Positions 1 to 64,000 of a stretch of 64,000 nt of DNA are shown in pieces (the first letter of the stretch is position 1; each line of letters starts with the position of its first letter). Under the pieces are notes generated by a model. The model saw nothing but the letters and a program-made list of their open reading frames with translations. It had not been told where the DNA came from and searched no databases. The position numbers were made by a program, and so were the translations under genes. This DNA comes from Terebella lapidaria (lineage: Eukaryota > Annelida > Polychaeta > Terebellida > Terebellidae), in NCBI GenBank assembly GCA_949152475.1, contig OX424561.1, forward strand, positions 29,878,481 to 29,942,480, written 5' to 3'.

Positions 1-168
1 TCCTAAAACTTTTGGTTAAAAAAAATAGATGCAGCAAATTTATTAATTCATTGTCACCCCAAACAAAATTCAGCGGATACTATGGATTTGCGCTCATCAC
101 GCTGCCATCACGTCTATAGACATTTGCTTGTGAGCGCTCTATAGGTCGCAAATATCAACCGATTTTGG

Positions 169-950
169 TACTTTAAGTTACCTGACCTTTGGTCCTATAA
201 CCTATTGGCATGGCGTTGCGTCCGTCGTCCGTCCGTCCGTCCGTCCAGCATTAACATTTTTATTTTTAAAGTTTACGATCGAATCTTTCTGAAATTTTGC
301 ACAAAATGCCTAAAAATATTTTGAGAAGGAGGTATTTTTTTTTTTTTATTTTCACATTTTTTTCAAAATGGCGGCCATTTTTGTCAAAAAACGCTCAATT
401 TTTCTCAAAAACTGTCTGATCAGTTTTGAGTTTTTGGTTTCAAAAGATTCCCCTCATATACCTCTGTGATAGTATAAGTTTGGTTGCCCTAGATTCGCCG
501 GTCTCCATGTGGTGGCCATTTTGACGAGTCGGCGAAAAAAAATGTTTTCGTCCCAAATCGCATTACTATCCATTTTGGGCCATTTCTGAGCAAACAAATT
601 TTTTCACCCTTTGAAAAAAATTTTGGACTTTTTTTTGCAATTTTTCCTTCATAATGGGAGCTGTCAAAACTGTACTCATAGAACGTCTGAAGATAGAGCT
701 TAGAAATTGGCACTTTCAAATGGGAAGTCATATGTGGCGACTTGTGTGGTGACCTTGAATTTGACCTTCGATGACCTTGAAATTTTTAAAAAAAATATGA
801 ATGAATCTCGGTGCGATTTGTCTTAAAATGGCATAAAATTGCTTATTCTGGCCGATTTTTCGATGATCTTGGTATTTTGCGTGCACGCTCACACAAAAAC
901 GTGCCATGTTTCCCCCTATTTTTAGGTTACCGGACCTTTGGTAACAGAGA
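169..950 (+). repeat. R1 dispersed repeat, near full-length copy
   Basis: It opens with the R1 terminal motif (GTTACC, GACC, then GGTCC), followed by a run of GTCC units near 220-245. The body shares long blocks with 41596-42650, including the segments around AAAACTGTCTGATCAG, CTTCATAATGGGAGCTG and CCATTTGAAAGTG in one orientation or the other. No protein is encoded; open frames here are AT-rich chance frames. A second R1-type end (AGGTTACCGGACCTTTGG) lies at about 923-942, so two pieces may abut. Confidence 0.75.
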
Positions 951-1757
951 AACATATCTTAGCGGTACATCCAGGTAACGGGTGGTCCAAGCTTAACAAC
1001 TCAACACATTTGTTCTCCTTGAGTGACCTTTTGGTTCTTTCCAAATCTCCACAGGATGGACATATGTGTATAAAAATGTGTATGAAAACTGTCTACATGT
1101 ATGATTCCCTTTGTATACTTGAAAACTCCATTTGTATATTTGAATGTCGCTGTCGTCAGTTGGTCACTGACACAGATGTCATGTTATTTGTATCACTACT
1201 CTGCTCTCAAAAATGGTTTTATGTTAGTCATTTGTAGTGCCTAATTGCTATATATTTTTCCAAAGGAAAGGAAAAGTTATGAAACTCCATGCGTCTGCTA
1301 CATTGTACACATTTATTCCTTATTCTTTATGTTACGTTGCTGAGAGAATTCTCAACAATGTTGGAGAAGGGAAAGGTGCATTTACAGAATTTCATAACTT
1401 ATTATTTCTTTCATAGCAGGTATACATTTTTATTTTGTAACTACAGTTTGTGTTTTATGTATTCACTGAGACTGAGTGGCGAGCATGCTGTTACAGTTAG
1501 CCCAGTTAATCGACAGTGTTTTTAAAACATACACATGATTTCCTGTCACTCCAATATTGATGAGTGTCACAAAGTCAATCAATACTGTTCCAGCCGAGAA
1601 AATGATTTGTTGTATGTGATGGAATGAATATGATTTGATGTTTATTCATCTTGCTCAATAAAGTCAATAATAACCTTTTGGAGTCTATTAGTAATTTCAA
1701 ACTATATGTACATAAGTTTGAGTTTCATTGGAATACTTTCAAAATCAAATATAATAT
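951..1757. other. No gene seen
   Basis: AT-rich sequence between an R1 copy and the minisatellite. Short open frames lack similarity, splice context or codon bias that I can recognise. Nothing further is supported. Confidence 0.5.
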
Positions 1758-3950
1758 TAAGTGTCTTTGGTCATTGTTTAATCTAATGCTTCCTTGACCA
1801 TTTAGATCAGACAGAAATGTTTTGTGTCTTTTGGTCATTTTCTGTCCTAACATTTCCTTGACCATTTAGATCAGACAGAATTGTTTTGTGTCTTTAGGTC
1901 AAGTTGTATTCTAATGTTTCTTTGACCAGTTAGATCAGAAAGAAATGTTTTGTGTCTTTTGGTCAATTTCTATTCTGACATTTCCTTGACCATTTATATC
2001 AGACAGAAATGTTTTGTTTCTTTTGGTCATTTTCTATTCTAACATTTCCTTGACCATTTAGATCAGACAGAAATGTTTTATTTCTTTTGGTCATTTTCTA
2101 TTCTAACATTTCCTTGACCATTTAGATCAGACAGAAATGTTTTGTTTCTTTTGGTCATTTTCTATTCTAATATTTCCTTGACCATTTAGATCAGACAGAA
2201 ATGTTTTGTTTCTTTTGGTCATTTTCTATTCTAACATTTCGTTGACCATTTAGATCAGACAGAAATGTTTTGTTTCTTTTGGTCATTTTCTATTCTAACA
2301 TTTCCTTGACCATTTAGATCAGACAGAAATGTTTTGTTTCTTTTGGTCATTTTCTATTCCAATATTTCCTTGACCATTTAGATCAGACAGAAATGTTCAG
2401 TTTCTTTTGGTCGATTTCTGTTCTAATATTTCCTTGACCATTGAGATCAGACAGAAATGTGTTGTTTCTTTTGGTCAATTTCTATTCTAACATTTCCTTG
2501 ACCATTTAGATCAGACAGAAATGTTTTGTTTCTTTTGGTCATTTTCTATTCCAACATTTCCTTGACCATTTAGATCAGACAAATGTTTTGTTTCTTTTGG
2601 TCATTTTCTCTTCTAACATTTCCTTGACCATTTAGATCAGACAGAAATGTTTTGTTTCTTTTGGTCATTTTTTATTTTAACATTTCCTTGACCATTCAGA
2701 TCAGACAGAAATATTTTGTTTCTTTTGGTCATTTTCTATTTTAACATTTCCTTGACCATTTAGATCAGACAGAAATGTTTTGTTTCTTTTGGTCATTTTC
2801 TATTCTAACATTTCCTTGACCATTTAGATCAGACAGAAATGTTTTGTTTCTTTTGGTCATTTTCTATTCTAACATTTCCTTGACCATTTAGATCAGACAG
2901 AAATGTTTTGTTTCTTTTGGTCATTTTCTATTCTTACATTTCCTTGACCATTTAGATCAGACAGAAATGTTTTGTTTCTTTTGTCATTTTCTATTCTAAT
3001 ATTTCCTTGACCTATTAGATCAGACAAATGTTTTGTTTCTTTTGGTCATTTTCTATTCTAACATTTCCTTGACCATTTAGATCAGACAGAAATGTTTTGT
3101 GTCTTTTGGTCATTTTCTATTCTAACATTTCCTTGACCATTTAGATCAGACAGAAATGTTTTGTTTCTTTTGGTCATTTTCTATTCCAATATTTCCTTGA
3201 CCATTTAGATCAGACAGAAATGTTTAGTTTCTTTTGGTCGATTTCTGTTCTAATATTTCCTTGACCATTGAGATCAGACAGGAATGTTTTGTTTCTTTTG
3301 GTCCATTTCTATTCTAACATTTCCTTGACCATTTAGATCAGACAGAAATGTTTTGTTTCTTTTGGTCATTTTCTATTCCAACATTTACTTGACCATTTAG
3401 ATCAGACAGAAATGTTTTGTTTCTTTTGGTCATTTTTTATTCTAACATTTCCTTGACCATTCAGATCAGACAGAAATGTTTTGTTTCTTTTGGTCATTTT
3501 CTATTTTAACATTTCCTTGACCATTTAGATCAGACAGAAATGTTTTGTTTCTTTTGGTCATTTTCTATTCTAACATTTCCTTGACCATTTAGATCAGACA
3601 GAAATGTTTTGTTTCTTTTGGTCATTTTCTGTTCTAAGTTTCTAACATTTCCTTGACCATTTAGATCAGACAGAAATGTTTTGTTTCTTTTGGTCATTTT
3701 CTATTCTAACATTTCCTTGACCATTTAGATCAGACAGAAATGTTTTGTTTTTTTGTTCAATTTTTATTCTAACATTTCCTTGACCATTGAGATCAGACAG
3801 AAATGTGTTGTTTCTTTTGGTCGATTTCTGTTCTAATATTTACTTGACCATTTAGATCAGACAGAAATGTTTTGAATCTTTTGGTCAATTTCTATTCTAC
3901 CGTTTCCTTGACCATTGAGATCAGACAGAAATGTTTGTGTCTTTTGTTCC
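1758..3950 (+). repeat. 64-bp minisatellite, about 34 copies
   Basis: The unit contains CCTTGACCATTTAGATCAG, then ACAGAAATGTTTTGT and CTTTTGGTCATTTTC. Successive GATCAG positions (1805, 1869 and onward) are 64 bases apart. Central copies are nearly identical and the outer copies diverge more, as expected when an array turns over by unequal exchange. The right edge meets an R1 end directly. Units abut with no unique spacers, so it is not a CRISPR array. Confidence 0.95.
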
Positions 3951-4266
3951 ATTTTTAGGTTACCGGACCTATGGTCCGATAACCTATTGCCGTGGCGTTG
4001 TGTCCGTCGTCCGTCCGTCCGTCTGTCCGCCCGTCGTCGTCCGTCCACAATTTTATCTTTAAAGTGTACGGTCCAATCTTTCTGAAAATTTGGGAAAAGA
4101 TACCTTAAAATAATTCGAGAAGGAGGTATTTTTTATTTTTTTGATTTTTTCCAAAATGGCGGCCGTTTTCTTCGAAAAACGGTCAATTTTGGACTTTGGC
4201 GGCCATTTTCTCAAAAACTGTCTGATCAGATTTGAGATTTTTTTTTCAAAAGATTCTCCTTATGTA
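3950..4266 (+). repeat. R1 copy cut short by the Tc1 element
   Basis: The left end of R1 is well preserved: AGGTTACCGGACC, a TAT loop, then GGTCCGATAACCT, then a GTCC tract. The copy follows the same order as 41596-41860 until CTTATGTA, where the Tc1 left end begins at a TA. The remainder of R1 does not resume after the transposon. Confidence 0.85.
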
Positions 4267-5772
4267 CAACTGAGCAACTTTAAAAACGCATAAAATATAA
4301 TCTTCCAGTAAAAACACCCTAAGACTCAGAAAAGTGTTCCCTATGATTTATTGAGCTATTGCAATCAAATAGTTTGTGTGCTGATTAGTATTGAGTATTA
4401 CTCAGAGTGTGAGAGTGAGTTCTTCATAATTGATGTTAAACCCAGGAGCACGTGGTTCCACCTGAATGAAGCTGGTTGTGTGAGTTGCAATTGTTTGTGA
4501 CCAATCCTTCATTTGTGGCTATAAAAACCCGGGCAAAATGAACTGTAAAATCAGACGCGTCAAGATGCCACGACTTGCTCCAGAATTACGTGATCGGGCG
4601 ATTGGGATGCTGACGATGGGAACACGACAAAGACAGGTTGCAGAGATGCTTGGGACCACACAGTCAACTGTATCTCGACTATGGACCAGGTTCCAAGCAC
4701 CAGGATCATCTCGAGACCGTCCAAGGAGTGGCCAGCCACGTGTGACGACGATGATCCAGGATCGCCGTATCCGGATCTTGCATCTTCGTGATCGTTTCAG
4801 GACTGCCACACAAACTGCTAGGGAGATCCCAGGGCGCCGCAATCCTAGAATCAGTGCACAGACTGTGCGACGTCGCCTCAGGGAGAGGGGTATTCGGCCA
4901 TACCGTATCCATACTGGGATGGTCTTGACGGAAGCCAGAAGAGAAGCTAGACGCCAATGGACTCGTGAGCATGGTGGTAGAAACTGGAGATTGGCAAGAT
5001 GGCGCCAGGTTATTTTCAGTGACGAGTCCAGATTCAACCTGTACAGGGCTGATGGCCGCCAACGTGTTTACCGTCGACGCGGAGAGCGGTACGCGGACGT
5101 CTGCGTACAACAGGTGGACCGCTTCGGAGGTGGTGGTGTCATGATGTGGGGTGCCATTTCGCACGGATGGAGATCTGACCTTGTGCATGTCCAGGGAACA
5201 ATGACAGCCCTCGTATACAGGGACACGATACTTGATCCACATGTGCGAGTACGAGTACAGCAAACAGGGCATACATTCATGCAAGATAACGCCAGACCTC
5301 ACGTTGCCAGGATATGCCGGGAGTTCTTGGAAGAGCACAACATCGACCTACTCCCATGGCCTGCATATTCTCCGGATTTAAACCCGATTGAACACTTTTG
5401 GGACATTCTGGATCGTAGAGTAAGACAACGGGATCCGGTTCCTGCCACGCACGCGCAGCTGGTGTTTGCTCTTCAAGAAGAATGGGCAGCTATACCACAG
5501 AACCAGATCAATCGTCTTGTGGCATCAATGCCTAGGAGATGTGATGCTGTGCTTAATAACAGAGGAGGGCATACTCGTTACTAACGTGAAGTGTTGTACT
5601 GGTTGAAGTACAGACTGTGTTGCGTTTTGAATGCAGTATTTATTTTTCGTTCATCATTTTTGTTGTTGTTTTCATTAATAGGAACACTTTTTCTGAGTAT
5701 TTCCAATGATTCATAGCATTGCTATTAAATTTTCTTGAACCATAACTTTGATGCGTTTTTAATGTTGTTCAG
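4267..5772 (+). mobile_element. Tc1/mariner-family DNA transposon
   Basis: The ends are inverted and similar: the left end has CTGAGCAACTTTAAAAACGC and the reverse complement of the right end has CTGAACAACATTAAAAACGC. A subterminal inverted block containing CAGAAAA and GTGTTCC lies inside each end. The outer bases are TA on both sides, the Tc1 target. The insertion interrupts an R1 copy at a TA that is intact in the 41.8-kb copy. The left end has three extra bases (CAA) outside the matching TIR, so the exact border is uncertain. The transposase frame is open. Confidence 0.9.
4538..5584 (+). CDS. Tc1 transposase (DD34E)
   Basis: This is a 348-residue cut-and-paste transposase acting on its own TIRs in the nucleus. 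Residues about 14-60 form a helix-turn-helix region (AEMLGTTQSTVSRLW), with a second DNA-binding segment to about residue 125. The catalytic domain shows FSDESRFNL (first Asp, about residue 162), FMQDNARPH (second Asp, about 250) and SPDLNPIEHFW (Glu, about 285). The last two acidic residues are separated by 34 residues, the DD34E spacing of Tc1. Length matches the usual 340-350. No in-frame stop is seen. An alternative start is Met10, just before the conserved PRLAPELRDRAIGM stretch. It may still be functional, but activity is not shown by sequence alone. Confidence 0.95.
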   Translation: MNCKIRRVKMPRLAPELRDRAIGMLTMGTRQRQVAEMLGTTQSTVSRLWTRFQAPGSSRDRPRSGQPRVTTMIQDRRIRILHLRDRFRTATQTAREIPGRRNPRISAQTVRRRLRERGIRPYRIHTGMVLTEARREARRQWTREHGGRNWRLARWRQVIFSDESRFNLYRADGRQRVYRRRGERYADVCVQQVDRFGGGGVMMWGAISHGWRSDLVHVQGTMTALVYRDTILDPHVRVRVQQTGHTFMQDNARPHVARICREFLEEHNIDLLPWPAYSPDLNPIEHFWDILDRRVRQRDPVPATHAQLVFALQEEWAAIPQNQINRLVASMPRRCDAVLNNRGGHTRY

Positions 5773-5773
5773 T

Positions 5774-6091
5774 ATATATTGCTGGATCTTTGACACAGAC
5801 AATACCATAACGTATACATCATAATGTACCAGAATATCATTCATGATAAGTTTGTCTGATAGACTAATTGATATTTCACAAATGATGTATTAAAACTCAA
5901 GCAAAAGGTTGAAGGTAAAATTTAGAGGTGCTCTCACCAAATTTTGATGTGGAAAACATAACAAAATCTCTGTAGAGGATGAATTTCATTTCTGTTGAAA
6001 GTTTTTTCTGTTGAGAAACTTATTGTAAAAATAACATCACAAGTGAGCAAAATTGTCCAACAAACAGTGTGTCAAAGATCCAGCAATATAT
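5774..6091. mobile_element. MITE with 24-bp perfect TIRs
   Basis: ATATATTGCTGG plus ATCTTTGACACA at 5774-5797 is repeated in exact inverse at 6068-6091. The ~318-bp body has no coding frame. It abuts the Tc1 right end with a shared TA-rich junction, so this may be an insertion beside, or a footprint of, the Tc1 event. Confidence 0.8.
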
Positions 6092-6115
6092 TTATATAAT
6101 GCTATGACTGTGCAC

Positions 6116-6299
6116 AAATGCAACAAAGTAAATAATACTAATAACAATAAACTAAACTAGAACTACAAATAAACTGTACAAATAAACTAAAAGTGGCACA
6201 TTTGTTATATTCCCATGGCTTTGGTGAGGTATGGTCACAACAAGGAGTGGATAATATTGTGTTCTTTTATGTATTAGTATTATTTACTTTGTTGCATTT
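6116..6299. mobile_element. Short MITE with 28-bp inverted ends
   Basis: AAATGCAACAAAGTAAATAA continuing to TACTAATA (6116-6143) is the exact reverse complement of 6272-6299. The 128-bp interior is non-coding. The element lies 24 bases after the preceding MITE. Confidence 0.75.
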
Positions 6300-7596
6300 G
6301 TTTAGATCTTGGTCACTTGTCAAACTGTTCTTAACATGCAATGATTTTGCTCGGAATAAAATGTATATGACGAACTGACCATGTCAATTTTATTCAGTTG
6401 ATGAATGGTTTATATAATAATGTAGTTCTGACAGTATGGGAGTTATGGTAGGCTACATAGTTGGAAATGTACTTTTAATATGATTAGGTGATCATTTTGT
6501 TCAAACAAGCCTTGACATCTGAGATGCAACATCTTTTCCTCGTAATTTACTGACAAAGCCATAGTCTAAATTTAATATAATACTTCCAAATGGAGTACAA
6601 GAGTTACAGACACTTCATTTGAGTATGTCTCCAATATTGCATCACATGTGAACATTTCATGCAAAACTAAATAGTAACTCACATTTATTGTCCAATATTG
6701 CCAAATTTATGCTTTTACCAAAAAAATATTGACTCATTGCACACTGAGTGTAATATTTTTGGTTGTAAGTTTTGCTGTACCTGACTTTAAAATTAGCAGC
6801 AATTCATCTGTTTCAGGCAAAAAACAAAATGGAAAAGATCATGCCACTTTAATAAATGGTTACCTCAAAAATTTAATACATTTATCTTGAACACAAACAT
6901 ATAACTAGAAATATGAATGCCTTAAATAAATACACTTAATCCAAATACAATTTTTCAGTTCATGGATATAACAGGAATACATTTGAAATACATGTAAAGT
7001 CAAGGGATTTTCTAAATCAAGGACCTGAATAGACAGAAATACAGTCCACTCCGTAGCAAAAATGCTGCACATGTTATGCAGTAACCATCACCAACATATG
7101 TACACAGGTCTTCAATATACATTGAATATACATTTTACATACATATATACATTGCATATAGATTTTGTATCTTTATATATATTCTGTAGTATATGTAATA
7201 AGTGTGCTGATTTAACACGCATGTTGACTGACATATCAGTATCATACAGGATAACAGAACGTAGGTCGTTATATCTGGGTCTGGAAGATACCAATATCAC
7301 ATGGAGAGGAGCAAATATATTGACCTACATTCATTATACACAGTACATATAATACAACATGAATGAATATTATTCTGAATTTTGACTGAATGTCATAATT
7401 CTGACTTTTTCTCATCCTGACTAAATGCCTTCATTAAACATAATAATAACATAACATTACTGTTATATTGTGGATTTCATATCATCCAATGTCACATTAC
7501 AATGCGAATAGTCACTATGTGCTTTCAATGTCATCCTGTGAAGTACACACTCAGCCGTAAAAAAACATGGACAAAATATGCACGCAGTCACTGAAC
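6300..7596. other. No gene seen
   Basis: AT-rich sequence with a tract of TATACAT-like low-complexity repeats near 7095-7170. No exon, transposase remnant or RNA gene could be supported. Confidence 0.45.
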
Positions 7597-7777
7597 TACA
7601 GTGGTCCCCCTCAGATAAGACCCCCCTCAAGAAAGATTTCCCCCTCTGTAAAGACTTTTTCTTGTGGCGCTAGAATGACTTTAACATGTAAATGAACCCC
7701 TCTAATAAGACATCCCCTTAGATAAGACCTTAATTTTGTGGCAGAAGGGTAGATCTTATCTGAGGGGGACCACTGTA
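7597..7777. mobile_element. Tc1/mariner or pogo-type MITE
   Basis: The 24 bases TACAGTGGTCCC and CCTCAGATAAGA at 7597-7620 are exactly inverted at 7754-7777. The outer TA on each side is the likely target duplication, leaving a 22-bp TIR that starts CAGTGGTCCCC. The interior repeats parts of the TIR (CCCCTC, ATAAGAC) and is non-coding. Confidence 0.85.
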
Positions 7778-8360
7778 CACCATTGACTAGACAGTCTGGC
7801 CACCCACAAGGCATGGGTGTAACCCCTGACACCCCATCACACTATCATATCTGGCAATTTGTATGCTAGAACACATTAACAATATAATGAAAACAGTGGC
7901 AAGATCATCACACTGAGCAACATATACATGTATTTTGTATTTTTATATCCTTGGTACTGTATATGATGACATATGCCCGTCCATATATTCCATACACAGT
8001 GTCAACAAAAACAATATCGAGTGATATATCGGCTATATGGTTTTTGTCACATCGAAACATCACTCTACCCTCATTTTCGCTCACGTTATGAATAAATTAT
8101 ATAATCATAGCACCAAGGGTGCTGTAGCTTACCGGCAATCATGAGAATTGCATAGAATACTGATTTTCCAACATATAAATTGTTACACTGATGTAACACT
8201 GATGATCTATTGTTAAAACATGTTCGTAAATGTTGCTAAAAACATTTCTGTATGAACTATAACACGAAATCAAGTTACACCTTGAAAGATTTTTTTTCCT
8301 AATGACATACGGTATTTTCACAGATCGATTCAAAAGCAACAAAACTTATACACATCACAA
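7778..8360. other. No gene seen
   Basis: AT-rich spacer between a MITE and an R1 copy. No motif is supported. Confidence 0.45.
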
Positions 8361-8954
8361 AGGTACTTAAGGAGAGTTTTATATATGATTTTGAAGAAAA
8401 CTTGACCAAAGACAAAATTCATGGTCATTTTTCGACAAAAAAGGTTGTTTTGACCTTTCAAGGTCATTGAACGTCATATTCAAGGTTACCACTCAAACCG
8501 CAATATATGATTTCCCATTTGAATTTGCCAATACTTAGGCTCTATCTTGAAGTGTTCTATGAGTTTACTCCGCACAGCTCCCATTATGAAGGAAAAATTG
8601 AATGAAATTTTCTAAGTTCCAAAAAATTTTTCAATGGCCAAAAAACTTTTTTTTGGCTGGAAATGGCTCAAAACGAATAGTGACTCGATTTGGGACAAAA
8701 AAATTTTTTTCGCAGACCCGTCAAAAAATCAAAATGGCCGCCACACGCGGACTGGCGATTCAAGGGCAGCGAAACTTATACATGTCATAGAGAATGTTTT
8801 GAAACAAAAATCTCAAAACGGATCAGACAGTTTTGAGAAAATGGCCACCAAAGTCCAAAATTGGCAATTTTTCGTCAAAAATGGCTGCCAAATCGGCAAA
8901 AGCGATTCAATCAAGAAAATTAAGAAAACATCTTTAGATACTAGCTCAAAATAT
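8361..8954 (-). repeat. R1 copy, minus orientation, left half of a split copy
   Basis: It contains the inverse of R1 blocks seen at 41.8-42.2 kb (TCCCATTATGAAGG, ATCAGACAGTTTTGAG, AAAATGGCC). It stops at ATAT 8951-8954, where the LTR element begins, and continues after 20964 with the remaining GTCC-type tract. Confidence 0.8.
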
Positions 8955-10336
8955 TGTAACGGGTTTACACCCTTCTGTGACGTCTTGATGAACCAGTTTT
9001 CTAGGGAGGTGGGTGAGTTGTTATATAACCGGAGCTGAAACGGTAAAACTCCGGGAAACTGCTGCTGCTGTACGGTTGAACTCCGGCTAGAAGTCTCTGA
9101 AGGTTGGTAGCGTGGTCTGGAATGGACCTCTTAACCGTTGTCCGACTGCTAATCTGCAACTGCACCTGTAACGTAAGAATCCGGAGGCGTTTCCGTCTCC
9201 GGGTACTGCAACTGCTCCGTCGGGATACCGCTTTACTGCAACAGCTCCGTCGTTCTCCGCCTTACTGCAACTGCGACTGCACCTGGAATGAGAATCCGGG
9301 AACGTTGCCGTTTCCGAATACTGCAACCGCTCTGCCAGGTTCCGCCTCACTGCAAACTGCTCCGGTTGGCTCCGCCTCACCACAACCTGCGACTGCACCT
9401 GAAATGGAGTATCTCGGAAGTGTTCTCACTTCCGGTTACCGCAACCGCTCCGTCAGGTACTGCCACTGCAACTCCGTCGTCCGGTACCGCTTCTGCAACT
9501 GCTTCGTTGTTCCCGTCTCTGCAACTGCTCCGTCTGATACCGCCTCCGTAGTTGCTCCGTTGAATACCACCTCCGTCTCCGTCTCCTTCCTTGGTGATCT
9601 GGGTTCTTGGATCACCCTAAGATGTCGTTACAACTTGGTCTTAACCGACTGTGGACTTATCTCCCTTTTCTCCGTATTACTTTCTTTTCCGGTGAACTAA
9701 CTTTGTTATAACTTCCAGTTCCCTAACGAACACGGAAAAACAACTCGGTTGAAGTTTTTATGTTTATTTTCCAAGTGCACAGTAAGAAGACTTAACTGCT
9801 ATCATCTGGATGACTCTATCCGGAACAAGGGAGTACTCTGCTATGGGAGAAGGGGTCTGAACAGGTCGACGTCAGGACACCAACTCTGCCGTCCGCTGTG
9901 AAGCGGGGGCTTTTATAGACCTGAGACCCACGTCACGTGACCAACCTATTGTGACGTCATAGTCCGCCAAAACAATGATATTTTCCGGATTTCTAAAAAC
10001 ACTCTAGGACCAATCAGTGGCTGACACGTCACCTTTTAAACCGAAAACGAGGCTGATCACATGACCTTCCGGAAATAACGTCATTACGTTTTTGTACTCC
10101 ATTGTTCCGACTCCGTCTCCGGTTCCGTCTCCGGTTCCGGCTCCGTCTCCGGCTTTACCAACATCACAAATATACCAAGTTCCGAGACGGAAAACCTTTT
10201 AAACATTAACAATACGGAACCGTATGAACCTTTAAACACATATACATTTTAATAAACGGTTATTCAACCATAATATCACAAAACACTAATAGAATTACCT
10301 AGGGGAAACTTTTGGGTACGCCCCAAAACCGTTACA
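8955..10336 (-). repeat. LTR (3' LTR of the minus-strand element)
   Basis: About 1.38 kb, with TG...CA ends inside TGTAACGG and CCGTTACA. Much of it is a C/T-rich tract built from CTGCAACTGCTCCGTC-like units. Open frames inside are products of that composition and are not annotated as genes. Confidence 0.95.
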
Positions 10337-10355
10337 CTCCCCCTTTCTTAGACTC
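10337..10355 (-). other. Polypurine tract next to the 3' LTR
   Basis: On the minus strand AAGAAAGGGGGAG lies directly before the LTR start TGTAACGG. This is the expected position of the plus-strand priming site in an LTR retrotransposon. Confidence 0.8.
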
Positions 10356-10610
10356 TGTTCGTCCCGAACAGATCAATATCACATATATACAAATTGTCAA
10401 CCGTTAAACTGTCCGTAAAATCAAACACAACTGTTTCCGTGATCGGGGTACTAGTATCTCTTAACTAGTTTACCGTCACTGTACCCGGATATCTTGCTTG
10501 TTCCGTTTCCCACTTTTAAACTCTTAATTATACTAGAATCCGGGAAACGGTTCTTCTTTCTTCTCCTTGCGCCGACTTGACTTGCGACGACTTGCGGCGA
10601 CTTGCGACGA

Positions 10611-12497
10611 CTACTGCCCACCAGTATCACGGTGCGAACTGCTCCCCGACGGCGGACGAGGTGGAATGGTATTTGGTACCAACGGTCGTCCGAAGCTTGT
10701 TCCTCTGGCATCAACCGGGAGAAGATCGGGATCATGGAGGCTCCACTGGGGCGGGACGTAGAACCCATTCCTGAGGCGTTCGTCCCGGATGGACCAATCT
10801 GGTATCCGGACGATCTGACGGGTCGGGACGAGACCAAACGGTGACTCTCTCTGCTCCATGATCTCCACGTAGACGCCGGAGTCTCTCATCTCGGCTGGCC
10901 CCCACTGCTCCGGTCCCCAACGTACTGCATAGTATCTGGCGTGCTCCGGGACTGCAGGTGCAAAGATGGAAGCGCTCCGTCCCCCAATATTCACCGTCAA
11001 ACAATGGGACGGACACGGTTGAGTTGAAGGACCGCCAAACGGGTAGAATGTGTAGGGTGGACTCTGGGTTGGTGCACGGACTTGGCTCCTCCCGGACCGC
11101 TCACTGGAAGACTGTCGAGGTCGGGTTTCCACCGGAGACAGGATTCCGGGTGTAGCTCTGGCTTGGTCTACCAGGATACTCCTCCGGGCTCTCTGCACGT
11201 CTGCATGGCCTCGGTCAGACGCGGAAGACTCCATTCCGTCATCCCTAGCCGCTGAACTGGTTCTGCTTCCGGCTACTGCTTGAATGGTTGCCGGCAAAGT
11301 TATCTCCATGGATCCTCGGGTCTCCGTCTCACTGCCAGCTCTGCTCCGGGTTCCGCCTTCCGCTTTGGTCTCCGATCTGCCTCCGGATCTGCCAATGGGT
11401 CTGCTGTCCGCTCGGCTATCTGCTCTGCTATCTGTTCTGCTATCGGCTCGGCTATCTGCTCTGCTATCTGTTCTGCTATCGGCTCGGCTATCTGCTCTGC
11501 TATCGGCTCGGCCGCTGGATCTGCTTTCTGCTCCGCCTCCGGGCCGGACAATCACGCTGCTCACTGCTCTGCCACTGCTAGTCGTTCTCGGAGGTGGGCT
11601 CCGGAAAAGGTCTTCCTCATCGTCTCTGCTCTGCATTTCCGCAATGTCTGCTACTCCAACTTCTGCCGCTGCTCCGCTGGAACCTTCCTCCAACAGCCGG
11701 AATTTGTAGTCATACACCGCCTTGCCTTTTCCCTTGACGCTGCCTCCTGAAGACTTGGGTGGGGTGTGTCGTTTCTCCTCCCCGCCACGTTCTCCGCCTC
11801 GGTCCTTGGCGCGCTCCGGGCTCTCCTTCCTATATTCCCGGCGTTGATGTCGACCGGATTTATCCGGCGAACGGCTGCGACTCCGCTTCTTTCCGCGGTC
11901 TCGATCTGCTCCGGTACCTCGAGATGGGTCTGGGCTGTTTTTCCGGGAGGTGTTCCGGGAAGAACTCCGGGTCACTGGCGGCTTAACCGGCTTCGGGTCC
12001 TCCGGGTCCTGCAACTCGTCTTCACTTGCCATGATTTTCAGCTCTGCTTCTTCTTCCGAACTGCTCCCTGCCTCCGTGGACGAAACGTCGGCTGCTAAGG
12101 CGGCCACTGACTGGGTACCGGAACGGTACCGGGTCCGGGACGAAACCGAACCTCCCGACTCCGACTCCGTATCCGACAACTGGTCAAGCCGTGTTACCGG
12201 CTTCTTGCTTTTCCGTGGGGTCATCTTGGACCGGAGGCTTTTCTCCTCAAACTGCTCTCTGCCAACCCTTAGTCGAATCGGGTTCGCGTCCATTGCGTGT
12301 CGGGACTGCAGATGCTTCTGTGTCCCCTCTTTCCGTCTGCTCCAATGTTCACACTGCGGACAGGCGAAGACGGTGACTTCACTCGTGTGCTGCTCCGTGA
12401 CATGCCGGAGCAACGTGTGCTTGCTGTTGAACTCTAGGTTGCAGTCTCCACACCGGTGAGGGCGGGGCTTGCGGGGTGTTGTCTTTACTTTCGGCAT
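10611..12497 (-). CDS. Extra ORF after pol: C2H2 zinc-finger, low-complexity protein
   Basis: A 628-residue frame between pol and the 3' LTR. Near the start are two Cys2His2-type fingers: CGDCNLEFNSKHTLLRH with VTEQH (about residues 16-37), and CPQCEHWSRRKEGTQKHLQ with SRH (about 45-65). A long charged Ser/Arg/Glu-rich region follows, with a tandem array of the four-residue unit DSRA/DSRT around the middle, then a more ordered C-terminal part with many Trp and Pro residues. It sits where other gypsy-group elements sometimes carry a third gene. No envelope feature (signal peptide, fusion or membrane segment) is seen. Function is not recognised; DNA or RNA binding is inference from the fingers. 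Confidence 0.7.
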   Translation of the reverse strand: MPKVKTTPRKPRPHRCGDCNLEFNSKHTLLRHVTEQHTSEVTVFACPQCEHWSRRKEGTQKHLQSRHAMDANPIRLRVGREQFEEKSLRSKMTPRKSKKPVTRLDQLSDTESESGGSVSSRTRYRSGTQSVAALAADVSSTEAGSSSEEEAELKIMASEDELQDPEDPKPVKPPVTRSSSRNTSRKNSPDPSRGTGADRDRGKKRSRSRSPDKSGRHQRREYRKESPERAKDRGGERGGEEKRHTPPKSSGGSVKGKGKAVYDYKFRLLEEGSSGAAAEVGVADIAEMQSRDDEEDLFRSPPPRTTSSGRAVSSVIVRPGGGAESRSSGRADSRADSRADSRTDSRADSRADSRTDSRADSRADSRPIGRSGGRSETKAEGGTRSRAGSETETRGSMEITLPATIQAVAGSRTSSAARDDGMESSASDRGHADVQRARRSILVDQARATPGILSPVETRPRQSSSERSGRSQVRAPTQSPPYTFYPFGGPSTQPCPSHCLTVNIGGRSASIFAPAVPEHARYYAVRWGPEQWGPAEMRDSGVYVEIMEQRESPFGLVPTRQIVRIPDWSIRDERLRNGFYVPPQWSLHDPDLLPVDARGTSFGRPLVPNTIPPRPPSGSSSHRDTGGQ

Positions 12498-12660
12498 TCT
12501 CTGCTTTGTGTCGATGTTGACTCAGCTACAGCAAACTGCCTTCTGCATCCGGTAACAGCTATCTGCCCCCTTTTATAGTCTCTGGAAGTCACGTGACTGG
12601 CTTATCTGCTTGATGATTGGCTGCTCAGCAAACTGCAACTCCTCCTGGTGGTCTTTTTGG

Positions 12661-12692
12661 ATAAATAATATTTTTTTTTTTTTTTTTTTTTT
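12661..12692. repeat. Homopolymer T tract in the LTR element
   Basis: A run of about 27 T (A on the element's coding strand) lies between two extra reading frames, next to C/T-rich repeats carrying AACCGCCTCCGTC units (about 12720-12900). Confidence 0.8.
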
Positions 12693-12899
12693 CCGTGTTG
12701 TTGTTGCTGCTAACTGCCACCGCTCTTTCTTCTCCGTCTCCGCCAAACTGCTAACCGCCTCCGTCCACCGCTACACTGCCAACCGCCTCCGTCAACTGCT
12801 ATACTGCCAACCGCCTCCGTCAACTGCTACACCGCCAACCGCCTCCGTCCACTGCTACACTTCCAACCGCCTCCGTCAACCGCTACGCTGCCATCCGCC

Positions 12900-13364
12900 T
12901 CAGGGTTCCTCCTCGTCCGCGGTGTGATACTCGGAAGTCTCCGATTCCGTGTCCGGGGTGGGAGAAGGTGGTGTATACTCCCACACCCTGATCTCTTCTT
13001 CCCAGTCTTCCGCCGGCTGAACTTCCTCTTCCGGTTCCGCAAACATCTCTCGCTCCCAGTCTTCTGGAGGTGTGTCTTCCGCTGCCCGAAGACAGCCCTG
13101 CGGATCCGGAACCCAACCTGGCGGGTCGATCGGTTCCGGCTGTTCGATGGGAGCGGCTGCTCCGGCATCCCAGTCTGTTCCGTACGGGAGTTGGTGAAGG
13201 GACGGAACAGGAACCAGAGGCTGTACCGGGGAACGGTTCAGGAATCTGCGGAAGCGGTTCTGTCGGACTTCGTAGCAATCCCTCTCCGGGCTGAGTCGAA
13301 CGTTCCGACCCAGTTCAGTGTCCATTCGTCCTGAGGAGGACGGTATTCTGCAGGGTACGTCCAT
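12900..13364 (-). CDS. Extra small ORF in the LTR element, acidic
   Basis: A 154-residue frame lies between pol and the larger zinc-finger ORF. The C-terminal half is Pro/Glu/Asp-rich (EEEVQPAEDWEEEIRVW) and no domain is recognised. It overlaps the neighbouring 115-residue frame in a different frame. It is annotated as a separate part of the element and whether it is translated is unknown. Confidence 0.4.
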   Translation of the reverse strand: MDVPCRIPSSSGRMDTELGRNVRLSPERDCYEVRQNRFRRFLNRSPVQPLVPVPSLHQLPYGTDWDAGAAAPIEQPEPIDPPGWVPDPQGCLRAAEDTPPEDWEREMFAEPEEEVQPAEDWEEEIRVWEYTPPSPTPDTESETSEYHTADEEEP

Positions 13365-13585
13365 CCATGCGCCTCCCGGAGATGTCTCCGTAAATCACAG
13401 GCCCGATTTCCGTAGAAGGAACACAGGCAGCAATAGTACTTCTGGCCCGGGCAGACGTGTCCTCTCTTGTCTCTCGCATCCGCAAACGTCCGGTCACACT
13501 TCTTACAGTACCGCCACAGCTCTTTCATTTGGTTGTCCATCTCCGTCTCATTGGGGCCGCCACCTCGCCTTTGCTGGAGCGCCAT
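13238..13585 (-). CDS. Extra small ORF in the LTR element, zinc-finger-like
   Basis: A 115-residue frame with two Cys/His clusters: CKKCDRTFADARDKRGHVC (about residues 30-48) and CCLCSFYGNRACDLRRH with LREAH (about 55-76). The second closely fits a C2H2 finger. It lies just downstream of pol on the element strand. With the 628-residue frame this gives the element two separate zinc-finger frames outside gag. Confidence 0.5.
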   Translation of the reverse strand: MALQQRRGGGPNETEMDNQMKELWRYCKKCDRTFADARDKRGHVCPGQKYYCCLCSFYGNRACDLRRHLREAHGWTYPAEYRPPQDEWTLNWVGTFDSARRGIATKSDRTASADS

Positions 13586-14164
13586 CCGGAAAAGCCGGGA
13601 AACAAAAGTTGTCGATCTACTGCACCACTTTTACTGCATATCTGTCAACTGCATATCTGCTCACTGGTATTACTGCTTGTTGACACTGGAAACTGCATAC
13701 ATTCTTGTCCAGAAGGAGGGCCCTTCCTATCTGGAATGATGTTTCACCGCTTCTGTCGATCTGCAGCCGGTTTGCTGTCTCTGCTAAGTGGAAACTCCGG
13801 TTGGATGTCACAGCCGGAAAACTTTTCCGTCTTAATTCACTGAATACGGAAGACGTGTAGCTGCTTCTCTGGAGATACTAGACCGTTAACCCAGGTTCTT
13901 CTGGACCCCTGGCCGCTACCCTGGACTGGTTGACTATGTGCTCAACCCAGTCAGAACCTCTAGGATGTCTCTATCCGGTCTCTGCACCGCTTTCCGCTCT
14001 GCTTCCTCTCTCCGCCCTGTTTCCGGAACCAGCACTTGCTCACTGTTCCGACTTCTTGCGGTCGCTCTCTGCCGGAACTCAACGTTTTACCAGGGTCTCA
14101 GCTATCTCCTTCTCCTGCTCTACAGCTCACCCCATCTTCTCATATTTCTGCGTTCTCTGCGGCT

Positions 14165-17100
14165 TTACTCCGAGTCCGTATCCGACTCAGAGACCGTCTG
14201 TTCCGACTCCGGAACACTACTCTGCTGCGGCGGCTCCGTCTGCCTCCAGGAATCCGCCATTCTCTGCTTCATCCATCTCGGATGCTTGACACCATTATAC
14301 GGTTTCAGCAAATCGAAGTGAACCACCTTCTGCCGAGTTTCACTCTCTGCAATCTCGTAGGTCACGTCGGTAAATCTGCTCAGCACTAGCTTTGGGCCGC
14401 TCCACTTCCTCTGCAACTTGGGTGCCTTGCCCTTCTTCCGAGTTTTGACCGCCATCCACACTCGGTCTCCTGGCTGGAACTGATTGTCGACCTTCCTCCG
14501 GTCGTACAGCTTCTTCTGCCGTTCCATCTCTCTGCCAGATTTCGTTCGAACCGCCTTGTATACTGCTTCTAGTCGCTCCCGGAGCTGACTGCCATACTCT
14601 GTTACTTCTGCTGTTGATTCTCCCGGAGGCCTGCCAATCAGTAACTCCACCGGAGTGTTGACTTCTCTGCCCAGTATCAGCAAATTGGGACTCTGCCCGG
14701 TTGTCTCCTGTGGGGTACTCCCGTAAGCTGCCATCGCCAACGGAACTAGCTGATCCCAGTTGGTCTGCCGCTCGCTTACGTACAGGCTCAGGATCTGCTG
14801 CAGCGTCCGGTTGAATCGCTCAATGAAACCGTCCGACTGAGGTCGGAAAGCGGTTGTCCGTGTCTTGTGAATCCCCAGGATTCTGCAAACATTTCTCAGC
14901 AAGTCGGACTCGAAATTTCTGCCTTGGTCAGTGTGGATCTCCATTGGGATGCCGTACCGCGCTGCAAACTGGTTGACGAATATGTCCGCAACCGTCACCG
15001 CTTCCTGATTCGGCATCGGGTAAGCCTCTACCCACTTGGTGAAGTAATCACCGATTACTAAGATGTACCGGTTCCCCCGGGTGGATTTAGGTAACGGACC
15101 CATCACGTCCATTGCCACCCTCTCCATGGGCGCTCCAACCCGGTATTTCTGCATCGGAGATTGTTTCAAGCTCTGCATACTTCTTGACGCACATTCGTCA
15201 CAGCTCAGCATCCACTGCTTTATGTCCCGCATCATAGCCGGCCAGAAATACCGCCTCCGAATGCTAGCCGCCATTCTTCTGCTTCCGAGGTGTCCTCCCG
15301 TCCGGCTCTGATGGGCCAGACGGAAAATCTCCTGTCTCAGCTCCTTCGGGGTTATTAACTGCATTCGGCTGGTTCCTTCTGCCGTTTTCCATTTCCGGTA
15401 GACTACTCCGTCGACTTTCAGCAAGGTCTTCCGCATCCCGTACAGCACTTTCTCCTCGCTGCTCATGCTGGAAAAGTCTGCACTGCCAGTTGTACCGCTC
15501 CCGTCGATCAGCGACGTCACCAGTGGGTACCAAGGTTCTGCTTGCTGCATTCTCCGCAAATCATCTGGTCGATATTTCTGCCCCAGCACAGTTTCCTGGT
15601 CCGCATTTTCCGCCAGCCTAATCTGCTCTGCAACCGCATCCGCTTTTCCTGGAACTGCCTTCTCCGTCACCGCAACCGCAACCGGCTTCCGGGACGCTGC
15701 TTTCTCCGTCACCGCAACCGCAACCGGCTTCCGGGACGCTGCTTTCTCCGTCACCGCATCCGGCTTCCGGGACGCTGCTTTCTCCGCTACTGCAACCGCA
15801 ACCGGCTTCCGGGACGCTGCTTTCTCCGCTACTGCAACCGCCTTCCTTGGGACTGCTTCCTCCGTCAGTTCTGCTTCTCCGCCCGATCTCCGTGACCGCT
15901 TCCGGCGTCCCCCCTTCCTTGGCTTGGGCTGAGGAGTTTCTTCACTTCGTGTCTGCCGGATCCTTTCTTCGTAGTTCCAGGCGTCTATCTTGGCTTGTTT
16001 CCAGTCGATTTTTCCGCATTGGCTGCATGGGGATCTGGACAAGGCATCCGCATTATTATGGATTCGCCCCGGACGATGTTCGATGTCGAAATGAAACTCA
16101 CTCAGGAGCTCAATCCACCGGGCTACCTGCCCCTGGGGCTCCTTGAAATTCATAAGCCAGGTAAGACTGCCATGATCTGTGCGAAGAAGGAAGTGTCGTC
16201 CCAGCAAGTACTGCTTATTCTTCTGTACCGCAAACACAACCGCCAGGAGCTCCTTCCGGGTGACACAGTATCTCCGTTCTTCTTTGGTTAGGCTGCGGCT
16301 CAAGTAGGTTATCACCCGCTCCTGGTTGCCCTGCTTCTGTGACAGTACTGCTCCCAGCCCGGTGTCACTGGCGTCCGTGTCCAGGATATAACGGCCTTGC
16401 TCCCTTGGGTACCCGAGTATCGGTGCCGATACTAGGCGGTTCTTCAGCTCTGCAAATGCCTGTTCTTGCTCCGTCTGCCACCGGAACTGCACCCCTTTTT
16501 CCGTCAAGTGATTCAGCGGCGCTGCAATCTCGGAGAACTTCGGCACGAACTTCCGGTAATAGGAGCAAAGTCCCAGAAAACTGCGCAGCTCCGTCAGGTT
16601 GGTGGGTGTCCGCCACTTCCGTACTGCCTCCGTTTTTGCCGGGTCGGTGCGGATACCGTCTCTGCCGACTATGTGACCTAGGAAAGACACCTCCGGCTGG
16701 AAGAACTTGCATTTTGACGGTTTGACTTTGAGGTCTGCCTCTCTCAGCTTGTTGAAAACCTCCTGAAGATCACGGATGTGATCCTCCAGGGTCTTGCTGT
16801 AGACTATGATGTCGTCCAGATATATGAGGCAGGTCTTCCAGGACAATCCGCCTAGCACCTTCTCCATCAACCGCTCGAACGTACCCGGAGCATTGCACAA
16901 GCCGAAACTCATGACTTTGAACTGGTAAAGGCCGCCAGGAACACAGAAGGCCGACTTTTTCCGGGCGTCTTCATCCATCCCGACCTGCCAGTATCCACTG
17001 GTCAGGTCGAGAGTGGAGAACCATTTGGCGTCTGCACAGGCTGCTATGGTGTCATCTATTCTCGGCAACGGGTAAGCATCTTTCTCCGTGACTGCATTTA

Positions 17101-18202
17101 ACTGCCGGTAATCGACACAGAACCGGGTGGTCCCATCCTTTTTCTTCACGAGAACAATCGGGGAAGCCCACGGACTGCTACTTTCTTCAATGACGTTCTT
17201 GTCTTTCATCTCCTGAATCAGACTGCTCACCAGCTCTCTCTTGTCTGGTGGAATTCGTCTGGTCGGCTGCTTAATCGGCCGGTGACTGCCCGTGTTTATC
17301 TGATGTTGTACCTCATTGGTCTGCCCCAGTTCTCCGGCATCATTACTGAAGGTCGGCTTATTCCGAAATAGGAGGTCGGTTACTCTCTCGCGGAAATGAC
17401 TCGGCACTGCATCCTGGGTCTGCTCTGCTAACTGCCACAGCTTCTCGTACCCGCTCCAATTCCGCCCGGCCTCCGACTCCGTGGAAATCTGCACCTTCCT
17501 GCTCCGCTCCGCCAACGGCACAACACTGCAACCGGCTGCTAAGGTGGTCATCGTCGCCAACTGCGCTCCTTTCTTGATGATTACCGGCTCCGCCATCACA
17601 TTGATCACTCGAACCGGGACTGTTCCTTGCTTTATCCGGGATAAAGTTCTCCCGATCAGCCAAGGTCTTTTCTCAGTAGGCTCCTGCGGCATTTCTAGTA
17701 CTCCTTCTGCTTCCCGGACACTCTCTGCTTGTCCTATTATCAGCTGTTCCGTTTCCGGCGGAATTTGGTAATCTGCTACAGCGTTGATCGGAAACGGCTC
17801 CCTGGTCTGCTCGAACATGGTGAGGAACACCTCCTGGCTGCCCATCTGCATGGTCATTCGGTCGAAATTTATGCCGGATATCCGGGAACGGATGAAATCC
17901 ATTCCCAGTATTCCTTCGTCTTCACAGTCTGCAATTTCGAACGTCACGGTCTCAGCTACTCCTGCGATGTTGAGTGGGAGTTCTTTCCGGCCATGCGTCC
18001 GTATGTTACTTCCGTCAACCATTGAAAGACGAATCGGCGACCGCTTCAGCTTCATTCCGGGCTTCCGGATCCGTTCCCAGGTTTGTAGGTTGAGCATTGT
18101 GACAGTGCTGCCGGTGTCGATTATCAGCGTTACTGGTTCTCTGCATACTCTGGCTGTCACACACATGCCCACCTCGCCCCTGGGACCGGGTCCGTGAACC
18201 AC
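14165..18202 (-). CDS. Pol polyprotein of the Ty3/gypsy element
   Basis: An open frame of 1345 residues. In order: an aspartic protease region with LIIDTGSTVTML near residue 30; reverse transcriptase with the YLDDIIVYS box near residue 470; an RNase H region (ILDTDASDTGLGAVLSQKQ); a repetitive Ala/Lys/Val linker of about 75 residues; integrase with an HHCC region (HLGSRRMAA ... CDECA) and a central core (MDVMGPLP, HTDQGRNFESD); and a chromatin-end region that includes GPKLVLSRF. The length is typical for gypsy pol apart from the repetitive linker. It is part of a mobile fossil-type element, not a host gene. Confidence 0.95.
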   Translation of the reverse strand: MVHGPGPRGEVGMCVTARVCREPVTLIIDTGSTVTMLNLQTWERIRKPGMKLKRSPIRLSMVDGSNIRTHGRKELPLNIAGVAETVTFEIADCEDEGILGMDFIRSRISGINFDRMTMQMGSQEVFLTMFEQTREPFPINAVADYQIPPETEQLIIGQAESVREAEGVLEMPQEPTEKRPWLIGRTLSRIKQGTVPVRVINVMAEPVIIKKGAQLATMTTLAAGCSVVPLAERSRKVQISTESEAGRNWSGYEKLWQLAEQTQDAVPSHFRERVTDLLFRNKPTFSNDAGELGQTNEVQHQINTGSHRPIKQPTRRIPPDKRELVSSLIQEMKDKNVIEESSSPWASPIVLVKKKDGTTRFCVDYRQLNAVTEKDAYPLPRIDDTIAACADAKWFSTLDLTSGYWQVGMDEDARKKSAFCVPGGLYQFKVMSFGLCNAPGTFERLMEKVLGGLSWKTCLIYLDDIIVYSKTLEDHIRDLQEVFNKLREADLKVKPSKCKFFQPEVSFLGHIVGRDGIRTDPAKTEAVRKWRTPTNLTELRSFLGLCSYYRKFVPKFSEIAAPLNHLTEKGVQFRWQTEQEQAFAELKNRLVSAPILGYPREQGRYILDTDASDTGLGAVLSQKQGNQERVITYLSRSLTKEERRYCVTRKELLAVVFAVQKNKQYLLGRHFLLRTDHGSLTWLMNFKEPQGQVARWIELLSEFHFDIEHRPGRIHNNADALSRSPCSQCGKIDWKQAKIDAWNYEERIRQTRSEETPQPKPRKGGRRKRSRRSGGEAELTEEAVPRKAVAVAEKAASRKPVAVAVAEKAASRKPDAVTEKAASRKPVAVAVTEKAASRKPVAVAVTEKAVPGKADAVAEQIRLAENADQETVLGQKYRPDDLRRMQQAEPWYPLVTSLIDGSGTTGSADFSSMSSEEKVLYGMRKTLLKVDGVVYRKWKTAEGTSRMQLITPKELRQEIFRLAHQSRTGGHLGSRRMAASIRRRYFWPAMMRDIKQWMLSCDECASRSMQSLKQSPMQKYRVGAPMERVAMDVMGPLPKSTRGNRYILVIGDYFTKWVEAYPMPNQEAVTVADIFVNQFAARYGIPMEIHTDQGRNFESDLLRNVCRILGIHKTRTTAFRPQSDGFIERFNRTLQQILSLYVSERQTNWDQLVPLAMAAYGSTPQETTGQSPNLLILGREVNTPVELLIGRPPGESTAEVTEYGSQLRERLEAVYKAVRTKSGREMERQKKLYDRRKVDNQFQPGDRVWMAVKTRKKGKAPKLQRKWSGPKLVLSRFTDVTYEIAESETRQKVVHFDLLKPYNGVKHPRWMKQRMADSWRQTEPPQQSSVPESEQTVSESDTDSE
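15590..15880 (-). repeat. Coding tandem repeat inside pol (RNase H to integrase linker)
   Basis: Units of about 45-51 bases encode variants of AVAVAEKAASRKP, repeated about five times between the RNase H and integrase regions. The frame is kept through the array. Such a length-variable spacer is unusual in pol. Confidence 0.85.
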
Positions 18203-18264
18203 CTGCCGGTTATGGGGGTGTTCTCTCTTCCGGGTCCCGGATTTCCCCTTTTCCGCGACCCGCT

Positions 18265-19533
18265 CTAGTTTTCCGGCTGCTGCTGCTGCTGTCGTGGCTG
18301 CTGCAGTTGTTGCTGCTGCAGCGGCTGCTGCTGCTGCTGTTGTCGCGGCGACTGCTGCTGTTGTGGTTGACGCCGCTGCTGCTGCTGCTTCGGCTGCCTA
18401 CAGTCTCGGGCAAAATGCCCTTTCCGGCCACAGTTGAAGCATTCTAAATCCGCTCGGGAACTGCGCTGCTGCTGCTGCCGGCTAACCGCTTCCTTGACCT
18501 GAGTCATCAGATCCGCCAACTGCTGCTGAGTCTGCTCGGCTTGCTTCCGCAATTCGTTCACCTGCTGGCTCCACTCCGGCTCCGTGTTCAGCTGCCTCGT
18601 CCGGTGTCGCTCCGCTGGTCTGCTGTTGTCCGTCTTCATAATACTCTCATACTCGGTAGCGAAAGCCAGGGCCTGCGACAGCGTTTCCGGGTGGCTTTTC
18701 AATACCGACAACCGCATATCTCGGTTAGTCAGACTGTTGCAGAAATGCATCTTCATGAGCACTTCTGTTGTTGCCGGATCCGCTTTTGGGTAAGCTAGCC
18801 GCGTCTTGCTCCGTATGTCTCTGGCCAGCTCGGACAGCTCCTCCTCCGGCTGCAATTTCCGTGTCTGCAATTCCGCCTGGAAAACAAATGTTTTCTCTCC
18901 CGGACAAAACTGCTGTTTTAATGCCGCCACAACCGTATCAAAGCTGCGTCTGGACATATCCAGTAGTATGCTGCGGGCGTTACCCCTCAAACTGACACAT
19001 AAGTTCAGCGCCTTTTCCTCTGCTGACCAACGGTAGTACCGAGCGTATTCAAGGAGGTGAGCCTCATACTCCGGCCACGGATCAGTTCCGTCGTACGTCA
19101 TTAATCTGGCTACTCCTGCCCTTGGTGCTGGTTGTTGTACTGCTTCTGCCTGCTGCTGCTTTCCGGTTACTGCCAGGTGCTGCTGAAACACCTCCATTTG
19201 GGTCGCCAATAATCTGGTCAGGTTGTCGACTAAATTCTCTCCGCCTTCCGGTTCCGCATCCGGTTCCCGATCGCCAGCCTGGTCCGGAAAGTTAATTTCC
19301 GCCTCTGCTAACTGCTCTGCAGGCTGTACTCCTTGAGGAACCCGAAGGGGCTCTTCTGCAACTGCTTTCTGCATTTCCGGCTGCAACAGCTTTCGCTCGG
19401 CAGGACGAACTGCTTCCTTTTCCGCAACCGGCATCTGCAACGGCTCAGCTCCTACTGCTCCTACAGGCTGCTCCGTGTCCGACACGGCTGCCTTCAGCTG
19501 CTGTTCCGCCAATTTGCCCCGTCTAGTAGTCAT
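18265..19533 (-). CDS. Gag protein of the Ty3/gypsy element
   Basis: A 422-residue frame, first after the primer site. The middle part (about residues 140-290) has the helical gag-like stretch with WPEYEAHLLEYARYY and FCPGEKTFVFQAEL. A single zinc knuckle CFNCGRKGHFARDC (C-X2-C-X4-H-X4-C) lies near residue 365. The C-terminus is a long Gln-rich tract encoded by CTG/TTG-type repeats. Pol begins about 60 bases further on. Confidence 0.9.
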   Translation of the reverse strand: MTTRRGKLAEQQLKAAVSDTEQPVGAVGAEPLQMPVAEKEAVRPAERKLLQPEMQKAVAEEPLRVPQGVQPAEQLAEAEINFPDQAGDREPDAEPEGGENLVDNLTRLLATQMEVFQQHLAVTGKQQQAEAVQQPAPRAGVARLMTYDGTDPWPEYEAHLLEYARYYRWSAEEKALNLCVSLRGNARSILLDMSRRSFDTVVAALKQQFCPGEKTFVFQAELQTRKLQPEEELSELARDIRSKTRLAYPKADPATTEVLMKMHFCNSLTNRDMRLSVLKSHPETLSQALAFATEYESIMKTDNSRPAERHRTRQLNTEPEWSQQVNELRKQAEQTQQQLADLMTQVKEAVSRQQQQRSSRADLECFNCGRKGHFARDCRQPKQQQQRRQPQQQQSPRQQQQQQPLQQQQLQQPRQQQQQPEN

Positions 19534-19543
19534 ACTGCAGATG

Positions 19544-19561
19544 ATCCCACCGCTGCCACCA
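19544..19561 (-). other. Primer-binding site, tRNA-Leu type
   Basis: On the element strand TGGTGGCAGCGGTGGGAT follows the 5' LTR after a 6-base gap. It is the complement of a tRNA 3' end ATCCCACCGCTGCCACCA, which I recognise as the acceptor end of animal tRNA-Leu (AAG/TAG type) plus CCA. All 18 bases match the recalled sequence. Confidence 0.85.
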
Positions 19562-19567
19562 AAAAGT

Positions 19568-20960
19568 TGTAACGGGTTTACACCCTTCTGTGACGTCTTG
19601 ATGAACCGGTTTTCTAGGGAGGTGGGTGAGTTGTTATATAACCGGAGCTGAAACGGTAAAACTCCGGGAAACTGCTGCTGCTGTACGGTTGAACTCCAGC
19701 TAGAAGTCTCTGAAGGTTGGTAGCGTGGTCTGGAATGGACCTCTTAACCGTTGTCCGACTGCTAATCTGCAACTGCACCTGTAACGTAAGAATCCGGAGG
19801 CGTTTCCGTCTCCGGGTACTGCAACTGCTCCGTCGGGATACCGCTTTACTGCAACAGCTCCGTCGTTCTCCGCCTTACTGCAACTGCGACTGCACCTGGA
19901 ATGAGAATCCGGGAACGTTGCCGTTTCCGAATACTGCAACCGCTCTGCCAGGTTCCGCCTCACTGCAAACTGCTCCGGTTGGCTCCGCCTCACCACAACC
20001 TGCGACTGCACCTGAAATGGAGTATCTCGGAAGTGTTCTCACTTCCGGTTACCGCAACCGCTCCGTCAGGTACTGCCACTGCAACTCCGTCGTCCGGTAC
20101 CGCTTCTGCAACTGCTTCGTTGTTCCCGTCTCTGCAACTGCTCCGTCTGATACCGCCTCCGTAGTTGCTCCGTTGAATACCACCTCCGTCTCCGTCTCCT
20201 TCCTTGGTGATCTGGGTTCTTGGATCACCCTAAGACGTCGTTACAACTTGGTCTTAACCGACTGTGGACTTATCTCCCTTTTCTCCGTATTACTTTCTTT
20301 TCCGGTGAACTAACTTTGTTATAACTTCCAGTTCCCTAACGAACACGTAAAAACAACTCGGTTGAAGTTTTCATGTTTATTTTCCAAGTGCACAGTAAGA
20401 AGACTTAACTGCTATCATCTGGATGACTCTATCCGGAACAAGGGAGTACTCTGCTATGGGAGAAGGGGTCGACGTCAGGTCGACGTCAGGTCGAGAACAG
20501 GTCGACGTCAGGACACCAACTCCGCCGTCCGCTGTGAAGCGGGGGCTTTTATAGACCTGAGACCCACGTCACGTGACCAACCTATTGTGACGTCATAGTC
20601 CGCCAAAACACTGATATTTTCCGGATTTCTAAAAACACTCTAGGACCAATCAGTGGCTGACACGTCACCTTTTAAACCGAAAACGAGGCTGATCACATGA
20701 CCTTCCGGAAATAACGTCATTACGTTTTTGTACTCCATTGTTCCGACTCCGTCTCCGGTTCCGGCTCCGTCTCCGGCTTTACCAACATCACAAATATACC
20801 AAGTTCCGAGACGGAAAACCTTTTAAACATTAACAATACGGAACCGTATGAACCTTTAAACACATATACATTTTAATAAACGGTTATTCAACCATAATAT
20901 CACAAAACACTAATAGAATTACCTAGGGGAAACTTTTGGGTACGCCCCAAAACCGTTACA
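19568..20960 (-). repeat. LTR (5' LTR of the minus-strand element)
   Basis: A near-identical partner of 8955-10336. It is about 11 bp longer because a GTCGACGTCAG-type unit is repeated near 20468-20510 and another short repeat is shorter. Confidence 0.95.
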
Positions 20961-20964
20961 ATAT

Positions 20965-21145
20965 GTTCTGACAAATTTATGGGGAAATTCATCATGTCAA
21001 AAAAAAAAGTTACAGACCCGGACGGACGACGGACGAAAAACCACGACAATAGCTTATCGGCCCAAAGGGTCGGTAGACTAATAAACAGGTTGTAGTATGG
21101 ATGACGGAAGATATGGTTTTGTTGGTGATATTGATAAAAATTAGC
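20965..21145 (-). repeat. R1 copy, right half of the copy split by the LTR element
   Basis: After the ATAT duplication the sequence runs into CGGACGGACGACGGACG and CCACGACAATAGC, the inverse of the R1 GTCC tract and end. It fits the half at 8361-8954. Confidence 0.7.
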
Positions 21146-22052
21146 CCAAAGGCTAGGACAGGTTACCGGACAATTTTGGTTTCGCCATGGCAGCATTGGC
21201 AGGTAACAGACCTTGAGATTTACCAATCAAGGTTCGCAGTGTGAACATATGACCTTGAGATTTACCAATCAAGGTCATCCGTGTGAACTTCGCTGTCACC
21301 ATTACATTTATGTGTGCGGCATTTGATATTCTATATGTTCATAATACAAAGATATATCTGGGTGGAATCGTTTAAGCCGCTCAGGTCAATTTACACATTA
21401 CGAGTCAGACATTTGGCACTCAAGGTCATTTGATGTCAAGTTCAAGGTCATCATTTGTTGTGCCATATATGTCTTGATATATGTTCATAATGCAAACATG
21501 AGCTCTATCTGCAAGCATTTCATCCATAGAGGCAAATCTGGGCATTTTTTTTACCCCAAAATGGCTGTTTTGACCTTACAAGGTAGGTCAATTTCAAAGT
21601 CACCACACAAATCGCCATATGTGACTTCCCATTTGAAAGTGCCAATTTCTAAGCTGTATCTTTAGGTGTTCTATGAGTACAGTCCTGACAGCTCCCATTA
21701 TGAAGGAAAAAAGTGCCAAAAATTTTCTGAGTCAAAATTTGTTTCAAAGGATGAAATTTTTTTTTTGCCTAGAAATGGCCCAAAATGGATAGTAATGCGA
21801 TTTGGGGCGAAGAAATATTTTTCGCCGACTCGTCAAAAATTCAAATTGGCCGCCAGACGGAGATCGGCAATTCAATGGCAACAAAACTAGTACACATCAT
21901 AAAGGTACATAAGGGGAATCTTTGGAAACAAAAATCTCAAAACTGATCAGACAGTTTTCGAGAAAAGTGATGGACGACGAACTGATGAAGAACGGACGCA
22001 ATGCCATACCAATAGTTCATCAGACCATAGGTCCGGTAACCTATAATAGGTT
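21146..22052 (-). repeat. R1 copy, near full-length, minus orientation
   Basis: One end has TTAGCCCAAAGGCTAGG then ACAGGTTACCGGAC; the other ends GGTCCGGTAACCT. Both ends therefore carry an inverted GGTTACCGGAC motif. It matches 41596-42650 in inverse order, including the block GACCTTGAGATTTACCAATC. No coding frame is credible. Confidence 0.85.
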
Positions 22053-22166
22053 ATGGTTAACATTTCTAGGCTGAAGTAACAGTTCATCGGTACCAACAGG
22101 TTATCAGACCATAGGTCCGGTAACCTAAAATGGGTTTTGGTTAACATTTCTAGGCTGAAGTAACAG
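22046..22166 (-). repeat. Short tandem duplication joining an R1 end to the relic gene
   Basis: GGTTAACATTTCTAGGCTG and AAGTAACAG occurs at about 22052-22081 and again at 22137-22166, each copy preceded by an R1 end. The repeated part includes the 3' end of the decayed coding relic, so a local 85-bp duplication copied both. Confidence 0.7.
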
Positions 22167-22690
22167 TCTCCCCCAAGAAAGCATCTTTATACTGTGGGTC
22201 CTGCAGTGTGACCCACTGGCATTCTGTCGGTATCGGCTCAGTAACAACGAAAGCTTCGTTGTACCTGACAAGGACTGTAATTCTCTAAGAGTATGGTACT
22301 CGGATACTGCACGGAAGAAGTTGCTGCATCTCTTTAGCACTACTCTTTTGTCTCCACTCAATGCCTCAAAAATTGCATGCACACAAGGTACCTGAACTTT
22401 CGACATTGAAACGAAGGCACAGTCAACATTCGGCATAGTGATATCGCCCACATCAGGGTGAGGCACAGATACTGTTCCATGGACGTTGTCCATACTGGCT
22501 CGGCTAATTGTACGCATATTCACAAACATTATTTTCAAGCCGAGCAGAAACTGAACAAGCCATCTGATTGCTTAGAATGGCATTTCTCTGAAGTAATCCA
22601 GCAGTACTGGTCGCGGAGGTGGCGGCATTCCTTCTCCAGCTGGCGCGCCTGCGTGTTCAGGTCCTGCTCGGCCTCCTGATCGCTTCTCTC
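22150..22690 (-). pseudogene. Decayed coding relic, family not recognised
   Basis: Three stretches with protein-like composition lie in order on the minus strand but in more than one frame: a coiled-coil-like stretch with EAEQDLNTQARQLEKECRHL; a middle stretch with VHGTVSVPHPDVGDITMP and HAIFEALSGDKRVVLKRC; and a tail with NEAFVVTEPIPTECQWVTL. About three breaks separate them. The coiled coil is unusually GC-rich for the region. A possible acceptor (TTTCATTTTCAG) lies near 22739-22750. It may be a broken host gene or a copied exon set. I cannot name the family. Confidence 0.45.
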
Positions 22691-22880
22691 TCCTGCCAGC
22701 CTTTACTCATCTACCCAGCCAATTGTCCTGGTCATTCTGGACCTGAAAATGAAAACAAAATACATATGTATGCTACGACACTGATTGTGAGTAGAATAGT
22801 GTAATTATCAACAATAAACTAAACTGAATATTCTCTTGGTTTCATAGGAGGAACAATGGGGGTACTCTATCGAATATTTA

Positions 22881-23000
22881 GCAATTATTGTACGACCAAA
22901 TGGGGAATATACAGTTTTGTTGTCCCGAGGGTCATGAATATTCCATATGCGAGGGACAACTTAACTGTATATTCCCCGTTTGGTCATACAATATTTGCAT
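22881..23000. mobile_element. Hairpin MITE with ~46-bp arms and 26-base loop
   Basis: The left arm 22881-22926 (ACGACCAAATGGGGAATATA) pairs with 22953-23000 with only a few mismatches. An outer inverted pair, ATTTGCATTATTATTCATT (22991-23009) and its complement at 23153-23172, extends the structure to about 23175. Non-coding. Confidence 0.8.
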
Positions 23001-23175
23001 TATTATTCATTTCGTAACGACATTCGGGGAATATGCAATTCCTATCTTGTATCTGAATAGAGCATCCCCACGAATGACGTCATCCGGAGAACATTCACTT
23101 ATATTTGAAGGGAAATACTTTTGTTCAATATGTAAAAGGCGAATGCCTAGCCAATGAATAATAATGCAAATTATT

Positions 23176-23846
23176 GTTCATTTCAGTACACTGCTAAGAG
23201 TTGTGAAATCATGTGTGTTTTTTTGTTAACTAACTAGCCATCTGTGAAATAATCAATAATGAATCACGAGAAGTGGTCAGTCAGTCCAGTTCAATTTCTA
23301 ATCAATACAGCTAATCTGATCAGTAACTCAGCTATTTACAATAAAACTGATTCAATAAAACTGTGTTGTGCAGTAAGTACAACATTGTCTTGGATGTTTT
23401 TCTCACCTTCATGTTTATGAGAGGTACTGGCTTATCTCTGGGCACGAACAGCCGTTTCCGGGCAGAAAACTACACTCATAAAGAAATCAATTACAATTAA
23501 ATTACTTGCAATTTTGATTTCAAAAGGTCAAAATTTTTGTGATAGTAAATTACATGAAGGAAGAACAAATGACTGAAAACTTCACATGTGAACGGTTGAA
23601 AATCCATGTTTCAAGTCAAAAACACTGGTGTAAAGATTCATTTGATGAGGCACCATATTAAATTTTCTGATTATGTTTAACCTCAATTTTCTTTTTGTCT
23701 TAGAATAAATATTTACTATATAAAATATTACAGACAAAATGAATAGGCTGTGTCCATTGATACACTGTACCAAACATATGTGCATGTAACATTGGTAACA
23801 AACTAAATTAATCCTTAGTCTCACAAGAAATGTTTTTTGTATCATG
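23176..23846. other. No gene seen; 3' flank of the exon at 23847
   Basis: AT-rich sequence downstream of the stop codon of a minus-strand terminal exon, and possibly its 3' UTR. No convincing polyadenylation signal was found. Confidence 0.4.
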
Positions 23847-23984
23847 TTACTCAGACAAGAGCAGGTTTACATACTCTTCTATTGTCATAGTGACTGATCC
23901 ACGTGCACTTACACTGGCATCTGTTCTCTTCGAGGCTGGAGTTTCCTTCACAATAGGAACAAAATTGACAGCGGCAGGACCTCC
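23847..23984 (-). CDS. Terminal exon of an unidentified host gene
   Basis: On the minus strand an acceptor (TTGCTTTCAG) precedes a 45-codon frame ending in TAA. The peptide begins GGPAAVNFVPIVKETPASK and ends TIEEYVNLLLSE. Another frame is also open but Cys-rich and less protein-like. The exon begins in phase 0, matching the phase-0 end of the exon at 24504-24589. The protein family is not recognised. Confidence 0.55.
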   Translation of the reverse strand, partial: GGPAAVNFVPIVKETPASKRTDASVSARGSVTMTIEEYVNLLLSE

Positions 23985-24503
23985 CTGAAAGCAAACAAGC
24001 TATCATTGGCAGGATATAATATATAATATGTACAACTTGGATATGGGAAATTCTGAGATGATATTTTAACCAATGATTCTGATTGATCACATGTCACGAA
24101 GTTGATATTTACACATTTTGACATGTAAGACGTAGGTATAAATGCAGACAATTAGATTCTGCATTAGGTTCATGTTACGTGTACTAATAAGGCCAAAAAA
24201 TATGAAGACAGGTATGGAGGTAGGTGCTTGAATTAAACTTTTCTGTGCAATATAAACGATTTTACAGAAGGTTACATTCACAGACGGTTACACTTATACA
24301 CTGGTCCTATGTATATTTACATACAGTAGAATGGATTTCAAAGCATGAATCCAATCTAACATGTTTTTTTTTACAAATATGCATTCGATAATTTTTTGCT
24401 AGCACAAATTTCATAGTCATTTCCAGTAAAAACAATTCAATGTCGTACAAAAATACTAGTACTTAGTACGGGAAACCTACACATAATATTCTTTTGGCCT
24501 TAC

Positions 24504-24589
24504 CGCAGGGTCATACATACTTTGTAAAAGTTTATTCCACCCTTCTTCTCCCTTCAATCTGGTGTTTTGAAGGCCAATGTTACAGACGC
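24504..24589 (-). CDS. Internal exon of the same unidentified host gene
   Basis: An acceptor (TATGTTTATCTAG) and a donor (GCG/GTAAGG) bound 86 bases. Only one frame is open: it starts with the last two bases of a codon and reads VCNIGLQNTRLKGEEGW then NKLLQSMYDPA. It ends in phase 0 and joins the exon at 23847-23984 in frame. The upstream neighbour must end one base into a codon, and that exon was not found. Confidence 0.55.
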
Positions 24590-24719
24590 CTAGATAAACA
24601 TAGACAATATACTATTCTCAGTATTATACCAGTTGCCTGCTTACATAACTAGACGTCAAGGCCTGAAGATGCCTTGGAGGCATTTCAGTGTTAAGACGAG
24701 TTTATAATATTTATAACAT

Positions 24720-24866
24720 GTTTACCATGGGCTCTACAACACATCGTTTCCAAGATATCGACAAATATGAAAAATGTCGACTCAGCAAAAAATTTGAGGT
24801 CGAGGTCAAAGTTAATCCATAATACCCATCAGACATGTTTGTCTAGGGCGACAAGTCCGAAAATAA
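24720..24866 (+). repeat. R3 dispersed unit, target of the palindromic element
   Basis: The block with GTCGACTCAGCAAAAAA, GGTCAAAGTTAATCC and GTCTAGGGCGACAAGTCCG recurs in the same orientation at 28275-28430 and 28430-28600. The left unit stops at AAAATAA 24860-24866, where the palindrome begins. Confidence 0.75.
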
Positions 24867-27800
24867 TAGTGCAGGTTCTTAGCAAAAAAATTGTTCACAT
24901 TGTGATAAAAGCATGAAACTTTGCAGAGGGGTAGAGTATCACTCCCCGATCAATATACGCTAGGGAGCCATTCTCAATATGGCCTGTGGCGGATATGGCA
25001 GCCATTTTTCTTTTTGCAGTAAATCGACCTAAAACGGCCTGTTTGAGAAATCGGTTATTTCTACCTGTGCATGTCAAATATTATCCAATATCAACAAAAT
25101 TGGTATCAAACTGACCGGAATAACAAGACCAACCCACTTATGATGAAAAAAGATAATTATATTGAATGTTCTCCAGCAATATGTAAAAAAACCCAGTCTT
25201 TTGCTTGAATTTTGCAAATTATTCACGGATCGGGCATGTATGATAGGTGTGCCTGCATCTTCTCCTCCCCCTCCCCCCGATGATTTTCTGAAATTATTTT
25301 TTTTTAGTTAACTTCGAACATATTACTGATTATTAATACTGTTTCTAGAGACCCATCGCTGGCAAATATGGGTTTCTGGGCCGTTTTCAAACTGGCCGCC
25401 GATGAAAACTCTGAAATCATGTTTTGGGCTATATCTCAGCTTCTGTTGCAGGTAGAGACATGGTGCTATACATATGTTTTTGATACTGGGGAATCCGATT
25501 TTATCAATGCTGACTACCTGTGACTGTTGATTGCTTCAGAATTACGAATGGCTGACAATGAAACTGGCGAAAAGCACATTTCCAACCATGGTGCGACTGA
25601 TATGAGTAGAAATCCTAAAAGAGGCCAGTTTGATGGTAAAAGCATTTCCAGTCCCACATATCAAGCTCAAAAGATAAGAATCAATTTACAGAATTAGTGC
25701 CAAGGTGGATTCTTTTGAATTCCTGGATACATGACTCGATGATAAAATGTGATGCTCGTTTGTGGTCTCTGGGAAATATTGCATTTTCCTGGCATTTACC
25801 TAGTAAGATGGCGAAAAATACAAATGAACTAGTATTTAGTCTGCAGAAGCCATCATTATCAGTTGTGCATGGAATGCAGCACTTTTTACTTCACAGAAAT
25901 CAAATCCAAGATGGCCCTCATGGCCAACAGATAATTTCTGAATTTATGCAAGGCCTCTGCATAAAAATTACCAGTAATGATAAAACTAAACAATCCAATG
26001 ATAGACCAGTACGGATCCTGTAATTTCCCTTCTATTGCATTGGAATCAAGGCACCATAGAATGCCAATAAAGGTCACTTCTACCACGTGTTTGTTGATCT
26101 TATCAGCTGCCATTAACATGGGAAACATCTCTGCCTCAACACCCATGCACCAGTTTTGTTCTGCGTGGCAAATGGAGCATGTTCACTGTTGATTGGTTTC
26201 CGGTTGACACAGGAGTTGCCCCTTATGTATGATACAGTGGTGACATGTGATTTGTTTGTCCAGAAGGATATGACAGTTACTTGAAAACAATAGCTCGAAA
26301 CGGTCGCTCAAGATAAATGTTCTATGCCAGTGATAGCTTTGACCTCTAGTCTCAAGAATGATTACACGGCAAATTTGGAATGTCATTTACATGTATATAT
26401 TCCAAGTTAGACCTTTTTGCATTCGCAAATTTGACAAGGGTTTGTGCAATGACATTTGACATCAAGAACAGACATCCCTGACACAAGATATTGTGGTTAA
26501 CATGGGACATTTCTTGACGTCTTTCTCATTCCATCCATGCCCTGTAGGGTTTTGAACAACCCCTAGTGGTTAATGGGCTCTAGTCCCTGTGCTTACGAGG
26601 TCAATGTTGATATCATAAATAATTGATTCAATGAAGGACAGCCCACAGAACAATTGCGTCATCACAGACCAATTGCATCTTCTCAGCTCAGATGATACTA
26701 ACATATGAAGGAGGACGCTCTGTCAGATCCAGTGAATGCATGAAATAGGATCATGAATTTATCACTGATGACATCAACGTTGACCTTGTCGGGATGAAGG
26801 TTCTCTTTCAAAAGATCAGTCATATATAATGAATTCCTGAAACAAGTGATGTGCTAGAACAACATATCAGAAGACATCCAATAAAGGACACGAACTAAAG
26901 CCCATTAACCAGTATGGGCTGTTCAAAACACTGTTCAAACAGACAACAAAGATGGTTCCCATCTAGACCATAATGCTTTTTTTCAAGGATGTCTTTGACC
27001 TTTGTGTCAAATGCCACTGCACAAAATATAGTTCACCTGGCGAATCCAGAAGATCCTAATTGGGATGAACATGTATATACCAATACTTATTTGCTGTGTA
27101 ATCGTACATGAGGAGTAATCATTTTTATTGTATTAAACACATTAGCACGATTATGCTACTGTGTCAACGGGAAAGCTTTTCAACAATGACCATGCTTCAT
27201 TGGATTGTTCAGTTCCAATACTGATCATTTTTATGCAGAGACCTTGCTTATATTCAAAAATTATCTATTGGCTTTGGTAGCCATCTTGGATTTCCCTCGT
27301 TTTCCGTGAAGTGAAAAGGTGTTGTATTACATTTACAACTAATAAAGATGGCTACTGCAGACCCCAAATACTGGTTCATGTGCATTTTTGACTTTCTTAC
27401 CAGGTCAAATGACAGAAAACTGCACTCTTTTTTAATGACTACAAGCGAGTGTCGCATTCATCATCAAATCATGTGTCCAGGAATTCACTATTTCTGTAAA
27501 TTGATTCTTATCTTCTGAGCGTGTTATGTGAGAATGGAAATGCTATCAATCTGGTCCCATCTCAGGATTTCTACACATATCATTCGCACCTTGTCAGACA
27601 GACTGAAGCAACCAACAGACACAGGTACCCAGCAATGACAGAATTGTATTCTTCAGTATCAAAAACATGGGTATAGACACCAAAATCATGTCTCTACCTG
27701 CAAAAGAAGCCGAGTTATGGCCCAAAACATGATTTCGGCATTTTCGATGGCGGACATTTTGGAGAAGGACCAAAACAACCATTTTCAACCATTGGTGGGT

Positions 27801-28268
27801 CTCTGGAATCTCCCTAATAATCAATAATAGGATGAAATCTAACTAAAAAAAATAATTTCAGATGATCATGCCTTTGAGGGGGTGCAGGCACACCTATTGT
27901 ACATGTCCGACTACGAGATACATAGATAACTTGTCAAAATTCAAGCAAAAAACTGTTTTTCGATATAATTATCTTTTTCTATTATAAGTGGGTTGGTCTT
28001 GTTATTCCGGTCAGTTTGATACCAATTTTGTTGATATTGGATAATATTTGACATGCACAGATAGAAATAACCGATTTCTCAAACAGGCCGTTTTAGGTCG
28101 ATTTACTGCAAAAAGAAAAATGGCTGCCATATCCGCCACATGCCATATTGAGAATGGCTCCCTAGCTTATATTGATCAGTGAGTGATACTCTACCCCTCT
28201 GCAAAGTTTCATGCTTTTATCACAATGTGAACAATTCCTCCAAAATTATGAGCTAAGAACCTGCACTA
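24867..28268. mobile_element. Giant palindromic (foldback) DNA element, 3.4 kb
   Basis: The ends TAGTGCAGGTTCTTAGC and GCTAAGAACCTGCACTA are inverted. TAA lies outside both (24864-24866 and 28269-28271), a 3-bp duplication; removing the element restores an uninterrupted R3 unit. The inverted similarity runs far inward: 24900-25260 pairs with 27880-28240, 25720-26030 with 27190-27490, and fragments pair almost to the centre near 26.6 kb. Arm identity is perhaps three quarters by eye. TAA duplications fit PIF/Harbinger, but no transposase was seen. It lies between exons of a putative host gene. Confidence 0.8.
26700..26760 (-). pseudogene. Decayed coding trace with an FHAFTGSD motif
   Basis: Near the palindrome centre the minus strand reads ILFHAFTGSDRASSF. 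I recall a very similar FHAFTGCD motif from large uncharacterised, transposon-like proteins common in marine invertebrate genomes. Flanking frames are interrupted by several stops, so this is a relic. Confidence 0.4.
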
Positions 28269-28271
28269 TAA

Positions 28272-28612
28272 CGTCTGTTCGCTCTACGACACACCATTTC
28301 CGAGATATCGCCGATAACGAAAAATGGCGACTCGGCAAAAAAAATTCAGGTCAAGGTCAAAGTTCATCCCTAATACCCTATTAGACATTTTTGTCTAGGG
28401 CGACAACTCCGAAAATAACGTCCGTTTCACTCTACGTTACACCCGTTATACGAGATATTGCCGAAAACGAAAAGTGTCGACTCAGCAAAAAAATTAAGGT
28501 CAAGGTCAAAGATCATCCCTAATACCCCTTAGACTTGTTTCTCTAGGGCGCCGAAAATAACATCCATTTCACTCTACGATGCATCGTTTTCAAGATATGC
28601 ACGAAACATCAA
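28272..28612 (+). repeat. R3 tandem units
   Basis: Two units of about 155 bases each carry TCTACGA/TCTACGT, CGAGATAT, CGACTCRGCAAAAAAA, AAGGTCAAGGTCAAAG and CTAGGGCG. The first unit is the right half of the one interrupted by the palindromic element. Non-coding. Confidence 0.75.
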
Positions 28613-28972
28613 GGATGACTGGGCGAAAACATTTCCGGCCTCTAGGTTGAAGGTCGTTTGACGGATTGATCCCAAAATTAATTGGGTTCATCCCTGTTGA
28701 TAAATGAACCAAAATAAAAAAAATCCCAAAATCGACATGGATTTCATCCTCATGGACCTTGGGTGCAGTTGAAAAACAATAGGGTTATTCCAAATGATAT
28801 GTCTCACCAATACTGAAAATTTGGCCAAAAGATGCATCGAGGCAAACTAAAGTTATCAGTCGGAAACCAAAGCGGCAGAAAAAAAAGGAAAAAAAAATTC
28901 TGCTAAAACCATAGATGCTAGAGTTATGTGCATACACATTTCTCTATTTACAACATTTCTATTCCGGCTTAC

Positions 28973-29152
28973 TTCTGGGACAGGATTCACAGGTGATGTA
29001 TTGCCAGGTGGGGGTGATGTATTGCCAGGTGGGGGTGATGTATTGCCCAGTGGGGGTGATGTATTGCCCGGTGGGGGTGATGCATTGCCAGGTGGGGGGG
29101 ATGTATTGCCAGGTGGGGGTGATGTATTGCCAGGTAGGGGTGAAGGTGTGCC
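28973..29152 (-). CDS. Proline-rich repeat exon of an unidentified host gene
   Basis: The acceptor TTTTTCTGCAG and donor CCAGAA/GTAAGC bound exactly 60 codons. They encode seven heptapeptide units of the type PPGNTSP in a row (GTPSPLPGNTSPPPGNTS at the start), ending SPVNPVPE. The 21-bp DNA repeat keeps the frame. Both borders are phase 0. Many Asn-Thr/Ala-Ser triplets fit N- or O-glycosylation if the protein is secreted, which is inference. The antisense strand also shows a Gly-rich frame, but without splice support. Confidence 0.6.
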
Positions 29153-29600
29153 CTGCAGAAAAAGAAACAATACATAGATTTTATACAGAGATACATTCAC
29201 ATACTTCATGGAAATATGTGATTACATGCATTAATTCATTTAGTAAAGACATGAAAATCACACAACATATGATGAAGAAAAGCTGGCAAGTTACAGATAC
29301 AATATGATGACACCGCAGTTAGCAATATCTTAGGTTTCACAACTGGCATTTATCATGAAAAAAAATCAGTTGCAGATCTACCTGATCTTGATGTAACATG
29401 TCCTGCAGTGAAAGTGTCTTCTGACACAGTTGCTTTTTTTCTAAATTAAGCAGGACAAGACACACATACAGCTTTGAGACATATATCAGCCAGAGTTCAG
29501 TTTTCCAAGATCTTAATTAGAGAGGCAAAGTGCTGTAGGTCCTGCTGTTGTTATAAGAATGATGTCCATTATCTTTTTACAGTTGCAATTAGATTAATAC

Positions 29601-29708
29601 CTTCAAAGCTTTCTCCAGCCTCTTAACAAATTTTTTCTTCTGTTTTGAAGACCTGAACTCTCTCGACTGCAGCACGGCTCCCGACTTGCTCATACTCATC
29701 CATGATAT
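29601..29708 (-). CDS. Basic exon upstream of the proline-rich exon
   Basis: The acceptor TCCTTTGCACAG and donor TTTGAAG/GTATTA bound 36 codons. The fully open frame reads ISWMSMSKSGAVLQSREF then RSSKQKKKFVKRLEKALK, and joins the proline-rich exon in phase 0. A second frame (MDEYEQVGSRAAVERVQVF) is also protein-like but meets a stop before the donor. Family not recognised. Confidence 0.45.
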
Positions 29709-29918
29709 CTGTGCAAAGGACAATACCAATAAATACAATTCCAGTCTTAAGTTACTGGCATTTATCTCAAAATGGATGAGGTGGTGCGCAAAACTGTTAC
29801 TGTGTAGTTATTAAAAAAAAACCTTTCATTCCAAGTTTCTGCAGGGCAAACCCCCAACTGATCTAGAATTCTACCCATAAATGTCCGGAATGGTGAAAGA
29901 AGCAAAATTGTGATACGT

Positions 29919-30333
29919 ACCCCCGTCACACTGAGCTTGCATCCCAGTCTCCATGTCCTCTCCAAGGCATCTCCACCACCTTACTGTGTCCAGGCCTCCT
30001 TGGCATTTCTACTAAGTTTAGACGGCGTCAGAACAACGTCCACATGGCCATCCCAGTGAATCCATAGCATTTTGGTGTGCCTATCATGACTTCACAACCT
30101 AGAGCGCCCTGCCAGTTCCTACCACATTCCTATGGCGACCACAGCCATCATTGAAGAAAGACCTCATGGCGTCCTCAAAATAAAGGTTCAGGACGTCAAA
30201 CTTCGACGTTTGCTTTGATCATGTCCAAAGTAGTCGCCATCGCTGTGCAACTCGGTATCCTGTGCATCCCCATGGCGAATTTCTGTAATTCTGAAGGAAT
30301 GCAGTAAAAAGGTAAGCTCAGTGTGACGGCGGT
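29919..30333. mobile_element. MITE with ACCCCCGTCACACTGAGC ends, unit 1
   Basis: The left end ACCCCCGTCACACTGAGCTT is inverted at the right end (AAGCTCAGTGTGACGGCGGT). The second unit starts three bases later. Open frames inside are chance. Confidence 0.75.
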
Positions 30334-30336
30334 AAT

Positions 30337-30698
30337 ACCCCCGTGAAACTGAGCTTGCAACCTCAATATGTCCTAAACTGACTAATTTGGTGACGAAGTA
30401 CGGATGCAGTAAGTTCCTCGTGGAATCACAGATCCACTTCACGACATTTACTACTAGGTTGCTATGGCGACTATGGTGACTCCGAGGTGATTCTACGGCG
30501 TCCTGAGCCAGGACACTGAACGTCACCGTGTCCAAAGTGGTCATCATCGCTCTGCGACCTTCAGCGTTCTTGGAGTTGCTTGGGGTTCCCACGGCGACTT
30601 TTTGCATTTTCACCACAACCTCACAGGGTCTGTGTTTCTAACGTGTTCTGGGTCGCCGTAGGAACACAACAAGGATGCAGGCTCAGTGTGACGGGGGT
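30337..30698. mobile_element. MITE with ACCCCCGTCACACTGAGC ends, unit 2
   Basis: The ends ACCCCCGTGAAACTGAGC and GCTCAGTGTGACGGGGGT mark a 362-bp relative of unit 1 in head-to-tail order. The interiors share phrases such as CGCCATAGCAACC in inverse form, but the units are diverged. Confidence 0.75.
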
Positions 30699-30705
30699 AT
30701 TATTC

Positions 30706-31712
30706 AGGGACACCCGAAAACGAGTTCCAAGTTCCAAGTTCCAAGTTCCGAGTTCCAAGTTCTGAGTTTCCGCGTTTAAAGTTCTAAGAAAAAGGTGTCG
30801 TTGGTGTTCAGTCAGTACCGTAAAACTTCTAATAAACGCCCGGGCCTCTATTGATTTCAGTTACACTCTAGATCCGGCGTTTATTAGAACCCAGTGTTTA
30901 TTGATTTCAGTCGTTGTCTGGACCCGGCGTTTATTGGAATTGGCGAGGTCTGTGTTACGATCCCGGGGTTACCTGAACTAACTGTATCTACCTGAACCCC
31001 CGGCGTCTATCAGAACCCGGCGTCCATTAGAAACCCAGCGTCTATTAGAAGTTTTACGGTATTTCTACACATGCCACGCTTTTTCAGGAGTTCTTTCAAT
31101 TGAACATTGAGTCTAAAAGTTGCAGAGACGAGGGATTATGCCGTCAGTTTGAAGGCGCAGCCCCACTATATGTTACACGTTCGATTAAATGATAAATATC
31201 AACTTCTTCTATGAAATATTTGTTCAGTCATCCACAGCATAGTTCGTTGGTGATGCCTGAACAATTATTTAATGAAAGAAATTGACAAGATCCGAATTTA
31301 TTCTGTCATAATGCAATAAGTATTATTTTCATTCCCCTTTGTTTTCAATTTTCCCATCATTTGTATTTAATTTTGTGAATGTAAAATATAGAAATGATTA
31401 AAATACATTCTAACTAAATACATGTAGAATTGAACGAAAAGCACACCCAAATCATTTTCAAATCATACCCGCATGGCACTCTGAGGTCCGCGCGTACCAG
31501 GCATCAGCTTGGAACGTTAATTTTCGACTTTGTGATATTGAACAGCTGTTGAAAGGTGGAACAAGACCCGATGCAGAAATATAAAAATGATAACTGCACT
31601 TTCTTGGAACTTTAAATGCGGAACTTGGAACTTGGAACTCGGAACTTGGAACTCGGAACTTGAAACTCGGAACTTGGAACTTGGAACTTGAAACTCGTTT
31701 TCGGGTGTCCCT
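30706..31712. mobile_element. TIR element with GTTCCAA-repeat arms
   Basis: The ends AGGGACACCCGAAAACGAG and CTCGTTTTCGGGTGTCCCT are inverted. Inside each end is an array of AAGTTCC/GAGTTCC units (30721-30775 and inverse 31612-31692), making arms of about 85-110 bp. A different MITE is nested within. Confidence 0.8.
30816..31061. mobile_element. Nested MITE with CCGTAAAACTTCTAATA ends
   Basis: TACCGTAAAACTTCTAATAA at the left is inverted at the right as TTAGAAGTTTTACGGTA, with TA at both outer edges. The interior is built of CCCGGCGTTTATTAGAACC-like repeats. A similar end fragment occurs near 44284-44310. Confidence 0.85.
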
Positions 31713-32278
31713 ATTAGGCCTATTGATTGGCCTGTGCAGACAAACTGACAATTTTCGCACCCCTACTGCTCGACCCTGCTGCTCCATTGAAAGGTGGGCA
31801 CGGGGTAGGGGGGTAGTGCACGTGGTCAAATGGATAAAACCAGGATTGTGTTTGTATTTCTTGGGGAGGGGCTGTTGAGGGGGGAGGGGGGATTAGCACT
31901 ATTCACGGTAGGGCTTCAAAAAATCGGTTAACCGGTTACGGTTCGGTTACTTGGTTACAGAGTGTAGCCGGTTACAGATTTTGTGACCGGTTAATCGTGA
32001 ACGTATATTTCAACCTCGTAATTCAGCCTAAAACACTTCATGTCAGTCAAATTTCTGCATAAACGCGCAGATTTGAAGTGATTTATCACTCTCCGATCCA
32101 AATAGAATGTTTATTCATCATAATATGGCATATTTTCACGTGAAAATGACGTCTAATGTCGAGTTTTAGACGCAATTTTGATCTGTTTTTGACACGGAGA
32201 TTTATTTGATAAAATGCAAACTGCGAAAAAAAATGGTTTTAGTTTGGAATATTTAGGTCTATAATTTTGGACGATTCT

Positions 32279-33295
32279 ACGGTGGCTCATATTCGCCAGA
32301 TGGAGGAATGCACTTTTTTCTTTACAGCGTTATAACGCTCTAATTTACAGCGTAATAAGCTCTAATTTACAGCATAATAACGCTCTAATGTACTGCGTAA
32401 TTACGCTCTAATACAGCGTTATAATGCTGTAATACAGCGTATTAACGCTGTAAATTAGAGCGAAATTACGCTGTAAATTAGAGCATTATTACGCTCTATT
32501 ACAGCGTTATAATGCTCTATTACAGCGTTATAACGCTCTAATTTATAGCGTAATTACGCTTTAATTTATAACGTAATTACGCTCTAATTACAGCGTTATT
32601 ACGCTGTATTAGAGCATTATAACGCTGTAGTTTACAGCATAATATCGCTCTAATACAGCGTAATTACGGTTTAATTTACAGCGTAATTACGCTCTAATTA
32701 CAAAATTATTACACTGTATTAGAGCGTTATTACGCTGTAATTTAAGCGTTATTACGCTGTATTAGAGCGTTAAAATGCTGTAATTTACAGCGTAATTATG
32801 CTCTAATTACAGCATTATTACGCTGTATTAGAGCGTTATTACACTGTAATTTAAGCGTTATTACCCTGTATTACAGCGTTTTAACGCTGTAATTTACAGT
32901 GTAATTACACTCTAATTACATCATTTTAACGCTCTAATACAGTGTAATAACGCTCTAAATTACAGCGTAATAACGCTCTAAATTATAGCATAATAATGCT
33001 CTAATTTACACTGCAGAGACATCATCAGACCTGCTGTTTCATCAGCTCAATCATATGTAGGGAAATCTCAAAATTACTCTGATCTAGATATGTTTATTAC
33101 AAATCACGACAATGGAAATATGATAGGAAGGTGAACAGTTTAATATAGAGCATAATAACGCTCTAAATTAAAGCGTTATAACGCTGTAAATTAGAGCGTT
33201 ATATTGCTGTATTACAGCGTTATTACACTGTAATTAGAGCGTCATAACGCTCTAAAAAAATTACGTTCCTCTATGTGGCGAATATGAGCTTCCGT
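32279..33295. mobile_element. Second element nested in the hAT copy
   Basis: The ends ACGGTGGCTCATATTCGCCA and (inverse) ACGGAAGCTCATATTCGCCA continue for about 40 bp of imperfect TIR. ACGATTC flanks both sides (32271-32277 and 33296-33302), so this is an insertion with a 7-8 bp duplication. The interior is the palindromic array listed separately plus a short unique segment (33010-33140). Confidence 0.75.
32320..33260. repeat. Array of short palindromic units (AGCGTAATTACGCT type)
   Basis: Dozens of units pair GCGTAAT or GCGTTAT with their own inverse and are joined by CTCTAATTTACA-type linkers. The period is about 11-12 bases for the half unit. The array is broken at 33012-33143 by unique sequence and then resumes. 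Almost every unit is self-complementary. Confidence 0.85.
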
Positions 33296-33393
33296 ACGAT
33301 TCACTGGTTTACAGTTCGGTTACAAAGCTAAAGGGTAGCGGTATAGCCTAACCGGTCACGAAATTTTGTTCTCGTTGAAGCCCTAATCCACGG

Positions 33394-34035
33394 GCTGAAC
33401 TTGGGGGAGGGGGGGGGGGGGGAGGGGTGAGCATGACACTGTTATGATGTGCTAGCGTATACGGAGCGTAACAATTGTGCAAGTACATGCACCTGATACA
33501 AGGGGGTGGATGGGTGAGGTGCCTGTATTGTCAAGATTGTACGTAAACGTTTTGATTTGCCCATACGCGGATACGACCATAGGCATAGTCGCCATAGTCA
33601 TCTCTCTCTATATATAGATCTAATATATGTGGTCCACGTGTAGTCTGAGAGCTTTAGTCTGTTAACGAGTAGGAACTTGCCGATCGCCCTGAGCACTCGC
33701 GTTTGTAGAAAATAAAAATTGTAAAATATGCGGTGGTGACTATTGAGTATTGAGACACGCATAGCAGTTACAACGAATTGGTCACATATTTGCTGGTAGA
33801 TGTCAGGTCGATCACCAGCGTTAAACTTTCCTACGCTGGAGATAGCTGTGATGCTCAGGATGCTGCACCGCCGCAGAGATTCTCTACCGCTGGTAACACC
33901 AGCGATAGGGGCTCTTCTATCGCTGGTGGTTGCATCGGGTGGTATTTGAGAAGATAAATCAGATAGTATTTGAGAATCTTTGAGATTCGATCATGGATAA
34001 TCATTGAACGATCACGGATGATATTCGGTCCTGTT
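33394..34035. other. No gene seen
   Basis: Holds a G-rich tract (33408-33428) and a perfect 12-bp hairpin CACCAGCGATAG / CTATCGCTGGTG at 33897-33928. No supported coding region. Confidence 0.4.
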
Positions 34036-34037
34036 TC

Positions 34038-34973
34038 ATCTCCTTTTTTGTAAATGTTTGACAACCCCCCGCTCATTTGAAAGGTTGAATTGGAGGCATT
34101 ATCATGATTATTGGTATATGCCATGTGTTGGTGTTGGGTTCGGTGTGAATTACTGAAGTGCATGTCCACTCTTGAATGACTGCAGAAGCACATGCTGCGA
34201 TGGATGTTGTTCATCATCCTCGCCTGGTACAATAAGGTAGTGGTCCGGGGCAAACCAGATTACAACTGGTCCACTTTTCGACGTGATCAGGTGTACAGTA
34301 GAAACAACTACATTTAACACACTGTCTGCCCCTGGTGACGCCCGTGTGTCATCTCCTTTTTTGTAAATGTTTGACAACCCCCCGCTCATTTGAAGGTTGA
34401 ATTGGAGGCATTATCATGATTATTGGTATATGCCATGTGTTGGTGTTGGGTTCGGTGTGAATTACTGAAGTGCATGTCCACTCTTGAATGACTGCAGAAG
34501 CACATGCTGCGATGGATGTTGTTCATCATCCTCGCCTGGTACAATAAGGTAGTGGTCCGGGGCAAACCAGATTACAACTGGTCCACTTTTCGACGTGATC
34601 AGGTGTACAGTAGAAACAACTACATTTAACACACTGTCTGCCCCTGGTGACGCCCGTGTGTCATCTCCTTTTTTGTAAATGTTTGACAACCCCCCGCTCA
34701 TTTGAAGGTTGAATTGGAGGCATTATCATGATTATTGGTATATGCCATGTGTTGGTGTTGGGTTCGGTGTGAATTACTGAAGTGCATGTCCACTCTTGAA
34801 TGACTGCAGAAGCACATGCTGCGATGGATGTTGTTCATCATCCTCGCCTGGTACAATAAGGTAGTGGTCCGGGGCAAACCAGATTACAACTGGTCCACTT
34901 TTCGCCGTGATCAGGTGTACAGTAGAAACAACTACATTTAACACACTGTCTGCCCCTGGTGACGCCAGTGTGT
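34038..34973 (-). repeat. 312-bp tandem triplication
   Basis: Units start at 34038, 34350 and 34662 and are almost identical. The minus strand of the first two full repeats carries the same 79-codon frame (contains SGPVVIWFAPDHYLIVPGED). Each unit ends in a 65-bp piece of the R2 repeat (ACTACATTTAACACACTG). Whether the frame is expressed is unknown. Confidence 0.9.
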
Positions 34974-35090
34974 CTTTGGATAAACTATTTGGTCGGGCTT
35001 TGTTTCTATTGCAAAATGTTGTATTTTACGTTTGTTATTGGCATCATCAAAATCTGACTGTATTGGTGGTAACAGATTGATACTTACATA
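34916..35090 (+). repeat. R2 repeat piece
   Basis: Runs from GGTGTACAGTAGAAACAAC through TGTCTTTGGATAAACTATTT to AACAGATTGATAC, matching 42820-42990 closely. It is continuous with the last 312-bp unit. Confidence 0.8.
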
Positions 35091-35094
35091 CAAA

Positions 35095-35510
35095 GGGCAA
35101 ATTTGCCATCTTTTCGACCAAAGAGCTGTTCGACCTTTCAATGTCACCGAAGGTCAAATTCAAGGTCACCTAACAAATCGCTCTGTATTACTTCCCATTT
35201 GAAAATGCTATTATCAAATCTTTATCTTCATGCGTTCTAGGTGAGCAGTTGTGGCAGCTTTCACATGGAGGGAGAAAAAGTGGTGAAAATTTCCAATTTC
35301 TTTTCAATGGAGCAAAAAAAAAATCTCTCAAAACGGCCCAAAACAGATAGTATAATGATTTGGGACAGACAATTTTTTTTCGCCGACCCCAGTGCCTAAA
35401 AAATATAAAAAGTCGCCACGCACATACGGCGATTCAAGGGCAACGAAACTCATATACATCACAAAGGTATATGAGGGGAATTTTTAGAACAAAAATCTCG
35501 TACACATAAA
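35095..35510 (-). repeat. R1 copy, partial, minus orientation
   Basis: Shares with other R1 copies the blocks TTCAAGGTCACC, TTCCCATTTGAAAATGC and GGGCAACGAAACTCATA, then ends without the GTCC tract. Confidence 0.65.
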
Positions 35511-36165
35511 CATTGAAGACAAAAATATGTTATAAAGTACAAGTGAAATGGGAAAATGATGTAGGTTCATCAGATAACAATCATTCAGCTGATTAGTAAG
35601 GTTTGTCAATATATCTATTTGTTATAACCGTTTGAAATGGTCATTTTCGCAGGATGTCACTTTTCTTATCATTATATTAGTATGTAAATTATATGTTACC
35701 AGAATTCATGTGAATTAATTGTGAATTAGAGAATAAACATTCATTGCCACCACATATACAATAGTTTTAGGGTGGCTATGACGTGGGTGCTGGCCATAGC
35801 AACCATCGTTGCTATGGGCCAAATCGGTCAATTCATAACCTTGGTAACAACATAATAATTGCAATCGTTTATTATTCCTACTGTGAAGTCTATAAAATTA
35901 TTTACAGCCACTGAACAGTTGTTTCTGCTAATATTTCACAACTTCAAGTACCTAATTAAAGATTGTCATCCATGACGTCACATATCTCATTTTCGTACTA
36001 TTGAGCAAACTGGTTTGCAAGAAAGGAACCTTGCCACTTCAAGATTCAAACTTCTGTAACTTTTGAACAAATAATGATATTGACATTCTGTGAAAAAATA
36101 TTCTGCTCACCTCTTTGAATGCTTAAATACAGGCCCATATCATATTTTCACTTTACTTGTACTTT
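35511..36165. other. No gene seen
   Basis: AT-rich sequence. No exon or repeat boundary could be supported. Confidence 0.4.
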
Positions 36166-36205
36166 AACAGAAGACGCCGACGGACGAGAACCCACGACAA
36201 TAGCT

Positions 36206-37182
36206 GGGGCCTAGTGCACCAAACCGTCTGTGACAACGTCCGTCGTAAAAACACCAACTTTCGTCGTGAATTCTGCGTCGGTGTGAAAGTTGGTGTGCAC
36301 CAAGCTGTCGGTCGTTGAAAACTAACGTCCACTGGACGTAAAATCTGCGACTCCTACTGAGCAGTCGTAGATGGGTCGTACAACTTTTGAAATCGTGTAC
36401 CATACAATATAGGTGAAGTAAAATATTTCTTATCTGCGCGATATGTTCACATAACACCCTGATAGCGTTAGGAACGAGCTGTTATCAAAATTTGAATGAT
36501 TGCAGTGTATCAGTATAATTATGCTAACATCTGCGCTGCTATGATGGTTGCATTGAGCGCGGAGAAAACTCGATTTATGAAATTGTATTATATCTTTTGT
36601 TTCATATATTTTTTTTCTAAATGCTTCGATATATTGATACACACACTCAGTGTACACGCGATAAGGAAAGATAACATTGCTCATTATGCACCAATAGGCA
36701 TGTTATGGTTGGTCCTTTGCAATTATTTTCATCCTATGTTAACCAATGCTAAAGTACAATACATGTGTAAAATAATGGAATCACACAGAGTAAAATGTGC
36801 ATTCATTGTCTACAGATTTATTTTAGGCTTCAGTCGGGTTATGCCTGCAGCTACAGTGCATAAAGGATTTTTATTGTTCGTATAATTTAATGTCCACACC
36901 ATACCTTTCCAGAATCATACTATACGTGTATTTCCTACACCAGTCATCCATATACTATGCATTTTCACTGTTAAAACTGGTATTCTTGAGAACCAAGACT
37001 CGAATAAGTATGCACCAATCCGTCGGTAGGCACGCCGACGCGTCGGACCAACGACCAATTTGCGACTTTTTGGTGCACACCACACGGGCGGTGATCTCAC
37101 GACGGACGTTTCTACAATGGACGTAGGTTCCACTGACTCTCAACCGACGCTCGTTTTACGACGATTTGGTGCACTAGGCCCC
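36206..37182. mobile_element. TIR element with GGGGCCTAGTGCACCAAA ends
   Basis: The first 18 bases are exactly inverted at 37165-37182, and similarity continues as CGTC-rich sequence. The subterminal regions are rich in CGTCGG/CCGACG units. It is inserted in the end of an R1 copy (ACGACAATAGC to the left, GGCCGGTAAGCC to the right). No transposase is seen, and the superfamily is not assigned because the target duplication is unclear. Confidence 0.8.
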
Positions 37183-37199
37183 TGGGCCGGTAAGCCAAA

Positions 37200-39170
37200 A
37201 ATGTTTTGCTCAGGATGCAGCTGTGTTGATTCAAACGGTTCGCTTGTCCCTTTGATCAGGCGAGCTTTTATTCTGATTGGTGCTGTCACTGAGTGTATGT
37301 ATACCAGTAAAATGGTATTTTGTATGTTTTAAACATTCTATTTATCAAGTCTTTCATAGGTTTTCAGTCTAGCGCGCATAGTGAATGATGGTTTCGATTC
37401 AAGTTACATTGATTTTCTCCTGTAAATCTGGAATGTACACAGTAAAAACTGGGTGTAGATCTCAAATAGCAATTTGACACAATAGGCAAGACCAATTTAT
37501 TGTGGTTTTATTTCCACCACTTTGAGGTTAGAGAGGGTTCTCGATCCGTCTGATATATACCGACACTGTGTTCATTTAACGTTGTTAAAACGTTTTGCTA
37601 ATTCCAAACCATTGAGACAAGATGCAATTACCAAGTATTTTGTATGGCACAAATGTATATAATTGAGCATGTATTCTTATCATATAGACTTATTATCTAT
37701 GTTTTCATGGGCGTGGAGTGTAGAGAGTATAAACATATTTCTGTATGAGTTACTTTAACGGCCCCTCAACGACTGAAAACAGTCGTATACGTAAAGCATA
37801 CGAGTCGTACAAGTGGAACCACCCTATTTGAACGAATCAGAGTTAAGACACAGACAGTGCAAACGTGGACGCAGGGGATGAGCCACAGATCCACAAAATA
37901 TAATAGCCTCGACCGGACGTGCCAAGGAAAAGCACAGGTAACTCACTGCCTGAACGAGCCAAGGTTAGGATACAAATAACATTTCCTGGTAATTTTGCCC
38001 CTGTATTGAGATTTTGCCCCTGCCATCGACCGTATATGCGACGGTGTGGTAATTGTATCTCATACTTGGTCTCGTGCCTCAGCTCTGACATGCACCACAC
38101 CAGCGGACGCTCTTTATTGGCTTTGTTCCAATTAACGTAATATCCCATGCACGTGCACCCCTGTAGCTCTTGAGTTTGGCCGTGATCACTTCAGTTGACA
38201 ACGTACTAGCGAGCTGGCAGGACGCAGCAGGATGGGAGCTGCGCCCTGTTTTGGCTAAGGGCATACACAGCCTCGGGGACAATATATCTGAAACCTCGGG
38301 GATAGGAGATGGCGAGAGGCCAACCTGCGTGCCACCGAATTCCAATTGGAGTCAGGATGTCTTTGACTCAATGGCAGTCTTTCAATTTTGAACAGTCTTT
38401 GACTCAATAGCAGTCTTTCATTTTTGACGCATAAGCAATAGTCGCTTGCTATGCGCTAACGAATAGCTGAAACTGACATATAGGGGACGAATAGGGCAAC
38501 GGGTCGTATCCATGCGCACTTGTCAAAATAATCTCTAGTGATATATGCCTAACGTTGAATTCAAGCCAACCTTTACTGGTATTTTTTCTTGCCCACAAGA
38601 AATAAGATGCAATGGTTAAGATGGGGGATGGTTGTGCATATTGTTAGAGAAGTTGCTTAGAAATATGAATCTGAAAACATTTATATTTCAGTGAATACTG
38701 AAAACATTCATGAACATTAGGATCACAACGGGAATAATATGCAGGTAAATCGAACTAGGGGTCAAAAATATTCTCTGAAACGGATTTGATCATACAATAT
38801 ATCAGTAAAACTACACTGATTGGCTACTAGATTCATGTGGACATCAGTATGTTGGGGCTTCAAAAGTAACAAGGTTAGCCCTGCAGTGACCAGGGATTTC
38901 GACCTGATTACCCGAAGTAACATCGAGCACATCGAAGCATGTTCATTTCACAACTATGGAAACAGTATTGTTGGGTGATCCTAAATACACAAACCGATAT
39001 CCGGTTATGACACCTTATCGTTGCTCAGAATGTGTGGGTCGAAACCCATCGTGAACGAATGCATCCACAACCACCAAATCAATGTTGAACACGTATGTTA
39101 ATGTCGGCACAGTCGAATCTTAAACGATCGAGCTAGTCGACTCTGATAGAGGCGATATGCTAAAATAATG
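37200..39170. other. No gene seen
   Basis: Several open frames of 70-100 codons exist around 37840-38390 but lack splice context or a recognisable domain. A 38-bp direct duplication with CAGTCTTTGACTCAAT lies at 38351-38425. Confidence 0.4.
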
Positions 39171-39206
39171 CTATTCACATTTCTGAGGCTGACTAGGTAT
39201 ATACAA

Positions 39207-39240
<34 letters not shown>

Positions 39241-39502
39241 GTAATAATAACAATATCGATAGGGGTATGTCCGACTTTGGTCGTACTTACCCCATGGGGT
39301 AAGTGCGACTCGCATTTACTTGTTAAACCATAGTTTAATAAGGGAAAGCCAGTATTCCATTTTAGCTTCACGCCGTCCCAAACCCCGACCACCAGCCCTA
39401 CTAGGACACCCAGGCCCATAGGAATGAATCCAGATACATTTGTGGTGTTACTAAGATGGCATGACATACCCCATTTATGGGGTATGTCTCCCCATCGATA
39501 TT

Positions 39503-39548
<46 letters not shown>

Positions 39549-39660
39549 TACGGCAACCTGTAAAACTTGAAAAAATAAAACCCGCACACAAAACTCATAC
39601 CGTTGGAGTCCAGCTATTCACATTTTCTGCGACTGACTAGGTATATACAAATATATAATA
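39171..39660. repeat. Duplicated flank with two (TAA)n microsatellites and an inverted pair
   Basis: CTATTCACATTT ... GACTAGGTATATACAAATAT occurs at about 39171-39212 and again at 39612-39654. Between them are two TAA arrays (39213-39250, 39505-39545) and an inverted CAATATCGAT / ATCGATATTG pair with GGGGTATGTC near it. This looks like an insertion with a long duplicated flank. Confidence 0.65.
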
Positions 39661-40444
39661 AAAATACGGTAACCTATAAAAACTGAATTCTGACAATCAT
39701 CACAATGCACCACAACGAGCACCTACTGTATTGATGCACATACAGACATCAAATTTAAGATATTTCATATTTATTTTTTCTAAAAGAAAGTGCTTCTAAT
39801 ATGGGCTTTTGGTGATGATTTTGAGAAAACTATGGAATTTAGAGTATATATTCAACAAATATATTTGTACGTTCTGATTGCATGTGATTATCACCTGCAT
39901 ATAACCTTGTATAGGCCGGAAAATTTGTCCCATAACATGCATCCCCAAATGTCAATCGATGTTTCACAACAATTTTGCCAGAAAACTTGTCTAAATTACG
40001 TGCCAATATGTCGAAAATTGTTTCCAGCTACGAAAATCAAATGGGACTCACTTATAGGCGCATGCACCTTAGAATGCAGGCACATATTGTCTATCTGCGC
40101 ATCGATACGGTATCCAGACGTATTTCATCTACATTTATAACACATCACCCAAATGAGTGCGTGTATTCCCGTCGCAGGCGGGACAATGGCATTTCTCAGA
40201 CTGTCAAAATATACCAATATTTTATGTTGATTCCTCAAAATAGCGTGACCAGTGCCGTGGTTGTACAGAGACTAGTGCTCATACAGTCAGTAAGTTTCCC
40301 TGTCATTTTTGTTTTCTCTCACTTCGTATGCCTGATATGACTTTCTGTCCCCGGACTATGAGATTGGATAACGGCCCTGCTTTGTTTGCTCGGGATACTT
40401 AATACTGGGTATTGATTCCACGTCTATGAGTTAAAATATGTCAG
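39661..40444. other. No gene seen
   Basis: No supported feature. Short frames here have no recognisable domain. Confidence 0.4.
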
Positions 40445-40650
40445 CTAGGCCCCTACATGAAGGTGACTTAATTTACGCCAAAACAAAAAATTCCAATTTT
40501 ACAGCACCTCAGCGTCTGATATGATACATCTCATTGAACGTACGAATACTGGTCACCATAATACAAATAAAATAAATATCAAAATCGATTCCGAAACCGG
40601 AAGCACCATCTGGGTTACGCTTCATGTCACCTTCATTTAGGGGCCCCTAG
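40445..40650. mobile_element. MITE with CTAGG-CCCCTA-ATGAAGGTGAC ends
   Basis: The left end CCCCTACATGAAGGTGAC is inverted at the right as GTCACCTTCATTTAGGGG, followed by CCCCTAG. About 206 bp, non-coding. Confidence 0.75.
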
Positions 40651-40733
40651 GAGCACCAAATGAAAGACACTTTTTACCAGGTGGAGAAAAAGCATGGAAA
40701 CTTCAATGGGTTGAACTTGGTCGAAGCATCATA

Positions 40734-41290
40734 GGGGATCCAGGGGAATTGTTCTGAGTTGTCGATATAAAAGCTGTTTGACTTGCCATAGACAGATGGA
40801 TATTTTCAGCAGATCAGATTCGAAGAGAGTTTTGGATAGGTAATTCAATTACCTCTTCCATTGGTATATAGTATCTGGTGATTAGTGTAGAAAAACTGAC
40901 ACAGTTAGCTACTTACCGAATATACCCTCTTAATTTGCACACAAAAAAATCCGAGCTTCCAGTGTAACAAAGTTTATCCATATATTTTTCCTGTTAACAC
41001 CTATTATTTCATTCTGAAAACACCATCAAACAAAATGATACCCTTTGGCGGGGAATATGAGGGGTTTGAATCAGATAATCTCACCCCGTAGCCAACATCT
41101 GGGATCCGGAGGATTAGTTTCGAGTTGTCGATTTTAAAAGTGATTCAACTTGCAATGAACAGATGAATATTTGTAGTGAATCAGATTTGAAGACATCATT
41201 AGATAGTCATTCAAATTGCCTTTCCCATGATAAATGACATGTGGTGATCAGTGTAACAAAACCGATATAGTAGGCTATTTACCAAGTATA
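40734..41290 (+). repeat. Two diverged copies of a ~366-bp direct repeat
   Basis: TCTGAGTTGTCGATATAAAA to CTTACCGAATATACC (40755-40926) returns as TTCGAGTTGTCGATTTTAAA to TTTACCAAGTATACC (41118-41292). Identity is moderate. Non-coding. Confidence 0.7.
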
Positions 41291-41423
41291 CCGCTAAGTC
41301 GGAGTTTGGGAAAAATGCGTATAGCGGTACCCATGTTTAAATGGTTGTTCTTGGTAACGTTCCGACTCGTGTTTAGTATGCATCTGGGCTTCAACAGAAG
41401 TTGGTGGGGTTTAGTGGATGGGT

Positions 41424-41459
41424 TGGGGGGGGGGGGGGGGGGGAGGGGGGGGGGGGGGG
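41424..41459. repeat. Poly-G tract
   Basis: Around 35 G with one A. Its exact length is unreliable from sequencing. Confidence 0.85.
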
Positions 41460-41595
41460 TGCAGCGCTCAGGGGTCTAATCTGGCCCACGGCCTATATCT
41501 GTGGAATCTATCAACTGATACTTATGGCAAAACTAACCCAAGGTCTGAAAAGGATTCTCGGAGAAATGTTAGTGTTGAGCCACAGTTGTTTTTTT

Positions 41596-42650
41596 TTAGG
41601 TTACCGTACCTTTGGTCCAATAACCAATTGCCATGACGTTGCGTCCGTCGTCGTCGTCCGTCGTCATCCATCGTTGTCCGTCGTAGTCCGTCAACATTAA
41701 TGTCTTCAAAGTTTACGATCGAATCTTGCACAAAAATGCCTAAAAATATTTGGAGAGGGAGGTATTATTTTTATTTTCGCATTTTTTCCAAAATGGCGGC
41801 CATATTCTCAAAAACTGTCTGATCAGTTTTGAGATTTTTGTTTCAAAAGATTCCCCTCATGTACCTTTATGATGTGTATAAGTTTTGTTGCCTTTGATCG
41901 CCGATCTCCTTGTGGCGGTTATTTCGAATTTTTGACGAGTCGGCAAAAAAAAATGTTTCGCCCCAAATCGCATCACTATCCATTTTGAGCCATTTTTAGG
42001 GGAAAACAATTTTCACCCTTTGAAAAAAAATTTGGACTTGGAAAATTTTCGGCACTTTTTTCCTTCATAATGGGAGCTGTCAGGACTGTACTTATACAAC
42101 ACTTGAAGATACAGCTTAGAAATTGGCATTTTCAAATGGGGAGTCATATATGGCGATTTGTATGGTGACCTTGAATTTGACTTTCGATGACCTTGAAAGG
42201 TCAAAACAGCCATTTTGGGGTCAAAAAAAATTTCTATAGATGAAATGCTTGCAGAAATGCTTCTATAGATGAAATGCTTGCAGATAGAGCTTATGTTTGC
42301 ATTATGAACATATAGGAAGACATATATGGCAAAACTAATGATGACCTTGAACTTGACGTCAGATGGCCTTGAGTGCCAAATGTCTGACTCGGAATGTGTA
42401 AATTGACCTGAGCGGCCTAAACGATTCCACCCAGATATATCTTTGTATTATCATAATACATCATTATACTATTATGAACATATAGAATATCAAATGCTGC
42501 ACACATACATGTAATGGTGACATCGAAGTTCACACGGATGACCTTGATTGGTAAATCTCAAGGTCTGTTATCTGCCAATGCTGCCATGGCCAAACCAAAA
42601 TTTTTCGGTAACCTATCTTAGCCTTTGGGCTAATTTTTTTTCTAGCCGAA
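41596..42650 (+). repeat. R1 copy, longest in the window
   Basis: Starts AGGTTACCGTACC, passes a GTC-rich tract and ends TTCGGTAACCTATC then TTAGCCTTTGGGCTAA. It serves here as the reference copy: the two ends carry inverted GGTTACCG motifs, and the far end has its own small hairpin TTAGCC / GGCTAA. No coding frame. Confidence 0.85.
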
Positions 42651-42779
42651 ATTGCTGATATGACCATTGCAGGTTTATTTTCATAAAAAATTGCTGTTAT
42701 GTTATGTTATGTTATGTTGCTGTTATGACCATTGCAGGTTTATTTTCATAAAAAAAAAAAAAAAAAATTTTCATTGCAG

Positions 42780-43370
42780 GTTATTTTCATAGGTTGTTGG
42801 GCAGTTGTATACTAATTCTATCAGGTGTACAGTAGAAACAACTACATTTAACACACTGTCTGCCCCTGGTGACGCCAGTGTGTCTTTGGATAAACTATTT
42901 GGTCGGGCTTTGTTTCTATTGCAAACTGTTGTATTTTACGTTTGTTATTGGCATCATCAAAATCTACTGTATTCGTGGTAATAGATTGATACATACATTC
43001 ATACCACTGAGTCGGTGTCACTGCTGGCGGACGTTAAATCTGTCCCCGAGGATACCATCAACTCAGTAGCCTTCTGGCTATTGATTAGGTACTTATGTAC
43101 TTGTCATATATCTGTTCCATGGGGTTTGTTTCGGGTTTCTAAAATATTTTCATAGGTTGTTGGGCAGTTGTATATTAATTCTATCAGGTGTACAGTAGAA
43201 ACAACTACATTTAACACACTGTCTGCCCCTGATGACGCCAGTGTGTCTTTGGATAAACTATTTGGTCGGGCTTTGTTTCTATTGCAAAATGTTGTATTTT
43301 ACGTTTGTTATTGGCATCATCAAAATCTACTGTATTCGTGGTAATAGATTGATACATACTTTCGCAGGTT
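42780..43370 (+). repeat. R2 tandem pair, unit ~363 bp
   Basis: CATAGGTTGTTGGGCAGTTG at about 42790 and again at 43152 marks two unit starts. The first unit includes an exon-like stretch (43000-43075) whose plus-strand frame reads LLADVKSVPEDTINS. The second unit ends after TAGATTGATACATAC. Confidence 0.85.
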
Positions 43371-43740
43371 AAATTCGAGGTCATTTTCAAACTGTTTTAT
43401 ACATGTATGACTCAAGTTTGGATATGCCAATATTCAAGCTCTATCTTGAAATATCCCAAGCGATTACTCCGTACATCTTCTCTCGTGAAAGAACAACTGG
43501 ATAAAAGAAATTCAATGGCGACAAAATATATAAAATGAGAGGGAGGTTGGCCTGGAAGTGGCTCGAAACAGATTCCCACCCATCAGAAAATCAAAATGGA
43601 CGTCACACGCAGAATTTCGAATCAAAGGCAACGAACTTCATTCACACCACCAAGGTGCATGATGCGAATTCTTATGCATCAATTAAAAATTTTCCACCAA
43701 ACTTTTGTCACTGTCACTCTTCATGCTGTGATTAGCTGAG
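43371..43740 (-). repeat. Old diverged R1 copy
   Basis: Recognisable only by order: TTCGAGGTCATTTTC, CAAGCTCTATCTTGAA, AATCAAAATGGAC and GGCAACGAACTTCAT correspond to R1 blocks in minus orientation. Confidence 0.5.
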
Positions 43741-43929
43741 TGAGACATCGTAACATTTCCAATAAATGCAGGGTGTTTTTTTTTGTTTTCATTTGCTTTC
43801 CAAACCCTGTGCCAATTGGAGGTCATGTGTGTGTTGATTCTATCTCCTATCGTGTGTACATGGTTGCAGAAAATACGACCACATTCATCAAATCTGCCTG
43901 TCTCGATTGTTTTATTTATCCTTGAACCC

Positions 43930-44240
43930 TTGCACGTCAGTAGCCTTTTGGCTTGTAATCAGGTATTCATGTACTTGTCAAATATCTATTCCATGTTTTT
44001 TTCTTGGATTTCTAAATTAATTTCGTAGGTTGTTGGGCAGTTGTATACCAGTTCTAGTTCTAGTGTGCAATAGAAACAACTACATTCAGCACACTCTGCC
44101 CCTGATGACACCAGTGTGTGTGTATTTGGTCGGATATGTTTCTATTGCAAAATGTTGTATTTTACATTTGTTATTGGAATCATCACAATTTTGCTGTATT
44201 GGTGGTTATAGATGGATACTTCCGTGCCTGTCGTCATAAA
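43930..44240 (+). repeat. R2 copy, diverged
   Basis: Contains AGGTTGTTGGGCAGTTGTAT, GAAACAACTACATTCAGC and TTGCAAAATGTTGTATTTTAC with small deletions. Preceded by the unit tail (TAGCCTTTTGGCTTG). Confidence 0.75.
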
Positions 44241-44310
44241 ATTCAGCAGGTATCACCCCTTCCACGCCTGTGTTTATTGGAGGTCCTGCATTTATTAGAA
44301 GTTTTACACT

Positions 44311-45641
44311 ATACACGAGACAAAATAATTATGACACAAAAAACATTCACGTAACATTTTTATTTTATAAAAATAAAATAATCAAGCATATTACTAAGCA
44401 TATTTTTAATTATGGGTACAGCTGGCATGTAAATCTTTATTCCGCATGTACACCAGTATTGAAAAAAAAATGCATCCATTAGAATATGTAACTCATTAAA
44501 CCATTCCCGAAAGTAAACCACCATACCCCAAGATATATCTATTTAAGAGTGTAATTTCCTGATTACATTTTTTCTCGAAGTCAAACGGATAAAATAAGTT
44601 CAAACTTGAGTATTAGAAGGGGTCTCAAGGCATCACTCCACATACAAATTTACTAACCCATCAATGTCGTATCACACCACATTCGCCTTCACATAAACGA
44701 CCGTTATGATGTATTATGACAAAGACCACCATCTCGGAATAAAAATACATCTGATTCGTTCAAATCTACTTTGAAATACCACTACAGCATGTACAGTAAA
44801 CTGTCAAGTGTGACCAATTTCAGGGTGCGTATTGCAATAACTATTGTCTTCTGATATTTTTCTCTTTCCTCCCTATCATTAATGCATGTTAAACTCAACC
44901 GAATAACGAAGGTCATTAGAATATATTTCTTATGTCGTATCGATTCATTTTCTACTCTTTATCACCGTAGCCTACTTTCATAGATTTATTAGGCGATTTA
45001 TAGCGTCCTCAGATGCGGTTACATGTCTGTATTTGTCTGACGTCGAATCCGTTACCCAGTATCAAAATTAATATCGTATTGTCATAACATAATCGCACGA
45101 AATATGTACACCATTGTGATCACAAATATGACGTTAAAACATTTGCAGGGAACATGTTATGATAACATGGATAATAGTTCAAATATACGACAACAGACAC
45201 TACCAATATATTTCATGTCCAGGTCTAAAATAGTTATGTTTACGCGGAAATATTATGAACTTCACAGCAATCTGAACAACTCAGCAGTCACGAGAATATC
45301 GTCATTTCAATCCTGTGTAGTAGCATGTATACCAGTTCTGATCACTAGCCTATCATAAAACCCTTCACAGTCGCTGAATTACGAAAAAAAGCGAAAACAT
45401 TAATATAAATTAACAAAAACTGAGAATCAGAAAATAGGGGTCCAGAGTGTAAAATAGTAGGGTATCCATGTAGTTATGAAGCACATTTTGAGATTTCGAG
45501 GAGTAACATATATTATATGTTTCTTACGTATTATATTATACGTAAGAAATATTCAGCAGACGCTAGAAGACAACTGAGTACAAAAGCCATGCAAAGGAAT
45601 CTTATAAACAGTTTGCTCTTTGTCAAAACCGGACAACTTCC
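44311..45641. other. No gene seen; 3' flank of the Ly6-like gene
   Basis: AT-rich. A perfect hairpin TTTCTTACGTAT / ATACGTAAGAAA sits at 45520-45549, about 95 bases beyond the stop codon of the minus-strand gene. Any role in 3' end formation is speculation. Confidence 0.4.
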
Positions 45642-45838
45642 TCAAAGGAGCAGCTGTACCAAGTAGATCACCATGCTGACCAGGACCATGTCTTGGCCGG
45701 CACGGAATGTTGGCGCCCCGTTGCATAAATCTGTAGCGCAGTAGCATATGTTTACTTCTGCACCATTCTGATTGGTCGTTGTACATCCGGTGGAGGGACT
45801 GGTTCCGAATGCTGCACTCCTCGTGACACTGGAGACTC
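45642..45838 (-). CDS. Ly6-like gene exon 4 (terminal)
   Basis: Acceptor ATCTACCCCCAG. Encodes the second half of domain 3 (NICYCATDLCNGAP), then a hydrophobic C-terminus and TGA. The intron before it is 1.76 kb and holds two MITEs. Confidence 0.88.
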
Positions 45839-48800
45839 CTGGGGGTAGATACGGAAAATTTTAGAAAACTATGTTTAAATGGCATAATCATTTATTGGTA
45901 TCCGTGTGAGCTGTTCAATAGTTGTATGCAAAGCTGCTGTAAAAATCATATGTTTTCAGTGCAACCACAAATATGTCTAAATATGGCATTGAACTTTGAT
46001 TTTTTCAAAGTTTCACACGGAACAGTACTCATGCAGATAAAAAAAAGATAGAAAATACACAGTTTATTTCCCTTGTAACGTGAATATGTATATCATATAT
46101 AGGGTGGTTCAGTATAAGGAACATACCGGTAAAGACAATTTGGCCAGGGGTGGGTCTAGGATTTTTCAGAGGGGGTTTGGGGGCGGTACCTATGAAGGGG
46201 CGCATCATAGACAAGGGCGAATCCAGGAATTTGCCATAGAGGGGAGGGCTCGGTACAGGAGAGGAGCGAGCGGAGCGAGCACAACTTCTCCCGCTCTGTT
46301 CGCGATACTCCTAAAGACAAAACAGAATTTGGGGATTTGATAGTATCCCAGATGATTTCTGAGATGTAGTTCACAACTGTATTTGTGCAGTTTGAATATT
46401 TTGAAATTTATGGGCATTCCGGTCTGGGTTTGGGGGGATAAGAACCCCGAGAAAAAAACTGGAATATGGAGAATTCCAGATGATTCCTGGGGTGTGTTTT
46501 TGAGGGGGTGGGGGCGCCATTTCGGTCAAGTGGGGGGGGGGGGGGGGAGGGGAGACGCCCCTTTTACATCCGCCACTGAATTTGGCATATATCCAGGACC
46601 ACTTGTCATTCACGCTCATTTCTTGACATGTTTCTTATCCATACCCAAAGGGGCAGTGTGCAGACAAATATGATAAAGTGATAAAGTTTTGGACTACTTT
46701 TTTCTGAACCACCCTCAAATATCAAGTTTGAGCCTTTCGTGGTGCAGATAACGAAAAGTCATATATTTCTATATAGTCCAGTGGCTCAGGGGGTGTATGT
46801 GTGCATGAGATGTCCCCTAAATCTGACTTCAGATGTGTAATTTGGGGCTATTCAGGGAACATATTAATCAGGGTGGACAGTTGGTACCCCGGCACTAAGC
46901 GATAAAATTGACATTTTATACGGGTTCCCTCGAAGTAATTTTTTGTTGTTTTCGCGCAAATTATTTAAGGGGGTATAGTTGGTATTTCGGCCATTGCATA
47001 AGTTTCAATGGATCAATCATCATAATCTTTCTGTAACTAGTTAAAAATAACTTATGTCGCCAACACTGAACAAACTCTGCCGAAGGCCCCTATTGTGGCA
47101 GAGTTAAGTTATCTCCTAAAATCTCTCAAATATTATTCACCCACTAGTAAATTTTTGTCCACTGGGGGCTTCTAGTTTGGAAAAAAGTCATTAAAAGAAA
47201 CAATATAGCCACAAACTCCATGGTAACATTTTGTGAACATGTGATTTCCACTCAAATTATTTAAGGCGGTATACTTGGTTTCTGGGCCACTACATCTGGT
47301 TTAATACTTTGATAATCCTATGTTATACAGCATATAACAAGTAATTGAATTATCTGTCAAATGTTGTGTTTATATTCCAGTTGCTCCAAAAATTCATCTC
47401 TCTTTAAGTGGTTAAATGTAACTTTTGTCTACAACTCTGAAGAAACTCTGTCGAAGAACCCCATGATATCTCATGCACACATACACCCCTGAGCCACTGG
47501 ACTAATAACGAATTTCACCAAAAGATTGTGCTACTCTACCTTAGCGCTTGCAAATCGACCAACTCTTGAAGCCAACACACATCACACGAACTCACCTTTA
47601 GCACTGACTTTGTGTTTCATGCAGTACTCTCCACGAACAATGTCAATCCCGTTGCTGTTGAATGGATCATCGCAATCAAAGCAACTGTAGCATTGTACGG
47701 CCCCGTCTGAATCCCCGTCACCCGCGCCACCATCAGGCCCGCCATTGTCACTTCCACCATTTGACCCACCGCTGCCCGTGCTGAAGTCGTCTCCTCCATT
47801 GCAAAGATCTGTCCTGCAGTAGCATATCGAGATAGCAGTATCTACATAATAGCCAATGTTAGATGTCGTACAGCCAATCGGCAGCCAAGAGCTAACACCA
47901 GATAATGCAGTCCTGGTGATAGTGGTGATTCCTGTGAAACAAAAAACGAAATCGCAATCAATTATTACTACTTGCAGTTTACTTGCTATATCCTGGATAT
48001 ATATATCACTTTGTAAGTGAATTGACACTCGGACTCACCACCACTGGTAGATCTTGTCTTCATGCAGGCGACACCATCGTCAGTTGGTGTCCCACTGCCA
48101 TCAAATGGGATTCCGCACTCAGTGCAACTGTAACATTTCATGGTCCCGTCTGAATCCCCACGACCTGTGCCACCATCAGGCCCGCCATTGTCACTTCCAC
48201 CACTTGACCCACCGCTGCTCGTGCCAAAGTCGTCTCCTCCGTTGCAAAGGTCTGTCGTGCAGTAGCATATGGAATCAGTGGTACCTGCATCGCTCGATGT
48301 ACTGCAGCCAATTTGAATCCCAGGAATACTACCAGGTATCACACTCCTAGCTACAGTGGTGATCCCTGTGACAACGTAATCGCAATATCACCACTTATGA
48401 CTTTCAAACGGTTATCATCACTTGCATAAAGATCTATGTTAGCATCAACCTATTAACCACAACACAACCAGATTTCGATGATGACAATAACAAACATATA
48501 ATACATTTAATTTTGGAATGAAAAGACGCCCGGCCAAATATTTACAGTCAAAGCCACACTGGTCTCATAAAGGACAAGCAGTGTGTGAAATATAGGTGTA
48601 TTTTAGTAAATTAGATTACAACTGCCAACAACCTAATCAAACAATTTAGAAATCCAAAACAAAATAGGTGTAATAGGTGTATTACAAGTGCGTGAGTACC
48701 CACCACAAGCCAACAGTCTACTGAGCTTATGTATGGTATCCTCGGGGACAGATTTAACATCCACTAGCCGTGACACCGGCTCAGTGGTATAAACGTAATT

Positions 48801-49633
48801 GCTGTCTACAAACCGAGTTGTGAAGACGGTGTACACCGCCGGTGACGTTGACTGTCACAAGCGGTGGGTGTTGGTTTGAACGCAGCATCATTAATCACCA
48901 CCATCTATTTCACTGGTGGTGTAAACGGAGGCGCTAAAAAATCTCCACTTCACCACCGGTGAACACCGTTGGTAACGTGGCCTGAACGCAATTCACTGGT
49001 GGTCAACTGGGAAACACCGTCTTCACAACTTGGTTTGAACGTAAGTATTATGCTGCGTTCAACCCAACTGTGAAGACGGTACACACCGCCGGTGACGCGA
49101 CTGTCACAGGCGGTGAGTGTTGATTTGAACGCAGCATCGTTAACCACCGACAGCTATTTCACTGGCGGTGAAAATGGAGGCGCTAAAAATTTCCCACTCC
49201 ACCCCTGGTGAACACCATTGGTAACGTGGCTTGTCTGCAAATCACTGGTGGTGAAATGGGAAACACTGTCTTCACAAGTTGGTTTGAACGCAGCACAAGT
49301 GTCAACCTATCACCAACAACGCAACCAGATTTCGATGACGACAATAACAGACCACGAATACAACCTTTTTGGAATAAAAATGAAGCCTGACCGATGCACA
49401 TTATTACATTACCCGTTCATCCTGAGAGTGGATGAACACCCAAACTTACCACCAGTGGTTGATTTGGTTTTGGTACAGTAGTAGTGACCATCATGAGTTA
49501 GTAACCTGCTACCATCAAAAGGGTCATAACATCCAGTAAATAAGTCGATACAAACGTAGCATGTGATTGCCCGGGCACTCGGCATCAACAGTAGGCTCAC
49601 AATGAAGACACACACGGCATATCTTTGGGACAT
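45642..49633 (-). CDS. Three-domain Ly6/uPAR (three-finger) GPI-anchored protein, four exons
   Basis: Four minus-strand exons (49450-49633, 48039-48365, 47596-47931, 45642-45838) have GT/AG borders, all phase 1. They join into 348 codons including the stop, with no in-frame stop. The protein starts with a signal peptide (MSQRYAVCVFIVSLLLMPSA), then three domains each with eight Cys in the order CxxC, C, C, C, CxC, LCN (for example ICYCTTDLCNGG). Gly/Ser/Asp-rich linkers of about 33 residues separate them. The tail MVLVSMVIYLVQLLL fits a GPI-attachment signal. Ly6/uPAR proteins are extracellular ligand or receptor modules; this one's partner is unknown. A Met 18 codons upstream is in frame but would bury the signal peptide. 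Confidence 0.88.
46101..46715. mobile_element. TIR element in the Ly6-like gene intron 3
   Basis: AGGGTGGTTCAG at 46101-46112 is exactly inverted at 46704-46715. The interior has G-rich phrases (GGGTGGGTCTAGGATTTTTC, GAGCGAGCGGAGCGAGC) and a poly-G tract (46531-46548). These phrases are of a kind I have seen in many marine invertebrate repeats. Confidence 0.75.
46774..47504. mobile_element. Long-TIR MITE in the Ly6-like gene intron 3
   Basis: TAGTCCAGTGGCTCAGGGGG continuing GTGTATGTGTGCATGAGAT is inverted at 47466-47504, giving TIRs of about 40 bp with few mismatches. TA at both outer edges fits a Tc1/mariner target. The interior is non-coding. Confidence 0.85.
47596..47931 (-). CDS. Ly6-like gene exon 3, duplicate of exon 2
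   Basis: Acceptor GTTTCACAG, donor CTAAAG/GTGAGT, 336 bases, phase 1 at both ends. Encodes the second half of domain 2, a linker almost identical to that of exon 2 (SGGSNGGSDNGGPDGG) and the first half of domain 3 (VQCYSCFDCDDPF). The DNA of the two linkers is nearly identical, pointing to a recent exon duplication. Confidence 0.9.
48039..48365 (-). CDS. Ly6-like gene exon 2
   Basis: Acceptor TTGTCACAG, donor GTGGTG/GTGAGT, 327 bases, phase 1 at both ends. Encodes the second half of domain 1 (SICYCTTDLCNGG), the Gly-rich linker (SGGSDNGGPDGG) and the first half of domain 2 (MKCYSCTECGIPFDG). Confidence 0.9.
48440..48800 (-). repeat. Diverged R2 copy in intron 1 of the Ly6-like gene
   Basis: Order and phrases match R2 on the minus strand (ACCAGATTTCGATGATGAC, GACGCCCGGCCAAATATTTA). 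It includes the exon-like stretch at 48700-48790, whose minus-strand frame reads RLVDVKSVPEDTIHKLSRL. Confidence 0.7.
48807..49296. mobile_element. Two neighbouring MITEs in intron 1 of the Ly6-like gene
   Basis: Units 48807-49040 and 49050-49296 share TIRs of the form TTCAAACCAACTTGTGAAGAC and interiors with CACCGCCGGTGACG and GGAGGCGCTAAAAA. They lie head to tail. Short internal CACCGGTG/CACTGGTGG palindromes repeat within. Confidence 0.75.
49305..49400 (-). repeat. R2 fragment, diverged
   Basis: Contains ACGCAACCAGATTTCGATGA and GAAGCCTGACCGATGCAC, corresponding to the R2 block at 62370-62460. Confidence 0.6.
49450..49633 (-). CDS. Ly6-like gene exon 1
   Basis: Encodes the signal peptide and the first half of domain 1 (ITCYVCIDLFTGCYDPFDG). 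The donor is ACTGGTG/GTAAGT, phase 1. Mature N-terminus expected after SARA. Confidence 0.88.
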
Positions 49634-50759
49634 CTTCAACAAAAGTCGATCAGATTCGATCCTACAACGAAGGAAAACAGAGATCAAGAATCACGAACAT
49701 TTTCTGCCATCTCAGATAGGTATCTGTTGAAACTACCCATTGCAAACATCTGGTGTGTCATATTTTACTTGTTTTGTGAACGTCAATAATGCCGATACGA
49801 ATACTAGTATTACAGCAGGTGAATTCGTATCCGTGGTATCTTATACTAGGTGAAACATAGACTTTCGTGCGTCCCAATAATAAATAGCAAACATACGGAT
49901 TGCATGTTGGAAGGAGTGGCGAAAATGCAACAACTAACAAACAAAAACGAGAGGCCGTAGGTCACACACTTGCCGGAATGCCTACGTAATTATGACGTCA
50001 TTCGTCGTCAATTCTACACTGCGAACTTAACGGGAATGGAGTTTTTGAATATGCATGTTGAAATCGTGTTTATATATGTTATATTATCACCGGACAAGAT
50101 CATAATATCTTCAGATAATAACGTTCGTTGGAAATTTTATCGATTTGTTGCCACAATAACGTCAATTATGTCAAAACGTGTATATCGATTGAGCTAAAAA
50201 TTGATAGAGAGCATCATAGGAGGAATCCACATCGTTTGCCTGTGTCAGATCAGCAGTAAATATAATAACATTGCAATCTGACACTCGAAAGGCCTGAATG
50301 TCAGTCCGAAATCACATTTGACGTCATTATGACGTCAATTGACGTCCGATTCCAGAAATGAGAACAAATTTGGAAAGTACTCTTGAAGACCTTTCAAACG
50401 AGCTACTACTCGATATATTCCCAAAAGGTCAAGGTCATTTTTTAGGTCAAATTCGACCTCAGGCGCTCGCGAAGTTTATCGGTCACAGACTTTAGATGTA
50501 AATACAAAAGTTGTTAGGCTACGTGAGTGCAATACTTTGGATTTACTTCCGTGTTTCTATCTCTCTTAGTTCCTGAGATATGGTGACCTACATGGTTTTT
50601 ACTTGCAGGTCAATATTGACCCTTTTTTACCTTTGACCTTGAAATTTCATGGAGCAAAGGACTCGTCCTTGGCTATGAATGGGTGTATCAATAAATTTTT
50701 ACGCACATTATTGACGCTATTATCAGCATGGACAGCTTGAAACATGCATTTTACTGAAG
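49634..50759. other. 5' flank of the Ly6-like gene, then dispersed repeat
   Basis: No clear promoter motif or exon was found. From about 50330 the sequence has the repeated phrases of the R1/R3 style (AAGGTCAAGGTCATTT, TGACGTCAATTGACGTC), which are repeat-like rather than coding. Confidence 0.4.
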
Positions 50760-50936
50760 CTGTGTCTGGTAAAGGGAGTTTTCAATGTTTATTTCAAATG
50801 GCTGTCAAATCCGTAAAACTGATCGGATCCAGGTCAAATTTTGATACTTTATGGACAATGATAATACGCCACTTTGGTCATAAGATTGACGTGAACGATG
50901 TCTCAAGGGCCGAAATATAACAAAAAGAGTGAATGC
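50760..50936 (+). repeat. Dispersed repeat shared with 60.8-61.1 kb
   Basis: GGAGTTTTCAATGTTTATTT, AAATGGCTGTCAAATCCG and GATCGGATCCAGGTCAAA match two units at 60815-61050. Confidence 0.75.
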
Positions 50937-50945
50937 AGGTATGTA

Positions 50946-53112
50946 TAGCCACGCTTACGACGGTTCATTCGATCATGACCGTCGCGAACAATGGACGTCT
51001 CTCTCGGGACGACGACAATGCTCACAAACAATCTCTGATATAAACGTAAATACCTTGAATTGGGCTCCCAGAATCTTCCTTTTGTGTTCCACTCGCGTGC
51101 AGCGAACTATGCACTAAAAACTGAGAGCTGTCGTGCATTTCTTATAGTTTTGGAAATTTGACATATCCGCGTGGTATTTCTGTTGTTCTTTTCAAACGCC
51201 ATCGATGTCCGCAATACTGCGCATGCGCGAAGATGCACGCGCTCATGCAGGCAACTGGTTCATCATAACTAGACGGTTCGGTTGTTGGACCGGGCAAGTA
51301 TAGCCTCTGATGCTGTGCGACGTAGGTCAAATTCAAAATCAAAATATCTTATTCCCAACAACATGCAAAAATACATGATATCTATGCAAAATAGAAACAA
51401 TACTGTTAGAAAAGGAGAATGTAAGAACTTAAAAGACTAAGTCTTATGAGTGACATTCCCGTGTGCTGAAACAATTAACAATTTGAGAATAAATTTGTAC
51501 AGAGATAAACAAAATTTTTTTTTTAACAAAACAAAAACAAAGGTACAAAAGTAAATCATCATACATATGAGTAATACTGAAAACCGAAAATATACAATTA
51601 TTTATGGGCTACTACTATAGGCATCGATAAACTGTGTTTTTAGTTTGGACTTGAATATATACAGTGACATATAATTTTTAAGTTCAGCATTTAAACAATT
51701 CCAAAGTTTTGCACCATGGTAAATACCTATGGCTCTGGATCTCAATATTTTTCCGCAATATGATATATTATAATTATTATAGTGTTTTGACATTGTAATA
51801 TAGTTGTGTGATACATCAATTGACGTAAACAATTTCTGTATATTTCATGGCAACAAACTGAATTTGGATTTGAATACAATGATCAGAGTTTTGAATTTCG
51901 CAAGGTCACAAAACTTGAGACACTCATACAGTATTCAATGAACAATGGGTTGCTGTGAGCTCTGAAATGGCTTTTGTTGACGATACATAATGCACGTTTT
52001 TGTAAAATTGTTATTTTGTTCAAGTTCAATACATATTCCCCAAACTTCACAGGCATAAATCAAATATGGCCGAATTAAAGAACAATAAAGTGTGTACATA
52101 TACTGTATGTATATTATAGTTATTATATTATAGTTAATTGGGGATAAGGTAATACAGGCCGAATTATATCTGTACACTGCAGGTTTTTTCCCCACTGAGC
52201 CGAGGAATGCACGTTGTGTGTGTGTGTGTGTGTGTGTTTATTATGTACATTTGTAAATATTTGCTAACATTGCAAAACAGTAATACAGAACAATTTATTA
52301 TATTCGCTGACAATATGATCGGCACATATTAAACTTACAGTAATTCATATGGAATGATATTTCTTAACAAATAGGGTATGAACAATGTTAGTACGACATT
52401 ACACAGCTATACAAGAAGTACCACATCTGCTTAATAATAGGCCCACTGAGGTCCCTTGTGCACGATCAGAAAGCTGTGTGAGAAATACTAAAGGAATGTG
52501 TTCATGAGCAAGCCAAAAGATCGCTCAAACGAACAAGGTAACAGTCATCACACAGAAAACCATAATTAACAGATTTGTCATTTTAAAGGATTTAAGTATA
52601 TTGCGTTCGTTCTCAAAGAGGGCAAAGGCAAAATGTGTATTTTATTGTGTGTGTTATGTGATTCGTGACCTTGGTATACATATGATCACTATAAAACAAT
52701 AATGTTAACACGAATAATATAGGCAGAGTAGCACAGCATCAGAGAGGCTACTTGCCCTGTCAAACAACCGAACCGTCTAGTTAAGATGAACCAGTTGCCT
52801 GCACGAGCGCGTGCACCTTCGCGCATGCGCAGTATTGCGGACATCGATGGCGTTTGAAAAGAACAATAGAAATACCACGCGGATCTGTCAAATTTCCTAA
52901 AACTATAAGAAATGCACGACAGCTCTCAGTTTTAGTGCGGCGTGGTCGCTGCACGCGAGTGGAACACAAAAGGAAGATTCTGGGAGCCCAATTCAAGGTA
53001 TTTACGTTTATATCAGAGATTGTTTGTGAGCATTGTCGTCGTCCAGAGAGAGACGTCCATTGTCCATTGTTCGCGACGGTCATGATCGAATGAATCGTCG
53101 TAAGCGTGGCTA
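50946..53112. mobile_element. Mutator-like element with ~375-bp TIRs
   Basis: Long inverted arms (50946-51318 and 52731-53112, starting TAGCCACGCTTACGACG) are over 90% alike by eye. A 9-bp direct repeat AGGTATGTA lies directly outside both arms (50937-50945 and 53113-53121). Nine-base duplications with TIRs of hundreds of bases are the MULE pattern. No transposase is present; the interior holds an old LINE tail and a (GT)n tract (52213-52238). Confidence 0.85.
51602..52195 (-). pseudogene. 3' fragment of an old LINE inside the Mutator-like element
   Basis: The minus strand has two frames in order: YCSLIRPYLIYACEVWG and RAIGIYHGAKLWNCLNAEL with FKSKLKTQF. These fit the C-terminal region after the reverse transcriptase in CR1/Rex1/Daphne-type LINEs. 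At least one frameshift and one stop separate them. The 5' part is absent. Confidence 0.65.
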
Positions 53113-53184
53113 AGGTATGTAATGTTGACTCATGGGAACCTGTTCTGAGTGTGATTGGCAAAAACTATGTTAATATCAATTTTC

Positions 53185-55195
53185 TGGAGAAACAAAGACT
53201 TCATTACACAGCTTAATAATAATAATAATGTCATTAATTTGTAACGCGCAACATTATGATGCATTTCTATGCGCCGTGTGTTCATATCCTCAAAGTCTGG
53301 GAAGTTTTACACCGTAAACAGGTAGGTTTTCAAGTTTTTCTTGAATGCCTCAATTGACGAGCTCTGGCGGAGATCCTCACTAATGTCGTTCCAGAGACGA
53401 GCTGCTACCACACGGAACGCTCTCTCGCCGACTTGTTTCTTAACGCGTGGAACCACGAATGTTGAAGTCAGGGACGAGGAGCGAAGTTGCCGCGGAGGCA
53501 CATACGGTGTGAGTAGGTCAGTGAGATATTCCGATGGATTGATCCCATGCACAATCTTGTACACCACCAGCAGGATCTTGTAACAAATTCTTTGTTTGAC
53601 CGGCCGCCAATGCAGTGCACGAAGAACCGGGCTGATGTGGTCATACTTGCGTGATCCGGATACCATTCTGGCCGCTGCATTCTGTGCTAGCTGCAGCCTC
53701 GACAACACCCGCTCTGGTTGTTCTGCAAGCAAAGCATTGTTGAAGTCCAGACGTGATGTAACCAGCGCATTGACTAGCTTCACGCAGGAGTCTCTGTCAA
53801 GGATATGACGGATCCTACCAATGAGTCGAATGTGGTAGTACATAGACGATGTTATCCGATTCACCTGTGCTGTCATGTCCATATGCTTGTCAAAGATGCC
53901 ACCCAAGTCTCTGACAGATTCAGAAGGTTTGATGCTGGCGCTGCCTACCCTGACTGCTGGGTTGCATGCCATGACGTTGGCCATGCAGTGCTTTGAAGCC
54001 ACGAGTAGTAGTTCCGTTTTGCTGTCATTTAGTTGTAACTTGTTTCTGGTCATCCAGATTCGAATGTCAGCAACACATGCTTCCAGCACAGAAATAGCTA
54101 GGTGGAGCGACTGCATGTCACCCAGCCTGAAACGAACATAAACTTGCGTGTCATCTGCGTAACTGTTTCGGGACACAGGGTGGGTGTCGATGACTCGGGC
54201 AAGCGGGAGGCAGTAGCACAGGAACAACAGCGGCCCCAGCACGCTGCCCTGTGGTACTCCCGTCTGAAGTGGGGTCTCCACGGATGTCTCCCCTCGAACA
54301 CAGACACACTGAGAACGATTCCTCAGGTAGCTCTCCAACAAGTTCAATGCCTTGCCACGCACACCAATCACACTGGCAAGCCGGTCGAGCAGTAGGGTGT
54401 GATCCACGGTATCGAAGGCCGCAGATAGATCCATCAGGAGTAGAAGCACGCCGTCACCCTCTTCTAGAGCTCTGTCGATGTCGCTTCTCACTTTCAAGAG
54501 TGCAGTTTCGACACTGTGACCTTTCCGGTAGGCAGACTGATAGACATCGAAGAGTCTGTGTCTGGACATGTGGGCAGTGATGTGACGGGCCACAACCTTT
54601 TCGACTAACTTGCCGACGAAAGCCAGGTTTGACACTGGCCTGAAGTTTTTCAGAGTGTTTGGGTCCAAACCCGGCTTCTTTATCAGTGGCGTTACCATGG
54701 CCTTCTTTAGAGATGATGGTATCTTGCCAGAGGCTAATGAGGCATTGATGATTGAAGCCACTTCCCCGACCACGACCGGCAGAACTCTTAGTTAGACCTT
54801 TGACCGTTCTGAACATACTGCGGGTATCGCACTCGGCAAGTTTGCTTTGGAAATGTTCCTTCTTGGCTGCATCTATTAGCCTCACAACAACCTTCTGTTG
54901 TTCCTGGAGCATTTCCAGGTGCACTGTCAAGCCAGTCTTGCGATACTTCCTCTCCAGTTTACGGAGCGTGCCTTGTGAATCGTGTCATTATACCAAGCTT
55001 TCCTCTTGCCTGGTTTTGGTAAAACCTTGTTGTGATAGCCGTGTTGTATCTATCACATACAGATTCTACAGCCACAGCAGGTGTTTCCTCTGCAAGGACC
55101 ACAGACAGATCATTGGCGAACTGGTCAAGCTTGTGTGCTTCTTCAGAACCTGGATCGGTAAATTGCTCCCTGAACTCTATGTTTGAATCATATTT
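53185..55195 (-). mobile_element. CR1/L2-type LINE, 5'-truncated
   Basis: Contains the end of an ORF2: a linker region with VHLEMLQEQQKVVVRLID and AKKEHFQSKLAECDTRS in other frames (54454-55190), then the reverse transcriptase frame, then a short 3' tail ending in ATTATTATTATTA on the minus strand. Such simple-repeat tails are usual for CR1/L2 elements. No endonuclease domain is present, so the 5' end is lost. Confidence 0.85.
53307..54773 (-). CDS. Reverse transcriptase part of CR1/L2 LINE ORF2
   Basis: An open frame of 488 residues. Reverse transcriptase blocks in order: NFRPVSNLAFVGKLVEKVVA, QSAYRKGHSVETALLKV, LLLMDLSAAFDTVDH (first catalytic Asp), TGVPQGSVLGPLLF and NSYADDTQVYV (catalytic Asp pair). 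The C-terminal domain includes HWRPVKQRICYKILLVVYK and ends in FKKNLKTYLFTV, normal for this clade. The natural ORF2 start is not here; the first Met lies within the domain's upstream part and the frame is broken before it (the 54454-55190 pieces are in different frames). Probably a dead copy. Confidence 0.9.
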   Translation of the reverse strand: MVGEVASIINASLASGKIPSSLKKAMVTPLIKKPGLDPNTLKNFRPVSNLAFVGKLVEKVVARHITAHMSRHRLFDVYQSAYRKGHSVETALLKVRSDIDRALEEGDGVLLLLMDLSAAFDTVDHTLLLDRLASVIGVRGKALNLLESYLRNRSQCVCVRGETSVETPLQTGVPQGSVLGPLLFLCYCLPLARVIDTHPVSRNSYADDTQVYVRFRLGDMQSLHLAISVLEACVADIRIWMTRNKLQLNDSKTELLLVASKHCMANVMACNPAVRVGSASIKPSESVRDLGGIFDKHMDMTAQVNRITSSMYYHIRLIGRIRHILDRDSCVKLVNALVTSRLDFNNALLAEQPERVLSRLQLAQNAAARMVSGSRKYDHISPVLRALHWRPVKQRICYKILLVVYKIVHGINPSEYLTDLLTPYVPPRQLRSSSLTSTFVVPRVKKQVGERAFRVVAARLWNDISEDLRQSSSIEAFKKNLKTYLFTV

Positions 55196-55412
55196 GTCAC
55201 GAAATCAGTCTGATATGATTGTCGGTCCATAATATCGCCAATTTGACACTGTATTGTAGCGGGAGCTGTACAGCATATGCTGAACACGGCCAAAAAATCG
55301 TAACGGTTGAATAAACATTGTTCACTGGCCACTACTAGAGCCGTATCTCGTAGCTGCACATGATAATCATAACGCAACCTCGGCATCTCATCAGAGAGAC
55401 TTTAACTGTATC

Positions 55413-56576
55413 ATGGAGGACCCACTCAGAAACACTGCCCTTTGGATTGGTCTGAAAGCTAGGTACATGCCGTATATTTCAGAAAATGACTTGGCAAACG
55501 CCATCGTAACTTCGGTGAACAAACTGATAGGTCCTGACAAAATCTCCATTGACAATATCTTGTCGGTACACAAAATTATCACGAGTGAAGATATGTGGCT
55601 TATTCATTGCCAAGACTCACGAACCAAAGCCTGCATCATATCCGCTGACTCGGTTGAAGTTGATGGAAGGCAGCATGAATTTTTCGACTTTTCTTCTAGG
55701 AGAGTGAAAAACTACATGCCTTCAGAAAACATCCGGGTGTCTATTCACGGTATTCCTTTCAGCATCCCAGACTCAGAAATTGAGGATTGGATAGACACAT
55801 GGACAGAGCGTTCCTCCAAAGTGATGAAAGCTAGGGCCAAAATAAGACGTACAGAGTCTGGAATAACTGTGAAACATAATTCCCTTTACAACGGAAACAG
55901 ATTCTGTTATGTCTCGGAGATCCTCACGCCTTTGCCCAGATTCAGTTTGTACCAGATCCCTGATCCCTTCGATGCTTCGAACATGATAGACCTCAGGATT
56001 ACGGTTTACTACCAAGATCAAGTCATCAACTGTCGCAAATGTCTTGACGAATCTCACCAAGCAAAAGACTGCGAGAAATCCCGTGTCAACCCCAACCTCG
56101 AAATTTTTCGAGGTATTCATAATCCATTGTCGAATTTCTTCCCAGTCGATTTAAAGCAAAATGGTCAAGTGTTCTGCTCCTTGGAACAAGCATTCCAATT
56201 CGCCAAAGCTAAGCACGTAGGGGACAATCATGTCGCCAATCAAATCTTAGATTCGACAACTCTTGGAGCCAAGAAACTAGGAGACAGTCTCGTTGTCATA
56301 GACTCGGACTGGAATTCACTTCAGGTGTCTGTCATGAAATCGCTACTGGTCCAAAAACTTGAATCCTCAGACGACTTCCGAAAAGCCCTAAAGAATTCTG
56401 ACAAGAAGCTCCTTGCTGAGGCGACGTCTGATCCTTTTTGGGCAACCGGTCTGCCTCCCAAGGCGACATCTATCACTCACTGTGACAAGTGGCCTGGTCA
56501 AAACCTCATGGGGTGTTGCTGGCTGAGCTTCGTGCTGCGTTGTTGGTGGATCATACATCCGTTACAGCATCCTTGA
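55413..56576 (+). CDS. LINE ORF1 protein with CCHC knuckle and NADAR (YbiA-like) domain
   Basis: A 387-residue frame. Residues about 105-200 look like the RRM-type region of Tx1-clade ORF1 (ENIRVSIHGIPFSIPDSEIE). CRKCLDESHQAKDC at 207-220 is a C-X2-C-X4-H-X4-C zinc knuckle. Residues about 232-370 match the NADAR/YbiA fold family: FRGIHNPLSNFFP, CSLEQAFQFAKAKH, SDPFWATGLPP and WPGQNLMG. Near 56510 the frame shifts; an overlapping frame continues the sequence (VLLAELRAALLVDH) to a stop at 56962. NADAR enzymes act on ADP-ribose-linked substrates in bacteria; a role in retrotransposition is inference. Confidence 0.85.
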   Translation: MEDPLRNTALWIGLKARYMPYISENDLANAIVTSVNKLIGPDKISIDNILSVHKIITSEDMWLIHCQDSRTKACIISADSVEVDGRQHEFFDFSSRRVKNYMPSENIRVSIHGIPFSIPDSEIEDWIDTWTERSSKVMKARAKIRRTESGITVKHNSLYNGNRFCYVSEILTPLPRFSLYQIPDPFDASNMIDLRITVYYQDQVINCRKCLDESHQAKDCEKSRVNPNLEIFRGIHNPLSNFFPVDLKQNGQVFCSLEQAFQFAKAKHVGDNHVANQILDSTTLGAKKLGDSLVVIDSDWNSLQVSVMKSLLVQKLESSDDFRKALKNSDKKLLAEATSDPFWATGLPPKATSITHCDKWPGQNLMGCCWLSFVLRCWWIIHPLQHP

Positions 56577-56962
56577 CGACAGAAGATGTTCAAGCGGATC
56601 GCTCATCCTCTGCAGTGGGTTTGACGAGCAGAGAGGGCCAGGTGTTTCCGGACGTGGGAGGTATTGAAAACGACACACACTCCGCCGGCGTCGAATCGTC
56701 TGACGCCTTGAAACTGGCAGAAACTCTCCTCTCTGAAGCTCTCGCCGCACCTCTAACAAAATCCACGTCCTCACCGGAATTGTTCTCGATAGCCGACAAA
56801 TTCATCAACTCCGTGTCAGACACAGCCAACCACTGCTCCCCATCTAGGAAGAGGAAACCTTCAAGTCCGGTAAACTTGTCGGACCTGACCCACTGCGTTC
56901 GTCCAGAGAAGGCCGCAAGGGACGCTCTCATAACACCGACCACGTCCCAAATCCTAGAATGA
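56489..56962 (+). CDS. C-terminal part of the same LINE ORF1, shifted frame
   Basis: A 157-codon frame that overlaps the end of the preceding frame. It begins with the last NADAR residues (VLLAELRAALL) and continues as a Ser/Glu-rich tail with a basic patch SPSRKRKPSSPVNL that could be a nuclear localisation signal. One frameshift near 56510 would explain the split. Confidence 0.7.
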   Translation: MAWSKPHGVLLAELRAALLVDHTSVTASLTTEDVQADRSSSAVGLTSREGQVFPDVGGIENDTHSAGVESSDALKLAETLLSEALAAPLTKSTSSPELFSIADKFINSVSDTANHCSPSRKRKPSSPVNLSDLTHCVRPEKAARDALITPTTSQILE

Positions 56963-57267
56963 TATTGGTTCCGCTCTAAACAGAATCGCAATGATGACAA
57001 CGGTACCAGGACCCGGACTTCTCTTACGGCTGATGCACTATTCTTGATTGTCTTTTTCATGACTTTTATGAGTCATGGAAAATTGTCGAAAAATTGCTAT
57101 GTATTTCTACTTGATTATGATAAACACGCACAATTTAACATGTCAAACACGTTTTTGAGTACTCTTTTTGAAACACGTTTGTATGTTTTCATTAATGTCG
57201 AACGCTTGCTCGTTGTTGGGTACCCCTTTCAATATACGTATATGCCTATGCCCTCAATAATATCATT

Positions 57268-57950
57268 ATGGCTAGAATATTGACAGCCAATGTTCGTGGA
57301 TAAGAAGCAGACGAACACGCTCATCTCTCTTCACTCGTTTCAAAAAGTTAAAGATTGACATAATTATGCTACAAGAAACATATTTTATCGAAGAAGACAG
57401 AACAGCGTGGTCGTCAGAGTGGGATGGTATTATGTTTGCCTCTCCTGGTACTAAACATAGTTGTGGTCAAATCATTCTGATAAGTAAAGATGTTAGTCCT
57501 GAAAACTTGAGGCTATTGTTTCTGGAAAAACGGGTGATTGCGGCGTCATTTGATTATGAGGACGACACTTATTGTTGTGCTAATGTATACGCACCTAACA
57601 ATTATGATGATAAAATATTTTATGAACATTTGGATACTCTTTTGTCAACTTATACAGAGGAATATAGAGTTATTTTGGGGGGCGACTTCAACTGCACAAT
57701 TAATACACAAGACAATATTGCGGGATTACCTCACAAAAAAACTGAAATTGCTTCGTTTAATAATTTGGTAGATTCGTTGACACTAACTGATGTTTGGAGG
57801 TCATGCAATCCTAACGTAAAAGAGTTTACATGGTCAAATAAAACCAAGCAGATATTGAGACGGCTAGACTATATTTTTGTGGACGATGTAACATCTAGTA
57901 TCTTTCCGCTTGGGTTCGCTATCAATATCACAATGAAAAAGGAATTTTAA
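57268..57950 (+). pseudogene. LINE ORF2, endonuclease domain
   Basis: Starts MARILTANVRG, is shifted shortly after, then reads MLQETYFIEEDRTAW, VYAPNNYDDKIFYEHL, RVILGGDFNCTINT and RRLDYIFVDD. These are APE-type endonuclease blocks (QET, N-x-YAP, GGDFN and LDY motifs). The final SDH block is missing, lost with the deletion before the reverse transcriptase. Confidence 0.85.
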
Positions 57951-57959
57951 CTTTATTAC

Positions 57960-58798
57960 ATAAAGGTAAATCACTGCCCCGTAATCAGTTAGCAAATTGG
58001 AGACCGCTGAGTCTGACCAACACGGACTACAAAATTTTGGCAAAAACATTATGTAATCGTCTGAAAAGGGTGGTTGGAGAAATCGTAAGTGAAGACCAGA
58101 ACGGCTTTATCAAGGGACGTAATTCGGGTATAGTAATTAGAACTGTAGGTGACATTCTTGAATACACAAATCACACTAACACACCTGGAATTTTAATTTC
58201 ATTAGATTACTCAAAGGCATTCGACACCATATCTAAAGAATTCATAACATATTCATTGGAATTATTTGGGTTCGGCCCAGATTTTATGACATGGATAAAG
58301 GCTTTGAATTATGAAACGATAAGTTGCATATCATATAACGGATGGCTTTCTGGGTGGTTTAATTTAGAAAGGGGCATCCGTCAGGGCTGTCCCATCTCTC
58401 CGCTATGTTTTGTAATAGCATGCGAGCTACTAGCATGCAAAATACGTCAAACGCCGGCTATTCGGGGTATAAATATTAAAAACAGCGAAAACGAACTTCA
58501 GTCTATTAAAGTTGTTCAATATGCGGACGACACAACATTGTTTTTGGGTGACGAAAATTCCGTTCTTGAAAGCCTACACATTATACAAATATTTTCTCAA
58601 ATTTCATCATTAACCCTTAATCGAAATAAAACTACAGCTATATGGATGGGGTGTTGGAAATACATACGGAAACAATTAGCTGGCTTACAGTGGAAGATAT
58701 ATCCGGATAATATAATCAAACTACTTGGAGTATATTTTCGAAGCGATTGTGTAGCTTCTGAATTATCAGATTATCAGAGAATTGGAACATACGAATAG
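57960..58798 (+). pseudogene. LINE ORF2, reverse transcriptase domain
   Basis: Begins with RNQLANWRPLSLTNTDYKIL (upstream of the first Met at 58037), then EDQNGFIKGRNSG, ISLDYSKAFDTIS (catalytic Asp), RGIRQGCPISPLCF and VVQYADDTTLFLG (catalytic Asp pair). Spacing and wording fit the Tx1/L1 clade. The frame ends early at 58798 and resumes in other frames. Confidence 0.88.
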
Positions 58799-60125
58799 AG
58801 AAATGTGAGTCGATTATTCGAAGCTGGTCTGGACGGTATTGAACTTTATTCGGGAAAGTTACTCTTGCAAAATCATTTTTATTATCTCAATTCACCTATA
58901 TCATGCAAGGAATTATTTTACCGGACGCAGTATTAAACAGGTTGTACACTTTGTTTTTCAAATTTATTTGGTCTTCTCGGAAAAGACACGATGGAAAGGA
59001 AACCAAATATACATCAACGGAGAGGGTTAAACGAACAGTCATGATACAGGACAAAATGCATGGGGGGGGGGGGGGGGGTTAATGATAGACATGCGCGATT
59101 TACAGTTGGCAATCACACTCAAATGGGTAAAACTACTAGTTAGATGTGGTAACGGGGCATGGCGTATCAAACCAAGTAAATATCTGTCCCGATTTGGTTC
59201 GAATTATTTTGTCTTCAAGGCCAACGTAGACTTCAATCAGTTTAAAGGGTTAGACGGGTTTTTTCCCAAGTTTTTATAAAGACCTAGTTAAAAGGTGGCT
59301 GACGGTTGTTAATATTAACTGCCCTGTTTTACAGCAGGATTGCTCTCAATCCATTTGGAATAACAAGGATATAAAATATAAAAACAAAGTACTATTCTTC
59401 AAACGGTGGATAAACAAAAATATTTTGTTTCTTTCAGATATATGCCAGGATGGTAAAATATTGTCATATGATAAAATAGCAAATATCGTCGGTTACAGCG
59501 GGGGTGACGATGCTAGGATATAACGTAGTTAAGCATGCATTAGCGAAACATAACACATCGCACATATGTGAAGAACGTGACTTTACTTTAACTTTGAACA
59601 CAACACCTATCAGTGAACATCACACTCAAAATTTCAGAAAAATACTAACAAAAACTAAAATAGAGGATACACTTCACACTAGGCTCGACACAACCGAATC
59701 CATCTGGAAACTGTTATACCTAACTACCAGAGAAGTATCACTATTTTTCTTACAATGGCGTATATTGCATCATATCTATCCTGCTCGCAAATGTCTCAGT
59801 AAAATAAAAGTAAGTGAAGAAAGCACGTGTATAACTTGTAAAGTTGAAGACAATATCGAACATTATTTTGTAACATGTGAAGATGTGAGGGGTCTATGGG
59901 AAACTGTCGAAAGGGATGTACGGTTTCTAACTGGTATGAATATTTCATTATCAATCAAAGATAAAATCAAAGGTATCCCAGACTTAGATCGACTCAAAGT
60001 GTTCTCCAAAAAATCAATATTCTTTTATTGGTAGCCAAGGAGTGTATAAGTATATTCAAGTTCAAAAGAGACATTAATATAACTGTACTTTACGAATCAG
60101 AAAAGTCCTGGAGAAAACTTTGAAG
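58799..60125 (+). pseudogene. LINE ORF2, C-terminal region with zinc knuckle
   Basis: Broken into several frames. The clearest part (59504-60034) has LFFLQWRILHHIYPARKCLS and CITCKVEDNIEHYFVTC, a Cys-x2-Cys ... His-x4-Cys cluster typical of the Tx1/L1 ORF2 end. A last piece (LLVAKECISIFKFKRDI) follows a frameshift near 60030 and stops near 60122. A poly-G run at 59061-59079 interrupts the middle. Confidence 0.8.
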
Positions 60126-60800
60126 GTCGAGATTCAGAAGCATTCCTATGATTAATAATCAATTGCATTTATAATATAAGTACAAAGCATTTCTGGTGAA
60201 CAAAATGGTGATGAAAATCATCTACATTTGATTACATTGTTGTTTAATGTGAACATTTATGTGTCATTCGCTACAGGCTGATCAGAGCAGCACATGCTAT
60301 AATGTACTGTATTTGTTTACATGAATTGCTATATGTATAGATATCTTTTTGTATGTTGTATATGGCATGTGTGGAAAAAAAATGAATGTAACATTTGTGT
60401 ATGTGTTCTTGAAATGATAGTTATCTCTGGTAGTATAAATATTGGATTTGTTTCATCGGTCTTGTATTTGGCATGTAAAAGAACTGTATTTCTCAGCAAA
60501 AAACGACAACTGTATGTCATTGTCCGTCTGACTAGGGGATGACACTTCTTATGTGCTGCAGTGTGTGTACGTTTTGATATATGTGTATCCCATTATCCAT
60601 TGGATTTTGTGATATACTTAAACTGTGTCAAATGCCTGAAAGCTAGATGTTACTGTGTCCACTTTGTGCTATACCGTATGTCAGATTGAGTATTTAGTTC
60701 ATTCGATATCATGGACACATCACAGACATAATGATTGGTGACTACCGGTATAATCATATAATGCAATAATACGAATGAACCAGAACTTTCAAAAAAAAGA
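60126..60800. other. Probable 3' UTR of the LINE, then unassigned sequence
   Basis: AT-rich, no coding frame supported and no clear poly-A or simple-repeat tail to mark the LINE end. Confidence 0.4.
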
Positions 60801-60814
60801 AGAGTGTTTTAAAT

Positions 60815-61350
60815 GGGGTTTTCAATGTTAAATTCAAATGGCTGTAGAATCCGTGATCCGGATCGGATCCGTATCAAACTTTGATACTTTGTGAACAATG
60901 ACGACCTACAACTTTTTGCAAGAAATCAACGCGGTATATGTTTAAAGACCGGAATATGATAAAAAAATATTTGCTAAATGGAGTTTTCAATGTTAAATTC
61001 AAATGACTGTCAAATCCGTAATCCGGATCGGATCCAGATCAAACTTGATAAATCGATAGAACTTGTCACTCTACATGGTTGTATAAAATTTCAAATCAAT
61101 ATCTAAAAAACTGAGCAAATAACGATTTTTTGAAATTTCGCCCCATGTTAAAGATAGGGATTTTTTTAAATTTCACAAATTTTTAATGACGTCATCAACT
61201 AACTGAATTCTTCCAAAAAAGGAGGTTCAGGTTTGACGACAGGTATCTATCCATCAAAAAAATTTCGGTATGCTATCTTGAAAATTGTGGACGCTAGGCG
61301 ATAAACAGACAAATCCACAAACAAATCCACAAACCAACCGACCAACATAC
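60815..61350 (+). repeat. Dispersed repeat with two ~160-bp direct units
   Basis: GTTTTCAATGTTAAATTCAA, CCGGATCGGATCC and ATCAAACTT occur at 60815-60890 and 60975-61045. A tail with GACGCTAGGCGATAAACAGAC and CAAATCCACAAAC repeats follows. Related to 50760-50936. Confidence 0.75.
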
Positions 61351-62160
61351 TGCCCTCATTTCTCGACAAGGCAAACATTGTCAATGTTGTCTATCAGTTG
61401 TCGTTGTCAATGAATCAGTTGTCAAGAAACTTCTCCTTGTCATATGTTCAAGTGAGAGGTGACCTTCATCGTCACTATCAAAATAAAATTACCCCAAGAA
61501 GAGTTACCACATGAGCATGTACAGTGTTAGATTACAATAGTTTTTTGTTTTACTAAAATTACCAATTTTACCTAGCAAGTTTCCCTGCAGACATTTCGTA
61601 CGCATAGGTCATTACACATCTCAGTTCGGACTTGAAATAGACCTCTTTTGTCAACTACACGGTCACAAAATTATCCGCTATATATGTTTTTCTTCATGGG
61701 GCAATCCTTTATGTTCATATTACAGCCCCAAGCTCCATCTACAGCCATTTCGTATGCAGAGTCCATGATACACATTTCTGGTCATATGCACCCTTCACAT
61801 TAAAGATTTCCGAGGTCAACTTCCAGACGACCAAAAGACCGGTAACCTGAAAAATGTTACTGAGCAGATATTAAGGAAACGACCGTCAGTCCAAAACTGG
61901 CCGTTTTTCAAAAAAAGGCCGCCATTTTGAAAAAAAATTGGGACAAGCAAAAAAAACTACGAAACAATTCTTCAATTGTTTTATCGGAGATTGAAAACGC
62001 TATATTGTTCAACATTCCAGAAAGGCCCGAGTACTTTGAATATAAATTCCATGTCAATGGGTTATCGAACCAAAGAACGATTCGATTGGCAAATGATCCG
62101 AATGCAAAATACCAATGTCAGTCGTTGTATAAAATAACCCCAAAGGAATAACGAAACTAG
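61351..62160. other. No gene seen; an R1 end fragment near 61830
   Basis: CCAAAAGACCGGTAACCTG at 61831-61850 resembles an R1 end, followed by a CCGCCATTTTG block. A 74-codon frame (61927-62151) has no recognised domain. Confidence 0.4.
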
Positions 62161-62329
62161 TCTACTAAGGGGTGCCAAACGTGATTATTGTGATAATCTA
62201 ATTAATAATAATATGAACAACTCGAACAAGATGTGGTCGATTACAGCTACTCCCGTAAAACAAGGGTCTTTCAACAACATCATTAGAAATAGACGGTTGC
62301 TGTGTCACAGACAGATGTAAAATTGCCAG

Positions 62330-62935
62330 TGCATTCAATGAATGTAAGTATCAATCTATTACCACCTATACAATCAGATTTTGATGATACCAATAAGAAA
62401 CGTAAAATACAACATTTTGCAATAGAAACAAAGCCCGACCAAATAGTTTATCCAAAGACACACTGGCGTCATGAGGGGCAGACAGTGTGTTAAATGTGGT
62501 TGTTTCTACTGTACACCTGATGGAATTAGTATACAACTGCCCAACAACCTATGAAAATAATTTAGAAATCCGAAACTAACCCCGTGGAATAGATACATGA
62601 CAAGTACAAAAGTACCCTATCACAAGCCAGAAGGCTACTGAGTTGATGGTATCCTCGGGGACAGATTTAACGTCCGCCAGCAGTGACACCGACTCAGTGG
62701 TATGAATGTAAGTATCAATCTATTACCACCTATACAATCAGATTTTGATGATACCAATAAGAAACGTAAAATACAACATTTTGCAATAGAAACAAAGCCC
62801 GACCAAATAGTTTATCCAAAGACACACTGGCGTCATCAGGGGCAGACAGTGTGTTAAATGTGGTTGTTTCTACTGTACACCTGGTGGAATTAGTATACAA
62901 CTGCCCAACAACCTATGAAAATAATTTAGAAATAC
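62330..62935 (-). repeat. R2 tandem pair, minus orientation
   Basis: ACAGTGTGTTAAATGTGGTT and CAACTGCCCAACAACCTATG occur twice (62484-62556 and 62849-62920), 366-368 bases apart. Between them the exon-like stretch is present again (62630-62702; the minus-strand frame reads SLLADVKSVPEDTINSVAF). Confidence 0.85.
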
Positions 62936-63084
62936 TTCAGTACCATAGGGACAAAACGAGTAGCCAATTTGGTTATATTGCAAATATGGCATTCAGTGAT
63001 ATGGTTGTGTTCAACTTTACCTACCTTCCTGTGGATATGGTGTATAATTATTTAGCCAAACTGAAAGGTAAAAAATTAGCCCAA

Positions 63085-63830
63085 GGGCCAAGACAGGTTA
63101 CCGGACAATATATGTTTTATATATTAGATACTAGCCATTTTTCCGTGACCTTGAATATGAGGTCTCTGGTCAAATTCAAGGTCACGAGAATATCAAGGAT
63201 ATACATTGTATCTTAATGATGTATATCATTCCTCATACGTCCACAAGTGATTGTTGAGCTGTAAATTCATTAACAAGGAAGATATTAGGATTTTTGTCCT
63301 ACAATCTTGAAAATGAGGTAAATAGTCAAATTCAAGGTCATCAAAATATTCGGCATATATCATTCTCAAGCTGAAAAGTCGATAATAAGCAAATTATTAG
63401 CCATTTTGTGCTGTGACCTTGAAAATGAGTTCAAAGATCAAATTCAAGGTCATGACAATATCCAGCATGAATCATTTCCTATATGTGCACAATTGATTCC
63501 TAAGCTGTAAAGTCGATAATAGGCGAAATAATAGCCATTTCGTGCTCTGTCCTCAAAAATACGGTCAAATGTCAAGTTCAAGGTCATCAGAATATTCAGC
63601 GTATAATTTTTCTGTATGTCCACAATTGGTTCTCACCCAATAAAGTCGATGAGAAGCAAGATATCAGCCATTTTGTCCTGTGACCTTGAAAATGAGGTCA
63701 AAGGTCAAATTCAAGGTCATGAAAAATTTTCAGCATATATCAATTTCTATATGTTCACAATTTCTTCCTAAGCTGTGAAGTCAATAAAAGGCGAGATACT
63801 GGCCATTTTGTGCTCTGACCTTAAAGCTAC
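63085..63830 (+). repeat. Degenerate ~130-bp tandem array, about six units
   Basis: The phrase GTGACCTTGAAAATGAGG with GTCAAATTCAAGGTCAT returns at about 63145, 63302, 63411, 63544, 63668 and 63812, each followed by an AGCATATATCA-like phrase and a TAAAGTCGATAATAGGCGA-like phrase. It starts next to an R1-type end (ACAGGTTACCGGAC, 63093-63106). Confidence 0.8.
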
Positions 63831-64000
63831 TGCCTTCGAATGTATGCAATGTTCTTTTCAAAACTAATTTTTTGTGCAACACATCTAATGCAAGATAACA
63901 AAAGGTGTACTCAATGATTTTGACCATAACAATTGTCCGAGTTGTCTTTTCATCCGTTTTATTACACATTTTGTACCGGTTTTGTATATAAACAATCGAA

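Follow-up and report, generated by a model that had tools for sequence, protein, structure and literature searches.

The ORF1 of a LINE in the annelid Terebella lapidaria raises the question of what a NADAR domain does in a retrotransposon: whether it is an inherited part of the element, whether it keeps the residues of an active enzyme, and on what it might act. The element lies in the window, the whole stretch of 64,000 nucleotides that was analysed, and consists of the following parts.

55413..56576, + strand: ORF1, first frame (387 aa), with a conserved N-terminal block, a CCHC knuckle and then NADAR
56031..56072, + strand: zinc knuckle of the CCHC type (CX2CX4HX4C) at residues 207-220, invariant across all 16 rows of alignment A1
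56121..56516, + strand: NADAR domain, residues 237-368, by Pfam match and residue maps, with a frame shift inside its last residues
56489..56962, + strand: remainder of ORF1 in the next frame, with the end of NADAR (GVLLAELR) and then ...ALKLAETLLSEAL...SSPELFSIADKFINS
56846-56869, + strand: KRKPSSP motif in the next-frame tail of ORF1
57268..57950, + strand: ORF2 start (ATG at 57268) and endonuclease part, Exo_endo_phos (Pfam) 1e-7 on 57366-57947, with a frame change before 57366
57938..58798, + strand: ORF2 reverse transcriptase (RT), RVT_1 7.2e-25
59504..60034, + strand: ORF2 C-terminal zf-RVT, PF13966 3.8e-8

Pfam PF08719 (NADAR) matches residues 237-368 of the window ORF1 with E = 2.7e-19 and 70.5 bits (cut-off 35.1), and is the one family above the Pfam cut-off in ORF 55413-56576. 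The first-pass annotation had placed a NADAR domain in ORF1 at 55413-56962 from four landmark motifs, and this profile match, together with the presence of all four within ORF 55413-56576 (NPLSNFFP, SLEQAFQFAKAKH, DPFWATGLPP and WPGQN), bears it out. The NCBIfam model TIGR02464 gives 1.1e-18, yet its 67.9 bits lie below its own cut-off of 73.7. Compared by sequence alone with solved NADARs, the domain matches 8bau at 1.5e-4 and YbiA (2b3w) at 6.3e-3; with a profile built from 16 related ORF1s the values are 1.7e-15 and 3.8e-16, respectively. Equivalents of E43, K50, W89, E125, D130 and W133 (P. nicotianae numbering) are all there. On these matches, the window ORF1 contains a predicted NADAR domain of the YbiA subfamily.

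The ORF1 frame had also been described as running straight into this domain. This holds up to WPGQN, directly past which, at about 56510, the frame shifts by one, so that there is no clean run to 56962, the end of the next-frame ORF. The tails of relatives match this next frame in tblastn (P0002 1.6e-7, P0008 2.4e-7, P0022 2.2e-8). ORF2 is likewise split over several frames, its endonuclease (57366-57950) and RT (from 57938) adjoining one another without the long intervening stretch that is present in L1 ORF2p (for the tower region of L1 ORF2p, see PMC10830420). Because this stretch is absent, the window copy is taken for dead, and what the window holds looks like a decayed LINE copy with both ORFs broken. 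A search for a target-site duplication around it found nothing convincing. The closest solved match of the RT is L1 ORF2p (7.8e-26), and the RT scores 195 bits with an L1-type RT query versus 42 with the other type. With an APE-type endonuclease, an L1-like RT and a place in the RT tree joined to the L1-type group at 100/100, the element is classified as an L1/Tx1-like LINE.

Upstream of NADAR, the CCHC knuckle noted at first reading is real, its CX2CX4HX4C pattern being unchanged in every aligned row. The RRM-like part said to precede it is a different matter, as sequence profiles give no RRM match in the window's lineage. The conserved block ahead of the knuckle has no sequence match to RRM or to any other family, a divergent RRM being a matter for fold comparison. 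The two N-terminal blocks were also considered as mutual repeats, and this was rejected (hhalign probability 1.3%).

Among 16 database relatives of the window ORF1, 13 carry NADAR (P0001-P0013) and three do not (P0014-P0016); within alignment A1, 14 of the 16 members have a Pfam NADAR match, namely the window and P0001-P0013. These 13 are 31-49% identical to the window ORF1. Over the 14 rows with NADAR, mean pairwise identity is highest in residues 101-205 (0.516), followed by NADAR (0.425) and the first 100 residues (0.372). A tree of the part preceding NADAR sets the NADAR-free rows P0014-P0016 apart with support of 75/53, which weakly favours a single origin of NADAR inside the CCHC lineage. 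No relatives of the ORF1 alignment were found in viral and prokaryote contigs; a scan with the NADAR alignment found no relative in prokaryote contigs and, among viral contigs, a single phage-like one (L001), whose NADAR is ordinary.

The tails of these ORF1s have features of their own. A PIP-box-like pattern, [VILMF]xx[YFI][FLM], occurs in the last 70 residues of 12/12 ORF1 C-termini versus 0.90 expected from shuffling, and KRx(1-4)[ST]P occurs in the same 12/12 versus 0.56 expected, both patterns having been picked after viewing and the rows being related. The set comprises P0002, P0004, P0005, P0007, P0008, P0010-P0012, P0014-P0016 and P0018, other rows being excluded as cut or broken; TLQRYFTKK and RIDTIFQK are examples of the PIP-box-like motif, which is present also in NADAR-free ORF1s. 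The tail of P0022 has KRKVISP and no clear PIP-box-like motif, and the window's own tail is likewise without one. L1 ORF2p binds PCNA via a PIP box (PMC10830420); there the motif is in ORF2p, whereas in the window's relatives the PIP-box-like motif would sit in ORF1.

The genome of the window (761.6 Mb) has many further copies. A PF08719 search gave 973 first-look candidates, of which 150 were scored, all 150 lying above the cut-off; by hand count, 144 have no internal stop and 6 have one. Searching with the window ORF1 gave 847 candidates, 107 of them scored, and 120 matches. Of these, 38, including the window, extend in one frame at full length through NADAR (from residue 10 or before to residue 360 or beyond), 35 of the 38 being stop-free by hand count; as the query included NADAR, 38/120 says nothing on the share of NADAR-free ORF1s. 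Candidates for the latter exist in at least two places (C12:39109212 and C16:28146413), where the listed match reaches as far as the knuckle and includes no NADAR stretch. Identity to the window ORF1 among the scored matches is at most 53% for the other full-length ones and at most 57% for fragments, so that none of the scored matches is a near twin of the window copy. Sets of near-identical copies do occur in other subfamilies of the window-type ORF1 (L090/L091, L092-L094, L096-L098, L099/L100 and L101-L103), and recent mobility is evident from near-identical copies located on different contigs. The fusion thus recurs, both in the database relatives and in the matches from the same genome, its recurrence in related LINEs having been proposed as a check at first reading, and the comparisons support NADAR as an inherited part of ORF1 in the window's LINE family and in others.

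To place these copies in their elements, 20 regions of 9.9 kb around NADAR hits were picked by hand from the 150. In 19 of the 20, a LINE RT lies downstream of the NADAR ORF in the same orientation (11 of type A, 8 of the L1-like type C), the exception being L015; 18 also have an endonuclease match, L015 and L018 being those that do not. In the RT tree the window groups with type C, and type A is split from both at 100/100. Human L1 ORF2p can be aligned over 14-1030 with the intact type C ORF2 of L023 (4.4e-91), and the type A ORF2 of L011 has matches to solved LINE proteins in its RT part only. We take the type A ORF2, from its NYRPVSLLS motif, to belong on the CR1/Jockey side. The ORF1s of type A and type C LINEs have a coiled-coil-like part (many weak coiled-coil Pfam matches, every one below cut-off), an L1 ORF1p-like body (L023 versus 2ykp, E = 0.0043; L018 versus Transposase_22, 0.0054, below cut-off) and then NADAR. 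The bodies of the type A and type C ORF1s are homologous to each other (L012 versus L023, 6.4e-29), and therefore the two RT groups share one ORF1-NADAR module. Alongside this L1-type ORF1-NADAR, the window's lineage has what is by its predicted domains a second kind, the CCHC type. In a NADAR tree whose root is unplaced, P0021, P0027 and L015c fall with the CCHC lineage in a group that is separate from the others at 100/95, and bacterial rows are nested among the other LINE NADARs.

Several of these regions have additional features. The starts of type A ORF2s (L010, L011, L012) share a conserved MG[IV]S[IL]xQ[YF]R[AY]AIG stretch, followed in L011 by IELHPGP, which resembles a degenerate 2A-like motif. 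Between ORF1-NADAR and ORF2 of L1-like LINEs there is a GDSL-esterase ORF at L020:6701-7378 (- strand; Lipase_GDSL_2 2.1e-15) and at L019:3034-3714 (+ strand; assigned by likeness only), giving two accessory enzymes within one LINE. L015 has, at 3075-4799 (+ strand), a 574-aa ORF with a NADAR match of 6e-16, His in place of the catalytic Glu, and a C-terminal part that weakly resembles the GDSL ORF of L020 (8e-5). It is flanked by two 97% identical ORF copies (L015:5314-7077 and 1-1872, + strand) in a 5.2-kb tandem unit, and the flanking ORF matches RVT_1 at 2.5e-11 and GIY-YIG at 22.0 bits, slightly below the 22.6 cut-off. L015 may be a Penelope-like element that includes this NADAR ORF.

Whether these domains could be active enzymes was assessed from residue counts in two sets, 85 rows from the PF08719 genome hits and 15 rows made up of the window and 14 others of CCHC type, with near-identical copies entered separately. 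From the 85-row count L015a and L015c were excluded, and L002, L004 and L007 were dropped as repeats of regions already taken. By alignment, position 125 is Glu, the residue of the YbiA subfamily as opposed to Asp or His, in 85/85 and 15/15 rows; E43 and W89 are each present in 84/85 and 15/15, D130 in 85/85 and 10/15, and W133 in 73/85 and 15/15, with F in 11/85 and C in 1/85. K50 is found in 69/85 and 14/15, replaced otherwise by Q, L, M or R (16/85) or N (1/15), and several of the rows with Q, L or M are stop-free. L015c, outside the 100-row count, has H at the E125 position. The predicted hydrolytic core is thus kept in nearly all rows, Lys50 least. Efficient hydrolysis by the E. coli C7 NADAR requires K95 (=K50) and D171 (position 125), and changing E88 (=E43) to Gln inactivates the enzyme, though with Ala there it is nearly active (PMC11543638). 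On the predicted pyrophosphate side the window's lineage departs from the rest: K or R stands at residue 79 in 63/85 rows, against D, E or G in 15/15 CCHC-lineage rows of the same genome, the lineage as a whole having D, E, N, Q or G in place of the pyrophosphate contact Arg79. As Tyr84 is also not kept there, the substrate may not be plain ADP-ribose.

Selection on NADAR is seen most clearly in the L1-type pair L010/L011, where dN is 0.071, dS 0.900 and dN/dS 0.079 (24.5 non-synonymous and 50.5 synonymous changes; Fisher 2.5e-22). Elsewhere in the same pair dN/dS is 0.104 in ORF1 before NADAR, 0.100 in the endonuclease and 0.061 in the first part of the RT. There are nine disjoint pairs at dS 0.1-1.5; two (L005/L010 and L003/L011) duplicate the L010/L011 comparison, five (dS 1.25-1.5, ratio 0.41-0.56) are taken for the low tail of synonymous saturation and are evidence neither way, and the two further separate pairs used, L066/L069 and L043/L009, have NADAR ratios of 0.170 and 0.346. 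The median over all 30 pairs at dS 0.1-1.5 is 0.415. One copy stands out, L095, in which NADAR has 12 non-synonymous and 3 synonymous differences from L090 (ratio 1.2) and 11 and 1, respectively, from L091 (ratio 3.3), all small numbers. L095 is also without Lys50; it is either a decaying copy or a copy under other selection. Most other pairs are saturated at synonymous sites, so that purifying selection, raised at first reading as a test of the domain, is seen by dN/dS in L1-type ORF1s, and for the CCHC lineage rests on residue conservation. NADAR is supported as being under purifying selection where this is measurable.

A NADAR in the ORF1 of Tx1 LINEs of the oyster Crassostrea gigas was mentioned in 2025 (PMC12477816), which weakens the novelty of the fusion. 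By their description those elements resemble the window in being L1/Tx1-group LINEs with a YbiA-type NADAR within ORF1; residue, selection and copy-number data, as given here for the genome of the window, are not reported for the oyster elements in the text covered. The same source reports an Ectocarpus Gypsy lineage, likewise a retrotransposon with a YbiA-type NADAR, but as an LTR element it has NADAR at the N-terminus of Pol, in contrast to LINE ORF1 in the window. Among the open-licence PMC papers covered, PMC12477816 is the only report of an ORF1- or retrotransposon-NADAR fusion, and none describes NADAR joined to an L1-type ORF1, its occurrence in a second LINE RT group or the selection acting on it; new here are the L1-type ORF1-NADAR in a second RT group, the copy number, the selection and the residues. 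With E. coli YbiA and the P. nicotianae NADAR (8bau) the window shares the NADAR profile and the E43/K50/W89/E125/W133 equivalents, and with the DarT1-associated NADAR the likeness is that of the profile. These three are stand-alone or operon enzymes, whereas the window NADAR sits in ORF1, and relative to these enzymes residue 79 is changed in the window's lineage, where the stretch from E125 to W133 is also shorter by one residue. SGNH-esterase ORF1s such as that of ZfL2-1 (PMC3905857) also have an enzyme domain inside a LINE/non-LTR ORF1, but the enzyme, fold and likely target (lipids) differ. ORF1s of the L023 kind match the body of human L1 ORF1p by sequence but add a C-terminal NADAR, and the window ORF1 is of another, CCHC type. 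One enzyme module on two kinds of ORF1, common to two deeply separate RT groups, is clear modular evolution of LINE ORF1.

The comparisons show that the ORF1p of this L1/Tx1-like family ends in a predicted YbiA-type NADAR whose catalytic residues are mostly kept in many related and unrelated LINE families of the same genome, and its spread over many elements of one genome suggests that it helps elements to copy themselves. The first-pass annotation had proposed an enzyme that counters a host ADP-ribosylation defence or processes the element's own nucleoprotein. This stands in part, NADAR being inherited, its catalytic residues mostly kept and purifying selection found where measured; for the RRM-like part, sequence comparison gives no support. 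We tentatively propose, as a reading that falls somewhat short of an even chance, that the NADAR is an active N-glycosyl hydrolase borne by ORF1p on the element ribonucleoprotein, where it would strip ADP-ribose, or a chemically similar adduct, off guanines of the element RNA, cDNA or nicked target DNA. With such adducts removed, reverse transcription would not be blocked by host or stress-induced ADP-ribosylation, so that NADAR-bearing lineages would survive and spread; entire ORF1 modules would also have passed between LINE superfamilies. Weighing against this proposal are the replacement of Lys50 in 17 of 100 rows and of W133 in some, the altered residue 79 in the window's lineage, the excess of non-synonymous change in L095 and the database relatives that lack NADAR. 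Protection of this kind would be reasonable by analogy with the biochemistry of other NADARs (PMC11543638, PMC11125620), of which each of the four subtypes tested from E. coli and phages, like a myxobacterial YbiA, is reported to remove ADP-ribose from guanine (PMC11125620), and with clams, six edible species of which have guanine-N2 DNA ADP-ribosylating activity, one enzyme having been cloned (PMC11209040). Given this activity in clams and the NADARs of oyster LINEs, substrate and eraser may meet in molluscs. A wider form of the proposal, in which NADAR would be a general counter-defence module of animal retroelements against host guanine ADP-ribosylation by clam/butterfly-type enzymes, and would have moved between LINE superfamilies, perhaps into Penelope-like elements, through that benefit, we consider rather unlikely.

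Other roles for the domain have to be set against the guanine proposal. The Lys50 changes to Q, L or M in stop-free rows, the use of the NADAR domains of nematode SNA-3 in trans-splicing (PMC9303266) and the published suggestion that NADAR processes RNA intermediates in the oyster and Ectocarpus elements (PMC12477816) are what would be expected if NADAR served to bind or process the RNA intermediate, catalysis being optional; but Glu43, Trp89 and Glu125 are near-invariant, beyond the needs of pure binding, and we regard this as possible, if somewhat improbable. Slightly more doubtful than either this or the wider counter-defence role is action on a small molecule, such as an ADP-ribose signal in cyclic or linear form or a different N-glycoside, e.g. 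riboflavin intermediates, by which the domain would blunt a host alarm with no repair of nucleic acid. Such a role has been proposed for phage NADARs (PMC9503650), the best NCBIfam model, TIGR02464, is that of a riboflavin-intermediate N-glycosidase, and the pyrophosphate-contact residue 79 is altered in the window's lineage; the joining of NADAR to a CCHC knuckle or an L1 ORF1p-like body points instead to a nucleic-acid or RNP substrate, and the NADARs of eukaryotic RNA viruses have been argued to act mainly against macromolecular adducts (PMC9503650).

That NADAR is a functionless passenger, copied along by chance after its capture, is very improbable. It would fit the window copy, broken in both ORFs, and the relaxed change in L095, but not a dN/dS of 0.079 at dS 0.9, as low as in the RT and endonuclease of L010/L011, nor catalytic residues kept among relatives 31-53% identical to the window ORF1 over most of its length, nor the presence of NADAR in several LINE lineages of the same genome; for the L010/L011 lineage this explanation is largely refuted. 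Chance juxtaposition, or a host NADAR gene nested in a LINE, has a negligible probability: L029 does appear to lie inside a Gypsy element, but the same ORF1-NADAR layout recurs in 13 other database entries and in the 38/120 matches from the same genome, which refutes it. Should the domain be active as in the guanine proposal, retroelements would carry their own eraser of nucleic-acid ADP-ribosylation, and guanine ADP-ribosylation in animals, the role of which is little understood, would gain a testable opponent. As the genome has many recently copied, stop-free ORF1-NADARs, the question of activity is directly testable with purified protein.

Other elements are present in the window. A Gypsy element at 8947-20960 (- strand) has repeats at 8947-10336 and 19560-20960 that are 96.9% identical, a gag at 18265-19533, an uninterrupted pol at 14165-18202 and a further 628-aa ORF at 10611-12497 with only a weak zf-Di19 match. 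An uninterrupted Tc1-type transposase ORF of 348 aa is located at 4538-5584 (+ strand; DDE_3 5.6e-20). There is a satellite at 1766-3955 with 34 copies of a 64-bp unit, a 688-bp array at 32322-33010, its own inverted repeat, built of near-palindromic TTACAGCG units, and a repeat at 34032-34974 with three copies of a 312-bp unit at 99%.
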